Below, one piece after another: positions 1 to 64,000 of a DNA stretch of 64,000 nt; position 1 is the first letter of the stretch, and each line of letters opens with the position of its first letter. Where the stretch lies: NCBI RefSeq assembly GCF_026626705.1, contig NZ_JAPNKC010000001.1, positions 11,556,001 through 11,620,000 on the forward strand, read 5' to 3'. The position numbers and the translations under genes were made by a program. The stretch comes from Pyxidicoccus sp. MSG2 (GTDB lineage Bacteria > Myxococcota > Myxococcia > Myxococcales > Myxococcaceae). The notes under the pieces are model-generated. The model saw nothing but the letters and a program-made list of their open reading frames with translations. It made no database searches and was not told where the DNA came from.

Positions 1-1300
1 CGGTCGCCTCGGTGAAGAGGTCGCTGCTGAGCTGGAGCCCGCCGACGAAGCCGTCCGAAGTCTCTGACAGGCTGAGGGTGAGCTCGAACTTCGCGGTGGA
101 GGTGTCGGTCTCCATGGGCCGCAGCGACAGGCCAGGAAGGGCGAGCTCCCGCGTGGGGGTGTTCTGCAGGACGAAGAGGGCCTGGAAGAGGGCGGTGCGG
201 CTCAAGTCACGCACGGGCTGCAGCTCCTCGACGAGCTTCTCGAAGGGGACGTCCTGGTGCTCATAGGCCCCCAGCGTGGTCTCCCGCACCTGACGCAGGA
301 GCTGGAGGAAGGAGGCGCGGCCGTCCAGTTGCGCGCGGAGGACGAGCGTGTTGACGAAGAAGCCGATGAGCCCTTCCGTCTCCGCGTGGCGGCGGCCGGC
401 GATGGGCGAGCCGACGACCACGTCTTCCTGGCCCGAGTAGCGGGAGAGCAGGAGCTGGAAGCCGGCCAGCAGCACCATGAAGGGCGTGGCGCCCTCGCGC
501 TTCGCCAGCGCGTTGAGGGACTCGCTCAGCTCGCGTGACAGGCGCATGGGGACCACGGTGCCGCGCGATGACAGCGCCGCGGGACGCGGGTGGTCCGTGG
601 GCAGCTCCAGGTGCGGAGGGGCGCCGGAGAGCTGCTGCTTCCACCAGGCCACCTGGCGTTCCAGCACGTCGCCCTGGAGCCAGTCGCGCTGCCACACCGC
701 GTAGTCGGCGTACTGCACCGGCAGCTCGGGCAGGGGCGAGGGCTGGCCAACGGCGAAGGCGCGGTAGAGCGCGCCCAGTTCGCGCACCAGCACTCCGCGC
801 GACCAGCCATCGGAGATGATGTGGTGCATGCCGAGCAGCAGCAGGTGCCGCCGCTCCGCCAGCCGCAGGAGGGTGACGCGCAGCAGGGGGCCACGCGCCA
901 GGTCGAACGGGCGCAGTGCGTCCTCGGTCGCCAGGCGCGAGGCCTCGGTCTCACGGGCTTCCCCGGGCAGCTCCCGCAGATCCATCACCGAGAGGGGCAG
1001 CCGGGAGTCCGGGTGGACGACCTGGATGGGCTGGCCTTCCTTGATGGAGAAGGTGGTGCGCAGGGACTCGTGACGGCGCACCAGCTCCGTGAGGCCGCGC
1101 TCCAGGGCCGTCGTGTCCAGCGTGCCCTCCAGCCAGAGGGCGGATGGGACATTGTAGGTGGCGGAGTCAGGCTGGAGCTGATCGAGGAACCACAGCCGCT
1201 GCTGCGAGAAGGACAGCGGGAGCGGCCTCTCGCGTCCGGCCCGCTTCAGCGGAGGCAGGCCCCGGCTCGGCCCGCTCGACGTCAGCCCGTCGATACGCGA
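1..1300 (-). other. Module 9 condensation domain, cut by the window edge
   Basis: The domain opens with LPLSFSQQRLWFLDQLQPDS and has MHHIISDGWS with the two His codons at 821-826. The last codons inside the window read SSDLFTEAT, close to the end of a C domain, so the next A domain should lie just outside. At least one more residue is therefore added after module 8. Confidence 0.85.
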
Positions 1301-4300
1301 CGCCAGCGCTTCCAGCGTGCGATGCTCGAAGAGCGCGCGCAGGGGGAGCTCGATGCCGAACGCGGCGCGCACATGCGCCACCACGCGCGTGGCCAGCAGC
1401 GAGTGGCCGCCCAGCTCGAAGAAGTCATCCCGGGCGCCGACCGTCACCACCCGCAGCAGCTCCGCCCAGATAGCGGCCAGCCGTTCTTGCGTGGGAGTGA
1501 CTGGGGCGATGTGCTCGGCAGACGTGGCTGCCGTGGCCCCCTGGGGCGCCGGGAGGGCCTTGCGGTCCACCTTGCCGTTGGGCGTGAGCGGCAGCGCGTC
1601 AAGCACCAGCAGGGCCCAGGGCAGCATGTACTCGGGCAGCCGCTCGCGCAGGGCGCGGCGCACGGCGTCCACCTCCACGCCTTGAGCGCCCGCGCGGCCC
1701 GTCACGTACGCCACCAGCCGCGGCTCGGCGCCACCGTCGGCTCGTGCCACCACCACCGCCTCGGCGATGCGCGGGTCCGCGCGCAGCGCCGCTTCGATTT
1801 CACCCAGCTCCACCCGGAAGCCGCGCACCTTCACCTGGAAGTCGACGCGGCCCAGGAACTCCAGTCGTCCGTCCGGCAGCCAGCGTACGCGGTCTCCCGT
1901 GCGGTACATCCGCGCTCCGGGCTCCGAGGCATACGCGTCTGGCACATACCGCTCCGCCGTCAGCTCCGGGCGGCCCAGGTAGCCGCGCGTCACCTGCGCG
2001 CCGCCGATGAACAGCTCTCCGGGGACGCCTCGCGGAACCGGCAGCAGCGAGCCGTCCAGCACGTACAGCCGCGTATTGGCCAGGGGGCGGCCCAGCGGCA
2101 CGGTGGCGGGCAAAGGCTGCGCGGGTGGCAGTTCCACCCGGCCCGTCAGCACGCCCACCGTCGTCTCGGTGGGGCCGTAGTGGTTGAACACCTCGCACTC
2201 GTGTGTCAAGGCCCGCACCTGGGAGAGCAGCTCCCAGGTGGAGGACTCGCCGCCCAGCACCAGCCGCTTGCGAGGCAGCACGTGCCGAGGCTCGGCCGCG
2301 GTGAGCAGCGCCGCCAGGTGCGAGGGGACAATCTTCAGGCAGTCCACCGGGTGCTGCTGGAAGTACTCGGCCACGCCCGCGGGGCTGGCGGCGCGCTCCT
2401 GGGACAGTACGTGCAGCAGGCCGCCGGTACACAGGGCGGGGAAGAGCACCGTGTTGCCCAGGTCCGCCGCGAAGGTGGACACCAGCGCGAAGCTCCGGCA
2501 CTCGCCCAGGCCCTGGTTCTCGGTGACGGACTGGACATAGTTGAGCAGCTGCGCGTGCGCCACGGCCACGCCCTTGGGCCTGCCGGTGGAGCCGGAGGTG
2601 AAGAGGACGTAGGCCACGTTCCACGGCGACACGTCGCAGGGCGGGGTGTCGATGCGCTGGCGCGAGAGCGCGTCGGCCTCCACGTCCAGCAGCACGAGGC
2701 GCGCTGAAGTGCCCGAGAAGGCGGCGGCATGGTGCGACTCTGTCACCACCACGGGGGCGGAGACTTCGGCCACCATCATCCGCAGGCGCTCGGCGGGCTG
2801 GGTCGGGTCCAGTGGCGCGTAGGCACCGCCGGCCTTCCAGACGCCCAGCAGGGCCACCACTGTGTCCACCGAGCGCTCCAGGCCCAGGGCAACGCAGGAC
2901 TCAGGACGCACGCCCAGGGTGCGCAGGTGCCAGGCGAGCTGGTTGGCGCGGGCCTCCAGTTGGGCGTAGGTGAGGGTGCGGCCCTCGGAGGCGACAGCGG
3001 GGCGCTCGGGGTGGAGCGCGGCCTGCTGCTCGATGAGGGCGTGCACCGAGCGCTGGGGCGCGAAGTCCCGGGCCGTGGCGTTGAAGTCCACCAGCACCTG
3101 CTGGCGCTCGGCCGCGGTGAGCAGGGGCAGCTCGCCGACGCGCGCGTCCGGATGGGCGACAACGCCCTCCAGCAGCACGCGCAGGTTCGCCACCAGTCGC
3201 TCCACCGTCGACCGCTCGAACAGGTCGGTGCTGTAGCCCAGCTGGCCCACGAAGCTCTCGGGCTGCTCGAACAGGTGGAGGTCGAGGTCGAACTTCGTGG
3301 TGTGGCTCTCCAACGCCAGGGGCTGGAGGGAGAGGCCGTCCTCGCGACGGGCCAGGCCCGCCGCGGGCTCGCTCGGGGCATTCTGGAGGACGAGCATGAC
3401 CTGGAAGAGGGGAGAGCGGCCCAGGTCGCGCTGCGGCTGCAGCTCCTCCACCAGCTTCTCGAAGGGCAGGTCCTGGTGCGCGTACGCGCCCAGGGTGGCG
3501 TCACGCACGCGGCCCAGCAGCGTGCGGAACGAAGGGGCGTCGTCGAACCGGGTGCGCAGGGCGAGCGTGTTGAGGAAGAGGCCGATGAGGCCCTCCAGCT
3601 CGGCGAAGCGGCGGCCGGCGATGGGCGTGCCGACGACGACGTCGTCCTGCCCGCTGTAGCGGTGCAGCAGTGCCTGGAAGCCGGCCAGCAGCACCATGAA
3701 GGGCGTGGCGCCCTCCTGTCGGGCGAGATTCTTCAACGCACCGGTCAGCTCACGCGACAGCTGCACCGGCACGGTGGCACCACGGGAGGACTGTGCAACC
3801 GGACGCGGGAAGTCGGTGGGCAGCTCCAGCGCGGCCGGCGCGCCAGAGAGCTGCTGCCTCCACCAGGCGAGCTGGGCCTCCAGCATCTGGCCTTGCAGCC
3901 AGGCGCGCTGCCATACCGCGTAGTCGGCGTACTGCACCGGCAGCTCGGATAGCACGGGCATCTGTCCGGCGCGCAGGCCCTGGTAGAGGGCCGCCATCTC
4001 GCGCACCAGCACGCCCATGGACCATCCGTCGGAGACGATATGGTGCATGGTCAGCAGCAGCACGTGCTGGTGGGGGTTCAGTCGCAGCAGGGTGGCACGC
4101 AACAGCGGGCCCCGTGCCAGGTGGAAGGGGCGCCCGGCTTCTTCACGGGTGAGGCGTAGGGCCTCGGCCTCGCGGGAGGCCTCGGGCAGCGAGGTCATGT
4201 CCACCAGCGACACGGGGAAGGGAGCGGGCGGGTGGATTCGCTGCACCGGCTCGCCGGCCTCGTCATGCAGGGTGGTGCGCAGCGACTCGTGCCGGCGCAC

Positions 4301-7300
4301 CAATTCGGTGAAGGCACGCTCCAGCGTGGCCACGTCCAGCGCGCCCTCCATCCTCAGGGCCGTGGGCAGATTGTACGCGGCGCTGCCTGGCTGCAACTGC
4401 TCCAGGAACCAGAGGCGCTGCTGCGCGAAGGACAGCGGCAGCGCCCCCGTGCGCGGCGCCGGTACCAGTGGCGGCGCGGAGGACACACTCCTCCCGGTGC
4501 TGTCGATGCGGCGGGCCAGCTCACCCAGCGTGGGGGCCTCGAAGAGGGCGCGTAGAGGCAGCTCCACGCCGAAGGCGGCGCGCACGCGACTGACCACCTG
4601 GGTGGCCAGCAGCGAGTGGCCGCCCAGCTCGAAGAAGTTGTCGTGTACGCCCACGCGCTCGACGCGCAGCACCTCGGCCCACAGTGCCGCCAGCTTCTCC
4701 TCCGTAGCCGTCCGGGCGGCGATGAAGCTCCTGCTCGCGGCCGTCATGTCGGGCGCGGGCAGGGCCTTGCGGTCGAGCTTCCCGTTGGGAGTCAGAGGTA
4801 GCGCGGGGAGCAGGACGAAGGCCGACGGCACCATGAAGGCGGGCAGGCGCTGCTGGAGGTGCGCGCGGAGCCCGGCGACGTCGAAGGCGGAGTCCTGGAC
4901 GAGATAGGCGACGAGGCGCTTGTCGCCCGGTACGTCCTCTCGCACCAGCACGGCGACGTCGCGGACGGAGGGAAGGGAGCGCAGGGCGTCCTCCACCTCG
5001 CCGAGCTCGATGCGGAAGCCGCGCAGCTTCACCTGGAAGTCGAGGCGGCCCAGGTACTCCAGCGTGCCGTCCGGCTTCCAGCGCACCTTGTCGCCGGTGC
5101 GGTACATGCGAGCGCCCGGGGTGGAGGAGAAGGGGTCTGGGACGAAGTGGCTGGCAGTGAGGTCGGGGCGGCGCAGGTAGCCCCGAGCGAGGCCTGCGCC
5201 GGAGAGGAACAGCTCGCCGGGCACGCCCGGAGGTTGGGGATGGCCGTGGGAGTCGAGGACGTACGCCTGGGTGCCGGCCAGGGGCCTGCCGATGGAGGGT
5301 GGCAGTGCGGAGTCGTGGGGTACGAGGCAGTAGGTGGAGTAGGTGGTGTCCTCGGTGGGGCCGTAGAGGTTGTAGACGCCGTGCACGGAGCCGGAGGAGT
5401 AGAGCGCCTGGGCCAGCACCGAGGGCAGAGGCTCTCCTGCGAGGTTGACTGTGCGCACGCTGGAGGGAAGAGCCTTCATGCGTACCAGCTCGGCCATGGC
5501 GGAGGGGACGGTGTTGACGAGCGTCACCTCCTGCGCGGCGGGCAGAGAGGGCAGTGCCAGGGCGTTATCGGCCAGGTACACGCGGCCCCCGCACGCCAGG
5601 GGGACGAAGAGCTCGAAGACGGACAGGTCGAAGCACACGGAGGTGGCGGCGAGCACGCCGGAGAGTTGCTCGTGGCTGAAGGTAGCCAGAGCCCAGTGGA
5701 CGAAGGCGACGGCGGAGCGGTGCTCGAGGGCGACGCCCTTGGGCCTGCCGGTGGAGCCGGAGGTGTAGAGGACGTAGGCCAGGTGGTAGGGGGAATTGAG
5801 GCGAGAGGGCCGGAGCGTCGGGTGGTGAGCGACGGCCGCGAAGCCGTCCAGAAGCACCTGGTGGGTGCCGGCCATGCGCAGGCCTTCGGCCAGCGAGCGC
5901 TGAGTCACCAGCACGGGGCTGCGAGAGTCCTCGCGGGTGAAGGCGATGCGGTCCGCGGGGTAGGAGGGGTCCAGGGGGACATAGGCGCCGCCGGCCTTGA
6001 GGATGCCGAGCAGGGCGACGACGAGCTCGGGGGTGCGCTCCAGGCACACGGCCACCGGGACCTCGGGGCGCACGCCCAGAGAGCGCAGGTGGTGGGCGAG
6101 CTGGTTGGAGCGCTCCTCGAGTTGCCGGTAGGAGAGCCGCTGGGTGCCCACCACCAGCGCGGTGGCGTCCGGGGTGCGCTCCGACTGGGCTTCGAAGAGG
6201 AAGTGCAGAGCGCCGTCCTGGGGAGGCGTGGGGCCGGTGCGGTTCCAGTCCACCAGCACCTGCCGTCGCTCGGCCCCGGTCTGCAGGCTCCAGGTCGACA
6301 CGGGCCGCTCCGCGTCCGTGGCCACCGACTCCACCAGCGCGACGAAGTGCCGCGCCATCCGTGCCACCGTCGCCTCGTCGAAGAGGTCGGTGTTGTAGCC
6401 AAGCGTGCCGGCGAAGCCCCCGTCCCGCTCCTCGAGGCTGAAGCCCAGCTCGAACTTGGCCGTGGTGTCCTCCACCGCCTCCAACTCCAGCTTCAGCCCG
6501 GGCAGTGACAGCTGCGAGCCCGGGGCATTCTGCAGCACGAACATCACCTGGAAGAGCGGGCCGCGGCTCAAATCGCGCTGAGGCTGCAGCTCCTCCACCA
6601 GCCGCTCGAAGGGCACGTCCTGGTGCTCGTACGCCGCCAGCGTCGTGGCGCGCACCTGGGCCAGCAGCTCGCGGAAGGAGGCCCGCGTGTCAATGCGCGC
6701 GCGCAGCACCAGCGTGCTGACGAAGAAGCCGATCAGCCCCTCCGTCTCGGCGCGGGTGCGGTTGGCGATGGGCGAGCCGACGCTGACGTCGTCCTGGCCC
6801 GAGTAGCGCGACAGCAACAGCTGCCAGACCGCCAGCAGCACCATGAAGTCGGTGGCCCCGTGTTTCTGGGCCAGGGCCTTGACGGCCTCGGTCACCGCGC
6901 GGGGCAGCGTCACCGGCACGGCGGCGCCGTTGAAGGTCTGCACCGCCGGACGCGGCCGGTCGGTGGGCAGCTCCAGCGCGGCCGGAGCGCCCGTGAGCCG
7001 CTCGCGCCACCAGGCCAGCTCGCGCCGCAGGGACTCGCCCCGCAGCCACTGCCGCTGCCACACCGCGTAGTCCGCGTACTGCACGGGCAGCGCCGGCAGC
7101 ACCGGCACCTGGCCCTCGCGGAACGCGCGGTACAGCTCACCCAGGTCCCGCACCAGCACGCCGACAGACCAGCCGTCGGAGACGATGTGGTGCAGCGTCA
7201 AGAGCAGCAGGTGATGCCGGGGCTCCAGACGCAGCAGCAGGGTCCGCATCAGCGGTCCGCGCGCCAGGTCGAACGGACGCCACGCCTCCGCGAAGGCGCG

Positions 7301-10300
7301 CTTGCGGGCCTCCCCGGTACGCGACTCCGCCGGTACGTCCTCCAGGCTGATGAGGGACAGCGTCGTGAGGCCCTCGGAGTGGATGTGCTGGACGGGCTCG
7401 TCGCCGTGGACCTGGAAGGTGGTGCGCAGGACCTCGTGGCGCAGGGCCAGGGCGCGCAGCGCGCGGTCCAGGGCGTCGGTGTCCAACTCGCCCTCCAGGC
7501 GCACCACGCTCGGGACGTTGTAGGTGGCGCTGCCGGGCTGGAGCTGCTCCAGGAACCACAGGCGCTGCTGGGCGAACGACAGCGGCAGCGGGCCGGTACG
7601 CTCCACCGGCACCAGGGCGGGGCCGGTGGCAGCGCGACCTCGGGTGGCGAGGCGCTCCGCGAGTCGGGCCACCGTGGGGGCCTCGAACAGGTCACCCAGT
7701 GGCAGCTCCACTCCCAGCGCGGCCCGGAGGCGGGAGACGACCTGCGTGGCCAGCAGCGAGTGGCCACCCAGCGCGAAGAAGTTGTCGTGGACGCCGATGC
7801 GCTCCACCCGGAGCACCTGGGACCAGATGGACGCCAGCCGCTCCTCTTCCGGCGAGCGGGGGGCCACGAAGGCGTCCTCGGCCCCCAGGGACGTGGCCTC
7901 CGGCGCGGGCAGGGCCTTGCGGTCCAGCTTGCCGTTGGGGGTCAGCGGGAGCGACTCCAGCGCCACGAAGGCGGCGGGCACCATGTACTCGGGCAGGTGT
8001 TGGCGCAGGCGCTCACGCAGGGGCGTGGTGTCCACCGCGGGCGTGACGTAGGCCACCAGCCGGGCATTTCCGGGCACATCCTCGCGTAGCAGCACCAGGG
8101 CCTGCTGGACGCTCGCGTGCCGGCGCAACGCGGCTTCGATTTCGCCCAGCTCGATGCGGAAGCCACGCAGCTTCACCTGGAAGTCGATGCGTCCGAGGAA
8201 CTCCAGCGTCCCATCCACCCGACGGCGGACACGGTCCCCGGTGCGGTACATACGCGCTCCAGCCAGGGTGTCGAAGGGGTCGGGCAGGAAGCGCTCGGCC
8301 GTCAGCGCGGGGCGGTCCAGGTAGCCCCGGGCCAGGCCCGCTCCGGCGATGAACAACTCCCCGGGCGCACCCACGGGCAATGGCCGCAGGTGCGCATCCA
8401 GCACGTAGGCCCGCACGTTGAGCAGCGGCGTCCCCAGCGTGGGTTGCGTCTGCTCACGCACGGCGAACGTGGTGGCGTCCACGGTGCACTCGGTGGGGCC
8501 GTACACGTTGAAGGCCCTCGTGCGGCGGGCAGTCGCAAGTCGCGTCCACGTCGCCTCGTCGAGCGCCTCGCCGCCGGGCACCAGCACCGCCGGCGCGATG
8601 TCGCCGTCCAGCAGGCCCGCGTCCAGCAACACCTTCAACAGCGACGGCGTGCAGTCCAGCGCGTCCAGCCGCTGCTGTCGCGCCCAGGCCACCAGGGCCT
8701 CCGGGTTCTGCCGGGCATCCTCCGGCACGATGCAGAGGCAGTGTCCATCCAGCAGCTGCACCCATTGCTGGACCGAGGCGTCGAAGACGAGTGGTGCGTT
8801 GACGCTCACCCGCGCTCCGGCGGGGAGGCTCGCGTACACGGTGCGCTTCAGCGCCGTATGCAGGTTGAGCACCGAGCGGTGCGTCACCATGACGCCCTTG
8901 GGTGTGCCGGTGGAGCCCGACGTGTAGATGACGTAGGCCAGGTCATCCTCGGAGCCGATGGGTGCGACGTCGTCCATGGGGCGCGAGGCCAGGGGCTCCA
9001 CGTCGGACTCCACACCGAGGACCTCCACTGCGGACGGGCACCAGGTGGCGCGCACCTGACGGGACGCCAGGAGGATGGGGGCCGCGCAATCCTTCAGGGC
9101 GAGCTCCCGGCGCTGGACGGGCCAGCCCGGCTCCAGCGGGACGTACGCGCCACCGGCCTTCAGGACGCCCAGCAGCGCGACGACCATGTCCACGGAGCGC
9201 TCGAAGCAGAGCGCGACGCGGACGTCAGGACCCACGCCCAGCGAGCGCAGGTGCCACGCGAGCTGGTTGGCCCGGGCATTGAGCCGCGCGAAGGAGAGCT
9301 CCTCCCCGCCGAAGCGCACCGCGGGCGCGCCCGGCGTGAGTGCGACCTGACGCTCGAAGGCGGCGGGCAGCCGAAGGCCCTCGGCCAGCGGCGCGCGGGT
9401 GTCGTTCCAGGCCTCCAGCAACCGCTGCTGCTCCTCGCCGGCGAGCAGCGACTCCTGCTCGTACCGGTGCTCGGGGTGGGCCGCCAGCGACTCCAGGGCC
9501 CGCAGGTATGTCCGTCCCAGCCGCTGGAGCTGCTCGGCGTCCTCGGGCGCTCCGGTGTGCTGCAGGGACAGCGAGAGCGTCCCCGTGTCCGGGTTCTGCA
9601 TGAACGTCGCGCCACGAGGCAGTTCCGTCCAGGCCGCGCCCCAGGGCTCCTCGACGAAGCGCACGCCCTCCAGGCGCGAGACGCCGCCAGCCACGTGGAA
9701 GTGGACGAAGTTGAAGAGCGTCTGGACCAGGCGCTGGCCTCCCCACTGCCGCTGGAGGAGCGCCATGGGGTAGCGACGGTGCGGATTCATCTCCGCTTCC
9801 TGGCGGGATACCGCCTGGACCAGCTCGAGCCACGTGCCTCCGCGCAGCTCCAGGTGGAAGGGGACGCTGTTGAGGAACAGGCCCACCATCCGCTCACCGT
9901 CCAGGACCTCTGGACGGCCGTTGGCTACCACGCCGGTGATGACGCCCGGGCCGCCCTCCATGACGGACTGGACGCGGAGATGCGCGGCGAGGAGCACCGT
10001 GCGAATCGAGACTCCGGCCTCCCGCGCCACGCGCTGCAAGGCCTCCTGGAGCGGCGTGGGCACGCGCACCACTTCCTGATGGAACTCGCGCGCCTGCGCC
10101 GGGGCGGAGGCGGGGGGCGTCTCCGCGTTCGCGATCAACTCCCGCCAGTAACGCTCACTCTGGGCAGAGGCGATGGCCCGCCGCTCCAGCGCGACATACT
10201 GCTGGAAGGACGCCGAGAGCGCGGGGGGGCGCCGGACGATGCCCTTGCGCAGCTCCACGTAGCGCTGGAACAGCTCGCTGAAGACGACCGACAGGCTCCA

Positions 10301-13300
10301 GCCGTCCATGATGGCGTGGTGGAAGATGAGCGTGAGCTGGAGCGTGGTGTCAGCGCGCCGGTGCACGAAGAAGCGCAGCAACTGCGCCCGGCTCCAGTCA
10401 AAGGGACGGCACCGCTCCTCCTCGGCCCAGCGCCGCAGCCAGCCGTCCTGCTGCTCGGCCGGCATGGCGCGCAGGTCCTCCAGGACGAGCGGCGGGGTGA
10501 CGTTCCGGTGGACCCGCTGCAGGGGCTCGGTGTGGCTGCCCAGGTCGAAGCTGGTGCGCAGGATGGCATGGCGCTCCAGCAGCTCCTGGACGCACTGGCG
10601 CAGCAGGGCCTCGTCCAGCTCCATCTCCAGATGGAGGCTGAACAGGTCGTGGTACATGCCCACCACGCCGTGCAGCTCGCTCTCGAAGATCATGCCCGCC
10701 TGGAGCGCGGTGGCGGGGTAGGCGTCCTCCACGTCTTCGGGGAGGGCGTCGCGCGAGCCGGTGTAGAGCGCGAACGGGGGGAGCGCCTCGAGCGCCGGCT
10801 CTGAGGCGGCGGAGGCCTTCAGCCTGGGCGCCAGCGCGCGGATGGTGCCGTTTTGCAGCAGGTCCATCATCGCCAGCTCGAAGCCCAGGGCCCGCACCCG
10901 GGCCACCACCTGGATGCTTCGGATGGAGTCTCCGCCCAGGTCGAAGAAGCTGTCGTCGATGCCGACCGCGTCGACGCCCAGCACCTCGCTCCAGACGGTC
11001 GCCAGCGCCTGCTCGGCCGGCGTGCGCGGTGCCTCGAAGTGGGTGCGCAGCTGGGGCCGCTCGCTTCCCGGAGCCGGGAGCGCGCGGCGGTCGACCTTGC
11101 CGTTAGGCGACAGCGGCAGCGCGTCCAGCGTGAGGATGAACGCAGGCACCATGTACTCGGGGACGCGGGAGTGGAGGTACTCCCGCAGCTCCTCCTGAGA
11201 CGGTGCCGCGTCGGGCTCCGTCACGATGTAGGCCACCAGGGACTTGTCGCCAGCGACCTCGTGGAGGGTTGCGGCGGCGTCCTGCACGCGCGGGTGCTGC
11301 CGGAGCTGCTCCACCACCTCGCCCAGCTCGATGCGGAAGCCGCGCAGCTTCACCTGGAAGTCATTGCGGCCCAGGAACTCCAGCGTCCCGTCACCGCGCC
11401 AGCGCACCCGGTCGCCGGTGCGGTACAGCCGCGCGCCCGGCTCAGAGGAGAAGGGGTGGGGGATGAAGCGCTCCGCCGTGAGCTCGGGGCGGTGGAGGTA
11501 GCCCCAGGCAAGTCCCTCGCCCCCGACGAAGAGCTCTCCGGCGAGGCCGACGGGGACCGGCCGCAGGGCTTCATCGAGGACGAAGGTGCTGGAATGCGCG
11601 ATGGGACGGCCGATGGGGACCGACGGAGGCACCGTGTCGCCGGGCCGCATGAGGTGCGTGGCGGAGAACGTGGTGTTCTCCGTGGGGCCATAGCCGTTGA
11701 TGAGCGTGGCGTCGGAGGGCAGCCGCGCCAGGTGCTCGCGGACGCGCGAGGCGGGCAGCACGTCTCCGCCCGCGAGGAGCTGACGGACTCCGGCCAGCGC
11801 CTGGGGCTGGTGCTGCGCCATCTGCTCGAAGAGCGCCGCTGTGAGCCAGAGGGTGGAGACACGGTGGCTCACGAGCAGGGACGCAATCTCCTCCAGGGAC
11901 GTGGTCCGCGCGGGCGCGAGGACCAGGCGCGCGCCATGCAGCAGCGCGCCCCAGAGCTCCAGGGTGGACGCGTCGAAGGAAACGGGCGCGAGCAGGACGA
12001 AGGTCTCCTCGGGCCCGAAGCGCATGAAGGAGGTGTCGCGCACGAGGCGGACGACGCCCCGGTGCGGGATGCAGACGCCCTTGGGCGTGCCGGTGGAGCC
12101 CGAGGTGAACATCACGTAGGCCAGGTCATCCCCACCCATCTCGAGGGTGCCCATGGGCTCCTGGGCGCGGGAGCGGATGCGCTCCCGGTCCGCGTCCACG
12201 CACAGGGGCAGCACGTCCTGTCCCAGCGGCAGCTCGTCCGCGAGCTCCTCCCGCGTGACGAGCACGCCCACCCGGGCCTCCCTCAGCAGCAGGGCGATTC
12301 GCTCGGCGGGGTACGTCGGGTCCACGGGCACGTAGGCCGCGCCCGCCTTGAGGATGCCCAGCAGCGACACCACCAGCTCCAGGGAGCGCTCCAGGCATAC
12401 GCCCACCCGGGTCCCCCGGCCGACGCCGGAGGCGCCCAGGTGCCGGGCGAGCTGGTTGGAGCGGGTGTCCAGCTCCGCGTAGGTGAGGGTCGTCCCGCCG
12501 TCGACGAGCGCCACCGCGCTCGGGGTGCGCGCGGCCTGCTCGCCGAAGAGGACGTGGATGGGCGTGTCGTGTCGTCCCGCCGCGGGGTTCCACTCCACCA
12601 GCACCTGGCGCTGCTCCGCCTGGGACAGGAGCGAGTGCGTCGCGAGGGCCGCCTCGGGTGCCGCGACGAGGGACTCCAGCAGGGTGGACCAGTGACGCAC
12701 CATGCGCTCCGCCGTGGAGGCGTCGAACAGGTCCGTATTGTAGTTGAGGTAGCCCTCGAATCCGGACGCACCCTCCTGGGCGCTGAGGCTCAGGTCGAAC
12801 TTCACCGTCCGCAGCGGGACGTCGACGAGCTCCAGCGTCAGCCCGGGCAGTCGCAGCGTCAGCTCGGGCGTGTTCTGGTAGGTGAACGTCGTCTGGAACA
12901 GCGGCGAGCGGCTGGTGTCGTGGGGAAGTTGGAGCGTGTTGACCAGCTTCTCGAAAGGGACTTCCTGGTGGGCGAACGCGTCCAGCGCCGTCTGCTTCAC
13001 CCGAGCCAGCAGCTCGAGGAACGATTCGTGCGGATCGATTCGCGAACGCAGGGCCAGGGTGTTGATGAACAGGCCGATGAGCCCCTCGAGTTCGGGCCGC
13101 GTGCGGCCAGCGACGGGCGAGCCGACCACGATGTCCTGCTGGCCCGAGTAGCGCGACAGCAGGAGCTGCCAGCCGGCGAGCAGCATCATGAACGGCGTGG
13201 CGCCGTGGCGCAGCGCGAGCGCCTTGAGGCCCTGTGACAGGAATGCCGGCAGGTGGAAGGCCCGCGTGGCGCCATGGGGGGTCTGCACCGCGGGCCTGGG

Positions 13301-16300
13301 CCTGTCGGTGGGCAGGTCCAGCGAAGGGGGCGCTCCGGCGAGCTGCTGGCTCCAGAAGTCGAGCTGGGCCCGGAGCGCATCGCCCCGCAGCCAGTCCCGC
13401 TGCCACAGGGCGTAGTCCGCGTACTGCACGGGCAGCTCGGGAAGCGTGGGCTCCTGGCCCGAGCGGAGGGCCTGATAGGTGGCCGCCAGCTCGCGCACCA
13501 GCACGGCCAGGGACCAACCATCCGAGATGATGTGGTGCTGCGTCACCAGCAGGACGTGGCGCTCCGGGCACAGCCGCAGCAGGGCGGTCCGGAAGAGGGG
13601 GCCCGCCACCAGGTCGAAGGGGCGGTGGCCCTCTTCATCCGTGAGCCTTTGGACCTCCGCGTCGCGCAGGGCCTCCGGCAGGGTGCCCAGGTCCACGAGC
13701 GGCAGGTCCACTCGTGCCTGCTCGTGGATGCGCTGGACGGACTGCATGTCCACGGTGTCGAAGGTCGTGCGCAGCGACTCGTGCCGCCGCACCAGCGCTT
13801 CGAGGCTGGCCCGCAGCGCGGAGATGTCCAGCGCGCCTTCGATGCGGAGGGCGGCGGGGATGTTGTACGTCGCGGCCCCCGGGGCCAGCCGGTCGAGGAA
13901 CCAGAGGCGCTGCTGCGCGAAGGACTGCGGGACGGGCTCCGTGCGCGGCTGACGCTCAATCGCGGGGAGCCGCGTGGAGGCGGCTGTTGCCAGGGCGCTC
14001 TGCTCGGACTGTCCGGAGGACGCCGGCCCCCGGTCCTGACCGAGCCGGAGCGCGAGCTGCGCCACCGTGGGCGTCTCGAAGAGCTCCCTCAGGGGCAGCT
14101 CCACCTTCAGCGACTCGCGCACGCGTGCGCTCACCCGGGTGGCCAGAAGCGAATGGCCTCCCAGCTCGAAGAAGTTGTCGTGGACGCCCACCTGGTCGAT
14201 TTCCAGCACCTGGGCCCAGATGGCGGCGAGGGCCTGCTCCATCGGGGTGCTCGGCGCGACGAATTCACGCTCCAGCGCCGGGCGGGCGCCGTCGGGCTCG
14301 GGCAGGGCCTTGCGGTCCAGCTTGCCGTTGGAGGTGACGGGGATGGCCTCCAGGGGCAGGAAGGCCGAGGGCACCATGTACTCGGGCAGCTTGCGCGTGA
14401 CCCAGCGGCGCAGCTCGGACACGGTGGGCAGGCTCTCGTCGGGGCGCGCCACCAGCCAGGCCACCAGGTGGCGCTCGCCCCGCGCGGGCCCGCGGGCGTC
14501 CACCACCACCTCGCGCACGGAGGGGTGCTCGGCCAGTACGGCCTCGATTTCACCCAGCTCGATGCGGAAGCCGCGGACCTTCACCTGCTGGTCGGCGCGG
14601 CCGAGGAACTCGATGTTGCCGTCGGAGAAGAAGCGGGCGCGGTCACCGGTGCGGTACATGCGCGCGCCGGCGGACGGGTTGAACGGGTCGGGGATGAAGC
14701 GCTCCGCGGTGAGGGCCGGAGCACTGGCGTAGCCGTCGGCGAGGCACTCACCGCCAATGAAGAGGTCACCCGCGATGCCCACGGGCTGTGGCTGGAGGTG
14801 GTCGTCCAACACGTAGTAGCGGGCATGGGTGATGGGACGGCCGTAGGGGATGGACGTCCACGTGGGCTCGAGCGCACCGATGCGGAAGAAGTTGGACCAG
14901 ATGGTCGCTTCGGTGGCGCCACCCAGGCTGGTGACGCGGGCGTTGGGGAAGCGGGCGCGGATGGCGTCCGGCAGTGTGAGGGGAATCCAGTCGCCAGACA
15001 GGAAGACGAGGCGCAGCGAGGGGCCGCCGTCGCCGAAGTGCGCCACGAGCTGCTGGAGCGCTGCGGGAGCGCTGTCCCAGAAGGTGATGCGCCGCTCACG
15101 CAGCAGCGAGGCCAGCCGCTCCGGGTCCTTCAGGTCCTTCTCGGTGGCGATGACGATGGTGCCACCGACGGCGAGGATGCCGAAGACGTCGTAGACGGAC
15201 AGGTCGAAGCAGGGCGAGGTGACGAAGAGCAGCCGCTCGCTGGCATCCACCCCGAAGGTGGTGTTCACCCAGTGGATGAGGTTGACGGCGGGGCCGTGAC
15301 GGACGGAGACGCCCTTGGGCCGGCCGGTGGAGCCGGAGGTGTGGATGATGTACGCGAGGTTGTCCGGCCGCACGGTGGTGACGGGCGTGTCCTCGCGGCC
15401 GGTGCCCAGGTCCAGCCCGCCCTCACCGAGGCAGAGGATGAGCAGCTCCTCGGTGGGGAATCCGGCCTTGAGGCGCTCGTGGGTGAGGAGGATGGAGGCG
15501 CCGGAGTTGCGCAGCATGAAGGCGGCGCGGTCGGTGGGGTACTCGGGGTCGATGGGGACGTAGGCGGCGCCGGCCTTGAGGACGCCGAGCATGGCGACGA
15601 GCAGGTCGAAGCCGCGCTCCAGGCAGAAGGCGACCTTCTGCTCGGGGCCGACGCCCAGCGAAAGCAGGTGCCAGGCGAGGCGGTTGGAGCGCAGGTGCAG
15701 CTCGCGGTAGGTGAGCGTGGCGTCGCCCAGCTCGGCGGCGACGGCGTCGGGAGTGTGCCGGGCCTGGGCGGTGAACAGGTCGTGCAGGTGCAGCTCGCGC
15801 GGGTAGTCCCCGGCGGTGTCGTTCCATTCCTGGACGATGCGTCGGCGCTCGGCCTCGGGCAGCAGCGGCAGCGCGCCCACGGCAAGCTCGGGCCGCGTCA
15901 CCGCGGTCTCCAGCAGCACGCCCAGATGCCCGAGCATTCGCGCGGCCGTCTGGGTCTCGAACAGGTCGGTGCTGTACTCCAGGATGCCGCGGTAGCCGTC
16001 GGCCGTCTCCTCCAGGGACAGCATCAGCTCGAACTTGGAGGTGTGGCTCTCCAGTCCCATCGGCGTGAGCGTCAGCCCGCCCGACTCCAGCGTGGGCATG
16101 GGCGTGTTCTGCAGGGCGAACACGACCTGGACCAGCGGCGGCCGGCTCAGGTCGCGCTCCAGGTGCAGCGCGTCCACCAGCCGCTCGAAGGGCACCGCCT
16201 GATGGGCGAAGGCATCGAGCGCCGTGTCGCGCACCTGGGCCAGCAGGGCCTGGAAGGAGCTCCGCGCGGAGAGCCGGGTGCGCAGCGGCAGCATGTTGAT

Positions 16301-19300
16301 GAAGAAGCCGATGAGGCCTTCCAGCTCCGTCCGCTCACGCCCCGCCACCGGTGAGCCGACGACGATGTCGTCCTGGCCGGTGTAGCGGCTCAGCAGGGCC
16401 TGGAGGGCCGCCAGCAGCGCCATGTAGGGCGTCACGCCCTCCCGGCGGCACAGGGCCTCCAGCGCCGAGGCGAGCGGCCGCGGCAGGTGCACCGGCAGCG
16501 AGGCGCCGCGAGTGGACTGCACGGGGGGACGGGGATGGTCCGTGGGCAGCTCCAGCGCTCGAGGCGCCCCGGAGAGCTGCTCTTGCCACCACGCCAGTTG
16601 CGACTCCAGGGCCTCGCCCTGGAGCCACTCGCGCTGCCAGAGCGCATAGTCTGCGTACTGCACGGGCAGCTCGGGCAAGGAGGAGGGCCGGTCCTCGTGG
16701 AAGGCCTGGTACAGGGCGGCCATGTCCCGCACGAGGGCGCCCATGGACCAGCCGTCGGAGACGATGTGGTGCATGGTCAGCAGCAGCACGTGTCGCTGCT
16801 CGCCCAGGCGCAGCAGGGTGGCGCGCAGCAGCGGGCCGCGGGCCAGGTCGAACGGGAGGGTGGCCTCGTGGGCGGCGCGCCGCCGGGCCTCGTCCTCGGG
16901 GGGCGAGGACAGGACCTCCACCGCCAGCGGGAAGGCCGCGGGCGGATGGATGAGCTGCACGGGGCTGCCGGATTCGTCGCGGAAGGTGGTGCGCAGCACC
17001 TCGTGGCGGCGCACCAGCGCATCGAACGCGCGCCGCAGCGCCTCGACGTCGAGCGGGCCTTCCATGCGGAGGGCCGCCGGAAGGTTGTAGGTGGGAGTGC
17101 CGGGCCGAAGCTGCTCGATGAACCAGAGGCGCTGCTGAGCGAAGGCGAGCGGCGGATTGCCCGTGCGTGGCACGGGGATGAGGGCCGGGGCCCAGGCGAG
17201 GGCGGCGGCTCCCAGGCGCTCCGCGAGGCCCGCCACGGTGGGCGCCTCGAAGAAGGCCCGCAGGTTCAGCTCGCGCTGGAAGGCCTGGCGCACGCGACTG
17301 ACCACCTGGGTGGCCAGCAGCGAGTGGCCGCCCAGCTCGAAGAAGTTGTCGTGTACGCCGACGCGCTCCACCCGGAGCACCTCGCTCCACAGCGCGGCCA
17401 GGAGCTTCTCGGCCTCATTGCGCGGGGCCACATGAGTGGAGGAGCCGACGGAGGACTCCGGTGCGGGCAGGGCCTTGCGGTCGAGCTTCCCGTTGGGAGT
17501 CAGAGGTAGCGCCGGGAGCAGGACGAAGGCGGAGGGCACCATGAAGGCGGGCAGTCGCTTCTGGAGGTGCGCGCGGAGCGCGGCGACGTCGAAGGCGGAG
17601 TCCTGGACGAGATAGGCGACGAGGCGCTTGTCGCCCGGTACGTCCTCTCGCACCAGCACGGCCACGTCGCGGACGGAGGGAAGGGAGCGCACGGCGTCCT
17701 CCACCTCGCCCAGCTCGATGCGGAAGCCGCGCAGCTTCACCTGGAAGTCGAGGCGGCCCAGGTACTCCAGCGTGCCGTCCGGCTTCCAGCGCACCTTGTC
17801 GCCGGTGCGGTACATGCGAGCGCCCGGGGTGGAGGAGAATGGGTCTGGGACGAAGTGGCTGGCGGTGAGGTCGGGGCGGCGCAGGTAGCCCCGAGCGAGG
17901 CCTGCGCCGGAGAGGAACAGCTCGCCGGGCACGCCCGGAGGCTGGGGATGGCCGTGGGAGTCGAGGACGTACGCCTGGGTGCCGGCCAGGGGCCTGCCGA
18001 TGGAGGGGGGCAGTGCGGAGTCGTGGGGCACGAGGCAGTAGGTGGAGTAGGTGGTGTCCTCGGTGGGGCCGTAGAGGTTGTAGACGCCGTGCACGGAGCC
18101 GGAGGAGTAGAGCGCCTGGGCCAGCACCGAGGGCAGAGGCTCTCCTGCGAGGTTGACTGTGCGCACGCTGGAGGGAAGAGCCTTCATGCGTACCAGCTCG
18201 GCCATGGCGGAGGGGACGGTGTTGACGAGCGTCACCTCCTGCGCGGCGGGCAGCGAGGGAAGGGAGAGGGCGTTGTCGGCCAGGTACACGCGGCCGCCGC
18301 ACGCCAGGGGGACGAAGAGCTCGAAGACGGACAGGTCGAAGCACACGGAGGTGGCGGCGAGCACGCCGGAGAGTTGCTCGTGGCTGAAGGTAGCCAGAGC
18401 CCAGTGGACGAAGGCGACGGCGGAGCGGTGCTCGAGGGCGACGCCCTTGGGCCTGCCGGTGGAGCCGGAGGTGTAGAGGACGTAGGCGAGGTGGTAGGGG
18501 GAATTGAGGCGAGAGGGCCGGAGCGTCGGGTGGTGAGCGACGGCCGCGAAGCCGTCCAGAAGCACCTGGTGGGTGCCGGCCATGCGCAGGCCTTCGGCCA
18601 GCGAGTGCTGAGTCACCAGCACGGGGCTGCGAGAGTCCTCGCGGGTGAAGGCGATGCGGTCCGCGGGGTAGGAGGGGTCCAGGGGGACGTAGGCGCCGCC
18701 GGCCTTGAGGATGCCGAGCAGGGCGACGACGAGCTCTGGGGTGCGCTCCAGGCACACGGCCACCGGGACCTCGGGGCGCACGCCCAGAGAGCGCAGGTGG
18801 TGGGCGAGCTGGTTGGAGCGCTCCTCGAGCTGCCGGTAGGAGAGCCGCTGGGTGCCCACCACCAGCGCGGTGGCGTCCGGGGTGCGCTCCGACTGGGCTT
18901 CGAAGAGGAAGTGCAGAGCGCCGTCCTGGGGAGGCGTGGGGCCGGTGCGGTTCCAGTCCACCAGCACCTGCCGTCGCTCGGCCCCGGTCTGCAGGCGCAG
19001 GTCTCCCACGCGCTCCGCCGTGACCAGCCCTTCGAGGGCGAGGCGCCAGTGCTCCAGCAGTCGAGGCAGGCTGCCCCGCTCGAAGCGGGACTCCTCCACG
19101 ATGAGGCGCACGCGGAGCGCGTCACCGGGGATGACCATGAGGGTGATGGGGTAGTGCGTGTGCTCGAACAGCGCGAGGTCGCGCACGCTCAGCGTGGAAG
19201 TCCCCAGCGAGGCATCGCGCGGGTAGTTCTCCAGGACGAGCAGGGACTCGAAGAGCGGCGCGCCGCGGGGCACCTGGCTCCACGACTGGATGCGGGCGAG

Positions 19301-22300
19301 CGGCGTGTGCTCATGCTGGCGCTGCTCGAGCTGCCGTGCCTGGAGCGCCTGCAGCCAGGACACCAGCGGCGTCGCGGGTGAGGGAACGCGCACCCTCACC
19401 GGGAGCGAGTTGATGAAGAGGCCCACCATCTCCTCGACACCGGGCAGCTCCTCCGTCGGCCTGCCAGACACGGTGTTGCCGAAGACCACGTCCTCCTCGC
19501 CTGAGTGGCGCGAGAGGACGAACGCCCACGCGGCCAGGACCAGCGTGTGCAGGGTGATGGGGTGCGCGCGGGAGAAGCGCTGGATCGCGGCGGTCACCTC
19601 GGTGGACAGGTCCTGCTCGATCACGGTGTGCGACGCCCGCTCGCCCGACGCGGTGGGCGCGTGCGTGTCCGCGGGCAGGGGCGTGGGCGAGGCGAACCCG
19701 TCCAGGTACGCGCGCCACCACGCCTCGTCGTTGGAGGCATTCCGGCCCGCGAGCCATTCGATATAGGCGCGGTAGGGCAGCCGGGGTTGCGGAGGAAGCT
19801 CTCGGCCAGCGGCGGCGGCCGCGTAGAGGGCCGCCACGTCCTGCAGGAGCAGGCCGATGCTCCAGCCGTCCAGCAGCAGGTGGTGGTGGCTCCAGAGGAA
19901 GCGCACCGTATCTCCCCCCAGCCGGACGGCCGTCAGGCGCATCAGGGGCGCCCGGTCCAACGCGAAGCCACGCTCCCGGTGCTCGCGCATCAGCTGCTCG
20001 AAGCGGCTCCTCTGCTCGGCTTCTGGCAGGCCGCTCCAGTCGAGCTCCTCGTAGGGCAGCTCGGCACGCGAGTGCACCAACTGGAGCGGTGTCTCCAGGC
20101 CTTGCCAGTGGAACGATGTGCGCAGGACGGGGTGGCGCTGGACGCTGGCCCGCCAGGCATCGACGAAGGCCCGCGGCTCCAGGGAAGAGCCCACCGTCCA
20201 GGCGGCCTGCTCGAAGTAGGCGGTGGACTCGGGCGCCATCAGCGCGTGGAAGAGCAGGCCCTGCTGGAGCGAGGACAGCGGATACACGTCCTCCACGTCC
20301 GGGCCAGCCTGCTGGAGAAGCAGGTCCAGCGCTGGGCGGGAGAGCGCCGCCAGCGGGAAGTCGCCCGGCGTGAAGCGGCGCGCGTCTTCTCCGTGACGCT
20401 CGGAGATGAGGGTGCGCAGGTGGTGGAGGAAGCGCCGCGCCAGCGCTTCGATGGTGGCGGGCGTGTGCCGGTGGGCACCGTAGTGGAAGGCGAGCCGCAG
20501 CCTGCCCTCCAACACGGAGGCGTTGATCTCCAGCGCGTGCTCGCGCGAGGTCGCGGGCGAGACGGTCCGGCCCACGGGCTCGGAGACCAGATGGAACAGT
20601 CGGCTGGCGGTGGCCGAGGCATCCACCTGCCCCAGGTAGTTGAAGGCCACCTCGGGCACGGGCAGCGCCTGAAGCCGCGACGCCAGCTCAGGCGGGCCCA
20701 GCCACTTGAGCAGGCCGAAGCCCACGCCCTGACGGGGCAGCCGCTGGCGCGCATCCCGCACCGCGCGCAGTCCATCACCGGAGGTGCCGCCCCCGGGCAG
20801 CTCCAGCCAGAGGGGAACCAGGGAGGTGAACCAGCCCACCGTGCGCGACAGGTCCACGTCGCCCAGCAGCTCCTCCTGGCGGCCGTGGCCTTCCAGGTGC
20901 ACGCCGACGCGAGGCTGGCCCGTCCACTCGGCCAGCGCCTGGGACAGGGCGGCCAGCAGCACGTCGTCGATGTGGGCCCGCCACGCCCCCGGTACGACCT
21001 GGAGCAGCAGCCGCGTTTCCTCCACCTCGAGCGAGGCGGACACTTCACGGCCAGACGCCTGGGTGTCGGGGCCGGACGCGTCGGTGGGCAGACGGGGCAC
21101 GTCCAGCCGCACCGCCTCCAACCACAGTGGGGCCTCGGCGCGGAGCGCCTCGGAGCGCGCCAGGTCCGTCAAGCGCCGGGCCCAGGCCTGGAAGGAGGTC
21201 GTCTTGGTTGGCAGCGCCACCGCGCGGCCCTGCTGGAGCTGGAGACAGGCGGACTCCAGGTCCTCCACCAGCACGCGCCAGGAGAAGGTGTCGACCGCGA
21301 GGTGGTGCATGACGAGGAGCAGGCGCTGCTGGCCACCGCCCAGGTGGTAGAGGGCGGCGCGCAGCACGGGCGGGCGGCCCAGGTCGAAGCGCGCCTGGAA
21401 CCCCGCGGCATGGGCCTCCAGGGCGGAGGGCTGCTGCCCGGCGGCGACGGTGGTCAGGTCCACTTCCTCCAGGTGGAAGCGGGCCTCCTCGGGGCTGGCG
21501 TTCTCCTGCCGCCAGGTGCCGCTCTCGTCCCGCAGCCAGCGCAGGCGCAGGGCGTCATGGTGGGCCACCAGGTGTTGGCAGGCCTGCTCCAGCACCGTGG
21601 CCGTCAGCGGCTGGCGGGTGGCCAGCAGCACACACTGGTTGAAGTGGTGCGGGTCGACGACGCCCGGCTGGAGGAAGCGGTGCTGGATGGGGGAGAGGGG
21701 CACCGCTCCCGTCACCGGGCCCTGCTCACCCACGGGCGCGGCGGCGGGCTTCGCCACCAGGGCGAGCCGGGCCACCGTCTGGTGCTGGAACATGTGACGC
21801 GCGGACAGGAGGAGACCTGCCTGACGCGCGCGCGCCACCACCTGGAGGCTGATGATGGAGTCGCCGCCCAGCTCGAAGAAGTTGTCGTGGATGCCCACCC
21901 GTTCCTGGCCCAGCACCGCGGCCCAGATGTCCGCCAGCCGCTGCTCCACCTCGTCGCGAGGCGCGACGAAGTTGGCCCGGACCTCGGAGCGAGACGCGTC
22001 TGGCGCGGGCAGCGCCTTGCGGTCCACCTTCCCGTTGTGCGTCAGCGGCATGGCCTCCAGCAGGACGAAGGCCGACGGCACCATGTAGTCGGGCAGCCGC
22101 TGCTGCAGGTGGCTGCGCAGCTCCGCCACATCCAGCGCGGACGTCCCTCCGCCCGCCGTCCCCGCTGGCGGAGCGGGGACCACGTAGGCCGCCAGCCGCT
22201 TGTGGCCCGGCGCGTCCTCGCGCGCCAGCACCAGCGTCTCGCGCACCCCCGGGTACGCCAGCAGCGCGGCTTCAATCTCTCCCAGCTCGATGCGGAAGCC

Positions 22301-25300
22301 GCGGATCTTCACCTGGAAGTCCAGCCGGCCCAGGTACTCCAGCGAGCCGTCCTCCCGCCACCGCGCCTTGTCGCCACTGCGGTAGAGGCGCGCCCCGGGC
22401 GTGGTGCTGAAGGGGTCCGGGATGAAGCGCTGGGCGGTGAGCTCCGGCCGGCCCAGGTAGCCACGGCCCAGGCCCGCGCCGCCCACGTACATCTCTCCGG
22501 GCACGCCCACCGGCACCGGCTGCAGGTGCTCGTCCAGCACGTACACCTGGAGGTCCGGGATGGGCACGCCCACGTCACTGCCCCGCGCCTCGCGCGCGTC
22601 CACCTCGGCCAGGGGCCGATACGTCACATGCACCGTGGTCTCGGTGATGCCGTACATGTTGACGAGCCGGGGCGCGTTCTCCGCGTGCCGCGCGTACCAG
22701 GGCTTGAGGCTGGCGAACTCCAGCGCCTCGCCGCCGAAGATGACGTAGCGCAGCGCCAGTCCCCCGCTCTCGCCCGTGCGCTCCTCGTGGTGGATGAGCT
22801 GGCGGAAGGCGGACGGCGTCTGGTTGAGCACCGTCACGCCCTCGCGCCGCAGCAGCGCGTGGAAGTCCACCGGGCTGCGGCTCACCTCGAAGGGCACCAC
22901 CACCAGCTTGCCGCCGTACAGCAGCGCGCCCCACAGCTCCCACACGGAGAAGTCGAAGGCGTACGAGTGGAACAGCGTCCACACGTCACGCGGGCCGAAG
23001 TCGAACCAGGCGTCCGTGGCGCGGAACAGCCGCACCACCTGGGCGTGCTCGAGCTGCGCGCCCTTGGGCCGGCCCGTGCTGCCCGACGTGTAGATGATGT
23101 AGGCCAGGTTGTGGGGCCGTGCGTCCGAGCGCGGCGCATGCGCGGGCGCGTGGGCCCAGGCCGGGGAGGGCTCGTCCAGGCAGAGCACCCGGGCGTTGCC
23201 GGTGGGCAGGCCGTCGCGCAGGTGGCGCTGGGTGAGCACCACCGGCACCCGGGTGTCCTCGCACATGAAGGCGAGACGGTCCTTCGGGTAGGCCGGGTCC
23301 AACGGCAGGTAGGCGCCGCCGGCCTTGAGGATGGCCATCAGGCCCACCACCAGCTCCAGCGAGCGCTCCACCGCGATGCCCACCGGCACCTCGGGACCCA
23401 CGCCCAGCGAGCGCAGGTGGTGCGCGAGCCGGTTGGCGCGTGCTTCCAGTTCCGCGTAGGTGAGGCGCTGGTCCTCGAAGACGACGGCGATGGCGCCAGG
23501 GGTGCGCGCGGCCTGGGCCTCGAAGAGCGTGTGCAGGCACGTGTCCGCGGCGAAGGTGTCGCGGGTGGCGTTGAAGCCCCGCAGCAACTGCCGCCGCTCC
23601 TCGGGGGACAGCAGGGGCAGGGTGGCCAGGGGCGCGTCCGGTGAGGCCACTGCGCTCTCCAGCAGCACGCGCAGGTGGCCCGCGATGCGACTGGTGGTGG
23701 CCCGCGTGAAGAGGGCGGTGTCGTAGGTCAGGTGGCCGTGGAAGCCCTCCTCCGAGGGGAAGAGCGCCAGCTCCAGGTCGAACCGGGAGATGCCCGGGTC
23801 CAGGTCCACGGGCGCCAGCTTCAGGCCCGGCAGCTCCAGCGCGGGCTGGGGGGCGTTCTGGAGGACGAAGACGACCTGGAACACGGGGTTGCGGCCCAGG
23901 TCTCGCGCGGGCTGGAGCTCCTCCAGCAGCTTCTCGAAGGGCACGTCCTGGTGCGCGTACGCGCCCAGGGTGACGTCACGTGCCTGCGCGAGCAGGGCGC
24001 GGAACGAGGCCGCCCGGCCCGGCTGGGTGCGCAGCACCAGCGTGTTGACGAAGAAGCCGATGAGGCCTTCCAGCTCGGCATGGCGCCGGCCGGCGATGGG
24101 CGAGCCGACGACGATGTCGTCCTGCCCGCTGTAGCGGTGCAGCAGCGCCTGCCAGGCGGCCATCAGCACCATGAAGGGCGTGGCGCCCTGCTGGCGGGCC
24201 AGCTCCTTCACCGCCTCCGAGAGCGTGCGAGACAGGTGGACGGGCAGGGCCGCGCCACGGAAGGACTGCTCGGGTGGGCGCGGGAAGTCGGTGGGCAGCT
24301 CCAGCGCGGCGGGGGCACCGGCGAGTTGCTGCTTCCAGTACGCGAGCTGCTTCTCCAGCACCTCGCCCCGCGTCAGCCAACCGCTCTGCCACAGCGCATA
24401 GTCCGCGTACTGTATGGGCAGCGCCGGCAGCGACGGCGTCTGGCCGGCGCGGAAGGTCAGGTAGAGCGTGGCCATCTCGCGGATGAGCACACCCATGGAC
24501 CAGCCGTCGGAGACGATGTGGTGCATCACCAGCGCCAGCACGTGGCGCTGACCCTCCAGGCGCAGCAGGGTGGCGCGCAGCAACGGGCCGGTGCCCAGGT
24601 CGAAAGGGCGGCCCAGCTCTTCCAACGCGAGCCGACGGGCCTCACCCTCGCGGGCCGCTTCGGGCAGTGCTTGCAGGTCCACCACCGGGAGCGGCACCGG
24701 GGCCGGCGGGTGGGTGATCTGGACGGCCTGTCCCTCTTGCGAGGCGAAGGTGGTGCGCAGCGCTTCATGGCGCTGGACCAGGGCGTCGAAGGCGCGCCGC
24801 AGCGCCGCCTCGTCCACGGGGCCCTCGATCCGGAGGATGGCGGGGATGTTGTAGAAGGCGCTCCCTGGTTGGAGGTGGTCGATGAACCACAGGCGCTGCT
24901 GCGCGGATGACAGCGGCAAGGGGCCCTCGCGCCGGCCCGCCACGGGCGGCGGCAGGGACACGGCGGGCTGGGCATGCTGGCGGCTTCGCACCTGCTCCGT
25001 GAGCTGGGCCACGGTGGGGGACTCGAACAACTGGCGCACCGCCAGCTCCACGCGCCAGCGGCTGCGCAGGGCACCGATGAGCTGGAGGCCGATGACGGAG
25101 TCACCGCCCAGCTCGAAGAAGCTGTCGTGGATACCGATGGGGTGGACACCGAGCAGCTCGGTCCAGAGGGCGCCGAGCGCCTTCTCCAGCTCGTCGCGCG
25201 GCGCGGTGTAGGCCACGGGCAGCTCCGGGCGGTTTCCTTCCGGAGTCGCCGGGGGCTCGCCGCTGGCCGCGAGTGGCTCCGTGTCACCGGAGGCGTCGGA

Positions 25301-27985
25301 GGTGCCGCTTGCCGTCAGGAGCGCGCCCGGCAACGCGCCCCCCGGCGAGGAGGAGGGCTCCAGCCAGTAACGCTGGCGCTCGAAGGGGTAGGGCGGCAGC
25401 GACACGCGCAGCCGCTTCGCCCGGCCATTGAAGGCCCTCCAGTCCACCTCCACGCCTGCCTGCCACGCCTTGCCCACCGCCTCCAGCAGGACTGGCACGT
25501 CGCGCTCGCGCTCCAGCGCGTGCGGCAGCGTGGGCGACACCACCACGCCCGTGGCCCGCTCCGGGTGCTGCAGCGCGAAGGTCGTCAGCGCGTTGCCGGG
25601 GCCCACCTCCAGCACCAGCCGGTCCGCCTTCCGCAGCAGCTCTGTCACACCCTGCGAGAAGCGCACCGCGCCGCGCAGGTGCCGCGCCCAGTACGCCGGG
25701 TCCGTCGCCTCTTCGGCCTGCAGCGGCTTGCCGGTGAGGTTGGAAATCACCTCCAGCTTCGGCGCCTTGCGCTCCACCGCGCGCACCTTCCGGGTGAACT
25801 CCTCCAGGATGGGGTCCATCATGGACGAGTGGAAGGCGTGCGACGTCTGCAGCCGCCGCGCCTTGAGGCCGCGCTCCTCGACGCGCCGCTCGAAGGCTTC
25901 CACAGCCGCGAGGGGGCCGGCCACCACGCAGCGGCCGGGCGCATTCACCGCGGCCAGCGACAGCTCCTGGCCCAGCAGCGACAGCACCGCCTCCTCCGCC
26001 AGGGGTACTGATGTCATCGCCCCCGCGGGCAGGCTGGCCATCAACCGGCCGCGCTCACACACCAGCGTCACCGCGTCCGCCAGCGAGAAGACGCCCGCCA
26101 GGCACGCGGCCACGTACTCGCCAATGCTATGGCCCATCATCACGCTGGGGCGGATGCCCCAGTGCATCAACATGCGGGCCAGCGCGTACTCCACCGCGAA
26201 GAGGGAGGGCTGAGTCCACTCAGTGGCCTTGAGCTTTTCGTCGGCGCCCGCACCATCGCCCATGACGAGGGCGCGCAAGTCAGCCCCTCGCACGGCGCGC
26301 ACGTGCTCGGCGCATGCACCGAAGTGCTCGCGGAAGACGGGCTCGCTGCGGTAGAGGCCGGCGGCCATGCCCGCGTACTGCGAGCCCTGCCCGGAGAAGA
26401 GGAAGGCCACCGAGGGACGCTGGGCGGCCTGCTGGCGCGTCGGCAGTCTCTCTGGTGTACAGAGAGCGGTGAGTGCGTCCTGCGCGTCACGCACGAGAGC
26501 GAAGCGGCGGTGGGTGAAGTGCTGGCGTCCCGTCTGCAGCGTGTACGCCACGTCCCCCATGTGCAGGTCCGGCAGTTCGCTCAGGTGCTCGGCGAGATTG
26601 TCGGTGGCCCGCTGCAGCGCCCCGGCCGTGCGCGCGCTGAGCACCAGGAGCTGGTAGGGCTCCGCGGGCGTGGACGCCTCCGGGGGCGGGGCCTCCTCCA
26701 GGATGACGTGCGCGTTGGTGCCGCCGATGCCCAGCGAGGACACGGCCGCGCGCCGGGGCCCGCCCTGGCTCTCCCACGCGCGCGTCCTATCATTGACGAA
26801 GAAGGGGCTCTCCGGCAGCTCCAGTGCCGGGTTGGGACGCTTGAAGTGCAGGCTGGGCGGGATGACGCGGTCCTTCAGCGCCCGCGCCACCTTGATGAGT
26901 CCCGTCACGCCGGACGCCGCGTCCAGGTGGCCCACGTTCGTCTTCACCGAGCCGATGGCGCAGAACTGCTTCCTGCGCGTGGACTTGCGCCACGCCTTCG
27001 TCAGGCCCTGCAGCTCGATGGGGTCGCCCAGCCGTGTCGCGGTGCCGTGGGCCTCGACGTAGCCAATGGTGTCGGGCTCGACGCCGGAGTTGCCCAGCGC
27101 CTCCAGGACGACTTCGGAGACGCCCTCCATGCTGGGCGCGGTGAATCCGGCCTTGAGACTGCCGTCGTTGTTGATGGCGGTGCCGAGGATGACGGCATAG
27201 ACGTGGTCACCGTCCTCCAGCGCGCGGTCCAGCGGCTTGAGCACCACGCAGCCCACGCCGCTGCCGAAGAGGGTGCCGGTGGCATCCGCGTCGAAGCTGC
27301 GGCAGTGGCCATCCACGGAGGCCACGCCCCCATCCGTGTGCATGTAGCCGTACCGGGTGTGGACGAGCACGGACGCGCCGCCCACGAGGGCGACGTCACA
27401 CTCCTCGTTGAGCAGGGCCTGACACGCGACGTGGGTGGCGACCAGCGACGAGGAACATGCGGACTGGACGAGGTGGCTCGGACCGCGGAGGTTGAGCTTG
27501 TAGGACACCCGCGTCGTCAAATAGTCCTTGTCGTTGGCCAGCTGGAGCTGGAGCGGGTCGGTGGCAAGTGCCACCGGGTTGCGCATCAGGTTGTAGAGCA
27601 GGTACGTGTCCATCGCCGCGCCGGCGTAGACGCCGACGCGCCCGGGCACGCCCTGGGGGTTGTAGCCCGCGTCCTCCAGCGCCTCCCACGCGCATTCCAG
27701 GAAGTGGCGATGTTGCGGGTCGAGCAGCGCCGCCTCCTTCGGAGGAATGCCGAAGAAGGTGGCGTCGAAGTGCTCCATCTCCGTGAGGAAGGCGGCGGCC
27801 TTGACGAACTTCGGATGGGAGGCGAGCTCGGCGGGGACACCGCGATTGCGTAGCTCCTCTTCCGTGAAGAACGTCACCAACTCGGTACCGTCCCGCACCT
27901 GACGCCAGAACTCCTTGATGCTGTCTGACTTCGGGTAATGCCCGGCGATGCCGATGATGGCAATCTCAGTTCCGCTGCGGCTCAT
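1..27985 (-). CDS. Giant hybrid PKS-NRPS, at least 9,328 residues (3' end beyond window)
   Basis: Starts at ATG 27985 (MSRSGTEIAIIGIAG, a KS start). I found no stop in this frame down to position 1. The frame is confirmed by carrier and catalytic motifs all in phase: KS Cys at about residue 177, AT Ser 620, carrier Ser at about 963, 2043, 3555, 4612, 5687, 6743, 7791 and 8862, and the last HHxxxDG at 821-826. Order: KS-AT-ACP, C-A-PCP-E, six C-A-PCP modules, then a C domain cut by the edge. It would elongate the chain delivered by the upstream PKS (29192-34879), adding one C2 unit and at least seven amino acids. No thioesterase is in view, so the gene or a following one must continue leftwards. 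It is the last gene seen in the operon, 54 bases after the unrecognised protein. The RBS before 27985 is weak. Substrate calls are predictions from hand-read codes. Confidence 0.93.
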   Translation of the reverse strand, partial: MSRSGTEIAIIGIAGHYPKSDSIKEFWRQVRDGTELVTFFTEEELRNRGVPAELASHPKFVKAAAFLTEMEHFDATFFGIPPKEAALLDPQHRHFLECAWEALEDAGYNPQGVPGRVGVYAGAAMDTYLLYNLMRNPVALATDPLQLQLANDKDYLTTRVSYKLNLRGPSHLVQSACSSSLVATHVACQALLNEECDVALVGGASVLVHTRYGYMHTDGGVASVDGHCRSFDADATGTLFGSGVGCVVLKPLDRALEDGDHVYAVILGTAINNDGSLKAGFTAPSMEGVSEVVLEALGNSGVEPDTIGYVEAHGTATRLGDPIELQGLTKAWRKSTRRKQFCAIGSVKTNVGHLDAASGVTGLIKVARALKDRVIPPSLHFKRPNPALELPESPFFVNDRTRAWESQGGPRRAAVSSLGIGGTNAHVILEEAPPPEASTPAEPYQLLVLSARTAGALQRATDNLAEHLSELPDLHMGDVAYTLQTGRQHFTHRRFALVRDAQDALTALCTPERLPTRQQAAQRPSVAFLFSGQGSQYAGMAAGLYRSEPVFREHFGACAEHVRAVRGADLRALVMGDGAGADEKLKATEWTQPSLFAVEYALARMLMHWGIRPSVMMGHSIGEYVAACLAGVFSLADAVTLVCERGRLMASLPAGAMTSVPLAEEAVLSLLGQELSLAAVNAPGRCVVAGPLAAVEAFERRVEERGLKARRLQTSHAFHSSMMDPILEEFTRKVRAVERKAPKLEVISNLTGKPLQAEEATDPAYWARHLRGAVRFSQGVTELLRKADRLVLEVGPGNALTTFALQHPERATGVVVSPTLPHALERERDVPVLLEAVGKAWQAGVEVDWRAFNGRAKRLRVSLPPYPFERQRYWLEPSSSPGGALPGALLTASGTSDASGDTEPLAASGEPPATPEGNRPELPVAYTAPRDELEKALGALWTELLGVHPIGIHDSFFELGGDSVIGLQLIGALRSRWRVELAVRQLFESPTVAQLTEQVRSRQHAQPAVSLPPPVAGRREGPLPLSSAQQRLWFIDHLQPGSAFYNIPAILRIEGPVDEAALRRAFDALVQRHEALRTTFASQEGQAVQITHPPAPVPLPVVDLQALPEAAREGEARRLALEELGRPFDLGTGPLLRATLLRLEGQRHVLALVMHHIVSDGWSMGVLIREMATLYLTFRAGQTPSLPALPIQYADYALWQSGWLTRGEVLEKQLAYWKQQLAGAPAALELPTDFPRPPEQSFRGAALPVHLSRTLSEAVKELARQQGATPFMVLMAAWQALLHRYSGQDDIVVGSPIAGRRHAELEGLIGFFVNTLVLRTQPGRAASFRALLAQARDVTLGAYAHQDVPFEKLLEELQPARDLGRNPVFQVVFVLQNAPQPALELPGLKLAPVDLDPGISRFDLELALFPSEEGFHGHLTYDTALFTRATTSRIAGHLRVLLESAVASPDAPLATLPLLSPEERRQLLRGFNATRDTFAADTCLHTLFEAQAARTPGAIAVVFEDQRLTYAELEARANRLAHHLRSLGVGPEVPVGIAVERSLELVVGLMAILKAGGAYLPLDPAYPKDRLAFMCEDTRVPVVLTQRHLRDGLPTGNARVLCLDEPSPAWAHAPAHAPRSDARPHNLAYIIYTSGSTGRPKGAQLEHAQVVRLFRATDAWFDFGPRDVWTLFHSYAFDFSVWELWGALLYGGKLVVVPFEVSRSPVDFHALLRREGVTVLNQTPSAFRQLIHHEERTGESGGLALRYVIFGGEALEFASLKPWYARHAENAPRLVNMYGITETTVHVTYRPLAEVDAREARGSDVGVPIPDLQVYVLDEHLQPVPVGVPGEMYVGGAGLGRGYLGRPELTAQRFIPDPFSTTPGARLYRSGDKARWREDGSLEYLGRLDFQVKIRGFRIELGEIEAALLAYPGVRETLVLAREDAPGHKRLAAYVVPAPPAGTAGGGTSALDVAELRSHLQQRLPDYMVPSAFVLLEAMPLTHNGKVDRKALPAPDASRSEVRANFVAPRDEVEQRLADIWAAVLGQERVGIHDNFFELGGDSIISLQVVARARQAGLLLSARHMFQHQTVARLALVAKPAAAPVGEQGPVTGAVPLSPIQHRFLQPGVVDPHHFNQCVLLATRQPLTATVLEQACQHLVAHHDALRLRWLRDESGTWRQENASPEEARFHLEEVDLTTVAAGQQPSALEAHAAGFQARFDLGRPPVLRAALYHLGGGQQRLLLVMHHLAVDTFSWRVLVEDLESACLQLQQGRAVALPTKTTSFQAWARRLTDLARSEALRAEAPLWLEAVRLDVPRLPTDASGPDTQASGREVSASLEVEETRLLLQVVPGAWRAHIDDVLLAALSQALAEWTGQPRVGVHLEGHGRQEELLGDVDLSRTVGWFTSLVPLWLELPGGGTSGDGLRAVRDARQRLPRQGVGFGLLKWLGPPELASRLQALPVPEVAFNYLGQVDASATASRLFHLVSEPVGRTVSPATSREHALEINASVLEGRLRLAFHYGAHRHTPATIEALARRFLHHLRTLISERHGEDARRFTPGDFPLAALSRPALDLLLQQAGPDVEDVYPLSSLQQGLLFHALMAPESTAYFEQAAWTVGSSLEPRAFVDAWRASVQRHPVLRTSFHWQGLETPLQLVHSRAELPYEELDWSGLPEAEQRSRFEQLMREHRERGFALDRAPLMRLTAVRLGGDTVRFLWSHHHLLLDGWSIGLLLQDVAALYAAAAAGRELPPQPRLPYRAYIEWLAGRNASNDEAWWRAYLDGFASPTPLPADTHAPTASGERASHTVIEQDLSTEVTAAIQRFSRAHPITLHTLVLAAWAFVLSRHSGEEDVVFGNTVSGRPTEELPGVEEMVGLFINSLPVRVRVPSPATPLVSWLQALQARQLEQRQHEHTPLARIQSWSQVPRGAPLFESLLVLENYPRDASLGTSTLSVRDLALFEHTHYPITLMVIPGDALRVRLIVEESRFERGSLPRLLEHWRLALEGLVTAERVGDLRLQTGAERRQVLVDWNRTGPTPPQDGALHFLFEAQSERTPDATALVVGTQRLSYRQLEERSNQLAHHLRSLGVRPEVPVAVCLERTPELVVALLGILKAGGAYVPLDPSYPADRIAFTREDSRSPVLVTQHSLAEGLRMAGTHQVLLDGFAAVAHHPTLRPSRLNSPYHLAYVLYTSGSTGRPKGVALEHRSAVAFVHWALATFSHEQLSGVLAATSVCFDLSVFELFVPLACGGRVYLADNALSLPSLPAAQEVTLVNTVPSAMAELVRMKALPSSVRTVNLAGEPLPSVLAQALYSSGSVHGVYNLYGPTEDTTYSTYCLVPHDSALPPSIGRPLAGTQAYVLDSHGHPQPPGVPGELFLSGAGLARGYLRRPDLTASHFVPDPFSSTPGARMYRTGDKVRWKPDGTLEYLGRLDFQVKLRGFRIELGEVEDAVRSLPSVRDVAVLVREDVPGDKRLVAYLVQDSAFDVAALRAHLQKRLPAFMVPSAFVLLPALPLTPNGKLDRKALPAPESSVGSSTHVAPRNEAEKLLAALWSEVLRVERVGVHDNFFELGGHSLLATQVVSRVRQAFQRELNLRAFFEAPTVAGLAERLGAAALAWAPALIPVPRTGNPPLAFAQQRLWFIEQLRPGTPTYNLPAALRMEGPLDVEALRRAFDALVRRHEVLRTTFRDESGSPVQLIHPPAAFPLAVEVLSSPPEDEARRRAAHEATLPFDLARGPLLRATLLRLGEQRHVLLLTMHHIVSDGWSMGALVRDMAALYQAFHEDRPSSLPELPVQYADYALWQREWLQGEALESQLAWWQEQLSGAPRALELPTDHPRPPVQSTRGASLPVHLPRPLASALEALCRREGVTPYMALLAALQALLSRYTGQDDIVVGSPVAGRERTELEGLIGFFINMLPLRTRLSARSSFQALLAQVRDTALDAFAHQAVPFERLVDALHLERDLSRPPLVQVVFALQNTPMPTLESGGLTLTPMGLESHTSKFELMLSLEETADGYRGILEYSTDLFETQTAARMLGHLGVLLETAVTRPELAVGALPLLPEAERRRIVQEWNDTAGDYPRELHLHDLFTAQARHTPDAVAAELGDATLTYRELHLRSNRLAWHLLSLGVGPEQKVAFCLERGFDLLVAMLGVLKAGAAYVPIDPEYPTDRAAFMLRNSGASILLTHERLKAGFPTEELLILCLGEGGLDLGTGREDTPVTTVRPDNLAYIIHTSGSTGRPKGVSVRHGPAVNLIHWVNTTFGVDASERLLFVTSPCFDLSVYDVFGILAVGGTIVIATEKDLKDPERLASLLRERRITFWDSAPAALQQLVAHFGDGGPSLRLVFLSGDWIPLTLPDAIRARFPNARVTSLGGATEATIWSNFFRIGALEPTWTSIPYGRPITHARYYVLDDHLQPQPVGIAGDLFIGGECLADGYASAPALTAERFIPDPFNPSAGARMYRTGDRARFFSDGNIEFLGRADQQVKVRGFRIELGEIEAVLAEHPSVREVVVDARGPARGERHLVAWLVARPDESLPTVSELRRWVTRKLPEYMVPSAFLPLEAIPVTSNGKLDRKALPEPDGARPALEREFVAPSTPMEQALAAIWAQVLEIDQVGVHDNFFELGGHSLLATRVSARVRESLKVELPLRELFETPTVAQLALRLGQDRGPASSGQSEQSALATAASTRLPAIERQPRTEPVPQSFAQQRLWFLDRLAPGAATYNIPAALRIEGALDISALRASLEALVRRHESLRTTFDTVDMQSVQRIHEQARVDLPLVDLGTLPEALRDAEVQRLTDEEGHRPFDLVAGPLFRTALLRLCPERHVLLVTQHHIISDGWSLAVLVRELAATYQALRSGQEPTLPELPVQYADYALWQRDWLRGDALRAQLDFWSQQLAGAPPSLDLPTDRPRPAVQTPHGATRAFHLPAFLSQGLKALALRHGATPFMMLLAGWQLLLSRYSGQQDIVVGSPVAGRTRPELEGLIGLFINTLALRSRIDPHESFLELLARVKQTALDAFAHQEVPFEKLVNTLQLPHDTSRSPLFQTTFTYQNTPELTLRLPGLTLELVDVPLRTVKFDLSLSAQEGASGFEGYLNYNTDLFDASTAERMVRHWSTLLESLVAAPEAALATHSLLSQAEQRQVLVEWNPAAGRHDTPIHVLFGEQAARTPSAVALVDGGTTLTYAELDTRSNQLARHLGASGVGRGTRVGVCLERSLELVVSLLGILKAGAAYVPVDPTYPAERIALLLREARVGVLVTREELADELPLGQDVLPLCVDADRERIRSRAQEPMGTLEMGGDDLAYVMFTSGSTGTPKGVCIPHRGVVRLVRDTSFMRFGPEETFVLLAPVSFDASTLELWGALLHGARLVLAPARTTSLEEIASLLVSHRVSTLWLTAALFEQMAQHQPQALAGVRQLLAGGDVLPASRVREHLARLPSDATLINGYGPTENTTFSATHLMRPGDTVPPSVPIGRPIAHSSTFVLDEALRPVPVGLAGELFVGGEGLAWGYLHRPELTAERFIPHPFSSEPGARLYRTGDRVRWRGDGTLEFLGRNDFQVKLRGFRIELGEVVEQLRQHPRVQDAAATLHEVAGDKSLVAYIVTEPDAAPSQEELREYLHSRVPEYMVPAFILTLDALPLSPNGKVDRRALPAPGSERPQLRTHFEAPRTPAEQALATVWSEVLGVDAVGIDDSFFDLGGDSIRSIQVVARVRALGFELAMMDLLQNGTIRALAPRLKASAASEPALEALPPFALYTGSRDALPEDVEDAYPATALQAGMIFESELHGVVGMYHDLFSLHLEMELDEALLRQCVQELLERHAILRTSFDLGSHTEPLQRVHRNVTPPLVLEDLRAMPAEQQDGWLRRWAEEERCRPFDWSRAQLLRFFVHRRADTTLQLTLIFHHAIMDGWSLSVVFSELFQRYVELRKGIVRRPPALSASFQQYVALERRAIASAQSERYWRELIANAETPPASAPAQAREFHQEVVRVPTPLQEALQRVAREAGVSIRTVLLAAHLRVQSVMEGGPGVITGVVANGRPEVLDGERMVGLFLNSVPFHLELRGGTWLELVQAVSRQEAEMNPHRRYPMALLQRQWGGQRLVQTLFNFVHFHVAGGVSRLEGVRFVEEPWGAAWTELPRGATFMQNPDTGTLSLSLQHTGAPEDAEQLQRLGRTYLRALESLAAHPEHRYEQESLLAGEEQQRLLEAWNDTRAPLAEGLRLPAAFERQVALTPGAPAVRFGGEELSFARLNARANQLAWHLRSLGVGPDVRVALCFERSVDMVVALLGVLKAGGAYVPLEPGWPVQRRELALKDCAAPILLASRQVRATWCPSAVEVLGVESDVEPLASRPMDDVAPIGSEDDLAYVIYTSGSTGTPKGVMVTHRSVLNLHTALKRTVYASLPAGARVSVNAPLVFDASVQQWVQLLDGHCLCIVPEDARQNPEALVAWARQQRLDALDCTPSLLKVLLDAGLLDGDIAPAVLVPGGEALDEATWTRLATARRTRAFNVYGPTECTVDATTFAVREQTQPTLGTPLLNVRAYVLDAHLRPLPVGAPGELFIAGAGLARGYLDRPALTAERFLPDPFDTLAGARMYRTGDRVRRRVDGTLEFLGRIDFQVKLRGFRIELGEIEAALRRHASVQQALVLLREDVPGNARLVAYVTPAVDTTPLRERLRQHLPEYMVPAAFVALESLPLTPNGKLDRKALPAPEATSLGAEDAFVAPRSPEEERLASIWSQVLRVERIGVHDNFFALGGHSLLATQVVSRLRAALGVELPLGDLFEAPTVARLAERLATRGRAATGPALVPVERTGPLPLSFAQQRLWFLEQLQPGSATYNVPSVVRLEGELDTDALDRALRALALRHEVLRTTFQVHGDEPVQHIHSEGLTTLSLISLEDVPAESRTGEARKRAFAEAWRPFDLARGPLMRTLLLRLEPRHHLLLLTLHHIVSDGWSVGVLVRDLGELYRAFREGQVPVLPALPVQYADYAVWQRQWLRGESLRRELAWWRERLTGAPAALELPTDRPRPAVQTFNGAAVPVTLPRAVTEAVKALAQKHGATDFMVLLAVWQLLLSRYSGQDDVSVGSPIANRTRAETEGLIGFFVSTLVLRARIDTRASFRELLAQVRATTLAAYEHQDVPFERLVEELQPQRDLSRGPLFQVMFVLQNAPGSQLSLPGLKLELEAVEDTTAKFELGFSLEERDGGFAGTLGYNTDLFDEATVARMARHFVALVESVATDAERPVSTWSLQTGAERRQVLVDWNRTGPTPPQDGALHFLFEAQSERTPDATALVVGTQRLSYRQLEERSNQLAHHLRSLGVRPEVPVAVCLERTPELVVALLGILKAGGAYVPLDPSYPADRIAFTREDSRSPVLVTQRSLAEGLRMAGTHQVLLDGFAAVAHHPTLRPSRLNSPYHLAYVLYTSGSTGRPKGVALEHRSAVAFVHWALATFSHEQLSGVLAATSVCFDLSVFELFVPLACGGRVYLADNALALPSLPAAQEVTLVNTVPSAMAELVRMKALPSSVRTVNLAGEPLPSVLAQALYSSGSVHGVYNLYGPTEDTTYSTYCLVPHDSALPPSIGRPLAGTQAYVLDSHGHPQPPGVPGELFLSGAGLARGYLRRPDLTASHFVPDPFSSTPGARMYRTGDKVRWKPDGTLEYLGRLDFQVKLRGFRIELGEVEDALRSLPSVRDVAVLVREDVPGDKRLVAYLVQDSAFDVAGLRAHLQQRLPAFMVPSAFVLLPALPLTPNGKLDRKALPAPDMTAASRSFIAARTATEEKLAALWAEVLRVERVGVHDNFFELGGHSLLATQVVSRVRAAFGVELPLRALFEAPTLGELARRIDSTGRSVSSAPPLVPAPRTGALPLSFAQQRLWFLEQLQPGSAAYNLPTALRMEGALDVATLERAFTELVRRHESLRTTLHDEAGEPVQRIHPPAPFPVSLVDMTSLPEASREAEALRLTREEAGRPFHLARGPLLRATLLRLNPHQHVLLLTMHHIVSDGWSMGVLVREMAALYQGLRAGQMPVLSELPVQYADYAVWQRAWLQGQMLEAQLAWWRQQLSGAPAALELPTDFPRPVAQSSRGATVPVQLSRELTGALKNLARQEGATPFMVLLAGFQALLHRYSGQDDVVVGTPIAGRRFAELEGLIGLFLNTLALRTRFDDAPSFRTLLGRVRDATLGAYAHQDLPFEKLVEELQPQRDLGRSPLFQVMLVLQNAPSEPAAGLARREDGLSLQPLALESHTTKFDLDLHLFEQPESFVGQLGYSTDLFERSTVERLVANLRVLLEGVVAHPDARVGELPLLTAAERQQVLVDFNATARDFAPQRSVHALIEQQAALHPERPAVASEGRTLTYAQLEARANQLAWHLRTLGVRPESCVALGLERSVDTVVALLGVWKAGGAYAPLDPTQPAERLRMMVAEVSAPVVVTESHHAAAFSGTSARLVLLDVEADALSRQRIDTPPCDVSPWNVAYVLFTSGSTGRPKGVAVAHAQLLNYVQSVTENQGLGECRSFALVSTFAADLGNTVLFPALCTGGLLHVLSQERAASPAGVAEYFQQHPVDCLKIVPSHLAALLTAAEPRHVLPRKRLVLGGESSTWELLSQVRALTHECEVFNHYGPTETTVGVLTGRVELPPAQPLPATVPLGRPLANTRLYVLDGSLLPVPRGVPGELFIGGAQVTRGYLGRPELTAERYVPDAYASEPGARMYRTGDRVRWLPDGRLEFLGRVDFQVKVRGFRVELGEIEAALRADPRIAEAVVVARADGGAEPRLVAYVTGRAGAQGVEVDAVRRALRERLPEYMLPWALLVLDALPLTPNGKVDRKALPAPQGATAATSAEHIAPVTPTQERLAAIWAELLRVVTVGARDDFFELGGHSLLATRVVAHVRAAFGIELPLRALFEHRTLEALASRIDGLTSSGPSRGLPPLKRAGRERPLPLSFSQQRLWFLDQLQPDSATYNVPSALWLEGTLDTTALERGLTELVRRHESLRTTFSIKEGQPIQVVHPDSRLPLSVMDLRELPGEARETEASRLATEDALRPFDLARGPLLRVTLLRLAERRHLLLLGMHHIISDGWSRGVLVRELGALYRAFAVGQPSPLPELPVQYADYAVWQRDWLQGDVLERQVAWWKQQLSGAPPHLELPTDHPRPAALSSRGTVVPMRLSRELSESLNALAKREGATPFMVLLAGFQLLLSRYSGQEDVVVGSPIAGRRHAETEGLIGFFVNTLVLRAQLDGRASFLQLLRQVRETTLGAYEHQDVPFEKLVEELQPVRDLSRTALFQALFVLQNTPTRELALPGLSLRPMETDTSTAKFELTLSLSETSDGFVGGLQLSSDLFTEAT
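1310..4520 (-). other. Module 8: C-A(atypical pocket)-PCP
   Basis: The C domain has MHHIVSDGW. The A domain keeps TSGSTGRPKG and HYGPTETTV, but core A4 reads STFAADLGNTVLFPAL instead of FDASxxE, so the usual Asp235 is not in its normal place. Other pocket positions read K (278), V (299), G (301), H (322), V-G (330-331). I cannot name the substrate. PCP GGHS Ser is at about residue 8862. Confidence 0.75.
4520..7660 (-). other. Module 7: LCL-type C-A(Ala-like)-PCP
   Basis: The C domain has LHHIVSDGW. The A domain has the same pocket code as module 3 (D-L-F-N-N-A-L-T-Y) and nearly the same DNA, so it should take the same substrate, probably Ala. PCP GGHS Ser is at about residue 7791. Confidence 0.8.
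4755..6288 (-). repeat. A-domain direct repeat, copy 1 (module 7)
   Basis: About 1,534 bases match 17463-18996 at a constant offset of 12,708 bases (4,236 codons), same strand and frame. A hand count over the span gives 26 mismatches and no gaps, about 98 percent identity. Similarity drops sharply at both ends, in the C-A linker and just after the A10 region. The unit is thus one adenylation domain. Neighbouring C and PCP sequences are much less alike. Confidence 0.9.
7660..10825 (-). other. Module 6: DCL-like C-A(Gln)-PCP
   Basis: The C domain opens with EDVEDAYPATALQAGMIF, the style of D-accepting C domains, and has FHHAIMDGW. The A domain has VFDASVQQW, LDALDCTPS, VLVPGGEAL and NVYGPTECTVD, giving D-A-Q-D-V-G-V-V-D, one substitution from the Gln code DAQDLGVVD. 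The PCP is FFALGGHS (Ser 6743). Confidence 0.78.
10830..14050 (-). other. Module 5: C-A(Val-like)-PCP with GGDS carrier, no E domain
   Basis: The C domain has QHHIISDGW. The A domain has SFDASTLELW, TLWLTAALF, LLAGGDV and NGYGPTENTTF, giving D-A-L-W-L-G-G-T-F, close to the Val code DAFWIGGTF. The carrier is FFDLGGDSIRS (Ser 5687), the E-partner form, yet after about 40 residues of linker the next domain is a condensation domain, not an epimerase. Confidence 0.75.
14050..17200 (-). other. Module 4: LCL-type C-A(Cys-like?)-PCP
   Basis: The C domain has MHHIVSDGW. The A domain has CFDLSVYDVF, then FWDSAPAAL, VFLSGDW and LGGATEATIW, giving D-L-Y-D-F-S-L-I-W. This is near Cys codes such as DLYNLSLIW, with two differences (278 and 299). 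The GGATEATIW form is shared by Cys and Gly activators, so Cys is only the best guess. The C domain is an ordinary condensation type, not a heterocyclisation domain. PCP GGHS Ser is at about residue 4612. Confidence 0.65.
17230..20330 (-). other. Module 3: DCL-type C-A(Ala-like)-PCP
   Basis: The C domain opens with DVYPLSSLQQGLLF, typical of condensation domains that accept a D-residue, and has SHHHLLLDGW. The A-domain pocket reads D-L-F-N-N-A-L-T-Y, a code I associate with Ala. PCP GGHS Ser is at about residue 3555. The A domain lies in a 1.53-kb segment almost identical to that of module 7. Confidence 0.8.
17463..18996 (-). repeat. A-domain direct repeat, copy 2 (module 3)
   Basis: Partner of 4755-6288 (about 98 percent identical, no gaps by hand alignment). 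Both copies keep the same specificity code. The pattern fits recent duplication or gene conversion of an A domain inside one gene. Confidence 0.9.
20330..24960 (-). other. Module 2: C-A(Thr)-PCP-E
   Basis: The C domain has HHIVSDGW (about residue 1155). The A domain carries TSGSTGRPKG and FDFSVWELW; reading the pocket gives D-F-W-N-I-G-M-V-H, the classical Thr code. NMYGITE replaces the usual YGPTE. The PCP has GGDS (Ser 2043), the form usual before epimerases. The E domain has MHHLAVDTFSW (about residue 2227) and the late motif FNYLGQ. The chain therefore probably carries D-Thr or D-allo-Thr here, which fits the DCL-type C domain that follows. Confidence 0.85.
25000..27985 (-). other. Module 1 of giant synthase: KS-AT-ACP, malonyl-type AT, no reductive domain
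   Basis: KS (residues 5-430) has the active-site context VQSACSSSLVATH (Cys 177), the HGTA His and the NVGHLDAASG His. AT (about 525-800) has GQGSQ, GHSIGEY with Ser 620, and TSHAFHS; HAFH is the malonyl-CoA signature. After the post-AT linker YPFERQRYWLEP comes an Ala/Ser/Pro-rich linker and directly an ACP (FFELGGDSVIGLQ, Ser 963). No KR, DH or ER is present, so the beta-keto group should stay unless another enzyme acts. This intact AT is the only one in the window. Confidence 0.9.
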
Positions 27986-28039
27986 GGCTGTTCTCGCGCG
28001 CTCGACGCTGTTCGTTGGACGGGGGGAAGAAGAGAGCGA

Positions 28040-29125
28040 CTAGCCGGTGCCCAGCAGGGGCCCGGAGGGTTGGGAGAAGTCCAGGTGCTGGTGAATCACC
28101 TGCACGCTTCCCAGGTTGCGTAGGGGCAGCAGGCCGGGCTCGATGAGCGACCGTGGCGCCTCCGCGATTCGCTCCACCTGGCCGGGGGTGAGCACGGTGT
28201 CATAGAGCTCGCCGCCGCGGTCCTCGAGGACGCCGGTGCCAATCCAGAACTTGGCCCGTGAGGACTTCGTGCTCCCGATGCCGATGTTGCTCGGGCCCCT
28301 CGAGACGAAGACCATGATCTTGTCCTCGCCCACCAGGAACTCGGCCGTCCGGTCCATGGTGAAGTTGCCCACCATCTCGTAGACGGCGCCGCGTAGGACC
28401 TTCTCATCCTTCTCGGCCTCCGCCAGCCGGGTCCAGTCCTCGGCTCCCATCCACTTGATGTTCTGCCGGGAGCACGTCAGCAGGATCTTCCGCTGCGACT
28501 CCGGGAAGTCGTTGAACCCCGGAGCAATCATCTCGTATCGCTCGTCCAGCAGGGAGAAGTACTCCTCACGGCTGTAGAAGTCGTCTTCCCGGACGATGGA
28601 GAGCTTCACGTTCGGCGGCAGGTGCTTGCCGAACGCGTCCAGCAGCACCTGGAAGGAGTCGACGTAGCGCTGCACATCGTCGGCGGGGAGGTTGTCATGG
28701 CGCTGGGGCAGCAGCGTGTACATGAAGTACTGCAGGTGCACGCCAGGGGCGTACGCCGCCGCGATGCCGCTCAGGTAGTGCAGCATGTGGGCCATGGAGA
28801 AGAACTCGGCCCAATCGACCTCGGGAGCGGAGGGCAGGCGCCAGATCTTGTAGCCGCCCATCGGGTGGACCAGGCGCAGGGGCTTCTGGTCCCGGACGGC
28901 GATGTCCACGGCCCGAGCGATGTTCTTCTGCGTGTCCGGGTTGACGGACCACTTGCGGAAGTTCTTCGACAGCAACTGCTTGAGGACGAACGCCTGCGGT
29001 CCTTCGCTCTTCAGGAGGCTCTCTTCATGCGGGGTCAGTGAGCGGATCGCGGACTTCTCCAGACGCTCGCGAAGATGCTGGCTGACGCGCTCAGGGGTAG
29101 GGCGTTGGACTGTAATGGGTGTCAT
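28040..29125 (-). CDS. Unrecognised 361-residue protein between the two PKS genes
   Basis: I do not recognise this family. ATG at 29125, TAG at 28040. The sequence is soluble-looking, with no signal peptide or membrane segment. Its most striking part is HPMGGYKIWRLPSAPEVDW followed by AEFFSMAHMLHYLSGIAAAY and PGVHLQYFMYTLLPQRHDN, at about residues 85-150. These look conserved and could form an active site (His, Tyr, Trp, Asp, Glu), but that is inference. The middle has DDFYSREEYF and a TCSRQNIKWMGAEDW stretch; the tail is QVIHQHLDFSQ. The start codon lies 66 bases after the PKS stop and the stop 54 bases before the giant synthase, so it is surely co-transcribed. Its position suggests a tailoring or chain-modifying role during polyketide extension. 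I considered isonitrile synthases and found no convincing motif. Confidence 0.8.
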   Translation of the reverse strand: MTPITVQRPTPERVSQHLRERLEKSAIRSLTPHEESLLKSEGPQAFVLKQLLSKNFRKWSVNPDTQKNIARAVDIAVRDQKPLRLVHPMGGYKIWRLPSAPEVDWAEFFSMAHMLHYLSGIAAAYAPGVHLQYFMYTLLPQRHDNLPADDVQRYVDSFQVLLDAFGKHLPPNVKLSIVREDDFYSREEYFSLLDERYEMIAPGFNDFPESQRKILLTCSRQNIKWMGAEDWTRLAEAEKDEKVLRGAVYEMVGNFTMDRTAEFLVGEDKIMVFVSRGPSNIGIGSTKSSRAKFWIGTGVLEDRGGELYDTVLTPGQVERIAEAPRSLIEPGLLPLRNLGSVQVIHQHLDFSQPSGPLLGTG

Positions 29126-29191
29126 CGCGTGTCGTTCGTGTTGGACGGGATGGTGCGGATGTGTTGCCTGAATCAGGAAGCGGGAGCGGGG

Positions 29192-32100
29192 CTATTCCCC
29201 CTCGCTCCCGCGCCGGGCAATGGCCTTGGCGCGGCGGCGCGCTCCGCGGCTGGAGCTGTCCTCGGCGGGCGGGGCGGAGGCGCCCGTGTCGCCAGCGGAC
29301 TCTTCACCGCCGCCCGCGCTGCCCCCCAGGAGCGTGGACAGGGCGCCCAGGGTGGGGGCCTCGAAGAGCTGCACCACGGCCACCTCCTTGCCCAGCCTCC
29401 GCTTGATGCGGGAGACAATCTGGATGGCCATCACCGAGTCGCCACCCAGGTCGAAGAAGTTGTCGTGGAGGCCCACGCGCTCCAGGCCGAGCACCTCGCG
29501 GAGGATGTCCCCGACCTTCTCCTGCATGGGCGTCTCCGGCGCCTGGTAGGGCACCGGCAGCTCGGGCCTCGGGCGCGTCGCGCGCTGGGGCGCGGCGGCC
29601 GTCTCGGCCTCCACCTGCTCCTCGGCCGCCTTCGTGGGCGCGGTGTGCACCAGGCCGCGCGCCAGCAGCGCTTCGAGGTCTCGCGTGGACACCACGAGCT
29701 GCGGCATGTCCGTGCTCGCGAGCGCCCGGCGGAACAGCTCCACGCCCTCCTCGGGGGAGATGGCCTCCTGGCGGAGGATCTGCTGGAAGACGCTCTCTCC
29801 AGCGGACGCAGCCGGCATGGCGGCAGGGGCCTTCGCGGGGGTGGCAGCGGCAGCCACAGCGTCACGGCTCGCCAGGTTCTTGTACATGGCGCCCACGTCG
29901 TTCACACGCTTGAGCGAGAACTCGGTGATTTCCACCAGCTCGCGGCCCGTGTCGTCGAGGATGCGGATGTCGAAGGACGGCGTCTCGCTCCGGTTGGAGC
30001 CCTCGCCGTGCGAGCGCGTGTGCACGTGGATGCGGCGGGTGAACGGATGCCGCACGACGAGGCGCTTGTACGAGTACGGCATGTACGGCACCGCGCCGAG
30101 GATGAAGTCACGCCCGGTGCCGATGGACTTGTCCAGCATGGACGGGTGCAGCTTCATGACGTCCAGGTCGGAGGCGAACTCGGCGGGCAGCTCCAGGGTG
30201 GCGAGCACCTGCTGCTCGCCCCACCGCACGCGCCGGACGCACTGCCACCGGGGGCCGTGGTCCTCGTCGTGCGAGTCCTCGTCGGTGAACTCCTTCACCT
30301 TCGCGCAGGCCGCGGTGATGGCCGCCAGGTCGTGCTGCCGCGCGGGAGTGGTGGGGACGAGCCGGGCCCGTCCCATCACATGCCGGGTGAGGCCCGTGCC
30401 GTCCGTGCCCAGGCTGCTGACCTGGAAGCTCCAGCCCTCCGCGCCCTCGTCCGTCAGCTCCAACCGCGCCACGCGCTGGTCGCCCAGGCGCACCGACAGC
30501 GGGGTGAGGAAGTAGACGTCGGAGATCTCCAGGTCCTCGTGCCGCAGCTTCGGGGCGAACGCCGCCCGCACCATCTCCAGGTACGTGGTGCCGGCAATGA
30601 CGGGGTTGCCGAGGATGCGGTGGTCGTCGAGCACCCAGTGCGTCTCGACGCGGAACACCGTCTCGTACACCTCGTGCCCGGGCGCGGAAGGCATCCGCTT
30701 CGCCAGCAGCGGGTGGCCCAGGGCCACGGGCTCGCCGGTGACGGCCGAGGGCGTGGGGAGCGCCTCGACGCGCGGAGCGGCCTTCGCGGCGGCGGCGCTG
30801 GCGAGCATTCCCACGTCCCGCCACGAGCACCAGTCGATGGACACGGTGAAGGTGGACGAGGTGCGCGCCTTGTGCTGCGCCCAGGCATCCTGGAAGGCGT
30901 TGGCCGCGACGTAGTCCGCCTGGCCGAAGCCGCCCAGCACCGAGGTGCGCGACGCGCAGTAGACGACGAAGTCGAGAGGTTGGCCCTCCAGCAGCTCGTC
31001 CAGCACCAGCGTGCCCCGCACCTTGGGGGCGAGCACCCGCTGGGCCACCTCGTCCGTCTTGAGCTGCAGCGCGCCACCCGCCGGCACGCCGGCCGCGTGG
31101 ATGACGCCGTGCACGGCCCCGAAGCGCGCGCGCACGTCGGCCAGGACTTCAGCCATGCGCGCCCGGTCCGTCACGTCGGCGGCGACGGTCATCACCTCGG
31201 CGCCGCCGCGCTCCAGCTCGCGGATGCGGCGAACCACCTGCGCGGTGGGCGAGTCCCCTTCCGAAGCCAGCAGCGCGTTCCACTTCGAGCGCTCCGGCAG
31301 CGGCTTGCGGCCCAGCAGCACGAGCTTCGCGCCGCCCGCCGAGCGCGCGACGTCCGAGGCGAGCACGAGGCCGATTCCGCCCAGGCCACCGGTGACGAGG
31401 TACACACCCCCGGGGCGCAGCCTCGGCGAGCGGCCGGACTCCGTGGCCTCCAGCCGCACGGGCTCATGGGTGCGCGTCCAGCGGTGCCGCCCGCGCCACG
31501 CGGTGACGGTGTCGCGCGCGCCGGACTCCACCTCGGACAACAGACTTCCGACGAGCCGGAGCTCCTCGGCGCTTCCCGGCGTGGGCAGGGGCACGTCGAT
31601 GAGGCGGCACTTCACGTTCGGATACTCCTGGCCGATGACCAGGCATGGTCCGAGCAGCGTGGCCTTCTCCGGGCACAGGGTTTCCTCCCCCGTCACCTGG
31701 AAGACCTGGCTGGAGAGCACCTGCAGCTCCACCTGCGCCGTGGCCTGATGGGCGCCCATCGCCTGGGCCAGGTACATCAGGCTGCGGAAGCCGGACTCCT
31801 CCACGCGCGGCAGCGACTCCAGCCGCGAGCCGGCGGCGCGCTGCGGGTCCACGCTCCACAGGTGGATGATGCGCGAGGGCAGCTTCCCCCGGGCCTTGAG
31901 GTCCTGGAGCAACTGCCGGTAGTCAGCGGGCGTGCGCGGGTCCACCGAGTAGCGGCCCTCCGCCGGGGCGCCGCCGTACGTGCCCCGCTCGACGCGCAGC
32001 ACGGTGTGGCCGCGCTGCTCCAGCCGGGTGGCCAGCAGCTCGCCCAGGCCGAAGGCGTCGGAGAAGAGCAGCACCACCTCCGCGTCGCGCGCGAGCGCGG

Positions 32101-34879
32101 TGGGCGGCGCCGTCCGCTTCCACGAGGGGACGAAGAACCAGTCCGCGGGGTCCACGCGGCGCGGGGGCAGCGTGTCCTCCTGCCTGGGGCTCGCGGCGGC
32201 CTGCTTCGTCGGCTCCAGCCAGAGGCGCTGGCGCTCGAAGGGGTACTGCGGCAGCGGGACGCGCCGCCGGCTCGCACCGGCGTGGTGTCCGGCCCAGTCC
32301 ACCTCGCCGCCGTACATCCACAGGCGCGCGAGCGCGGCCATCAGCGCGCGCGGCTCCGAGGGCTCCTTCGTGTCCTGCACGAGCGAGCCCAGCACCACCT
32401 GCCGCGACGACTTCGCGGGGTGCAGCCGGGCGATGTTGAGCCACGTGCGGCCCGGGCCCACCTCCACCAGCAGCCGGTCCGGCTCCTGGAACAGGGCCTC
32501 GATTCCCGGCGAGAGGCGCAGCGTGCGGCGCAGCTGTGAGGCCCACCACGCGGGCTCCGCCAGCTCCGGGCCGCTCGCCCACGCGCCGGTGACGCCGGAG
32601 AACAGGGGCACCTCGGGCGCACGGAAGGAGACGCGGCGCAGCGCCGCGGTCAGCTCCGCGGCGAGCCCGTCCACCGCCGGAGACTGGAGCGCCCTGTCGC
32701 CCGCGAGCCGCCGGAAGGTGGCGCCGCGCCGGCGCAGCTCCGCCTCCAGCGCTTCGATTCCGGCGCGCGGCCCGGACACGGTGCACACCGACGGCCGGCC
32801 CACCCACGCCAGCGACAGGCCGTGCGCGGGGAGCAGTCCCTCCAGCTCCGCCTCGGGCAGCATGACGAGCGTCATGGCGCCCTCGGGCAGGCGCTTCACC
32901 AGGCGGCTGCGCAGGGCCACCATGGTGATGGCGTCCTCCAGCGACACCACGCCCGCGACGCAGGCGGCGGCATACTCGCCGATGCCCTCGCCCAGCACCG
33001 CGCGCGGGCGCACGCCCCAGTCCATCCACGCGCGGGCCAGGGCGTACTCCACCGCGAAGAGCGCGGGCTCGGCCACGTGCGTGTGCGAGAGCGCCTCCGC
33101 CGCGTTGGACTCGGCGCCCAGGCGCGGGAAGAGGATGGGGCGCAGGTCCATGCCCAGCTCCGCGTCGAGCTTCTTCAGGCAGGTGTCCAGGTGCTCGCGG
33201 AAGACGGGCTGCGCGTCGTACAGCTCGCGCGCCATGCCCAGGTGCTGGCTGCCCACGCCCGGGAAGAGGAAGGCCATGGCGCGGGCATTGCCGTCCACCC
33301 GGCCGGTGAAGGTGCGGTCCGTGGGCAGGCGCTCCAGCACGTCCACCGCGTCCGCCAGCGTGCGGCAGGTGAGGGCGCGCCGGAACTCGAAGGGCTTGCG
33401 CCCCAGTTGCAGCGTGTACGCCACGTCCCCGAGGTCCAACTCCGGGTGCGCGGCGAGGTACTGGCGCAGCTCGTCCGTCCGCGTCTCCAGCGCGCTCGCG
33501 GTGCGCGCCGACAGCGTCAGCGTGTGCCAGCCGTCGGCCTGGCGCCGGGGCTCCGGGGCCGGGGCCTCCTCCAGCACCAGGTGCACGTTGGTGCCGCCGA
33601 TGCCGAACGAGCTGACACCCGCGCGGCGCGGATGCGTCTCCGGCCGCTGCCACGGCGTCAGCTTCGCATTCACGTGGAATGGGCTCTGCGCGAAGTCGAT
33701 GGCCGGGTTGGGGGACTCGTAGTGGAGCGTGGGCGGCAGCTGCTTGTGCGCCAGGCACAGCACCGTCTTGATGAGCCCGGCGATGCCGGCCGCCGTGTCC
33801 AGGTGGCCGATGTTGCTCTTCACCGAGCCGAGCGCGCAGAACTGCTTGCGCTGCGTCTTCGCGCCGAAGGCCTGGGTGAGCGCTTCGACTTCAATCGGGT
33901 CGCCGAGCACCGTGCCGGTGCCGTGGCACTCGACGTAGCCCACCGTGTCGGGGTGCACGCCCGCCACCGCCAGGGCCATGCTGATGGCGCGGCGCTGGCC
34001 CTCGGAGGAGGGCGCGGTGTAGCCGACCTTGGAGGCGCCGTCGTTGTTGGCCGCCGAGCCCCGGATGACGGCGTGGATGGTGTCTCCCGCCGCGAGCGCG
34101 TCCTCCAGCCGCTTGAGCACCACCACGCCCGCGCCGCTGCCGAAGACGGTGCCCTTCGCCTTCGCATCGAAGGGGCGGCAGTGCCCGTCCGGCGAGGCCA
34201 CGCCTCCCTCCTGGAAGAGGTAGCCCATGGTCTGCGGCACGCGCACGGAGACGCCGCCCGCCAGCGCCATGTCCGTCTGGTACGAGAGCAGCGCCTGACA
34301 CGCCAGGTGCACCGAGGACATGGCAGTGGAACAGGTGCTCTGCACGGTGAAGGCGGGGCCGCGCAGGTTGAGCTTGTAGGCCGTCAGCGTGGCCAGGTGG
34401 TCCCCGCGGTTGGCGATGGCCGCCTGCAGGAAGCCGTGCGACTCGATGAGCTGCCGGTTGGAGGCGAGGTTCTCCAGCAGGTAGGTGTTGATGCTGAGCC
34501 CGCCGAAGACGCCGATGTCCCCGTCGAACCGCTCCGCGTCGTAGCCCGCGTGCTCCAGCGCGTGCCACGCCACCTCCAGGAACACGCGCTGCTGCGGGTC
34601 GGTGATTTGCGCCACGCCCGCGTTCATCCCGAAGAACGCGGCGTCGAACAGCTCCACACCATCCAGGGCCGCGTTGGCCTTCACGTAGGAGGGGTCCGCC
34701 AGCAGATCGGGGGACACGCCCGCCTCGCGCAGCTCCTCCTCGGAGTAGAAGCGGATGGACTCCACGCCCGCGCAGAGGTTGCGCCAGAACGTGTCCACGT
34801 CCCCCGCGCCGGGGAAGCGCCCCGCCATGCCGACGACGGCGATTCCTTCGAGTGCGTTCTGCTCCACGTCGCTGCTCAC
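29192..34879 (-). CDS. Type I PKS: KS-AT(inactive)-KR-DH-ACP
   Basis: 1,895 residues. GTG start at 34879 overlaps the stop of the upstream NRPS by four bases (GTGA), so the two are translationally coupled. KS (residues 12-435): VQSTCSTAMSS (Cys 183), ECHGTGT, NIGHLDTAAG. AT-like domain (about 540-820) lacks the catalytic pair: GEGIGEY replaces GHSxGEY (Gly 632) and GDRALQS replaces the HAFHS segment. A structural KR half follows, then the catalytic KR (about 1150-1340) with GGLGGIG and YCASRTS...QADYVAAN. A DH-like domain (about 1400-1660) comes after the KR, unlike the usual DH-before-KR order; it has HRILGNPVIAG (His kept, Pro changed to Ala) and HPSMLDKSIG (Asp kept). ACP: FFDLGGDSVMA (Ser 1815). 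It should extend the acyl-Glu chain by one C2 unit and reduce it; dehydration is uncertain. Malonyl must come from another AT, perhaps that of the giant synthase. Confidence 0.93.
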   Translation of the reverse strand: MSSDVEQNALEGIAVVGMAGRFPGAGDVDTFWRNLCAGVESIRFYSEEELREAGVSPDLLADPSYVKANAALDGVELFDAAFFGMNAGVAQITDPQQRVFLEVAWHALEHAGYDAERFDGDIGVFGGLSINTYLLENLASNRQLIESHGFLQAAIANRGDHLATLTAYKLNLRGPAFTVQSTCSTAMSSVHLACQALLSYQTDMALAGGVSVRVPQTMGYLFQEGGVASPDGHCRPFDAKAKGTVFGSGAGVVVLKRLEDALAAGDTIHAVIRGSAANNDGASKVGYTAPSSEGQRRAISMALAVAGVHPDTVGYVECHGTGTVLGDPIEVEALTQAFGAKTQRKQFCALGSVKSNIGHLDTAAGIAGLIKTVLCLAHKQLPPTLHYESPNPAIDFAQSPFHVNAKLTPWQRPETHPRRAGVSSFGIGGTNVHLVLEEAPAPEPRRQADGWHTLTLSARTASALETRTDELRQYLAAHPELDLGDVAYTLQLGRKPFEFRRALTCRTLADAVDVLERLPTDRTFTGRVDGNARAMAFLFPGVGSQHLGMARELYDAQPVFREHLDTCLKKLDAELGMDLRPILFPRLGAESNAAEALSHTHVAEPALFAVEYALARAWMDWGVRPRAVLGEGIGEYAAACVAGVVSLEDAITMVALRSRLVKRLPEGAMTLVMLPEAELEGLLPAHGLSLAWVGRPSVCTVSGPRAGIEALEAELRRRGATFRRLAGDRALQSPAVDGLAAELTAALRRVSFRAPEVPLFSGVTGAWASGPELAEPAWWASQLRRTLRLSPGIEALFQEPDRLLVEVGPGRTWLNIARLHPAKSSRQVVLGSLVQDTKEPSEPRALMAALARLWMYGGEVDWAGHHAGASRRRVPLPQYPFERQRLWLEPTKQAAASPRQEDTLPPRRVDPADWFFVPSWKRTAPPTALARDAEVVLLFSDAFGLGELLATRLEQRGHTVLRVERGTYGGAPAEGRYSVDPRTPADYRQLLQDLKARGKLPSRIIHLWSVDPQRAAGSRLESLPRVEESGFRSLMYLAQAMGAHQATAQVELQVLSSQVFQVTGEETLCPEKATLLGPCLVIGQEYPNVKCRLIDVPLPTPGSAEELRLVGSLLSEVESGARDTVTAWRGRHRWTRTHEPVRLEATESGRSPRLRPGGVYLVTGGLGGIGLVLASDVARSAGGAKLVLLGRKPLPERSKWNALLASEGDSPTAQVVRRIRELERGGAEVMTVAADVTDRARMAEVLADVRARFGAVHGVIHAAGVPAGGALQLKTDEVAQRVLAPKVRGTLVLDELLEGQPLDFVVYCASRTSVLGGFGQADYVAANAFQDAWAQHKARTSSTFTVSIDWCSWRDVGMLASAAAAKAAPRVEALPTPSAVTGEPVALGHPLLAKRMPSAPGHEVYETVFRVETHWVLDDHRILGNPVIAGTTYLEMVRAAFAPKLRHEDLEISDVYFLTPLSVRLGDQRVARLELTDEGAEGWSFQVSSLGTDGTGLTRHVMGRARLVPTTPARQHDLAAITAACAKVKEFTDEDSHDEDHGPRWQCVRRVRWGEQQVLATLELPAEFASDLDVMKLHPSMLDKSIGTGRDFILGAVPYMPYSYKRLVVRHPFTRRIHVHTRSHGEGSNRSETPSFDIRILDDTGRELVEITEFSLKRVNDVGAMYKNLASRDAVAAAATPAKAPAAMPAASAGESVFQQILRQEAISPEEGVELFRRALASTDMPQLVVSTRDLEALLARGLVHTAPTKAAEEQVEAETAAAPQRATRPRPELPVPYQAPETPMQEKVGDILREVLGLERVGLHDNFFDLGGDSVMAIQIVSRIKRRLGKEVAVVQLFEAPTLGALSTLLGGSAGGGEESAGDTGASAPPAEDSSSRGARRRAKAIARRGSEGE

Positions 34880-37800
34880 TTGTCACCCCGGGACTTGCTG
34901 CGGTCCTTCTGTCGCTTCATGGCTTCCACCCGGCGGCGGGCGGCCTCGTCCACGTCCTCGGCCCGCTCCTTCGGCTTCTCCCCACCCGCGTCCAGGAAGG
35001 TGACGAGCGAGGCCACCGTCGGGTGGCGGAAGAGGTCCAGCATGGAGAACTGGGCCCCGAGCGCCTTGGTGATGCGGTTGTGGGCCTGCACCAGCAGCAG
35101 CGAGTGCCCGCCCAGGTCGAAGAAGTGGTCGTTGATGCCCACCCGCTCCACCTTCAGCACCTCCGCGAAGATGGCGGCGATGCGGCGCTCCAGATCATTG
35201 CGCGGCTCCACGTAGCTGGCGCTCGCCTGCGTGGCCACGCTCTCCGGCGCCGGCAGGGCCTGGCGGTTCACCTTGCCGGTGAGGGTGAGGGGCAATTCTT
35301 CCATCAGCAGCACGTGCCGGGGCAGCATGAACTCCGGCAGCACCTGCTTGAGGTGCGCGCGCACCGCGTCGGCGGTGAGCAGGGGCGCCTGCTCGCGCGG
35401 GTCCACCGCGGCGGAGGCCGGCGCCGGTACCACCGGCCGGTCCTCGCGCCACGCGTAGAGGTTGTGCCGGTCCGTGCCCTGGAGCAGCGGGTCCTGCTCC
35501 GCCCGCACGCGGAAGCCGTGCATCTCCAAAAGCTGCGTCACCTGCCGCACCCGGCCCTCGCTGGCGTGGCCCCGGGCGTCGTGGACCTCCATGACGACCT
35601 GGAGAATCATCGGCCAGTGCTCGGCGTCGATGCCCTCCAGCACGTCCATCTCCGCGCGCTGCACGTCCACCTTGAGCAGGTCGATGCGCTCCACGCCCTC
35701 CTCGCGGATGACGTCGGACAGGCGGCGCAGCCGCACCGTGTGGCGCTCCTCGGCGAAGCGTCCTTCCAGCAGCTCGTCCGCGTTGAGCAGCAGCGTCTCC
35801 GCCGACGCGTCTCCCGCGGAGCGCTGGTTGCGGAGGAACGTCTTGATGACGTCCACCTCGTCCTCCGCGTTGGCGTACTCGCTGCGGCCGGACATCATCG
35901 TGTAGCGGCCGTAGAAGGTGAACGTCGGCGCGTGCTCGTGGTTGGAGAGGCCGAAGGGGAAGGTCTTCACCCGGGGGCCGTACAGCTCGCAGTTCGCGGT
36001 GGCCGTGTCGTACAGCGGAGGGAGCGGCTCGAAGGCGTACACGCGGCACGCCGGAGAATTGATGCTGGCGAACAGCGAGAACATGCCGATGTTCGCGCCG
36101 ACGTCGAAGATGACGCCCTGCTCCGGCAGGTGGACGCCGTGGCGGATGTACAGGCGCTCCTGGAACAGCTCGCGGTAGAGGTAGTCCGTCTCGTTCTTGT
36201 TCTGGTGGAGGACGGCCAGCCCGTTGGGGAGCGCGTAGCGGGCGCGCTTGTCCAGCCGCGCGGCATGGCGGCGCCGGGGGACGACGTACGCCACCAACTG
36301 GCGGTCGCCCTGGGCGTCGTCACGTGCCGTCACCGCGGCGTGCTTCACCGCCGGGTGGCTGCCCAGGCACTGCTCGATTTCCTCCAGCTCGATGCGGAAG
36401 CCGCGCACCTTCACCTGGAAGTCGGTGCGGCCGAGGAACACGAGGTGCCCGTCCTCGGTGAAGCGCATCACGTCGCCGCTGCGGTACATCCGCGCGCCGG
36501 GCGTGTCGCTGAACGGGTCCGGCACGAAGCGCTCCGCGGACAGGTCGGGCCGGCCGCAGTAGCCGCGCGCCACGCCGTGGCCGCCGATGTACAGCTCTCC
36601 CGGCACGCCCACGGGCACGGGCCGCAGCCCCGCGTCCAGCAGGTACGTGCGCACGTTGGCGAGCGGCCCGCCGATGGTCGGCTCCGAGGCCGCGGACGTG
36701 ACGGGCACCACGGTGGTGTCCACCGTGCACTCGGTGGGGCCGTAGAGGTTGTAGGCGCCGCGCCCCTCCGTGGCGAGCCGCTTCCAGAGGGCCGGGTCGA
36801 TGGCCTCGCCGCCCAGCAGCAGCACCGGCATCCGCGCCAGCGGCACGCCCTCGTCGTTCTCCAGGAGCAGGCGCAGCTGGGTGGGCGTGAGGTCCAGCAC
36901 GTCCAGCGGGTGCTCGCGCAGGTAGGCCGCCAGCGCCTTGCCGTCCAGGCGGATGCGGTCGGTGAGCACGTGGAGCGTGTGGCCCCGGCACACCTGGATG
37001 ACCTGCTTCACGGAGGCGTCGAAGGCGAGCGGAGCGTTGAGGCCCACCGCCAGCCGCTCGCCGCGCCCTTTGTAGATGGCCTGCTCCAGCGCGAGGCCCA
37101 GGTTCGCCAGCCCGCCGTGGCGCACCATGACGCCCTTGGGCTGGCCGCTGGAGCCGGAGGTGTAGAGCACGTATGCGAGGTGCTCGCCGTCCACCGCCAC
37201 CTTCGGGTCCGCGTCGCTCCTCGCGGCCACCTGTGCCTGGTCCGCGTCCAGGCGCACGCGGGTGCCGGTGAAGCCCTCCAGGCGCCCCTCCAGCTCGGCC
37301 GTGGTGACGGCGACGGGGGCGCGGGTGTTCTCCAGGATGAAGGCGAGCCGCTTCGCGGGCAGCTCCGGGTCCAACGGCACGTAGGCCGCGCCCGCCTTGA
37401 GGATGCCCAGCAGGGCGACGATGGCGTCCACCGAGCGCGGCAGGCACAGGCCGACGGCGTCCCCCGTCCCCACGCCCAGCGCGCGCAGGTGGTGCGCGAG
37501 CTGGTTGGCGCGGCGGTTGGCCTCCTGGAACGTGAGGCGCGTGCCCTCGCAGACCACGGCGGGCGCGTCCGGCTGTGACGCGGCGAGCGCGGCGAACCGC
37601 TCGTGGACACACGTGGCGTCCCCGGCCAGCGCGGTGGCGTTCCACTCGCGAACCACGCGGCGCTCCTCGGCCGCGTCGAGCAGGCGCAGCGACACCAACC
37701 GGGCCTCGGGGTGCGCGCACAGGTCGGCCAGCAACGCGCGGAAGGCCTGGAGGAAGCGCCGCATGTCCGCTTCCGCGAAGCGGCCGGAGTCGTACTCGAG

Positions 37801-38892
37801 CCGAAGGGCGAGGCGGTGGCCGTCATCCGTGAGCGACAGCAGCAGGCCCGCCACGTCCTCGTGGGCCTCCAGGCGCTCCAGGTGGAAGCGCGCGCCGCCA
37901 TGCTCCGCGTCCGCCCAGGACACGAAGCGGAAGGTGCACGGAGCCTGCGCGGGGGACGGAACCAGCGACGGGTAGGTGTCCGCGTCGAAGGCGATGGCGT
38001 GCTTCTGGTGCGCGGCATTCGTCTGGCGCAACGGCTCCAGCAGGTCCGCCAGCCGGTAGTCCTGGGGAATGGGCGTCACCACCGGCAGCGAGCGCGCGAA
38101 GGTGCCCAGCGCGCCCTCGAGCTGCTCATACGCGCGGCCGTCGAAGCGGCGCGCGGAGACCACGGGGCTGTTGCCCGACAGGCGCCACAGCAGCACCTGG
38201 AAGGTGGCGTGCGTCAGCGTGGCTTCGTCCACGCCGAAGCGGCGGGCCAGCGCGCGCACCGGCTCCGGGGCCTCCACCCAGGCCTCCAGCATGCCCAGGG
38301 TGCCCGCCGTGCGCGCGCCCTCCCTGCGCTCATGGGGCAGGGTGGTGGGGGAGGGAATGGACTCGGCCTGACGGCGCCAGTACGCGGCGGCCTCGGCCTT
38401 GTCCTCGCCCGCGAGGAACTCGCGCTGCCAGTCCGCGTAGTCGATGTACTGGAGGGGCTCGCCCTCGTCGCTCGCGCCCGCGTACTCCCGGCCGATGGCG
38501 GCCACCAGGTCGCGCAGGGCGAAGGCGTCCATGCACAGCGCCGGCAGCTCCACCTGGAGCCGGTGGCGCTCGGGCCCGTCCTGCACCAGCGCGAAGCGCG
38601 GCGCGGCTTCTCCCGGCGCTTCCGGCGGCAGGGCGCCCCGGTGCAGGGCGACGGAGACATCCGCCACCGCCTGCAGGGGCGTGCTCATGCCGGCCAGCCG
38701 CACCAGCCGCGTGCGGAGGACTTCGAAGCGCTGGCACGTGGCGGCCACGGCCCGCTCGAGCGCTTCCACCCGCAAGGGCCCTTCGATGCGGACCTCCGCG
38801 CGCACCCGCTGCGTCCCGGCCGTGCCGCCCGCGGCCCAGAGGCGCCGCTGCTCGGCGGAGAGGGGATAGCCCTCAATCTCGTCGATGCTCAT
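34876..38892 (-). CDS. NRPS: degenerate C - A(Glu) with inserted FkbM methyltransferase - PCP
   Basis: 1,338 residues. ATG 38892 is preceded by AGGAG at nine bases. The N-terminal C domain (about 1-420) has PALCMDA where HHxxxDG is expected, so both His and the Gly are lost. The A domain (about 425-840) has YTSGSSGQPKG, AFDASVKQ, LDLTPT, LLLGGEA and LYGPTECTVD; the pocket reads D-A-K-D-L-G-L-V-D, close to the Glu code DAKDLGVVD. After RGFRIELEEIE the A domain is interrupted by about 240 residues of FkbM-family methyltransferase (VIFDVGANIGMF, EPLPPLYDTA, IDLLKVDVQRAEMDVLEG); A10 resumes as LTLTGKVNRQALP (about 1204). The PCP is FFDLGGHSLLL (about 1258), followed by a charged tail. FkbM enzymes usually methylate oxygen, so the Glu side-chain carboxyl, or a hydroxyl made by a neighbouring dioxygenase, is a candidate acceptor (inference). 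Confidence 0.92.
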   Translation of the reverse strand: MSIDEIEGYPLSAEQRRLWAAGGTAGTQRVRAEVRIEGPLRVEALERAVAATCQRFEVLRTRLVRLAGMSTPLQAVADVSVALHRGALPPEAPGEAAPRFALVQDGPERHRLQVELPALCMDAFALRDLVAAIGREYAGASDEGEPLQYIDYADWQREFLAGEDKAEAAAYWRRQAESIPSPTTLPHERREGARTAGTLGMLEAWVEAPEPVRALARRFGVDEATLTHATFQVLLWRLSGNSPVVSARRFDGRAYEQLEGALGTFARSLPVVTPIPQDYRLADLLEPLRQTNAAHQKHAIAFDADTYPSLVPSPAQAPCTFRFVSWADAEHGGARFHLERLEAHEDVAGLLLSLTDDGHRLALRLEYDSGRFAEADMRRFLQAFRALLADLCAHPEARLVSLRLLDAAEERRVVREWNATALAGDATCVHERFAALAASQPDAPAVVCEGTRLTFQEANRRANQLAHHLRALGVGTGDAVGLCLPRSVDAIVALLGILKAGAAYVPLDPELPAKRLAFILENTRAPVAVTTAELEGRLEGFTGTRVRLDADQAQVAARSDADPKVAVDGEHLAYVLYTSGSSGQPKGVMVRHGGLANLGLALEQAIYKGRGERLAVGLNAPLAFDASVKQVIQVCRGHTLHVLTDRIRLDGKALAAYLREHPLDVLDLTPTQLRLLLENDEGVPLARMPVLLLGGEAIDPALWKRLATEGRGAYNLYGPTECTVDTTVVPVTSAASEPTIGGPLANVRTYLLDAGLRPVPVGVPGELYIGGHGVARGYCGRPDLSAERFVPDPFSDTPGARMYRSGDVMRFTEDGHLVFLGRTDFQVKVRGFRIELEEIEQCLGSHPAVKHAAVTARDDAQGDRQLVAYVVPRRRHAARLDKRARYALPNGLAVLHQNKNETDYLYRELFQERLYIRHGVHLPEQGVIFDVGANIGMFSLFASINSPACRVYAFEPLPPLYDTATANCELYGPRVKTFPFGLSNHEHAPTFTFYGRYTMMSGRSEYANAEDEVDVIKTFLRNQRSAGDASAETLLLNADELLEGRFAEERHTVRLRRLSDVIREEGVERIDLLKVDVQRAEMDVLEGIDAEHWPMILQVVMEVHDARGHASEGRVRQVTQLLEMHGFRVRAEQDPLLQGTDRHNLYAWREDRPVVPAPASAAVDPREQAPLLTADAVRAHLKQVLPEFMLPRHVLLMEELPLTLTGKVNRQALPAPESVATQASASYVEPRNDLERRIAAIFAEVLKVERVGINDHFFDLGGHSLLLVQAHNRITKALGAQFSMLDLFRHPTVASLVTFLDAGGEKPKERAEDVDEAARRRVEAMKRQKDRSKSRGDK

Positions 38893-38937
38893 GTCGTGGA
38901 ACTCCTGAATCCAGAGAAGGAAAGGCGGCGCGATCCG

Positions 38938-39990
38938 CTACGCGGGGACCACGTCGGGGCTGACGTACAACTCGGCCATGGAGACCAGGATGGAGCGCTC
39001 CCCCTCGAAGGGGTCGCGCCCGTGGACCGCGAGGAAGTTGTCCACCATGAGGATGTCGCCCTGCTGCCAGGGGAATCGCACGGTGGACTCGTCGTAGATG
39101 CGGCGCAGGTGCTCCAGCACCTCGGGCTCCAGTGGGCTGCCGTCGCCATAGAAGGCGTTGCGCGGCATCTCGTCCGGGCGGAACTGGGCGCGCAGTCCCT
39201 CGCGCACCTCGGGGACCAGGTTGGTCTCGTGGAAGATGGGCGCGTGGTTGAACCACAGCGCCTCGCCCGTGCGCGGGTGGTTGGCCATCACCTGGCGGAT
39301 GGCGCGCGTGCGCAGCCGGTCGCCGTCGCGCCACTCGTACGTCATCCCGCACCCGCGGCAGTAGCGCTCCACCTCCGCGCGCTCCCGCGTCTGGAAGGCG
39401 TCCTGCCAGGGCAGGTCCACGCCCTCGCCGTAGTTGCGCACGTACATGACCTTCTTCGCCAGGAAGCGCTCCTTGATGTCGGCGGGGATGCGCGCCGTCA
39501 CGCGGCGCTCCGGCGCCAGGGGCGTGGCGCCGCCGACGGGGGAGGGCACGTCGCAGAAGAACCACAGCCGGCTGGGCCAGTTGTGGGAGTACGACATCTC
39601 GTGGTGCAGCGGGATGGACTGGTCCGCGGCGAACTCGGTGGACGTGAAGACGTTGGGCGCCACCTGCGTGCGCGGGGCCGCGCGCTCCAGGTAGTCCAGC
39701 AGCTCGCTGCTCAGCGCGCCCACGAAGTCGCGGAAGGCGAAGGCGTCCGGCACGCGGAAGCCGCGGAAGAGGATGGCGCCGGACTCCAGCAGCTTCTCGT
39801 CGAGCCACGCCTTGTGGCTGGCGGCCCAGCCGGCGGCGTCCAGCCCTTCCAGGTTGGGCTCCACCACCAGCGGGAAACCCTCGGCACCCGGCAGGCTCCC
39901 CACCTTCACCAGGGACGTGGCGGACACCTTCACGGGCGCGCGACGACGCGCGGAAATACCGGAACCTCCGATGTCGGTCTTGCTCGTCAT
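38938..39990 (-). CDS. SyrP/TauD-like Fe(II)/2-oxoglutarate dioxygenase A
   Basis: 350 residues; ATG 39990 follows a strong GGGGAGG-type RBS. The fold is shown by the first metal motif LHHEMSYSHNWP (HxE, about residue 130), GGATPL, and the C-terminal DNFLAVHGRDPFEGERS, which supplies the distal His and the oxoglutarate-binding Arg. HxE rather than HxD is the SyrP-type variant. SyrP hydroxylates Asp bound to a carrier protein, so a likely role here is beta-hydroxylation of an aminoacyl-PCP such as Glu, Gln or Val; which one cannot be read from the sequence. It is a paralogue of the next gene upstream; both share a segment ending in AFQTRERAEVERYC. It stands 46 bases before the Glu NRPS and is clearly part of the operon. 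Confidence 0.9.
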   Translation of the reverse strand: MTSKTDIGGSGISARRRAPVKVSATSLVKVGSLPGAEGFPLVVEPNLEGLDAAGWAASHKAWLDEKLLESGAILFRGFRVPDAFAFRDFVGALSSELLDYLERAAPRTQVAPNVFTSTEFAADQSIPLHHEMSYSHNWPSRLWFFCDVPSPVGGATPLAPERRVTARIPADIKERFLAKKVMYVRNYGEGVDLPWQDAFQTRERAEVERYCRGCGMTYEWRDGDRLRTRAIRQVMANHPRTGEALWFNHAPIFHETNLVPEVREGLRAQFRPDEMPRNAFYGDGSPLEPEVLEHLRRIYDESTVRFPWQQGDILMVDNFLAVHGRDPFEGERSILVSMAELYVSPDVVPA

Positions 39991-40041
39991 GTCCTCCCCT
40001 TTTGTTTCGTTACGGCCCGCGGCCTGGCACCTTGAGCGGCT

Positions 40042-41094
40042 TCATCCCCGCGGCGGGCCGTCATGGGCCACGTCCGCCCAGCGCCTCGGGTCCGCCATGG
40101 CTACCACCACGCTGCGCTCGCCCTTGAAGGGCTGGCGACCGTGGCCCATCAGCATGTTGTCCAGCATCAGCACGTCGCCCTTGCGCCAGGGCACCGCCAC
40201 GCGGGCCTGCAGGTACGCGGCGCGCAGCAGCTCCAGCACCTCCGGCTCGATGGGCGCGCCATCGCCGTAGAAGGTGTTGTTGGGCATGTCCTCTTCGCCG
40301 TAGAGGGCGCGCAGGTGCGCCACCAGCTCCGGGTCCAGCGTGCTCACGTGGAAGAACGTGGCGTGGTTGAACCACGCCAGCTCCCCGGACGTCGGGTGCC
40401 GGGCCACGCAGCGGCGGGCCTGGCTGGTGCGCAGCCGGTCCTGCCCGAGCCACTGGAAGTCGATCTGGTTCTCCGTGCAGTAGCGCTCCACCTCCGCGCG
40501 CTCCCGCGTCTGGAAGGCCTCCTGCCACGACAGGCCCAGGCCCTCGCCGAAGTTGCGCACGTAGCGGTAGCCGCGGGCCATGAAGCGCTCCACCACCTCG
40601 CGCGGCAGCTCGCGGAGGATGCGGCGCGTGCAGGTGATGGGGGTGGCGCCCCCTTCCGCCGACGGGGTGATGCAGTGGAAGTAGATCTTCTGCGGGAACG
40701 TCAGGTTGTAGGACTGCTCCGTGTGCGGGAATATCTCCTGGTCCGACGGGTGCGAGGTGGACGTGTACACCTGGTCCTTGACCACCTCGCGCGGCGAGGA
40801 GCGCTCCGTGTAGGGCAGCGGCGAGCCCGACGTGGCGCGCACGAAGTCCGCGAAGCCGTCCACGCCCTCCATGCGGAAGCCGCGCAGCATCAGCCCGCCC
40901 ACGCGCGTCAGCTCCTCCTCCAGGTACGCGCGGTTCTCCTTCGCCCACTGCACCAGCTCCAGCCCCTCCACGCGGGGCTCGAGGATGAGCGGGTACGCCT
41001 CGCCGTCCAGCAGGCGCGTGGAAATCATCTCCGTCCGCGAGAGCTTCACGGGCCGGCGCGAGCGCGCGCCGAGCCCCGGCAGTGAGTCCTTCAT
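40042..41094 (-). CDS. SyrP/TauD-like Fe(II)/2-oxoglutarate dioxygenase B
   Basis: 350 residues. ATG 41094 overlaps the TGA of the FAAL gene by four bases (ATGA), which fixes the start although the frame is open further upstream inside the FAAL gene. Metal motif FPHTEQSYNLTFP (HxE), GGATPI, and C-terminal DNMLMGHGRQPFKGERS with the distal His and Arg. Similar in length and layout to dioxygenase A (38938-39990) but clearly diverged, suggesting an older duplication and possibly a different target residue. The role as a hydroxylase of carrier-bound amino acids or acyl chain is inferred from family and context. Confidence 0.9.
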   Translation of the reverse strand: MKDSLPGLGARSRRPVKLSRTEMISTRLLDGEAYPLILEPRVEGLELVQWAKENRAYLEEELTRVGGLMLRGFRMEGVDGFADFVRATSGSPLPYTERSSPREVVKDQVYTSTSHPSDQEIFPHTEQSYNLTFPQKIYFHCITPSAEGGATPITCTRRILRELPREVVERFMARGYRYVRNFGEGLGLSWQEAFQTRERAEVERYCTENQIDFQWLGQDRLRTSQARRCVARHPTSGELAWFNHATFFHVSTLDPELVAHLRALYGEEDMPNNTFYGDGAPIEPEVLELLRAAYLQARVAVPWRKGDVLMLDNMLMGHGRQPFKGERSVVVAMADPRRWADVAHDGPPRG

Positions 41095-44000
41095 GGCGTT
41101 TGACTCCCGGCCGAACCCGAAGGGCGCCGCCGCCGGGCACCGAGCCGGCCCAGCGCGCCCTTCACTGTCGCGTCGTCGTCGGCCTCCAGGGGCAGGGCGG
41201 CCAGCCTCGTCTCGGGGCGCACCAGTGTGGCCTCCAGAAGCCCCACGAGCTGCCGGTGCAGCCGTTCCACGCTGGCTGCGTCGAACAGGCGGGTGGCGTA
41301 GGTCCAGTGGCAGCGCAGGCCCTCGGGCGTCTCGGACGCCCACAGCGTGAGGTCCAGCCGGGACACGCCGGTGTCGAACAGGAGCGGCTCCACCTCCAGG
41401 CCGGGCAGTGAGATGCGCTCGCGCGGCTGGTTCTGGGTGCCGAAGGCCGCGCGGAACAGGGGCGGCCGGCCGCGTGAGAGCTGCTCGAAGGGCAGCTCCG
41501 CGTGGGTGGCGGCGCCCAGCGCCACGTCCTTCACCCGGCGCAGCACCTCGGCGAAGGACGGGTCTCCGCCGAGCCGCGTGCGCATCACCAGCATGTTGAC
41601 GAAGTTGCCGATGAGCCGCTCGGAGCCGGGGGCGCCGCGGCCCAGGTCCGCCACGCCCACCGGCACGTCCTCCTGGCCGGTGGTGCGCGCCAGCAGCGTC
41701 TGGAAGCACCCGAGCAGCCACATGAATGGCGTTACCCCGTGGCGCGCGCAGGACTCCTGGAGCTTCGGCAGCAGCGCCGGGGGCAGCACCACGCTCAGCG
41801 TGCCGCCGTGCGCGTCCGGCGGGCCCTGGGGCTCGCGGTCCGTGGGCAGCTTCAGCTCGGCGGGCAGCCCCGCCACCTCCTGGCGCCACCAGCCCAGCAG
41901 CGACTCCAGGTGCTCACCGGCCAGCCGCTGGCGCTGCCACACCGCGAAGTCCGCGTACTGGTATGGCAGCGGCGCGAGCGCGGGCGGCACGTCCCGCTGG
42001 AGGGCCGAGTACACGGTGGTCAGCTCCTGGATGAGCAGTCGCATCGACCAGCCATCCGCGGCGATGTGGTGCACCGTGAACAGCAGCACATGCTTCGCTT
42101 CAGCAAGGCGCAGCAGCCGCGCGCGGAGGAGGGGCCCCGTCTTCAGCGTGAAGGGCTCGAGCGCCTCGTCCAGCGCCACCTGCCTGACCCGGGCCTCGCG
42201 CGCGTCCGCGTCGAGACCGCGCAGGTCCTCCACGGGTAGGGGAATAGGGGATGGGGGCAGGATGCGCTGCACTGGCTTGCCATCCACCTCGGGGAAGCAC
42301 GTCCGCAGCGTCTCGTGACGGCGGACGATTTCCAGGAAGGCCGCCTCCAGCCAGGCCGGCCGCGGGTCACCCCCCAGGCTCAGCGCCGCGGAGATGTTGT
42401 AGCCGCCGCCGCTGGCATCCAGGCGCGAAGCAAGCCACATGTCCTCCTGCGGGTACGACAGCGGCAGGTACGCGCCGCGAGGCACCGGGGACGGGCGTGG
42501 AGGCCCCTCCGTGCCGCTCTCCAGGGAGTCCTGACAGCGCCGCGTCAGCTCCGCGAAGGTGAGACTGCTCAGCAACTCCGCCAGCGGAATGGACACGCCG
42601 AGCGCGTTCTCGATGTCCGCGCGCAGCTCCACCGAGCCCAGCGAGTCCAGGCCGAGCTGCACGAGCGGCGCGTCCCGGTCGATGCGCGAGGCGGGTACCC
42701 GCCTCGCCACCGCGGCGCGCGCCAGCAGCCACGCGGCGAGCCGCTCGTCGCGGGCCTCTCGGGGCATCGCGCGCAGCTCGGCCAGGGGCGGCAGCGTCAC
42801 GGACTGGGCAGCCGGGGACTCCGCCACGTCGTCGCCCGCCTCCACCGCCCGGACGTCACTGGCCACCACCTGGAGGTGTCCGGCCAGCCACGCGGCCTTG
42901 CTCGCGCGCCGCTGGACCTTGCCGCTGGACGTCTTGGGCAGGCTGCCTGGCTCGATGAGGACCACGGCGTGGAGGAGGACGCCATGCTCGCCGGCCACGG
43001 CCTGGCGGATGGACTCCGCGAGGGCCGCCGCGTCGAACGCCTTGCGCGTATCCACCTCCTGCACCAGGACGAGCTGCTCGCCTCCGTCCGCCTCCACGCC
43101 GAAGGCCGCCGAGCACCCGGGCCGCAGGGCGGGGTGGCACGCGACGGCGGTGCGCTCCACGTCATGGGGGTAGTGGTTGCGGCCCCGGACGATGATGAGG
43201 TCCTTGAGGCGGCCGGTGACGAACAGCTCGCCGTCCAGCAGGAAGCCCAGGTCGCCGGTGCGCAGGTAGGGGCCGGCCGCCGGGTCATCCGCGCGCCGCG
43301 CGAGGAAGGTGGCCTCCGTTTCCGAGGGGCGGCTCCAGTAGCCCTGCGCGATGCTGGGCCCGCGCAGCCAGACCTCGCCGACCTGGCCCTCGGGCCGGGG
43401 CAGCCGGCTCTGCGGGTCCACGATGAGCAGCTCCTGGTCCGGCAGCCGCGTGCCGCAGCCTACCAGGGCCAGCGCGCCGGCCTCGGTGTCGGGCACGGCC
43501 ACGGCCTCGTTGCGCTCCAGCGCATCCTTGCGGAGGTGGCGCTGCACGGGGAGCGCCGCCTTCTGTCCACCGGAGACGATGAGCGTCGCCTCCGCGAGGC
43601 CGTAGCAGGGGTACATCGCCTCGGGGCGGAAGCCACAGGGAGCGAACGTCTCGCTGAAGCGCCGCAGCGTGGCGGGGTGCAGCGGCTCCGCGCCGTTGAA
43701 GGCCAGTCGCCACGAGCTCAGGTCCAGCTGGGCGACCTGCTCGGGGGTGGCCTTCCGGGCGCACAGCTCATAGGCGAAGTTGGGCCCGCCGCTGGTGGTG
43801 GCGCGGTAGCGCGACACCGCCTGGAGCCAGCGCATCGGGCGCGCCAGGAAGTCCAGCGGCGACATCAGCACGACGGGGAAGCCCACGTAGAGCGGCTGGA
43901 GGATGCCGCCGATGAGCCCCATGTCGTGGTACGGCGGCAGCCAGATGACGCCCACGCTGTTCGTGTCGTGCGCGAAGCAGCGCTGGATGGCCTGGGAGTT

Positions 44001-44561
44001 GTGGAGCAGGTTGGCGTGCGTGAGCACCACGCCGCGCGGCGTGCCGGTGGACCCCGAGGTGTACTGGAGGAAGGCCACCGTGTCCGGCGTGGAGCCCGGG
44101 TCCGTCCAGTCGCTCGCGTGGCCGGGCTGCGCGTCCTCGATGGCCAGCCACCGGGCACCGGCCAGCGCGCGGGCCTGCTCGAAGAACTCGCCTGCCATGT
44201 CGCGGATGAACGCGGGTGCCAGCACGAAGCGCGCCTGCGCGTCTGCGGTCAGCGCGTCCAGCCGGGGCAGCGTGCGGCCCAGTCGCATCGGGTCCGGCGG
44301 GTAGGCGGGAACCGCGATGGCCCCCGCCTGGAGACACCCCAGGAAGGCGATGAGGTAGTCGAGACCCGGAGGGAACAGGAGCAGCACGCGCTCGCCGCGC
44401 GCACCCGCCTCCTGGAGCATCCCGCCCACCTCGCGAGTGCGCCTCAGCACCTGCGCGTTCGTCAGCGATGACTCTTCCGACTCCCCGTCCGCCAGAAAGG
44501 TGAAGGCCAGCGACTCGGGACTCGACTCCGCACGCGACTCTAGGGCTTGCAGGAAACTCAT
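41091..44561 (-). CDS. Loading protein: fatty-acyl-AMP ligase - ACP - condensation domain
   Basis: 1,156 residues from ATG 44561, which has GGAG six bases upstream (44568-44571); an in-frame TTG at 44585 lacks such a site. FAAL (about 1-570): LQYTSGSTGTPRG, LPPYHDMGL, CYGLAEATL, YLRTGDLGFL, TSSGKVQRR. ACP: QLGLDSLGSVEL (about 637). C domain (about 700-1130): LSYPQEDMWLASRL, VHHIAADGWSM (about 829), GNFVNMLVM. It activates a free fatty acid as acyl-AMP, loads it onto its ACP, and probably condenses it with the Glu on the next NRPS. A C domain at the end of the loading protein is meaningful because the C domain that opens the Glu NRPS has lost its active site. First gene of the operon, so the product should be a lipopeptide. 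Confidence 0.92.
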   Translation of the reverse strand: MSFLQALESRAESSPESLAFTFLADGESEESSLTNAQVLRRTREVGGMLQEAGARGERVLLLFPPGLDYLIAFLGCLQAGAIAVPAYPPDPMRLGRTLPRLDALTADAQARFVLAPAFIRDMAGEFFEQARALAGARWLAIEDAQPGHASDWTDPGSTPDTVAFLQYTSGSTGTPRGVVLTHANLLHNSQAIQRCFAHDTNSVGVIWLPPYHDMGLIGGILQPLYVGFPVVLMSPLDFLARPMRWLQAVSRYRATTSGGPNFAYELCARKATPEQVAQLDLSSWRLAFNGAEPLHPATLRRFSETFAPCGFRPEAMYPCYGLAEATLIVSGGQKAALPVQRHLRKDALERNEAVAVPDTEAGALALVGCGTRLPDQELLIVDPQSRLPRPEGQVGEVWLRGPSIAQGYWSRPSETEATFLARRADDPAAGPYLRTGDLGFLLDGELFVTGRLKDLIIVRGRNHYPHDVERTAVACHPALRPGCSAAFGVEADGGEQLVLVQEVDTRKAFDAAALAESIRQAVAGEHGVLLHAVVLIEPGSLPKTSSGKVQRRASKAAWLAGHLQVVASDVRAVEAGDDVAESPAAQSVTLPPLAELRAMPREARDERLAAWLLARAAVARRVPASRIDRDAPLVQLGLDSLGSVELRADIENALGVSIPLAELLSSLTFAELTRRCQDSLESGTEGPPRPSPVPRGAYLPLSYPQEDMWLASRLDASGGGYNISAALSLGGDPRPAWLEAAFLEIVRRHETLRTCFPEVDGKPVQRILPPSPIPLPVEDLRGLDADAREARVRQVALDEALEPFTLKTGPLLRARLLRLAEAKHVLLFTVHHIAADGWSMRLLIQELTTVYSALQRDVPPALAPLPYQYADFAVWQRQRLAGEHLESLLGWWRQEVAGLPAELKLPTDREPQGPPDAHGGTLSVVLPPALLPKLQESCARHGVTPFMWLLGCFQTLLARTTGQEDVPVGVADLGRGAPGSERLIGNFVNMLVMRTRLGGDPSFAEVLRRVKDVALGAATHAELPFEQLSRGRPPLFRAAFGTQNQPRERISLPGLEVEPLLFDTGVSRLDLTLWASETPEGLRCHWTYATRLFDAASVERLHRQLVGLLEATLVRPETRLAALPLEADDDATVKGALGRLGARRRRPSGSAGSQTP

Positions 44562-44615
44562 GGAGAACTCCGGCTTCAGTCCCAAGCCGCAGAATCAGAT
44601 AAAGCGGAGAAGTCA

Positions 44616-44643
44616 ATTATGTTGGTTTTTAGGTGGATGACAA
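44616..44643 (-). promoter_or_regulatory. Putative sigma70-type promoter of the lipopeptide operon
   Basis: On the minus strand, TTGTCA (44643-44638, one mismatch to TTGACA) and CATAAT (44621-44616, one mismatch to TATAAT) stand 16 bases apart in an AT-rich island within otherwise very GC-rich DNA. The predicted transcript would start about 45-50 bases before ATG 44561. Nothing shows experimentally that it is used. Confidence 0.5.
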
Positions 44644-44859
44644 CTTTCACCAGTCTTACGCACTTCTGGTGCTGCTGGCCAGTTGCATCCAGCGTACGGG
44701 CGTGATCGCCCTCTGGGCATGACGCCAGCGCAGATGTGCAAGCTCGACCCCGAGCCGCGCGAGTCCCTCGCTTCGCCCACCGCCGCTTCTGCTGCGCCAT
44801 CGCGTGCTCCCTTCAGGGTCGACTGTGCTGACTCTGAAGGCGGACACGGGCGCCAATCC

Positions 44860-45642
44860 TCACGGGCTCTTCCTGGTTCCATCGTCGAGGCCGGAAGCGG
44901 TGCGGGAGGGTGCTCCGTCGTCCGGGACGTCATGGATGCGAATCAGCCACTCCGCCTTCTCGACGCGGACGCGCCGGACGGCCTTGCTTGGCGGCAGGAG
45001 CTGGCAGGACACGGTCTCTCCCCGCTCCAGCTGTTCGCGGAACGCGGCATGGGCGCGGTGGGTGATGGGGAAGTACGCCGCCCGGCCATCCTCGAGGATG
45101 GGGGGATTTCCCACGAGGTAGCCCACCGTCACGCCGTCGCTGACCAGCAACCAGCGGTCCCTGCGGGTGAGCACCACCTCCCGCTCCCGGTCGTCGAACT
45201 CGAGGACGAGGGCCTCCACCTCGGTGTGGAGCTCGGGCATCTGACGTTGGACGCGCCCGTCATCGACCGTCTTGAGCACCGCCGGGAACCCCACGCCGAG
45301 GTCGATGAAGCGCCCGTATTTTCGAACCAGGACGACCTTCCCGCGCACGGGCTTTCCGGCCGCCAGTCGCTCTTTCAAGTCGGTCCAGGCCGGAGCGTGG
45401 CGGCGTCCCCAGTAGCGGCCGAGATACGGATACAGGCCCATGTGCTTGGAGAGGCGCTCCAGGACGGTGCCCACCCAGAACACGCCGGCGATGGCGCCCC
45501 CGCCAATGACCAGGCCGCAGACGATTCCGAGCACCCCGCCCACGGGCACCCCGGGGAAACCCGCCCATCTGTAGCCGAGCCCCATGCCGACACCACCGCA
45601 TGCGGAGGCCAGGGTCAGTACGCCGCACTCGAGGAATTTCAT
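44860..45642 (-). CDS. Membrane-anchored hypothetical protein with S1-like segment
   Basis: 260 residues, ATG 45642; no clear RBS. Two hydrophobic helices (about residues 5-25 and 32-58, Gly-rich) are followed by a soluble part. The segment VRGKVVLVRKYGRFIDLGVG FPAVL (about 100-125) resembles the start of an S1/OB-type RNA-binding fold, and the rest is Glu/Arg-rich (EFDDREREVVLTRRDRWLLV). The C-terminal tail is polar and perhaps disordered. I do not recognise a named family. It lies upstream of and in the same direction as the lipopeptide operon, but the 298-base gap with its own promoter argues that it is not part of it. Confidence 0.7.
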   Translation of the reverse strand: MKFLECGVLTLASACGGVGMGLGYRWAGFPGVPVGGVLGIVCGLVIGGGAIAGVFWVGTVLERLSKHMGLYPYLGRYWGRRHAPAWTDLKERLAAGKPVRGKVVLVRKYGRFIDLGVGFPAVLKTVDDGRVQRQMPELHTEVEALVLEFDDREREVVLTRRDRWLLVSDGVTVGYLVGNPPILEDGRAAYFPITHRAHAAFREQLERGETVSCQLLPPSKAVRRVRVEKAEWLIRIHDVPDDGAPSRTASGLDDGTRKSP

Positions 45643-45926
45643 GCGGAGCTGTCACTGAGCAGGAGTCGGGCCAGGAACGGCTCCGCACCCGGAGGCTTCG
45701 GGAAGAGCGCGGCGCGCCGGCACCGTTTGTCCGCCCGGGGGCGTGTGTGTCGGGACTTTCTGGCAGTCGGGCTGCTCGGGAATCGTCGGGAGGGCACCTG
45801 CCGGGTCGGACGCTGGAGGGAGGGCGGGAGATGTCAGACCAGGGAGGTAGGACGTGCGGTGAGGGGAGGGGGCCCGGTGGGGGCCACCCACGTTTGCGTC
45901 TACGACTGCCTGATGGGGGAACTCGG

Positions 45927-47051
45927 ATGCGGGTGAGCATGGCACCGGACCTGGTGTCCTTTCGCGCGGTGGCGCGGGGACTGCTGGCGCGCGGGGAGCC
46001 TCCGGAGCGGGTGCGCTTCGAGGAGTCCGGGGCGGCGCAGGGCTCGCTGCCGGCGCTGGGGGCGCCCGTGACGGAGCTGGGGCTTTCCTCGGGGCCGTCC
46101 GCGCCCGCGGTGCCCCGGGACTTCCTGGGGCTGGCTGAGAAGGTGGTGTGTCACCGGGACGCGGAGCGCTGGGCGCTGCTGTACCGCGTGCTGTGGCGGC
46201 TGACGCATGGGGAGCGCAACCTGCTGGAGGTGGACAGCGACGTGGACGTGCACCGGCTGCGGATGATGGAGCGGGCGGTGCGGCGGGACGTGCACGAGAT
46301 GACGGCCTTCGTGCGGTTCCGGCGGGTGGAGCGGGGCGGGGTGGAGCACTTCATCGCGTGGCACCGGCCGGACCACCTCATCGTCCGGCACGTGGCGCCG
46401 TTCTTCGTGCGCCGCTTCCCGTCCATGCGCTGGAGCGTCCTCACGCCGGACGCCTGCGTGCACTGGGACCTGGCGCGGCTCACGTTCGGTGCCGGCGTGC
46501 CGCGCTCGGAGGCGCCGGAGGGGGACGAACTGGAGTCGCTGTGGGGGACCACGCGCACGCCGCTGATGCTGGTGGGCGAGCAGCCCGGGGACCTGGAGGA
46601 CCGCGAGGGGCGCCCCTTCGTGGGGCCCGCGGGGCAACTCCTGGCCGAGGTGCTGGGGCGGGCGGGGCTGAAGCGCTCGGAGCTCTACATCACCCATGCG
46701 GTGAAGCACTTCGGGTGGACGGAGGGGGAGGGCGGGAAGCGGCGGCTGCATCCGACACCGGGGCGGGCGGAGCTGCTGGCGTGCCGGGGGTGGCTGGAGG
46801 CGGAGGTGGCGGCGGTGCGGCCCAGGCTCATCGTCGCGCTCGGGGCCACTGCGGCGCAGGCCTTCCTGGGGCCCGGGTTTCGCATCAACCTCAGCCGGGG
46901 GCAGGTGTTCGAGACGCCGTGGGCGGAGGGGTGGATGGCGACATTTCATCCGTCGGCGCTGCTGCGCATGTCGGATCCGCGCAAGCGGGCGGAGGTGCGC
47001 ATCCACTTCGAGGCGGACCTGCGCTCGGCGGCGGAGTGGCTGCGGCGGTAG
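45927..47051 (+). CDS. DUF4130-UdgX fusion: uracil-DNA glycosylase-fold protein
   Basis: 374 residues from ATG 45927, preceded by GGGGGA seven bases upstream; the frame is open further 5' but without coding character. The N-terminal half (about 60-185) is a DUF4130-type domain (EKVVCHRDAERWALLYRVLW, HRPDHLIVRH). The C-terminal half is a family-4-like uracil-DNA glycosylase: GEQPGDLEDREGRPFVGPAG (about 215), KHFGW...GKRRLHPTP (about 271) and FHPSALLRM (about 339). The KRRxH loop is the mark of UdgX, which in mycobacteria forms a covalent bond between its His and the abasic sugar rather than simply releasing uracil. A DNA-repair or uracil-DNA capture role is likely. Cys residues usual for an FeS cluster in family 4 are not obvious in the part I inspected. 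Confidence 0.88.
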   Translation: MRVSMAPDLVSFRAVARGLLARGEPPERVRFEESGAAQGSLPALGAPVTELGLSSGPSAPAVPRDFLGLAEKVVCHRDAERWALLYRVLWRLTHGERNLLEVDSDVDVHRLRMMERAVRRDVHEMTAFVRFRRVERGGVEHFIAWHRPDHLIVRHVAPFFVRRFPSMRWSVLTPDACVHWDLARLTFGAGVPRSEAPEGDELESLWGTTRTPLMLVGEQPGDLEDREGRPFVGPAGQLLAEVLGRAGLKRSELYITHAVKHFGWTEGEGGKRRLHPTPGRAELLACRGWLEAEVAAVRPRLIVALGATAAQAFLGPGFRINLSRGQVFETPWAEGWMATFHPSALLRMSDPRKRAEVRIHFEADLRSAAEWLRR

Positions 47052-47086
47052 GGAACGGTTGGACGCGTCCAGGCGTCCACCTCCAC

Positions 47087-47773
47087 ATGTTTTCCACGCT
47101 CCTGTTCGTGGCCCTCACCGCGCTGCCAGCGGAGGACGTCCCGTCCGCGCGGGAGCGGCCCTACGCGGAAATCCTGGCGGACCTCTCGGCCCGGCGCAGT
47201 GCCCTCGCCACGAGATGGCTCCAGCCGGGGGTGGACCGTGACGCCGTCCGGGGCGAGGCTCGCTCCTTCGTGCTCCAGACGCTCACCCGGCAGCTCCTGC
47301 CCGCCTGGTACGGTACGCCGTGGGACTTCTACGGTGACACGCGGACGCCGCGCTCCGGGAGCATTGCCTGTGGCTACCTCGTCTCCACCGTGCTCGGGGA
47401 TGCGGGCTTCCGTGTCGAGCGCGTCCGGATGGCCCAGCAGCCCGCCGAGTACATCGTGAAGACGCTCGTGCCTCCCCGGCGGACCTGGCGCTTCCGGAGC
47501 CGTCCTGTCAGCGAGGTCGTCGAACGTGTGAAGCGCGAGGGTGAGGGCCTCTACCTCGTCGGGCTCGACTACCACGTGGGCTTCCTGTGGAACGACGGCA
47601 CGCGGGTGTCGATGTGCCATTCGTCCTACCTCGGGACGGCGGAAGTCCTCTGCGAGGACGCGCTCACCTCACCGGCGATGCTCTCGGGCTACCACGTCGT
47701 CGGGCGTCTGCTGGAGGAGGGCATGCTCGACGCGTGGCTGGAGGGCAGGGCGCTTCCCACCGTTACGCGCTGA
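47087..47773 (+). CDS. Secreted protein with possible Cys/His hydrolase site
   Basis: 228 residues, ATG 47087, 35 bases after the UdgX stop; no convincing RBS, so the start is uncertain. The first 15 residues (MFSTLLFVALTALPA) look like a short signal peptide. Further on, GSIACGYLVSTVLGDAGF has a Cys and YLVGLDYHVGFLWNDG a His followed by an aromatic strand, an order like that of NlpC/P60 or CHAP-type papain-fold hydrolases. That assignment rests on this order only and is weak. Another Cys occurs in VSMCHSSYLG. Otherwise unrecognised. May be co-transcribed with the UdgX gene. Confidence 0.7.
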   Translation: MFSTLLFVALTALPAEDVPSARERPYAEILADLSARRSALATRWLQPGVDRDAVRGEARSFVLQTLTRQLLPAWYGTPWDFYGDTRTPRSGSIACGYLVSTVLGDAGFRVERVRMAQQPAEYIVKTLVPPRRTWRFRSRPVSEVVERVKREGEGLYLVGLDYHVGFLWNDGTRVSMCHSSYLGTAEVLCEDALTSPAMLSGYHVVGRLLEEGMLDAWLEGRALPTVTR

Positions 47774-48030
47774 GAGTGCCTCGTATCCCCGCGGCACCAG
47801 GAGGTCCGGGCCCGTGGGCTGCATGATTCTCACGAGCCGCTGGCACTTCCGGATCCTGTTCCTCCGGCTCGAGGAAATGCCAATGACTCTCAATCGAGTG
47901 ACATCAACCCTCCCGGAAGGAGGGAGCACGCAGGCAACGGCCAGGTCGCATTCCCAGACGGAGTGGCTCCCATGGGGAGCGGCCGCGCGTCCACCTTGGG
48001 ATGAAGTCCATCTCCCCGGAGGGCCTCCAG

Positions 48031-49692
48031 ATGCGTGCTTCCCTGCCTCTTGCCTGCATGTTGGCGCTGGCGCTCGCCGCTGCGCCCGCCTTCTCCCACG
48101 GTTCCCCCGCACCCACCCTGGACGGCCTGGCCGAAGGCGCCGTGCTGCTCGACGGACTGGGCACCCATGCACGGTCCGTCACCGTGGCCTCGCCAGACGC
48201 CAAGGCCTTTTTCGACCAGGGCCTGCGGTTGGCCTACGGCTTCAATCACGACGAGGCAGCACGCTCGTTTGCCCGCGCCGCGCAGCTCGACCCCACCTGC
48301 GCCATGTGCTTCTGGGGCATCGCCCTGGTGTTCGGACCCAACTACAACATGCCCATGCTGGCGGAGAACGCCCCGGTCGCCTGGGAGGCGCTGCAGCGGG
48401 CGCGGGCGCTGGCGCCGCGCGCCTCCCCGGTGGAGCAGGCTCTCATCGCCGCCCTCTCCCGCCGCTACCCCGGCTCCGAAGCGGTGGCCCCCGAGGCCAT
48501 GAAGCCCTTCAACGAGGCCTACGCGCGCGCCATGCGCGACGTGGCCCGACGCTTCCCCGACGACCTGGATGTGCAGACGCTCTACGCCGAGGCCCTCATG
48601 GACCTCAACCCGTGGAAGCTGTGGTCGCTCGAAGGTGAGCCCGCACCCGGCACCAGGGAAATCGTCACCGTGCTGGAGTCCGTGCTGGCGCGAGACGCGA
48701 ATCACCTGGGCGCCAACCACTACTACATCCACGCGGTGGAGGCCTCGCGGCATCCGGAGAAGGCGGAGCCCTCCGCGGACCGGCTCGGGAAGCTCGCACC
48801 GGGTGCCGGGCACCTGGTGCACATGCCCGCGCACATCTACCAGCGCGTAGGCCGGTATGCCGACGCCTCGGCGAGCAACAGGAAGGCCGCGGAGGCGGAC
48901 CTGGCCTACGTGAAGACGGCGAAGCCGCGCAGCCACGTCTACCCCATGTACACCGCGCACAACTTCGGCTTCCTCGCCTTCTCCGCTTCGATGGAGGGCC
49001 GCATGGAGGAGACGCTCGAGGCCGCGCGTGCCTCGGCACATCACTTCCCGGCCGAGCTGCTCTCGATGATGCCGGGCATGGACTTCTTCGTGGCCGAGCC
49101 CCTCTTCGCCATGGTGCGCTTCGGCCGCTGGGACGACCTGCTCGCCGAGCCCCGTCCCGAGGCGAAGTACCCGGTGCAGACGGGCCTGTGGCTGCACGCG
49201 CATGGAATGGCCCTGGTGGCAAAAGGCCAGCTGCGGGAGGCGCGCGCCGAGCTCGCCGAGCTGGAGCGGCTGGCCGCCGAGGTGCCTCCCACGGTGGCCG
49301 CCAATCTCAACACCGCGCGCGACGTGCTCGGTGTCGCGGCGCGCGTGCTGAAGGCCCGGCTGGCCCAGGCCGAGGGCCGCCCCCAGGCCCTGGCCCTGTG
49401 GCAGGACGCCGTCGACGCCGCGGACCGTCTGTCCTATGCCGAGCCCGCCGACTGGTTCTACCCGGTGCGCCACTACCAGGGCGCCGCGCTGCTCGAGGCC
49501 CGGCGCTTCCGCGAGGCTGAAGCCGTCTACCGCGAGGACCTCCGCCGCAACCCGAAGAATGGCTGGAGCCTCTTCGGCCTCACCCGCGCACTCGAGGGCC
49601 AGGGCCGCGAGGACGAGGCGGCACGCACCCGCGCGGACTTCGAGAAGGCGTGGGCGCGCGCGGACTTTCCCCTCACCACCACCGCGCCCTGA
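48031..49692 (+). CDS. Secreted tetratricopeptide-repeat protein
   Basis: 553 residues from ATG 48031, chosen because GGAGGG stands six bases upstream and a clean signal peptide follows (MRASLPLACMLALALAAAPA, cleavage near AFSHG); an in-frame ATG at 48001 would put ten polar residues in front. The mature part is helical and repeat-like: FFDQGLRLAYGFNHDEAARS is a TPR helix pair, followed by CAMCFWG, DANHLGANHYYIHAVEAS, HMPAHIYQRVGRY and late TPR units EARRFREAEAVYREDLRRNP. This matches secreted TPR proteins of unknown function common in Gram-negative soil bacteria. No enzyme motif was seen. Confidence 0.85.
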   Translation: MRASLPLACMLALALAAAPAFSHGSPAPTLDGLAEGAVLLDGLGTHARSVTVASPDAKAFFDQGLRLAYGFNHDEAARSFARAAQLDPTCAMCFWGIALVFGPNYNMPMLAENAPVAWEALQRARALAPRASPVEQALIAALSRRYPGSEAVAPEAMKPFNEAYARAMRDVARRFPDDLDVQTLYAEALMDLNPWKLWSLEGEPAPGTREIVTVLESVLARDANHLGANHYYIHAVEASRHPEKAEPSADRLGKLAPGAGHLVHMPAHIYQRVGRYADASASNRKAAEADLAYVKTAKPRSHVYPMYTAHNFGFLAFSASMEGRMEETLEAARASAHHFPAELLSMMPGMDFFVAEPLFAMVRFGRWDDLLAEPRPEAKYPVQTGLWLHAHGMALVAKGQLREARAELAELERLAAEVPPTVAANLNTARDVLGVAARVLKARLAQAEGRPQALALWQDAVDAADRLSYAEPADWFYPVRHYQGAALLEARRFREAEAVYREDLRRNPKNGWSLFGLTRALEGQGREDEAARTRADFEKAWARADFPLTTTAP

Positions 49693-49717
49693 TGGTGACT
49701 CAGGGCTCGTGCCGTCG

Positions 49718-50737
49718 TCACTCCTTCGCGAGGCCTTCGACCACCCTGGACCAGTGTTCGCGCATCGCCTCGCGGGCCTTCGCGTCCGGCAGCTTCTCCA
49801 TGTGCACGTGGAAGGAGACGCCTCGCGCCTTCGGCACCAGCGTGAGCTGCAGCGTCGCGGGTTTCTTCCAGCCGTCTGGCTGCCAGGTCATGCGGATGCG
49901 CTGCCCGGGCTTCACCACCCGGACCTCGCCGCGGACGCCGGGTGCTCCACGTCGCTTGGGAACCTCGTAGCCCGCCCCCGGCTCGAGCGTCAGCGTCGCG
50001 CCGGCACCGAGCCAGCGCTCCGGCTGGGTTGCAACCTGCTTCCACATCTCACGGGCACTCAGCGGCAGCGTGCGCACCACGCCCACCTGGAAGCCCGTGG
50101 TCGCCGTCTCGCCCACGACCCGCTTGCCCCGGGCCTGCTCGTACGCCACGGAAATGGACTGCTGCCACCATGAGGACTCCACCTCCCGGGCCAGGTGCGC
50201 GACGAGCTGCTTGTGGTTCAGCTCGCCGGCCCCTGCCGCGTCCAGCGCGCGCATCCACCCCTTCCAGTCCCGCCCGGTGGCCTCCTTCACGGCGCTGTCT
50301 GTCACCCGCTCGGTGATGAGCGCCTTCTTCGCGGCCGCCTTCTTCTTCGTGGCCGAGGGCTTCTTCCCGCTCGCGGCAATCTCCGCGAGCCGCGCCTGCA
50401 CCAGCGTCTTCACCAGCTTCACCGGGAGCGGCTTGTCGGGCGGGAAGGTGACGCCGCTCTTCGACGTGGTGTAGCCGTCCAACTGCGCCTTCAGTGCCGG
50501 CACCACGCTGCCGCTGAAGGGGTAGTAGCCGCAGTGGCTCTTGAAGAAGGCGAACCCGGCCACGGCGTTCCCATCGACCTTGAAGGTGGGCATCCGGTAG
50601 CTGAGGGTCTCCACCGCGCCGGGGAGCAGCTTGCGGAGCTGCAGGCGCAGCGCCCCCAGCGTCTTCTTCGCCGCCGGGTTGTCCAGCCCCGCCAGGTATG
50701 CGTCGATGGGCTGCTGCTCTCTCGGATTCGTCGCCAT
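49718..50737 (-). CDS. DUF1801 (YdhG-like) and SRPBCC/AHSA1-type fusion protein
   Basis: 339 residues, ATG 50737 (MATNPREQQPIDAYLAGL). Residues 1-120 match the DUF1801 pattern (ETLSYRMPTFKVDG, FAFFKSHCGYYPF), then a Lys/Ala-rich linker (KKPSATKKKAAAKK), a helical middle part resembling DUF4287 (GRDWKGWMRALDAAGAGELN), and a C-terminal START/SRPBCC domain (VVRTLPLSAREMWKQVATQPERW; RMTWQPDGWKKPATLQL). Cytoplasmic; function unknown. It converges on the TPR gene with only 25 bases between stops. The frame is open upstream to about 51475, but that part overlaps the promoter region and the start of the divergent lipoprotein gene and looks non-coding. Confidence 0.82.
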   Translation of the reverse strand: MATNPREQQPIDAYLAGLDNPAAKKTLGALRLQLRKLLPGAVETLSYRMPTFKVDGNAVAGFAFFKSHCGYYPFSGSVVPALKAQLDGYTTSKSGVTFPPDKPLPVKLVKTLVQARLAEIAASGKKPSATKKKAAAKKALITERVTDSAVKEATGRDWKGWMRALDAAGAGELNHKQLVAHLAREVESSWWQQSISVAYEQARGKRVVGETATTGFQVGVVRTLPLSAREMWKQVATQPERWLGAGATLTLEPGAGYEVPKRRGAPGVRGEVRVVKPGQRIRMTWQPDGWKKPATLQLTLVPKARGVSFHVHMEKLPDAKAREAMREHWSRVVEGLAKE

Positions 50738-51008
50738 GGTCTTCGGCCCCTGGGGTGTTCTCGCAACTCGGTACGCAGCCGCACTCCGGCCCGGGGATGT
50801 TACCGCGAGTGCAGCCCACCTCTCCCTCTCTGGCCCTGGGGGCGTGTGGCCTGGTGGGCTACGGTAGCAACCCGTCGTGGCCCTCCCGGCAACAGGGAGG
50901 CGGCCCCTTCGGGTTCCATCGCCCCGGGCAACCCCTGGCATGGAAGCTGCGAGGGACCGGGCTTGCACATCGGGGGAGTGGCGATGACGCCCACCCCAAG
51001 GAACGGTG

Positions 51009-53474
51009 ATGAAGCAACAGGGCATGAATGGGTCAGTGGGTCTCCGCGCCGCGTTCGTCGTGGCACTCCTGGTGGCCCTGGCCGCCTGCTCCGACTCCAA
51101 CGGCGGCGACGATGACCCGGATGACGGCTCCGACAACGCGAAGGTCGCCCGCATCATCGTCACCCCGGGCGAGGGCTTCCTCTGGGTGGGGGAGCGGCTG
51201 ACGCTGGCGGCGTTCGCATACGACGAGGACGGCACGCTGCTGAAGGACGTGAGCTTCACCTGGTCCGGCACGGACGACACGGTGGCGGGCCTCGAGGACG
51301 GGCGTGTGGAGGGCTTCGCCACGGGCGCATCCCTGGTGACCGCCTCCGCCGGAGACGTCTCGAGTTCGCCGGTGGCGGTGCTGGTCATCGACGCGCCGGA
51401 GAACGCGCAAAGCTCCGATGAGTACCTCGCCGAGGCCGCCGAGGCGGGGCTCGTCACGCCGCACGAGGTGCTCACCTACCGCGTCTACGCCGCCTTCAAG
51501 GACTCGCGCCTGCCGCTCCAGTACAAGGGCCGCGCGAGTGGTGCCTTCGAGACGGAGGCGCTCCAGGACGTCATCGACCAGTACGACACGCTGCCCGCCG
51601 AGACGAAGGCCGCGCTGGACCCGTTCCTGGTGCCGCCCGCCGACGGCGCGAGCTGGCTCGCGCCTCCCGGAGGCGGCCAGGGGCTCGGCAACGGCCGCCC
51701 CACCTGCAAGGCGAGCACCGACGGGTGGGACTTCGTCAACTCCACGCAGGCGAAGGTCAACGTCTGGTACCAGTTCACCATCCCCGGCCAGAAGGCGAAG
51801 GCCGCCCTGGTGTCGGAGGCCATCGAGAAGGAAATCTGGCCCCGGCTCTTCGACGTGCTCGGCTTCCCCGAGCCCCTTTCGGACTCGGGAACCAGCTGCC
51901 CGCTCTACAGCCCGAAGCTCGACGTGTTCCTCGTGCGCAACGTCGACTTCCGCGGCCTCACCGTCCCCGAGTTCGGCGCGCCGTATCAGTCCTCCGTCTT
52001 CATCATGCTGGACGAGTCGCTGTCCCCAGACGAGCTCAAGGCCTCCGCCGCGCACGAGCTGATGCATGCCAGCCACTGGGCGTTCCGGACGAAGTCCTTC
52101 CAGGCGAGCTACGGGTGGCTTCGCGACGCGGTCGCCAACTGGGCCATCGACGCCGTGTACGGCAAGACGCTCCAGCTCGAGCAGGACTTCGCGAGCTGCT
52201 ACCTGAGCACGCCCGAGCTTCCGCTCCAGGACCGCTCCACGGGCCACTGCAGCGCGAGCAAGTCCGACGCGCAGCGCGACTACGGCGCCTATCTCTGGTT
52301 CCAGTACATCGCCAACACGCTCGGCCCGTCGACGGTGAAGAGCATCCTCGCGGCGACGCAGTCCGTCGACACCGGCGTGGAGGCCATCGACAACGTGGTG
52401 CCGGGAGGCTTCCAGAAGCACTGGCCGCTCTTCGGGAAGATGCTCTGGAACCAGGCCCCGGTGGACACGAAGGCCGCGTCCTTCACCACGTGGGACACGC
52501 TGAACGAGGTGGTGAAGAGCGTGGACGCGCACGGCGACCTGGGCGGCGCGGCGGAGAAGAAGGACGACCTGGAGCCGGAGCTGAAGAACCTCTCGCACCG
52601 CGTCTACTACTTCGACTTCAAGGACCCGGCGACCCGCTCGGTGCTCTTCTACAACGGCTTCTTCGAGCCGAAGAAGGAGGGCAAGCACCTCAAGGTGCAG
52701 GCGCTCTGGCTGGATGGCGCCGGCGCGTGGCAGGAGGAGGACTGGTCCGACTACGAGTACGTCGGGCTCTGCAGGGACATGAAGGGCCAGCGCGCGCAGC
52801 ACCTGGTCATCATCATGAGCAACGCGGAGACCGAGGCGGGCGGCAGCGTGACGGCCACCCGGACGCCCTATCTCAAGCGCAACAACGTCGGCTGCTGGAA
52901 GGTTCAGGGGACGGTGAACGCCTTGGAGAAGCAGCCGGGGTGGTCGGGGATGGGGCGCAAGGGCGTGGTCACCGTGGGCTTCGGGGTGGATGCCGCGTCA
53001 ACGGCGCTGGACTTCAAGCACCCGCTCTTTCCGGACACGCTCCGGGTCGGAGCGAACCTGCTCATGTCCCCGAGCGGCTCGTTCTCCTTCGAGGTGGCCT
53101 ACGGCGAGGGCTCCTGCTCGTACAGCTTCGGCCCCGCCAGCTTCGTGCTCGCCCCGTTCTCCGGCTTCCTGCAGACGAACCCCTTCCCCGAGCTGCACAG
53201 CCCCGACGCCGCGGTGACGGACTGGCTGAAGCAGCCGGCGCGCTCCTACGTCGCCGCGCTGGTGGACAACTCGAGCGTCGCCGAGGCGGTCTCCGGCAAG
53301 GACTGCCAGAGCCCCCACTACAGCGTCACGGGAGGGCTGATCGCCACCAATGACGAGAAGAACGGCGTGTACGTGAATCCGCCCGCCGTCCTGCCCGACG
53401 GGCGCTTCTCGAAGTCCTACTCCTATCTGGGATTCAACTTCGACTGGAGCCTCACGCCCCAGACTCAGCCCTGA
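51009..53474 (+). CDS. Lipoprotein with Ig-like domain and HExxH metalloprotease motif
   Basis: 821 residues, ATG 51009 with AAGGA six bases upstream. The signal peptide ends in the lipobox LVALAACS (lipidated Cys), followed by an Asp/Gly-rich spacer (GGDDDPDDGSD). Residues about 45-130 resemble a Big-type Ig domain (RIIVTPGEGFLWVGERLTL). In the middle, AAHELMHASHWAF (about residue 347) gives HELMH, an HExxH zinc-protease signature, and WLRDAVANWAID follows, as in putative peptidases whose third ligand lies downstream. The C-terminal 400 residues are beta-rich and unrecognised. Probably attached to the outer membrane, acting as a zinc protease or a relic of one. Confidence 0.8.
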   Translation: MKQQGMNGSVGLRAAFVVALLVALAACSDSNGGDDDPDDGSDNAKVARIIVTPGEGFLWVGERLTLAAFAYDEDGTLLKDVSFTWSGTDDTVAGLEDGRVEGFATGASLVTASAGDVSSSPVAVLVIDAPENAQSSDEYLAEAAEAGLVTPHEVLTYRVYAAFKDSRLPLQYKGRASGAFETEALQDVIDQYDTLPAETKAALDPFLVPPADGASWLAPPGGGQGLGNGRPTCKASTDGWDFVNSTQAKVNVWYQFTIPGQKAKAALVSEAIEKEIWPRLFDVLGFPEPLSDSGTSCPLYSPKLDVFLVRNVDFRGLTVPEFGAPYQSSVFIMLDESLSPDELKASAAHELMHASHWAFRTKSFQASYGWLRDAVANWAIDAVYGKTLQLEQDFASCYLSTPELPLQDRSTGHCSASKSDAQRDYGAYLWFQYIANTLGPSTVKSILAATQSVDTGVEAIDNVVPGGFQKHWPLFGKMLWNQAPVDTKAASFTTWDTLNEVVKSVDAHGDLGGAAEKKDDLEPELKNLSHRVYYFDFKDPATRSVLFYNGFFEPKKEGKHLKVQALWLDGAGAWQEEDWSDYEYVGLCRDMKGQRAQHLVIIMSNAETEAGGSVTATRTPYLKRNNVGCWKVQGTVNALEKQPGWSGMGRKGVVTVGFGVDAASTALDFKHPLFPDTLRVGANLLMSPSGSFSFEVAYGEGSCSYSFGPASFVLAPFSGFLQTNPFPELHSPDAAVTDWLKQPARSYVAALVDNSSVAEAVSGKDCQSPHYSVTGGLIATNDEKNGVYVNPPAVLPDGRFSKSYSYLGFNFDWSLTPQTQP

Positions 53475-53492
53475 CCGGCTCGGCCGCGCGCC

Positions 53493-54965
53493 TCAGTGCG
53501 CCGGAGGCGGGGCGGCCGGCTCCAGGTTCCCGGGGCTTTCCCATGGGGGGCCTTCCACCGGTAGCTCGACGATGAAGGTCGCCCCGGCGCCCTGCTGGCT
53601 CTCCACCCGGATGTGCCCTCCGTGGCTGGCGACGATGCTCTGGGCGATGTAGAGCCCCAGCCCGAGGCCGCCGTAGTGGCGCACCGACACCGCGCGCTCG
53701 AACCGGTCGAAGATGCGCGCCTGGTCCTCCTTCGCGATGCCCACCCCATGGTCCCTGACGCTCAACCATGCGGTGCCCTCCCGCTCGCCCACCTCCACCT
53801 CGATGGGCCTGCCTGCGCCATACTTGAGGGCATTGGACAGGAGGTTGCTCAACACCTGGTCCAGCCTCGCCGGGTCCCACCGCCCCACCACGGATTGCTC
53901 CGCCTCCAGGGTGATGGCGGTGCCCGCGGCCCGGCACTCCTCGGAGAGCCGCTGGACCGCTTCCCGGAGGAGGGCCACGAGGTCCACCTCCTCCAGGTCC
54001 AGCTGGAGCTTGCCGCTGGTGATGCGGGAGACATCCAGGAGGTTGTAGATGAGGGTCTCCAGTCGCCGGAGCTGCTTGCCGATGAGCCGGAGGTCCCGCT
54101 GGAGCAGTCCCGTCCCCTGGTCCGACAAGGTGCCTCGCGCGGCGGCCCGCGTGAGCGACTGGACCTCCAGCTTGAGGGGGGTGAGTGGAGTGCGCAGTTC
54201 GTGTGAGGCGATGGAGAGGAACTCCTCCCGCACCCGGATGGCCTCCTGCGCCTCCCGCTGCCGGCGCTCCACCTCCACCAGCATGGCGTTGAAGGTGTCG
54301 GCCAGGAAGCCAATCTCGTCGTTGCTCACCTTCCGGACCCTGACGGAGTAGTCGCCCTTCTCGGCGACCACCCGCGCCACCTCCGCCAGCGCGAGGACGC
54401 GCCAGGTGATGAGGCGCTGCAGCAGGAAGGCCAGCCCCAGCGCGAGCCCGGCCACCCCCACCCCCACCAGCAGGATTCCGAGGAGATAGGCGTTGATGCG
54501 GGCCTGGAGCGCGACGGTCGACGTCTGCAGGCGCAGGCTGCCGTAGCGCACGCCCCCGTGGGTGACGGGCTGGACCACGTTGACGTGGTCGTCGTCCAGC
54601 CGCACCCACCGCCCCTCTACGGGATGGGAGGGCAGCGGGATTCCTCCGGGGACGCCCGGGCGTTGGTAGGACGCGAGGTGGCGGCCCCTCGCGTCCTGGA
54701 TCTCGGCGAACTCCAGCTCCGGGAGCGAGGCCATCCGCGCGAGGGTCTGCCGCGCGGCCACCTCGTCCTGGAAGGCGAGCGCCGCGGCGCTGTACTCGCT
54801 GGCGACGGCCGCGGCCAGCGACGTCGTGGAGATGAGGTCCTCGCGGAAGGCACGGATGTCCCTCGCGGCGACGATTCCGAGCCCTGTCCCCATCGGGCCT
54901 ATCAGTCCGAAGAAGAGCAGCACCGTCAGCTTGCTCCGCAGCGAGAGCGCCTCCCAGAACCTCAT
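53493..54965 (-). CDS. CHASE8-HAMP sensor histidine kinase
   Basis: 490 residues. ATG 54965 overlaps the TGA of the YfiR gene (ATGA), so the pair is coupled. TM1 about 12-34; periplasmic part about 35-155 with the CHASE8-like stretch SLAAAVASEYSAAALAFQDE; TM2 about 160-185; HAMP about 190-240 (VRKVSNDEIGFLADTFNAM); HisKA with SIASHELRTPLTPL (phospho-acceptor His, about 260); HATPase with LSNLLSNALKYG, RDHGVGIAKED, FDRFERA and GGLGLGLYIA. No receiver domain is fused and no response regulator lies nearby, so the partner is elsewhere. With YfiR and the divergent TonB receptor it probably senses an envelope signal or ligand. Confidence 0.92.
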   Translation of the reverse strand: MRFWEALSLRSKLTVLLFFGLIGPMGTGLGIVAARDIRAFREDLISTTSLAAAVASEYSAAALAFQDEVAARQTLARMASLPELEFAEIQDARGRHLASYQRPGVPGGIPLPSHPVEGRWVRLDDDHVNVVQPVTHGGVRYGSLRLQTSTVALQARINAYLLGILLVGVGVAGLALGLAFLLQRLITWRVLALAEVARVVAEKGDYSVRVRKVSNDEIGFLADTFNAMLVEVERRQREAQEAIRVREEFLSIASHELRTPLTPLKLEVQSLTRAAARGTLSDQGTGLLQRDLRLIGKQLRRLETLIYNLLDVSRITSGKLQLDLEEVDLVALLREAVQRLSEECRAAGTAITLEAEQSVVGRWDPARLDQVLSNLLSNALKYGAGRPIEVEVGEREGTAWLSVRDHGVGIAKEDQARIFDRFERAVSVRHYGGLGLGLYIAQSIVASHGGHIRVESQQGAGATFIVELPVEGPPWESPGNLEPAAPPPAH

Positions 54966-55516
54966 GGGGGCACCTCCCCACCCACCAGGTGTCCCAGCTG
55001 CAACAACTGGGAGCTGAAGCGCAGTCCGCTGCGCTTCGCCTGGGCCACGTTGATGTCGAAGGTCAGCCGGCTTCCCTCCCGCTTCATGTTGATGTGCGCT
55101 CCGCGCTCGGCCAGGCCCTCGGTGTCCCCGACGGTGAGGATGGCCTTGCCCGCGGTGCGCGCCAGCACCTGCTCCAGCGAGCCGGCGGCCTCGGGAGGAA
55201 TCCAGACCAGCGCGCAGCCCTCCACCTCGCCCGGTCCTTCCAGCGTCCGGACCTGGATGGGGCGGTCCTTGATGCGGCGGGTCTGCGCCATTCTCGCCAG
55301 ATAGGGCTCCAGCGGGGTGTGCCCCAGCAGGCAGAGGGCGAAGGGTGACCCCGGACTCTTGAACCCGGCTTCCGGCCAGTCGATGAACCGCGTGAACCGC
55401 TCCAGGAACTCGGCCTTCACCTCCGCCTCGACGGGAGCCTCCGCCCTCGCCACTCCCTGAGGGAGGACGAAGGCAGCGAGGGCCGGCATGAAGCGGAGAA
55501 TGGACAGAGCCCTCAT
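54962..55516 (-). CDS. YfiR-family (DUF4154) periplasmic protein
   Basis: 184 residues from ATG 55516. Signal peptide MRALSILRFMPALAAFVLPQ with cleavage near GVARAEA. The mature part has the YfiR hallmarks VKAEFLERFTRFIDWPE, FALCLLGHTPLEPYL, CALVWIPPE, AILTVGDTEGLAERGAHIN and LTFDINVAQAKRSGLRFSS. In Pseudomonas YfiR is a periplasmic repressor of a membrane diguanylate cyclase; here the downstream, overlapping partner is a histidine kinase, so YfiR likely modulates that kinase instead (inference). Confidence 0.9.
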   Translation of the reverse strand: MRALSILRFMPALAAFVLPQGVARAEAPVEAEVKAEFLERFTRFIDWPEAGFKSPGSPFALCLLGHTPLEPYLARMAQTRRIKDRPIQVRTLEGPGEVEGCALVWIPPEAAGSLEQVLARTAGKAILTVGDTEGLAERGAHINMKREGSRLTFDINVAQAKRSGLRFSSQLLQLGHLVGGEVPP

Positions 55517-55812
55517 CGGTGTCCTCCGGCCCCCACGACGGTCGCCGAGCACCTCGTGGTGCGCATCATCGGGAAGGATGCAAAGCCTCACCAGGGGCTG
55601 ACCCCTCCGGTTGTCCATGGCCAACGAGAGCGCCCTCCCTCCCACTTCGCAATGGCGGTTTTCCACCGCTGCCCGGCCCCGCACGGTCGCCGCGGCTCCA
55701 GGTGGAGGGCCCCGCCCTGTACGGCGCGGCCTCTTGACTGCGCGGTGCGCGGTCCCATCTTCCGGGCGTCGCCAGGGCGCATCCCTCTCGAGTGGGCTGC
55801 ATGGAGCGCACC

Positions 55813-57903
55813 ATGAAGGCAGTGGCCAGGCCCGCGGTCCGCTCCGGCATGGCCCTTCTTGCCCTCCTGGGTGGAACCTCCGTCGCCCGGCAACAGGAGG
55901 CCCCCACCCCCGAGCAGGAGCAGACGCAAGGGTCGCTCTCCGAGCTGCCCCTCGAAGAGCTCATGCAGGTGGAAATCGTCACGCCCACCAAGCAGCCGCA
56001 GAAGCTCGAGCAGGCGCCCGCCATCGTCTCGGTCATCACACGCGAGGAAATCGCGACGTGGGGCTACCGGAGCGTCGCCGAGGCGCTCGAGCACGTCCCA
56101 GGCTTCTACATCATCCGTGACTTCGTGACGCCCAACCTCGGGGTGCGCGGGCTGAGCTCGGGACACCGCGCCTACAACCGCACCCTCAAGGTCCTGATCA
56201 ATGGCCAGCCCACCACCTTCCGGGCGGATGGCACCAACTTCCTCGGACTCGAGTTCATCCCCATGCGAATCATCGAGCGCATCGAGGTCGTCCGCGGGCC
56301 TGCCTCCGCGCTCTATGGGGCGAACGCCTATCTGGCCGTGGTGAACGTCATCACGCGCCAGCCTTCCGCCGACCACCTCGGCGAACTCACGGCCCGGGTG
56401 GCCTACGGTCCTCCCACCGGCGTGGGGGGAGAGGTCCTGCTCCAGCACGCCCGGCAGTCGTGGGGCGCGCTGGGCGCCTTCAGATACGGCTACGTCGACC
56501 GCTCGGGCTACGAGCTGCCGGTGGCGTCGCCGAACTACGACACGTTCGCCACCCACGAGAGCGAGGGGGACCTCGCGCGGCCCATGTCGGCCTTCGGAGC
56601 CTTCGACCTCGAGCCGTCGGACAAGGCGGCACTCCACCTCCAGGTCCTCTACAGCCGCCTGGACTCGTTCGCCGAGTTCCTCGACTTCGGAACGCTGAGC
56701 CATGACAACCACCTCGTCGTGGACAACTTCGCCGGCCGGGCGAAGCTCGACCTCGGGCCCACCGACTGGCTGGAGACCAGCGCCTCCGCGGGCTTCTCCA
56801 CGGGCGGCCCGTCGAGCCGCGAGCGCCTGAATGCCGGCTCGACGGAGACACATCCGCGCCGCGACTTCGGCTATCGCGCCATCGACCTCGTGCTCGAGTC
56901 GACCGCGCGGGCGAGCAGGTACTCCCTGCTCGTGGGCATCGACCTCACCCGCGACCTGGAGAAGCCGCTCACCGTCTTCACCGTGACGAACGCCGACGGC
57001 TCGGAGACCGCGCCGCTCGGCATCCAGGAGGAGGTGCTGTTCCAGAACCTCGGGGTGTACGGTCAGGGAACCGCCCACCCCTTCGAGTCGCTTCCCGGCC
57101 TGGGGCTGACGGCGAACGTGCGGTACGACCGGCACAACATCTACGGCGGCGTCGTGAACTACCACGTCGGCCTCGCGCACGCCTTCACTCCGCAGCTGAC
57201 CCTGAAGCTCCGGACCGGCACGTCGTTCCTGGCGCCGAACCCGCTGTACCTCTATGCCCAGCCGCTCTACGCGGGGGACGTCGTCGGCAACCCCGAGCTC
57301 CTCCCCGAGACGGCCATGACGAGCGAGGCGCAGGTGCTCGTGACGCCGTACCCCAAGCTCCTCGTGTCGGTGAACGCGTACCTGACGGACACGAGCGACA
57401 CCATCGATCTGCTTCCCCAGGGCGCGCAGACCGTCCTGCCGGTGAACATCGGTACGTCGAGGACCCTGGGCCTCGAGACGGAAGCCCGCTGGTCCCATGG
57501 GGGGCACAACGTCGTCGCGACACTCCAGGCGCAGAACACGGAGGAGGAGCGGGATGACCCGTTCCTGGGAACCCTCTCGCAGCCGGCCGCCGCCTACCCA
57601 CGCTTCCTCGCCGAGCTGGCCTGGACGTGGCGCAGCGGCTTCGCGGGAACCGTGGGGCTGCGCGGCCGGTATGTGGGCGCACGCCGGGCGTCGAGGGGGA
57701 ACGTCCTGCTCGCCAACACGCCCTACCTGTTCGACCCCTACGCGCTCGTCAGCGCCATCTGGATGTACGAGTGGAAGCACGCGCGCGTGCACCTCCAGGT
57801 CAACAACCTGCTGGACTCCCGCTATGCCGAGCCCGGCTACAACGGCGTCGATCTGCCCGGCTTCGGGCGCGAGGCCACGCTGGGCTTCACATGGACACCG
57901 TGA
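55813..57903 (+). CDS. TonB-dependent receptor
   Basis: 696 residues from ATG 55813, which has GGAG six bases upstream; ATG 55801 is an alternative with a poorer site. Signal peptide within the first 28 residues (MALLALLGGTSVA). Plug domain about 50-180: APAIVSVITREEIATWGYRS, EALEHVPGFY, GVRGLSS, INGQPTTFR, IERIEVVRGPASALYGANA. The rest is a beta-barrel ending in the aromatic residue-rich strand EATLGFTWTP. It is shorter than siderophore receptors with a full barrel, nearer the vitamin-B12/colicin type. Divergent from YfiR-kinase across 296 bases and overlapping the binding lipoprotein by 13 bases, so it may act in ligand sensing as much as uptake. Its ligand cannot be told. Confidence 0.92.
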   Translation: MKAVARPAVRSGMALLALLGGTSVARQQEAPTPEQEQTQGSLSELPLEELMQVEIVTPTKQPQKLEQAPAIVSVITREEIATWGYRSVAEALEHVPGFYIIRDFVTPNLGVRGLSSGHRAYNRTLKVLINGQPTTFRADGTNFLGLEFIPMRIIERIEVVRGPASALYGANAYLAVVNVITRQPSADHLGELTARVAYGPPTGVGGEVLLQHARQSWGALGAFRYGYVDRSGYELPVASPNYDTFATHESEGDLARPMSAFGAFDLEPSDKAALHLQVLYSRLDSFAEFLDFGTLSHDNHLVVDNFAGRAKLDLGPTDWLETSASAGFSTGGPSSRERLNAGSTETHPRRDFGYRAIDLVLESTARASRYSLLVGIDLTRDLEKPLTVFTVTNADGSETAPLGIQEEVLFQNLGVYGQGTAHPFESLPGLGLTANVRYDRHNIYGGVVNYHVGLAHAFTPQLTLKLRTGTSFLAPNPLYLYAQPLYAGDVVGNPELLPETAMTSEAQVLVTPYPKLLVSVNAYLTDTSDTIDLLPQGAQTVLPVNIGTSRTLGLETEARWSHGGHNVVATLQAQNTEEERDDPFLGTLSQPAAAYPRFLAELAWTWRSGFAGTVGLRGRYVGARRASRGNVLLANTPYLFDPYALVSAIWMYEWKHARVHLQVNNLLDSRYAEPGYNGVDLPGFGREATLGFTWTP

Positions 57904-59144
57904 GCACGTTCGGCCGCGTCGCGCTCCTCGCGCTCGTCCTCCTGGGAGGCGGGGCCTGCGAGCCGCTCGACAAGCGGGAGTACACGCCCTCCGGGGACTC
58001 CATCACGCTGGGCGTCATCGAGACGCGCATTCCGCGCCGCACGGGGTTCGCGGCGCGCCTGGCCGCCCAGGAAATCAACCTCGCGGGGGGCGTGCTCGGC
58101 AGGCGCGTCGAGGTCATCGTGGCGCAGGACAGGCTGTGTGATGAGCGCCACGCCCCAGGGGTCGTCAGCGGGCTCCTGGAGCGGGGCGTCGTGGCCATCA
58201 TCGCCGCGACCTGCAGCGCGGCGGCGCGGGCGGACCTCGAGGTCGTCGCGCCCGAAGCGGCGAACGTGGTCATCGTCTCGCCCTCCGCTTCGTCGTCCAT
58301 CCTCACGGGGCGTCCCAACTTCTATCGCACGATTGCCAACGACGATCGCCAGGGGCCGCTCCTGGCCGAGGAGGTCCGCCGCCAGGGCGTGGACTCCGCC
58401 GCCATCGTCCACGTCGACGACATCTATGGCACCGGCCTCGCGGACGGCTTCGAGCAGCGCTTCACCGCGCTCGGCGGCAGCATCATGGCGAGGGTGTCAC
58501 ATCCGACGGGCAAGACGACCGGGTTCACGGACGAGGTCCAGCGCCTCTACGCCGCCGGAAAGCCCCAGGCCATCGTCATCATGGGGTTCTCCGTGGGCGC
58601 CGCCGGCCTGTCACGGGACCTCGTGGCTTCCGCCGACATCAGCGGGGTGAGGTTCTTCGCCTCGGAGGCGGTGTTCGGCCCGGGGTTCCTCACGAGCGCG
58701 GACGCCACGGTTGCTCAGGGCATGCAGGGCCTGGTTCCCACGGCGGCCCTGGACGACCCGAACAGACTGCGGTTCGTGGAGGCCTATGAGGCCGCCACCG
58801 GAGAGGGCTTCGACATCGAAGACTCCGGCCGGCTCCAGCGGACCTACGACGCCGTCTACCTCATGGCGCTCGCCATGGTGAAGGGAGGTGGCGCGACCAC
58901 CGAGGCGCTTCGCGACAACCTCATCGCCGTTTCGGGCACGAAGGCCGCGGTGGGGGTTCCCGTCAACGTTGGCGGATTCGCGGAGGCGCTGGAGTTGTTG
59001 AGCGCGGGGCAGGAGGTCAACTACGAGGGCGCCTCCGGGCCGCTGGACCTGGACGAGAACGGTGAGCCCTTCCGCGGCACCTATCTGCTCTGGCGTATCG
59101 ACGGCGGCCAGTTCGTGTTCGACAAGGCCCTGCGATTTCCCTGA
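57891..59144 (+). CDS. LivK-type periplasmic binding lipoprotein (Peripla_BP_6)
   Basis: 417 residues, ATG 57891 overlapping the end of the receptor gene by 13 bases. The N-terminus (VALLALVLLGGGACEP) is a lipoprotein signal with Cys about residue 20. The mature part is a type-I periplasmic binding fold: AAQEINLAGGVLGRRVEVIV, VVAIIAATCSAAARA, VVIVSPSASSSIL, IVHVDDIYGTGLADGFEQRF, GFDIEDSGRLQRTYDAVYLMALAM. Such proteins bind branched-chain amino acids, amides or aromatic acids. No ABC permease or ATPase is near, so it is an orphan binding protein, more likely a sensor component working with the receptor and the YfiR-kinase pair (inference). Confidence 0.88.
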   Translation: MDTVSTFGRVALLALVLLGGGACEPLDKREYTPSGDSITLGVIETRIPRRTGFAARLAAQEINLAGGVLGRRVEVIVAQDRLCDERHAPGVVSGLLERGVVAIIAATCSAAARADLEVVAPEAANVVIVSPSASSSILTGRPNFYRTIANDDRQGPLLAEEVRRQGVDSAAIVHVDDIYGTGLADGFEQRFTALGGSIMARVSHPTGKTTGFTDEVQRLYAAGKPQAIVIMGFSVGAAGLSRDLVASADISGVRFFASEAVFGPGFLTSADATVAQGMQGLVPTAALDDPNRLRFVEAYEAATGEGFDIEDSGRLQRTYDAVYLMALAMVKGGGATTEALRDNLIAVSGTKAAVGVPVNVGGFAEALELLSAGQEVNYEGASGPLDLDENGEPFRGTYLLWRIDGGQFVFDKALRFP

Positions 59145-59275
59145 GGGAGGAGCGGAGGCACTTCGGGCAGTAGGTGACACGCGGGACGGCCGGGAGAGCC
59201 CCTCGTCCCGGCAGGAGGGCGCGCTCACCTTGGGCACCACTTCTCCGCGCGTCCATGCGCAAGGAAGGGAGCCCC

Positions 59276-62158
59276 ATGCGCTTGCCTGCTGGCGTCCTCA
59301 TCTCTTTGGTGGCCCTGGTCCTGGGCCTGGCCTGTGGCGGCCCGGCGCCAGTTCCTGGCGAGGAGGCGGAAGGCGAGCGCTCCGCCCTGGGGCTCCAGGA
59401 GGCCGGGGCCAGCCAGGACATGTCTTCGACGAGCCCCCCGTACCGGGTGGAGGACAGCGTCCCTGGCCGGCTCGGCGCGGGCCCGTTCGAGCTGACGGAC
59501 GTGAATGGCACGCTCTTCTTCGTCGCCACCGACGCCGACCACGGCTCCGAGCTGTGGAAGAGCGACGGTACGCCCGGCGGGACGCGCATCGTGGAGGACC
59601 TCCGGCCCGGCCAGGCAGGTGCTTCCATCCAGGGGCTCATGACCGCGGGACGCCGCGTCTATTTCGCCGCCGACGACGGCATGCATGGCCTGGAGCTGTG
59701 GACGAGCGATGGGACGCGCGCGGGAACCCGACTGGTGAGGGACATCGCCGCCGGAGGTGAGTCGTCATTCCCCTTCGCCCTGGCCGCGTTGGAGGGAGTC
59801 CTCTACTTCACCGCGTTCTCGCCGGAGCTCGGTGTCACCCAGCTGTGGCGGACGGAGGGCATTCCGGGCACCACGCGCGTGGTGCCCACGGGACTGGCCT
59901 CTCCCCCCAGCGCGCTCGTGCCGATGGGCGGCCAGCTCTTCTTCTTCGGTGACCACGTGTTCCAACGTCTGGATGGGGCGACGGGAGCTGTCGTCACACT
60001 GCTCGACTTCTCCGACCGGTTCGACGTCTATACGGCGGGCCCGGTCGTCGCGGACGGACTGCTCTATTTCATCGTCGGCGAGTCCCCCATCATCGGCGTG
60101 ACGCGCAAGGGCGGCGCGCTCCAGGACGTGCCGCGGCTCTTCACGCTCTACAAGAGCGACGGCACGCCCGAGGGGACGGTGGCCGTCGCGGACGTACCGG
60201 CGCTGCTCACGTTCGACGGCCCGAACACGCTCGTCACCGTGGGCCGCGGGCTCTTCTTCAGCGCGGACGACGGGCTCGTCGGCTCCGAGCTGTGGACCAG
60301 TGACGGCACGCGTTTGGGGACCCGGTTGGTGAAGGACATCCTCCCTGGCGCGGATGGCCCGCACATCCGGTCGCTCACCGCCCTGGGCGGCGCGGTGTAC
60401 TTCTCCGCGTACACGCCCGACGCGGGGGACGAGCTGTGGCGCAGCGACGGCTCGGAGCGCGGAACCTTCCGGCTGAAGGACGTGATGCCGGGCCTCGCGG
60501 GGTCCAGCATCGCGCAGCTCACCGCGCAGGGCGGCCGGCTCATCTTCACCGCACGCGAGCAGGGCAGGGGCCACGAGCCGTGGACCAGCGACGGCACGGC
60601 CCGGGGGACGGTGCGGCTCGCCGACCTGGTGTCGGGCGCCTTCTCGAGCGCGCCACATGACTTCACGCGCTCGGGCTCGCGCGTATTCTTCGCGGCCACC
60701 GAGCCGAAGCGGGGCACCGAGCTGTGGGCCCTGAAGCTCGGCAGGCACGGGAGCGTGGAGACGGCTGCCGCCGTGGCGGTCTTCCCGGAGACCGGGGACG
60801 GTGCGGCCTCGGGGAGCGAGCAGGGGAACAGACACGGCGACCCGGGCGCGGGGCCCGCCTGCCTGGTGCAGGACCTCACCCCCGGACCGGACGACCCCAG
60901 CATCACCGAGAGCGCAAGCGTGGGCAGGACGCTCTTCTTCACGGCGGATGACCGGAGCTTCGGCGCCGAGCTGTGGGTGACGAACGGCACGGCGGCAGGC
61001 ACCCGGCTCGTCGCGGACCTCCGCCCGGGGCCCGACGGCTCCGAGCCCACGGACATGACGCCGTTCGGTGGAGGTCTCCTCTTCTTCGCGGACGACGGCA
61101 TCCACGGCTTCGAGCTCTGGCGGAGCGACGGCACCCCGGGTGGCACGCGGATGGTGAAGGACATCCACCAGGGGCCCGAAGGCAGCCGTTTCTTCGAAAG
61201 CCCGTTCGTGCACCGCGGCGTCGCCTACTTCGCGGCGGACGACGGGGTGAATGGGACGGAGCTCTGGCGCACGGACGGCACGACGGCCGGTACGCTGATG
61301 GTCAAGGACCTGTGGCCCGGGAGTATCGGCTCCAGCCCCCAGGCCTTCATCGAGCTGGAGGGGCGCCTGTACTTCATGGCCGTGGAAGAGGCGACCGGCT
61401 TCGACCTCTGGCGCACGGACGGCACGGCCGCTGGGACGGTCGCGTTGGACCTGATGCCTGGAGTGGAGAGCCTCTTGTTCACGGACGCCGTCGCGGCGGG
61501 TGGGCTGTTCCTCTTCCACCAGTACTCGGAGCTCGGCGACGAGATGTGGCGCAGTGACGCGACGCCGGAAGGCACCTTCCCCCTCGCGGACAGCTACCCC
61601 GGGCCGAACAGCTCCTTCCCCTCGGACCTGACCGTGGTGGGCCGGCGTGTCTTCTTCGTCGCGGACAACCCCGATGTGGGCCGCGAGCTGTGGGTGACGG
61701 ACGGCACCCGTGAGGGCACCGTGCTGGTGAAGGACATCACTCCCGGCGCGGTGTTCGACCCGCCGCAGTTCCTGGTGGCCTTCGGCGGGCGCCTCTTCTT
61801 CAGCGCCCAGGACGGTGGCCCCACGGGCCGCGAGCTGTGGGTGAGTGACGGCACGGAGGCGGGCACACGGCTCTTCAAGGACCTCGCGCGCGGGCCGTAC
61901 AGCGCGTCGCCTTCCTGGCTGTTCCCCGTGGCGGGCACGCTGCTGTTCTCCGCGGATGACGGCATCACCGGGCCGGAGCTGTGGACGAGCGACGGCACGC
62001 CCCGCGGAACGCGCCGGCTCCAGGAGCTGGCGCCAGGACTGACAGGAGGGGCCCCGTACCTCTTCACCGCGACGCGCGAGCACGTCTACTTCTTCCTCGG
62101 CTTCTCACCCACCGGCCGGGAATGGTGGGCGCTGGAGCGCGAGGACCTCGACGACTGA
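59276..62158 (+). CDS. ELWxxDGT-repeat surface lipoprotein
   Basis: 960 residues from ATG 59276, preceded by AAGGGAG; ATG 59255 is possible but less likely. The signal peptide ends in LVLGLACGG, a probable lipidation site. The rest is about sixteen tandem repeats of roughly 48-55 residues, each with a core such as GSELWKSDGTPGGTRIVEDL and a strand pair such as RVYFAADDGMHG. Two or three repeats are degenerate (QLWRTEG, ELWALKLG, EMWRSDA). A non-repeat insert near residues 500-540 is Ala/Gly-rich. The family (ELWxxDGT repeat, hyalin-like) is typical of myxobacterial surface proteins and probably folds as beta-propellers; its ligand is unknown. Confidence 0.88.
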   Translation: MRLPAGVLISLVALVLGLACGGPAPVPGEEAEGERSALGLQEAGASQDMSSTSPPYRVEDSVPGRLGAGPFELTDVNGTLFFVATDADHGSELWKSDGTPGGTRIVEDLRPGQAGASIQGLMTAGRRVYFAADDGMHGLELWTSDGTRAGTRLVRDIAAGGESSFPFALAALEGVLYFTAFSPELGVTQLWRTEGIPGTTRVVPTGLASPPSALVPMGGQLFFFGDHVFQRLDGATGAVVTLLDFSDRFDVYTAGPVVADGLLYFIVGESPIIGVTRKGGALQDVPRLFTLYKSDGTPEGTVAVADVPALLTFDGPNTLVTVGRGLFFSADDGLVGSELWTSDGTRLGTRLVKDILPGADGPHIRSLTALGGAVYFSAYTPDAGDELWRSDGSERGTFRLKDVMPGLAGSSIAQLTAQGGRLIFTAREQGRGHEPWTSDGTARGTVRLADLVSGAFSSAPHDFTRSGSRVFFAATEPKRGTELWALKLGRHGSVETAAAVAVFPETGDGAASGSEQGNRHGDPGAGPACLVQDLTPGPDDPSITESASVGRTLFFTADDRSFGAELWVTNGTAAGTRLVADLRPGPDGSEPTDMTPFGGGLLFFADDGIHGFELWRSDGTPGGTRMVKDIHQGPEGSRFFESPFVHRGVAYFAADDGVNGTELWRTDGTTAGTLMVKDLWPGSIGSSPQAFIELEGRLYFMAVEEATGFDLWRTDGTAAGTVALDLMPGVESLLFTDAVAAGGLFLFHQYSELGDEMWRSDATPEGTFPLADSYPGPNSSFPSDLTVVGRRVFFVADNPDVGRELWVTDGTREGTVLVKDITPGAVFDPPQFLVAFGGRLFFSAQDGGPTGRELWVSDGTEAGTRLFKDLARGPYSASPSWLFPVAGTLLFSADDGITGPELWTSDGTPRGTRRLQELAPGLTGGAPYLFTATREHVYFFLGFSPTGREWWALEREDLDD

Positions 62159-62255
62159 GTGGAGCGCGGGCCGCAATCACATCCAATTCACCTCCGCCTC
62201 GGGGGTTTCCCCTATCATCGGGCATCCCCTGGAGGGGACACCTGGAGGCGCGCCG

Positions 62256-63911
62256 ATGGGACAGGAAGCGGACGTCATTGTCGTGGGCGGTGGACTGGCG
62301 GGGCTCGTCACGGCGACGGAGCTCGCGGACGCGGGCAAGCGCGTCACGGTGTTGGACCAGGAGGGGGAGCAGAGCCTGGGGGGACAGGCCTTCTGGTCCT
62401 TTGGCGGCCTGTTCCTGGTGGACTCGCCCGAGCAGCGGCGCATGGGCATCAAGGACTCGCATGCGCTCGCGCTGGAGGACTGGATGGGCACCGCGGGCTT
62501 CGACCGCGAGGAGGACCACTGGCCGCGCAAGTGGGCGGAGGCCTTCGTCGGGTTCGCCGCGAGCGAGATGCGGCCCTGGCTCTACCAGTTGGGGATGCGC
62601 TGGTTCCCCGTGGTGGGCTGGGCCGAGCGGGGCGGCTACGGGGCGGTGGGCCACGGCAACTCGGTGCCGCGCTTCCACGTGACGTGGGGCACCGGCCCCG
62701 GAGTGCTCGCGCCCTTCGTGCGGCGGGCGCAGGCGGCGCGGGAGAAGGGGACGCTCACGTTCCTGTTCCGGCACCGGGTGGATGAGTTGCTCGTCCAGGC
62801 GGGCGCGGTGGTGGGGGTGCGGGGGATGCGGCTGGTGCCCTCGGACGCGCCGCGCGGCGTGAGCAGCTCCCGGGAGACGGCGGGGGAGTTCGAGCTGCGC
62901 GCCTCGGCGGTCGTCGTCACGTCGGGAGGCATTGGCGGCAATCCGGAGCTGGTGCGCAAGAGCTGGCCCGCGCGGTTGGGAACGGCGCCGAAGTTCATGG
63001 TCCAGGGCGTTCCCGCGCACGTGGACGGGCGGATGATTCCCATCACCGAGGCCGCGGGAGCGCGGGTCATCAACCGGGACCGGATGTGGCACTACACGGA
63101 GGGGCTGCGGAACTGGAGTCCCATCTGGCCGCAACACGGCATCCGCATCCTGCCCGGGCCCAGCTCGCTGTGGCTGGATGCGACGGGCCGGCGGCTGCCG
63201 CCTCCGCTGTTCCCGGGCTTCGACACGCTGGGGACGCTCGCGCACATCATGAAGACGGGGCACGAGCACTCGTGGTTCGTGCTGAATCAGCGAATCATCA
63301 AGAAGGAGTTCGCGCTCTCGGGCTCCGAGCAGAACCCGGACCTGACGAACAAGGACTGGCGCGGGGTGCTCAACCGCGCGGTGGGCAAGAAGGCGATGGG
63401 GCCGGTGGAGGCGTTCAAGTCGCACGGGGTGGACTTCGTCGTGGCGGACAACCTCCGGGCGCTGGTGGAGGGGATGAACACGAAGACGGAGACGCCGCTG
63501 CTGGACTACGCGACGGTGGAGCGGGAGGTGCTGGCGCGAGACAGGCAGCTGGACAACCCGTTCGGGAAGGACCTCCAGATCGCGGCCATCCGCCAGGCGC
63601 GCGCGTACCGGGGGGACCAGCTGGTGCGCACGGCGAAGCTCCATCGCATTCTCGACCCGGAGGCGGGGCCGCTCATCGGCGTGAAGCTGAACATCCTGAC
63701 GCGCAAGACGCTGGGCGGGTTCGAGACGGACCTGTCGGGCCAGGTGTTCGGGACGAATGGGCAGGTCATCCCCGGCCTCTACGCGGCCGGCGAGGTGGCG
63801 GGGTTCGGCGGTGGCGGCGTGCATGGCTACCGGGCGCTGGAGGGCACCTTCCTGGGAGGGTGCATCTTCTCCGGCCGCGCGGTGGGCAGGGCGCTGGCGG
63901 GGACGCTCTAG
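62256..63911 (+). CDS. FAD-binding dehydrogenase (KstD/fumarate-reductase-like)
   Basis: 551 residues, ATG 62256 with GGAGG about nine bases upstream. The N-terminus has the dinucleotide motif DVIVVGGGLAGLVTATELAD and DQEGEQSLGGQAFWSFGG, and the C-terminus ends in the second FAD region PGLYAAGEVAGFGGGGVHGY and GTFLGGCIFSGR. VVVTSGGIGGN is the usual third glycine-rich stretch. This arrangement is that of the large FAD-binding dehydrogenases annotated near 3-ketosteroid delta1-dehydrogenases. The substrate is not known. It is cytoplasmic and apparently a single gene, 97 bases after the ELWxxDGT gene. Confidence 0.92.
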   Translation: MGQEADVIVVGGGLAGLVTATELADAGKRVTVLDQEGEQSLGGQAFWSFGGLFLVDSPEQRRMGIKDSHALALEDWMGTAGFDREEDHWPRKWAEAFVGFAASEMRPWLYQLGMRWFPVVGWAERGGYGAVGHGNSVPRFHVTWGTGPGVLAPFVRRAQAAREKGTLTFLFRHRVDELLVQAGAVVGVRGMRLVPSDAPRGVSSSRETAGEFELRASAVVVTSGGIGGNPELVRKSWPARLGTAPKFMVQGVPAHVDGRMIPITEAAGARVINRDRMWHYTEGLRNWSPIWPQHGIRILPGPSSLWLDATGRRLPPPLFPGFDTLGTLAHIMKTGHEHSWFVLNQRIIKKEFALSGSEQNPDLTNKDWRGVLNRAVGKKAMGPVEAFKSHGVDFVVADNLRALVEGMNTKTETPLLDYATVEREVLARDRQLDNPFGKDLQIAAIRQARAYRGDQLVRTAKLHRILDPEAGPLIGVKLNILTRKTLGGFETDLSGQVFGTNGQVIPGLYAAGEVAGFGGGGVHGYRALEGTFLGGCIFSGRAVGRALAGTL

Positions 63912-64000
63912 CAGCAGGAAGTGCGCAACCTCCAATTGTCGGAGATGCCCCTCCCCGGAAGGCGGGACGCCTCGCGGATGTCGGCTGCCTACCTTGGATG

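Follow-up and report, generated by a model that had tools for sequence, protein, structure and literature searches.

A conserved, catalytically dead acyltransferase domain in a Pyxidicoccus polyketide synthase module and the probable supply of its malonyl by another enzyme

The polyketide synthase (PKS) module protein P0001 of Pyxidicoccus sp. MSG2 contains an integrated acyltransferase domain, here called AT0, in which the residues of the usual Ser-His catalytic pair are replaced by the same residues in all seven orthologues found. The domain is probably a pseudo-acyltransferase, to judge from its sequence and a predicted model, with an AT-like fold in which the usual acyl-enzyme could not form. 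It is quite likely that this pseudo-AT sits in a module that extends the chain and whose ACP receives malonyl from another enzyme, either the AT of the neighbouring giant NRPS-PKS or FabD.

Motifs and fold of the dead domain

The window, a stretch of 64,000 nucleotides, holds the module protein together with the genes listed in Table 1. The Gly632 codon is GGC at 32984-32986, the position given in the sequence-only reading, which omitted that it lies on the minus strand; Glu631 and Gln732 are encoded by GAG and CAG on the same strand. The motifs GVGSQ, GEGIGEY and GDRALQS in AT0, and GQGSQ, GHSIGEY and TSHAFHS in the AT of the giant synthase, were read as before. The residues His631, Ser632 (the GHSxG nucleophile), Asn694 and His732 (the catalytic His of xAFHS) are each invariant in the 40 comparison ATs and replaced in all seven AT0 orthologues, which uniformly carry Gly632 and Gln732, confirming the earlier claim that both catalytic residues are lost. 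The replacement of Asn694 by Gly is an observation that the sequence-only reading did not contain. Arg657 is retained in 7/7, at what we take to be the position of the carboxylate-binding Arg. The GVGSQ change is weaker evidence, since the second position of GQGSQ is not constant even among ATs with Ser and His in place.

AT0 residues 537-845 match positions 2-307 of the 319 in the Pfam Acyl_transf_1 profile (PF00698; 143.7 bits), so the domain is full length, as had been stated. The predicted model has an AT fold (pLDDT 88.3), with query-normalised Foldseek TM scores of 0.83 to the AT of ZmaA, 0.84 to CurL and 0.85 to ClbI. A displaced Ser-His pair was ruled out: four PDB alignments (ZmaA, SpnD and two ClbI constructs) are colinear through the Ser position, and GxSxG is absent from residues 531-850 in all seven orthologues. 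Among the 23 Pfam AT matches in the genome, GHSxG is present in 21, the exceptions being AT0 and one truncated AT elsewhere.

Table 1. Features of the module and its neighbourhood (positions within the window)
Feature	Position	Strand	Basis or remark
PKS module protein P0001, KS-AT0-KR-DH-ACP, 1895 aa	29192..34879	minus	GTG start at 34879
KS domain, Cys/His/His motifs retained	33716..34849	minus	Pfam and orthologue alignment
AT0, catalytically dead AT domain, residues 531-850 of P0001	32330..33289	minus	Pfam PF00698
GVGSQ for GQGSQ, residues 541-545	33245..33259	minus	fixed in 7/7
GEGIGEY for GHSxGEY, residues 630-636: His to Glu631, Ser to Gly632	32972..32992	minus	fixed in 7/7
VGRPS, Asn694 to Gly	32789..32803	minus	Gly694 fixed in 7/7
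GDRALQS for TSHAFHS, residues 727-733: catalytic His to Gln732	32681..32701	minus	fixed in 7/7
KR domain, NADPH motif and Ser/Tyr/Asn positions present	30815..31408	minus	domain search and orthologue alignment
DH domain, His retained; HxxxGxxxxP ends in Ala, DxxxQ in Gly	29894..30715	minus	
ACP, GGDS phosphopantetheine site retained	29327..29518	minus	
P0003, between the AT0 module and the giant; remotely isonitrile-synthase-like, no AT match	28040..29125	minus	
Giant NRPS-PKS, starting KS-AT-ACP; 9328 aa within the window	2..27985	minus	
First-module AT of the giant, GQGSQ, GHSIGEY and TSHAFHS, intact; proposed in-trans loader	25562..26404	minus	
P0002, upstream NRPS, C-A-FkbM methyltransferase-PCP; C domain without HHxxxDG	34876..38892	minus	
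Starter protein, acyl-AMP ligase (read as FAAL)-ACP-C; C domain HHIAADG	41091..44585	minus	

Distribution and selection

An orthologue of the AT0 module was found in 7 of the 195 genomes of the phylum that were searched, in three genera and with AT identities of 65-100%. The AT0 sequences form a single clade (support 100/100) in a tree of 48 rows; near-duplicates (L009-L011), truncated or partial ATs (L038, L039), the discrete AT L037, duplicate AT0 rows (L044-L046, L015) and L059, represented by a wrong reading frame, were left out of both the tree and the 40-row comparison, and the FabD row L036 was kept in the tree outside the 40. Because the replacements are identical in 7/7 and the sequences are monophyletic, one old loss explains all seven genomes.

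Nei-Gojobori dN/dS for AT0 in four pairs is 0.356, 0.330, 0.281 and 0.149, indicating purifying selection. A sequencing error or a recent pseudogene is ruled out by these values, well below 1, and by a state common to all seven orthologues, and decay is likewise excluded because the KS, KR and ACP motifs are retained as well. In the same pairs, the AT of the giant gives lower values (0.084, 0.211, 0.194 and 0.121). Constraint is weak in the KS-AT linker beside AT0 (0.364, 0.842, 0.920 and 0.436, against 0.132, 0.222, 0.220 and 0.307 for that of the giant) and in the post-AT linker (0.728, 0.835, 0.702 and 0.149); the KS of the module lies at 0.03-0.23. The higher dN/dS of AT0 and the weakly constrained linkers do not favour a strict architectural role. 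The earlier suggestion that AT0 was kept for structure may be only part of the answer: a full-length domain with an AT fold is compatible with it, but structural retention alone may not explain why 7/7 carry identical substitutions at the catalytic positions.

This fixation invites the thought that the dead pocket has acquired a new non-catalytic job, such as a binding or docking site recruiting the neighbouring AT or a carrier protein. Such a role is unlikely in our estimation, and it would account for the absence of drift at E631, G632, G694, D728, R729 and Q732 across seven genomes and three genera. Transfer, or some other reaction, performed by the altered pocket with different residues is very improbable. 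At each of the four replaced positions of the catalytic site, 7/7 have one and the same new residue, and motif positions of AT0, picked after viewing the alignment, are invariant at 35/39 compared with 121/281 for the remainder of AT0. The elbow, however, has no nucleophile, and invariant Ser residues of AT0 such as S544 and S733 occupy positions at which ordinary ATs have Ser too. Conservation of core residues is moreover expected anyway, the AT of the giant showing a similar contrast (32/34 versus 112/200, counted over residues 524-757 only, where one contig ends).

Probable chain extension and the proposed supply of malonyl

The motifs of KS, KR and ACP are retained in all seven orthologues, with 328/440, 127/210 and 45/75 positions invariant, respectively; the KR catalytic positions are those of what we take to be its motif. 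If the module extends, malonyl would be needed in trans, as the sequence-only reading proposed. A module that merely passes the chain through, its AT having died as unneeded, would also account for a dead AT accompanied by altered DH motifs (P to A and Q to G in 7/7, reading HxxxGxxxxP and DxxxQ as presumed DH signatures). This explanation is distinctly improbable, given the retained KS, KR and ACP motifs and the KS dN/dS of 0.03-0.23. In the preferred mechanism, AT0 would be retained as a piece of the KS-AT body without the usual acyl-enzyme formation, the module would still extend the chain, and its ACP would take malonyl in trans from another AT, for which the intact AT of the next subunit, the giant synthase, is the proposed donor.

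The open frame of the giant runs to 11315 aa in the genome. Its AT retains GHS and TSHAFHS in all seven AT0 genomes, although the fourth residue of GHSIGEY differs in G062. An excerpted review assigns malonyl specificity to HAFH (PMC6164871), and by this motif the AT of the giant is predicted to be malonyl-type in 7/7. In G096 the giant does not follow the AT0 module downstream but sits on a different contig, where it and the FAAL gene are divergent (domain names of the gene that follows the module there were given by eye), so adjacency of module and giant is not fixed. FabD was identified by eye in the genome of strain MSG2 among fatty-acid-synthesis-like genes, likewise named by eye, and is found in the six other AT0 genomes at 83-92% identity. 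Because of these two distributions, both suppliers named in the sequence-only reading are possible as far as sequence can indicate. The AT of the giant is the most likely loader, with about an even chance of being the right one. Supply by FabD instead is a tentative alternative, encouraged by its occurrence in all seven genomes and by the rescue of an AT-null DEBS module 6 with a malonyl transferase of S. coelicolor, as described in the same review excerpt (PMC6164871). The general presence of FabD, however, gives no reason why the AT0 module alone should have lost its AT.

True trans-AT supply, by a discrete AT dedicated to this module and encoded at some other place in the genome, is distinctly improbable. 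The Pfam AT search of the genome, with its 23 matches, placed only AT0 and the AT of the giant within the window and no discrete AT gene there. A candidate exists in a protein of 809 aa whose AT is intact (GGHSLGEY, SAPFHS). By eye it is an AT fused to a PfaD-like enoylreductase, and its gene neighbours a large PKS gene, but it lies at C1:11.10 Mb, about 480 kb from the cluster. No orthologue was found in the six other AT0 genomes at E<=1e-30, matches besides FabD being only 36-40% identical and G019 giving a single match, FabD itself, and the protein was therefore rejected as a general loader. With no discrete AT in the window and the 809-aa AT unshared, the AT of the giant or FabD is left as the likely loader. 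The earlier label of a mixed cis/trans arrangement is reasonable, but the cluster is not a trans-AT PKS, because the module contains a full-length AT and the window has no discrete AT gene.

P0003 was considered as a hidden trans-AT and rejected, having no AT match and profile matches of isonitrile-synthase type. Isonitrile synthases make up three of its four weak matches among PDB profiles (E 0.043-0.11), and pairwise HHalign with PvcA-family loci gave Prob 84 and E 7.7e-6, against Prob 0.04 for a PKS0 alignment used as negative control. Its AlphaFold model has a pLDDT of 38.7, and a search of G096 at E<=1e-6 gave no match to it.

Comparison with known systems

The genome contains a second dead AT (C1:10652575-10653297, in L069), which a search of 96 genomes of the family at E<=1e-45 located in one of them. 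Like AT0 it is integrated and has a replaced motif (GRGVGEY for GHSxGEY), but it lacks the small subdomain and belongs to a different cluster, by eye KS-AT-MT-ACP-TE. Dead ATs that rely on ClbG may also occur in the colibactin PKSs. The available portion of PMC5490422 contains no mention of this, and that of the nemamide paper (PMC8363725) nothing on dead ATs. Corramycin biosynthesis, in the excerpt of PMC10099666, starts with FAAL-ACP-C-HAD-T, an architecture unlike that of the AT0 cluster.

Further parallels come from sources that are likewise cited from excerpts. The tandem discrete ATs PtxA, OzmM and KirCI have inactive AT1 halves (PMC5764310), which resemble AT0 in that a domain was kept after important residues were replaced and the function is assigned to a partner AT; unlike AT0, they are discrete trans-AT enzymes in which the inactive and the active AT share a single chain. 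Inactivated ATs of the auroramycin PKS were rescued by the Dszs AT (PMC6943886). The AT-null DEBS module 6, which was restored by BryP as well as by the S. coelicolor malonyl transferase (PMC6164871), is similarly devoid of AT activity with its ACP loaded by another AT, but it is engineered and served by a discrete AT, whereas AT0 is natural.

The nearest case is module 12 of the irumamycin PKS, in which the Ser of AT12 is replaced by Gly and the authors propose a structural role for AT12, with the neighbouring malonyl AT11 loading T12 (PMC11672594). This Streptomyces AT12 is, like AT0, an integrated AT with a Ser-to-Gly change in GHS and a retained ACP. The AT0 module corresponds to it in that its integrated AT lacks the catalytic Ser, its KS and ACP retain their motifs, and an adjacent module has an intact malonyl-type AT, although that gene is non-adjacent in G096. 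The two systems differ in that the irumamycin helper AT lies one module earlier within a single protein, while that of AT0 would be in a separate protein that follows; AT12 is moreover called methylmalonyl-specific, and the AT0 loss is common to seven genomes. If loading by another enzyme is correct, the AT0 module would be a natural counterpart of engineered AT-null modules and a cis-AT module that has used borrowed malonyl long enough to span genera. Routine cross-subunit loading by an integrated AT would become testable with natural sequences and their orthologues, and predicting the product from AT motifs would give a wrong reading of the cluster. A dead integrated AT loaded in trans is an idea already known from such systems; in AT0 the dead site is unusually well conserved.

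Loss of the catalytic residues

Codon reading of AT0, the acyltransferase domain at residues 531-850 of the PKS module P0001, gives Glu631-Gly632 in place of the usual His-Ser, and Gln732 in place of the catalytic His. In 40 ATs taken for comparison from this genome and its relatives, positions 631, 632, 694 and 732 hold His, Ser, Asn and His, each in 40/40; in 7/7 AT0 orthologues all four are replaced, by residues identical across the seven, while Arg657 is retained. The change from GQGSQ to GVGSQ weighs less, as the same position varies among ATs with Ser and His intact. The loss of both catalytic residues claimed by the sequence-only reading is thus borne out, and AT0 is predicted to be catalytically dead. 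A Ser-His pair displaced elsewhere in the domain was considered and rejected, since GxSxG is absent from the AT domain in 7/7 orthologues and the PDB alignments shown (n=4: ZmaA, SpnD and two ClbI constructs) are colinear through the Ser position. The AlphaFold model of the linker-AT-linker region (mean pLDDT 88.3) and its Foldseek TM scores, normalised by query, to ZmaA-AT (0.83), CurL (0.84) and ClbI (0.85) point to a complete predicted AT fold, in agreement with the earlier description of the domain as full length.

The window spans G000:C1:11556001-11620000 of a 13.34 Mb genome in which such domains are rare: GHSxG is found in 21 of the 23 Pfam AT matches. The second AT without it, inside C1:10652575-10653297, reads GRGVGEY, lacks the small subdomain and is present in 1/96 family genomes (E<=1e-45); it lies within a 1594-aa frame read by eye as KS-AT-MT-ACP-TE (L069 5989-10770, plus strand; G000:C1 ~10.651-10.656 Mb). 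Separately, a tandem PKS frame of Paenibacillus bouchesdurhonensis (L017 8384-16057, plus strand) has an apparently degenerate first AT (GYYAGEY, shortened) and retains GHSIGEY and TSHAFHS in the second.

Evolution and constraint

Orthologues of the AT0 module were found in 7/195 phylum genomes, and a search of 96 family genomes recovered the same seven among the matches listed. AT identity is 100% in the own genome, 92% in G019 (L013; taken as Myxococcus sp. RHSTA-1-4), 82% in G064 (L014; taken as Corallococcus sicarius), 81% in G071 (L015; taken as C. terminator), 81% in G065, 71% in G062 and 65% in G096, which represents a third genus; the matches next by E-value in the phylum genomes fall to 44-47%. 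In a maximum-likelihood AT tree the seven form a single clade (support 100/100), so that one old, since conserved loss would explain all of them.

AT0 is under constraint, but less than the working AT of the giant NRPS-PKS encoded downstream: dN/dS (Nei-Gojobori, the same four pairs for both domains) is 0.356, 0.330, 0.281 and 0.149 for AT0; the corresponding values of the giant's AT are 0.084, 0.211, 0.194 and 0.121. The adjoining KS-AT linker gives 0.364, 0.842, 0.920 and 0.436, against 0.132, 0.222, 0.220 and 0.307 for the giant's linker. The earlier proposal that AT0 was kept for structure therefore stands in part: the domain is constrained and its modelled fold is complete, but the weak constraint on its linker lends no support to a strict architectural role.

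The seven orthologues are invariant at 328/440 positions in KS, 156/320 in AT0, 127/210 in KR, 178/312 in DH and 45/75 in ACP. Of the 95 alignment columns at which the comparison ATs are conserved, AT0 keeps 57, is mixed in 22, variable in 9 and fixed for one new residue in 7, including positions 631, 632, 694 and 732. Its motif positions are invariant at 35/39 versus 121/281 in the rest of the domain. The giant's AT has a similar contrast (32/34 versus 112/200); the freezing of the AT0 pocket, although genuine, therefore falls short of demonstrating a new function on its own.

The remaining domains of P0001, in which KR precedes DH, look functional by their motifs, with the KS Cys, HGTGT and N(I/V)GH, the KR NADPH and Ser/Tyr/Asn positions and the ACP GGDS all retained in 7/7. 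The DH may be altered or non-dehydrating. The usual DH motifs are HxxxGxxxxP and DxxxQ; here the His is kept (HRILGNPVIA and LDKSIG in the window), and in 7/7 Ala replaces the Pro and Gly the Gln, making dehydration uncertain.

Assembly line and candidate loaders

Features of the assembly line, in minus-strand gene order
Feature	Position	Strand	Remark
Acyl-AMP ligase-ACP-C starter protein	41091-44585	minus	read as FAAL
HHIAADG, C-terminal C domain of FAAL protein	42051-42071	minus	window sequence
Two TauD-family oxygenases	between FAAL gene and P0002	minus	
P0002	34876-38892	minus	C-A-FkbM-PCP
LPALCMDAF at HHxxxDG site, P0002 C domain	38521-38547	minus	
P0001, PKS module	34879 down to 29192	minus	KS-AT-KR-DH-ACP
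DH domain of P0001	29894-30715	minus	
P0003	28040-29125	minus	unknown protein
Giant synthase	after P0003	minus	KS-AT-ACP at start, then NRPS; open frame 11315 aa in genome, 9328 aa within window

HHxxxDG is missing from the P0002 C domain in 7/7 orthologues. By their motifs, two successive subunits thus each appear to have one dead domain, whose intact counterpart is on a neighbouring subunit. The FkbM-type methyltransferase of P0002 sits inside the C-terminal part of its adenylation region.

The sequence-only reading proposed that malonyl would have to be supplied in trans, possibly by the giant's AT or by a fatty-acid-synthase malonyl transferase. Within the window, AT-family matches are confined to AT0 and the giant's AT. 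The discrete ATs of the genome, named by eye, are FabD, matched at 83-92% identity in the other six AT0 genomes, and an 809-aa AT protein without an orthologue there (E<=1e-30; the single match in G019 is FabD, and the other five genomes give FabD plus matches of 36-40% identity). These results leave the giant's AT and FabD as candidates. Loading of the P0001 ACP by the giant's AT is favoured, as this domain is part of the subunit that follows P0001 in the line, is of malonyl type by motif and accompanies AT0 in 7/7 genomes, with GHS and TSHAFHS intact throughout and the sole variation in GHSIGEY at the fourth residue, in G062.

The gene order is repeated in L013, L014, L015, L064 and L065, within stretch limits. 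In G096, a fragmented genome (1050 contigs, 86% complete), the giant lies on a separate contig, divergent from the FAAL gene (C492 and C773; L066, L098), and the module is followed by a gene that by eye resembles a tRNA nucleotidyltransferase. Both partners are nevertheless present, suggesting that the pairing of dead AT and live giant AT outlasts gene-order change. Nothing links P0003 to acyl transfer; it occurs in 6/7 AT0 genomes and in no others of the 195 (E<=1e-6), without a match in G096 at that threshold. P0003 is remotely similar to PvcA-type isonitrile synthases, and its distant relatives include six Rhizobium plasmid records (27-32% identity). Among the matches listed, G019 also encodes a second giant synthase (C82:32157-35147), 83% identical to the first 998 residues of the window giant; the 20 kb upstream contain an NRPS-like frame and no dead-AT module match.

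Relation to known systems

Irumamycin module 12 is reported to share with AT0 a natural integrated AT with Ser-to-Gly replacement at GHS; its authors proposed that the domain is structural and that AT11, in the module before it, does the loading (PMC11672594). Discrete ATs are described as able to serve AT-null or inactivated modules (PMC6164871, PMC6943886), and dead AT halves as occurring in tandem discrete ATs (PMC5764310). AT0 thus belongs to a known kind of system, and what is new about it is how deeply it is conserved and how exactly its dead site is fixed.
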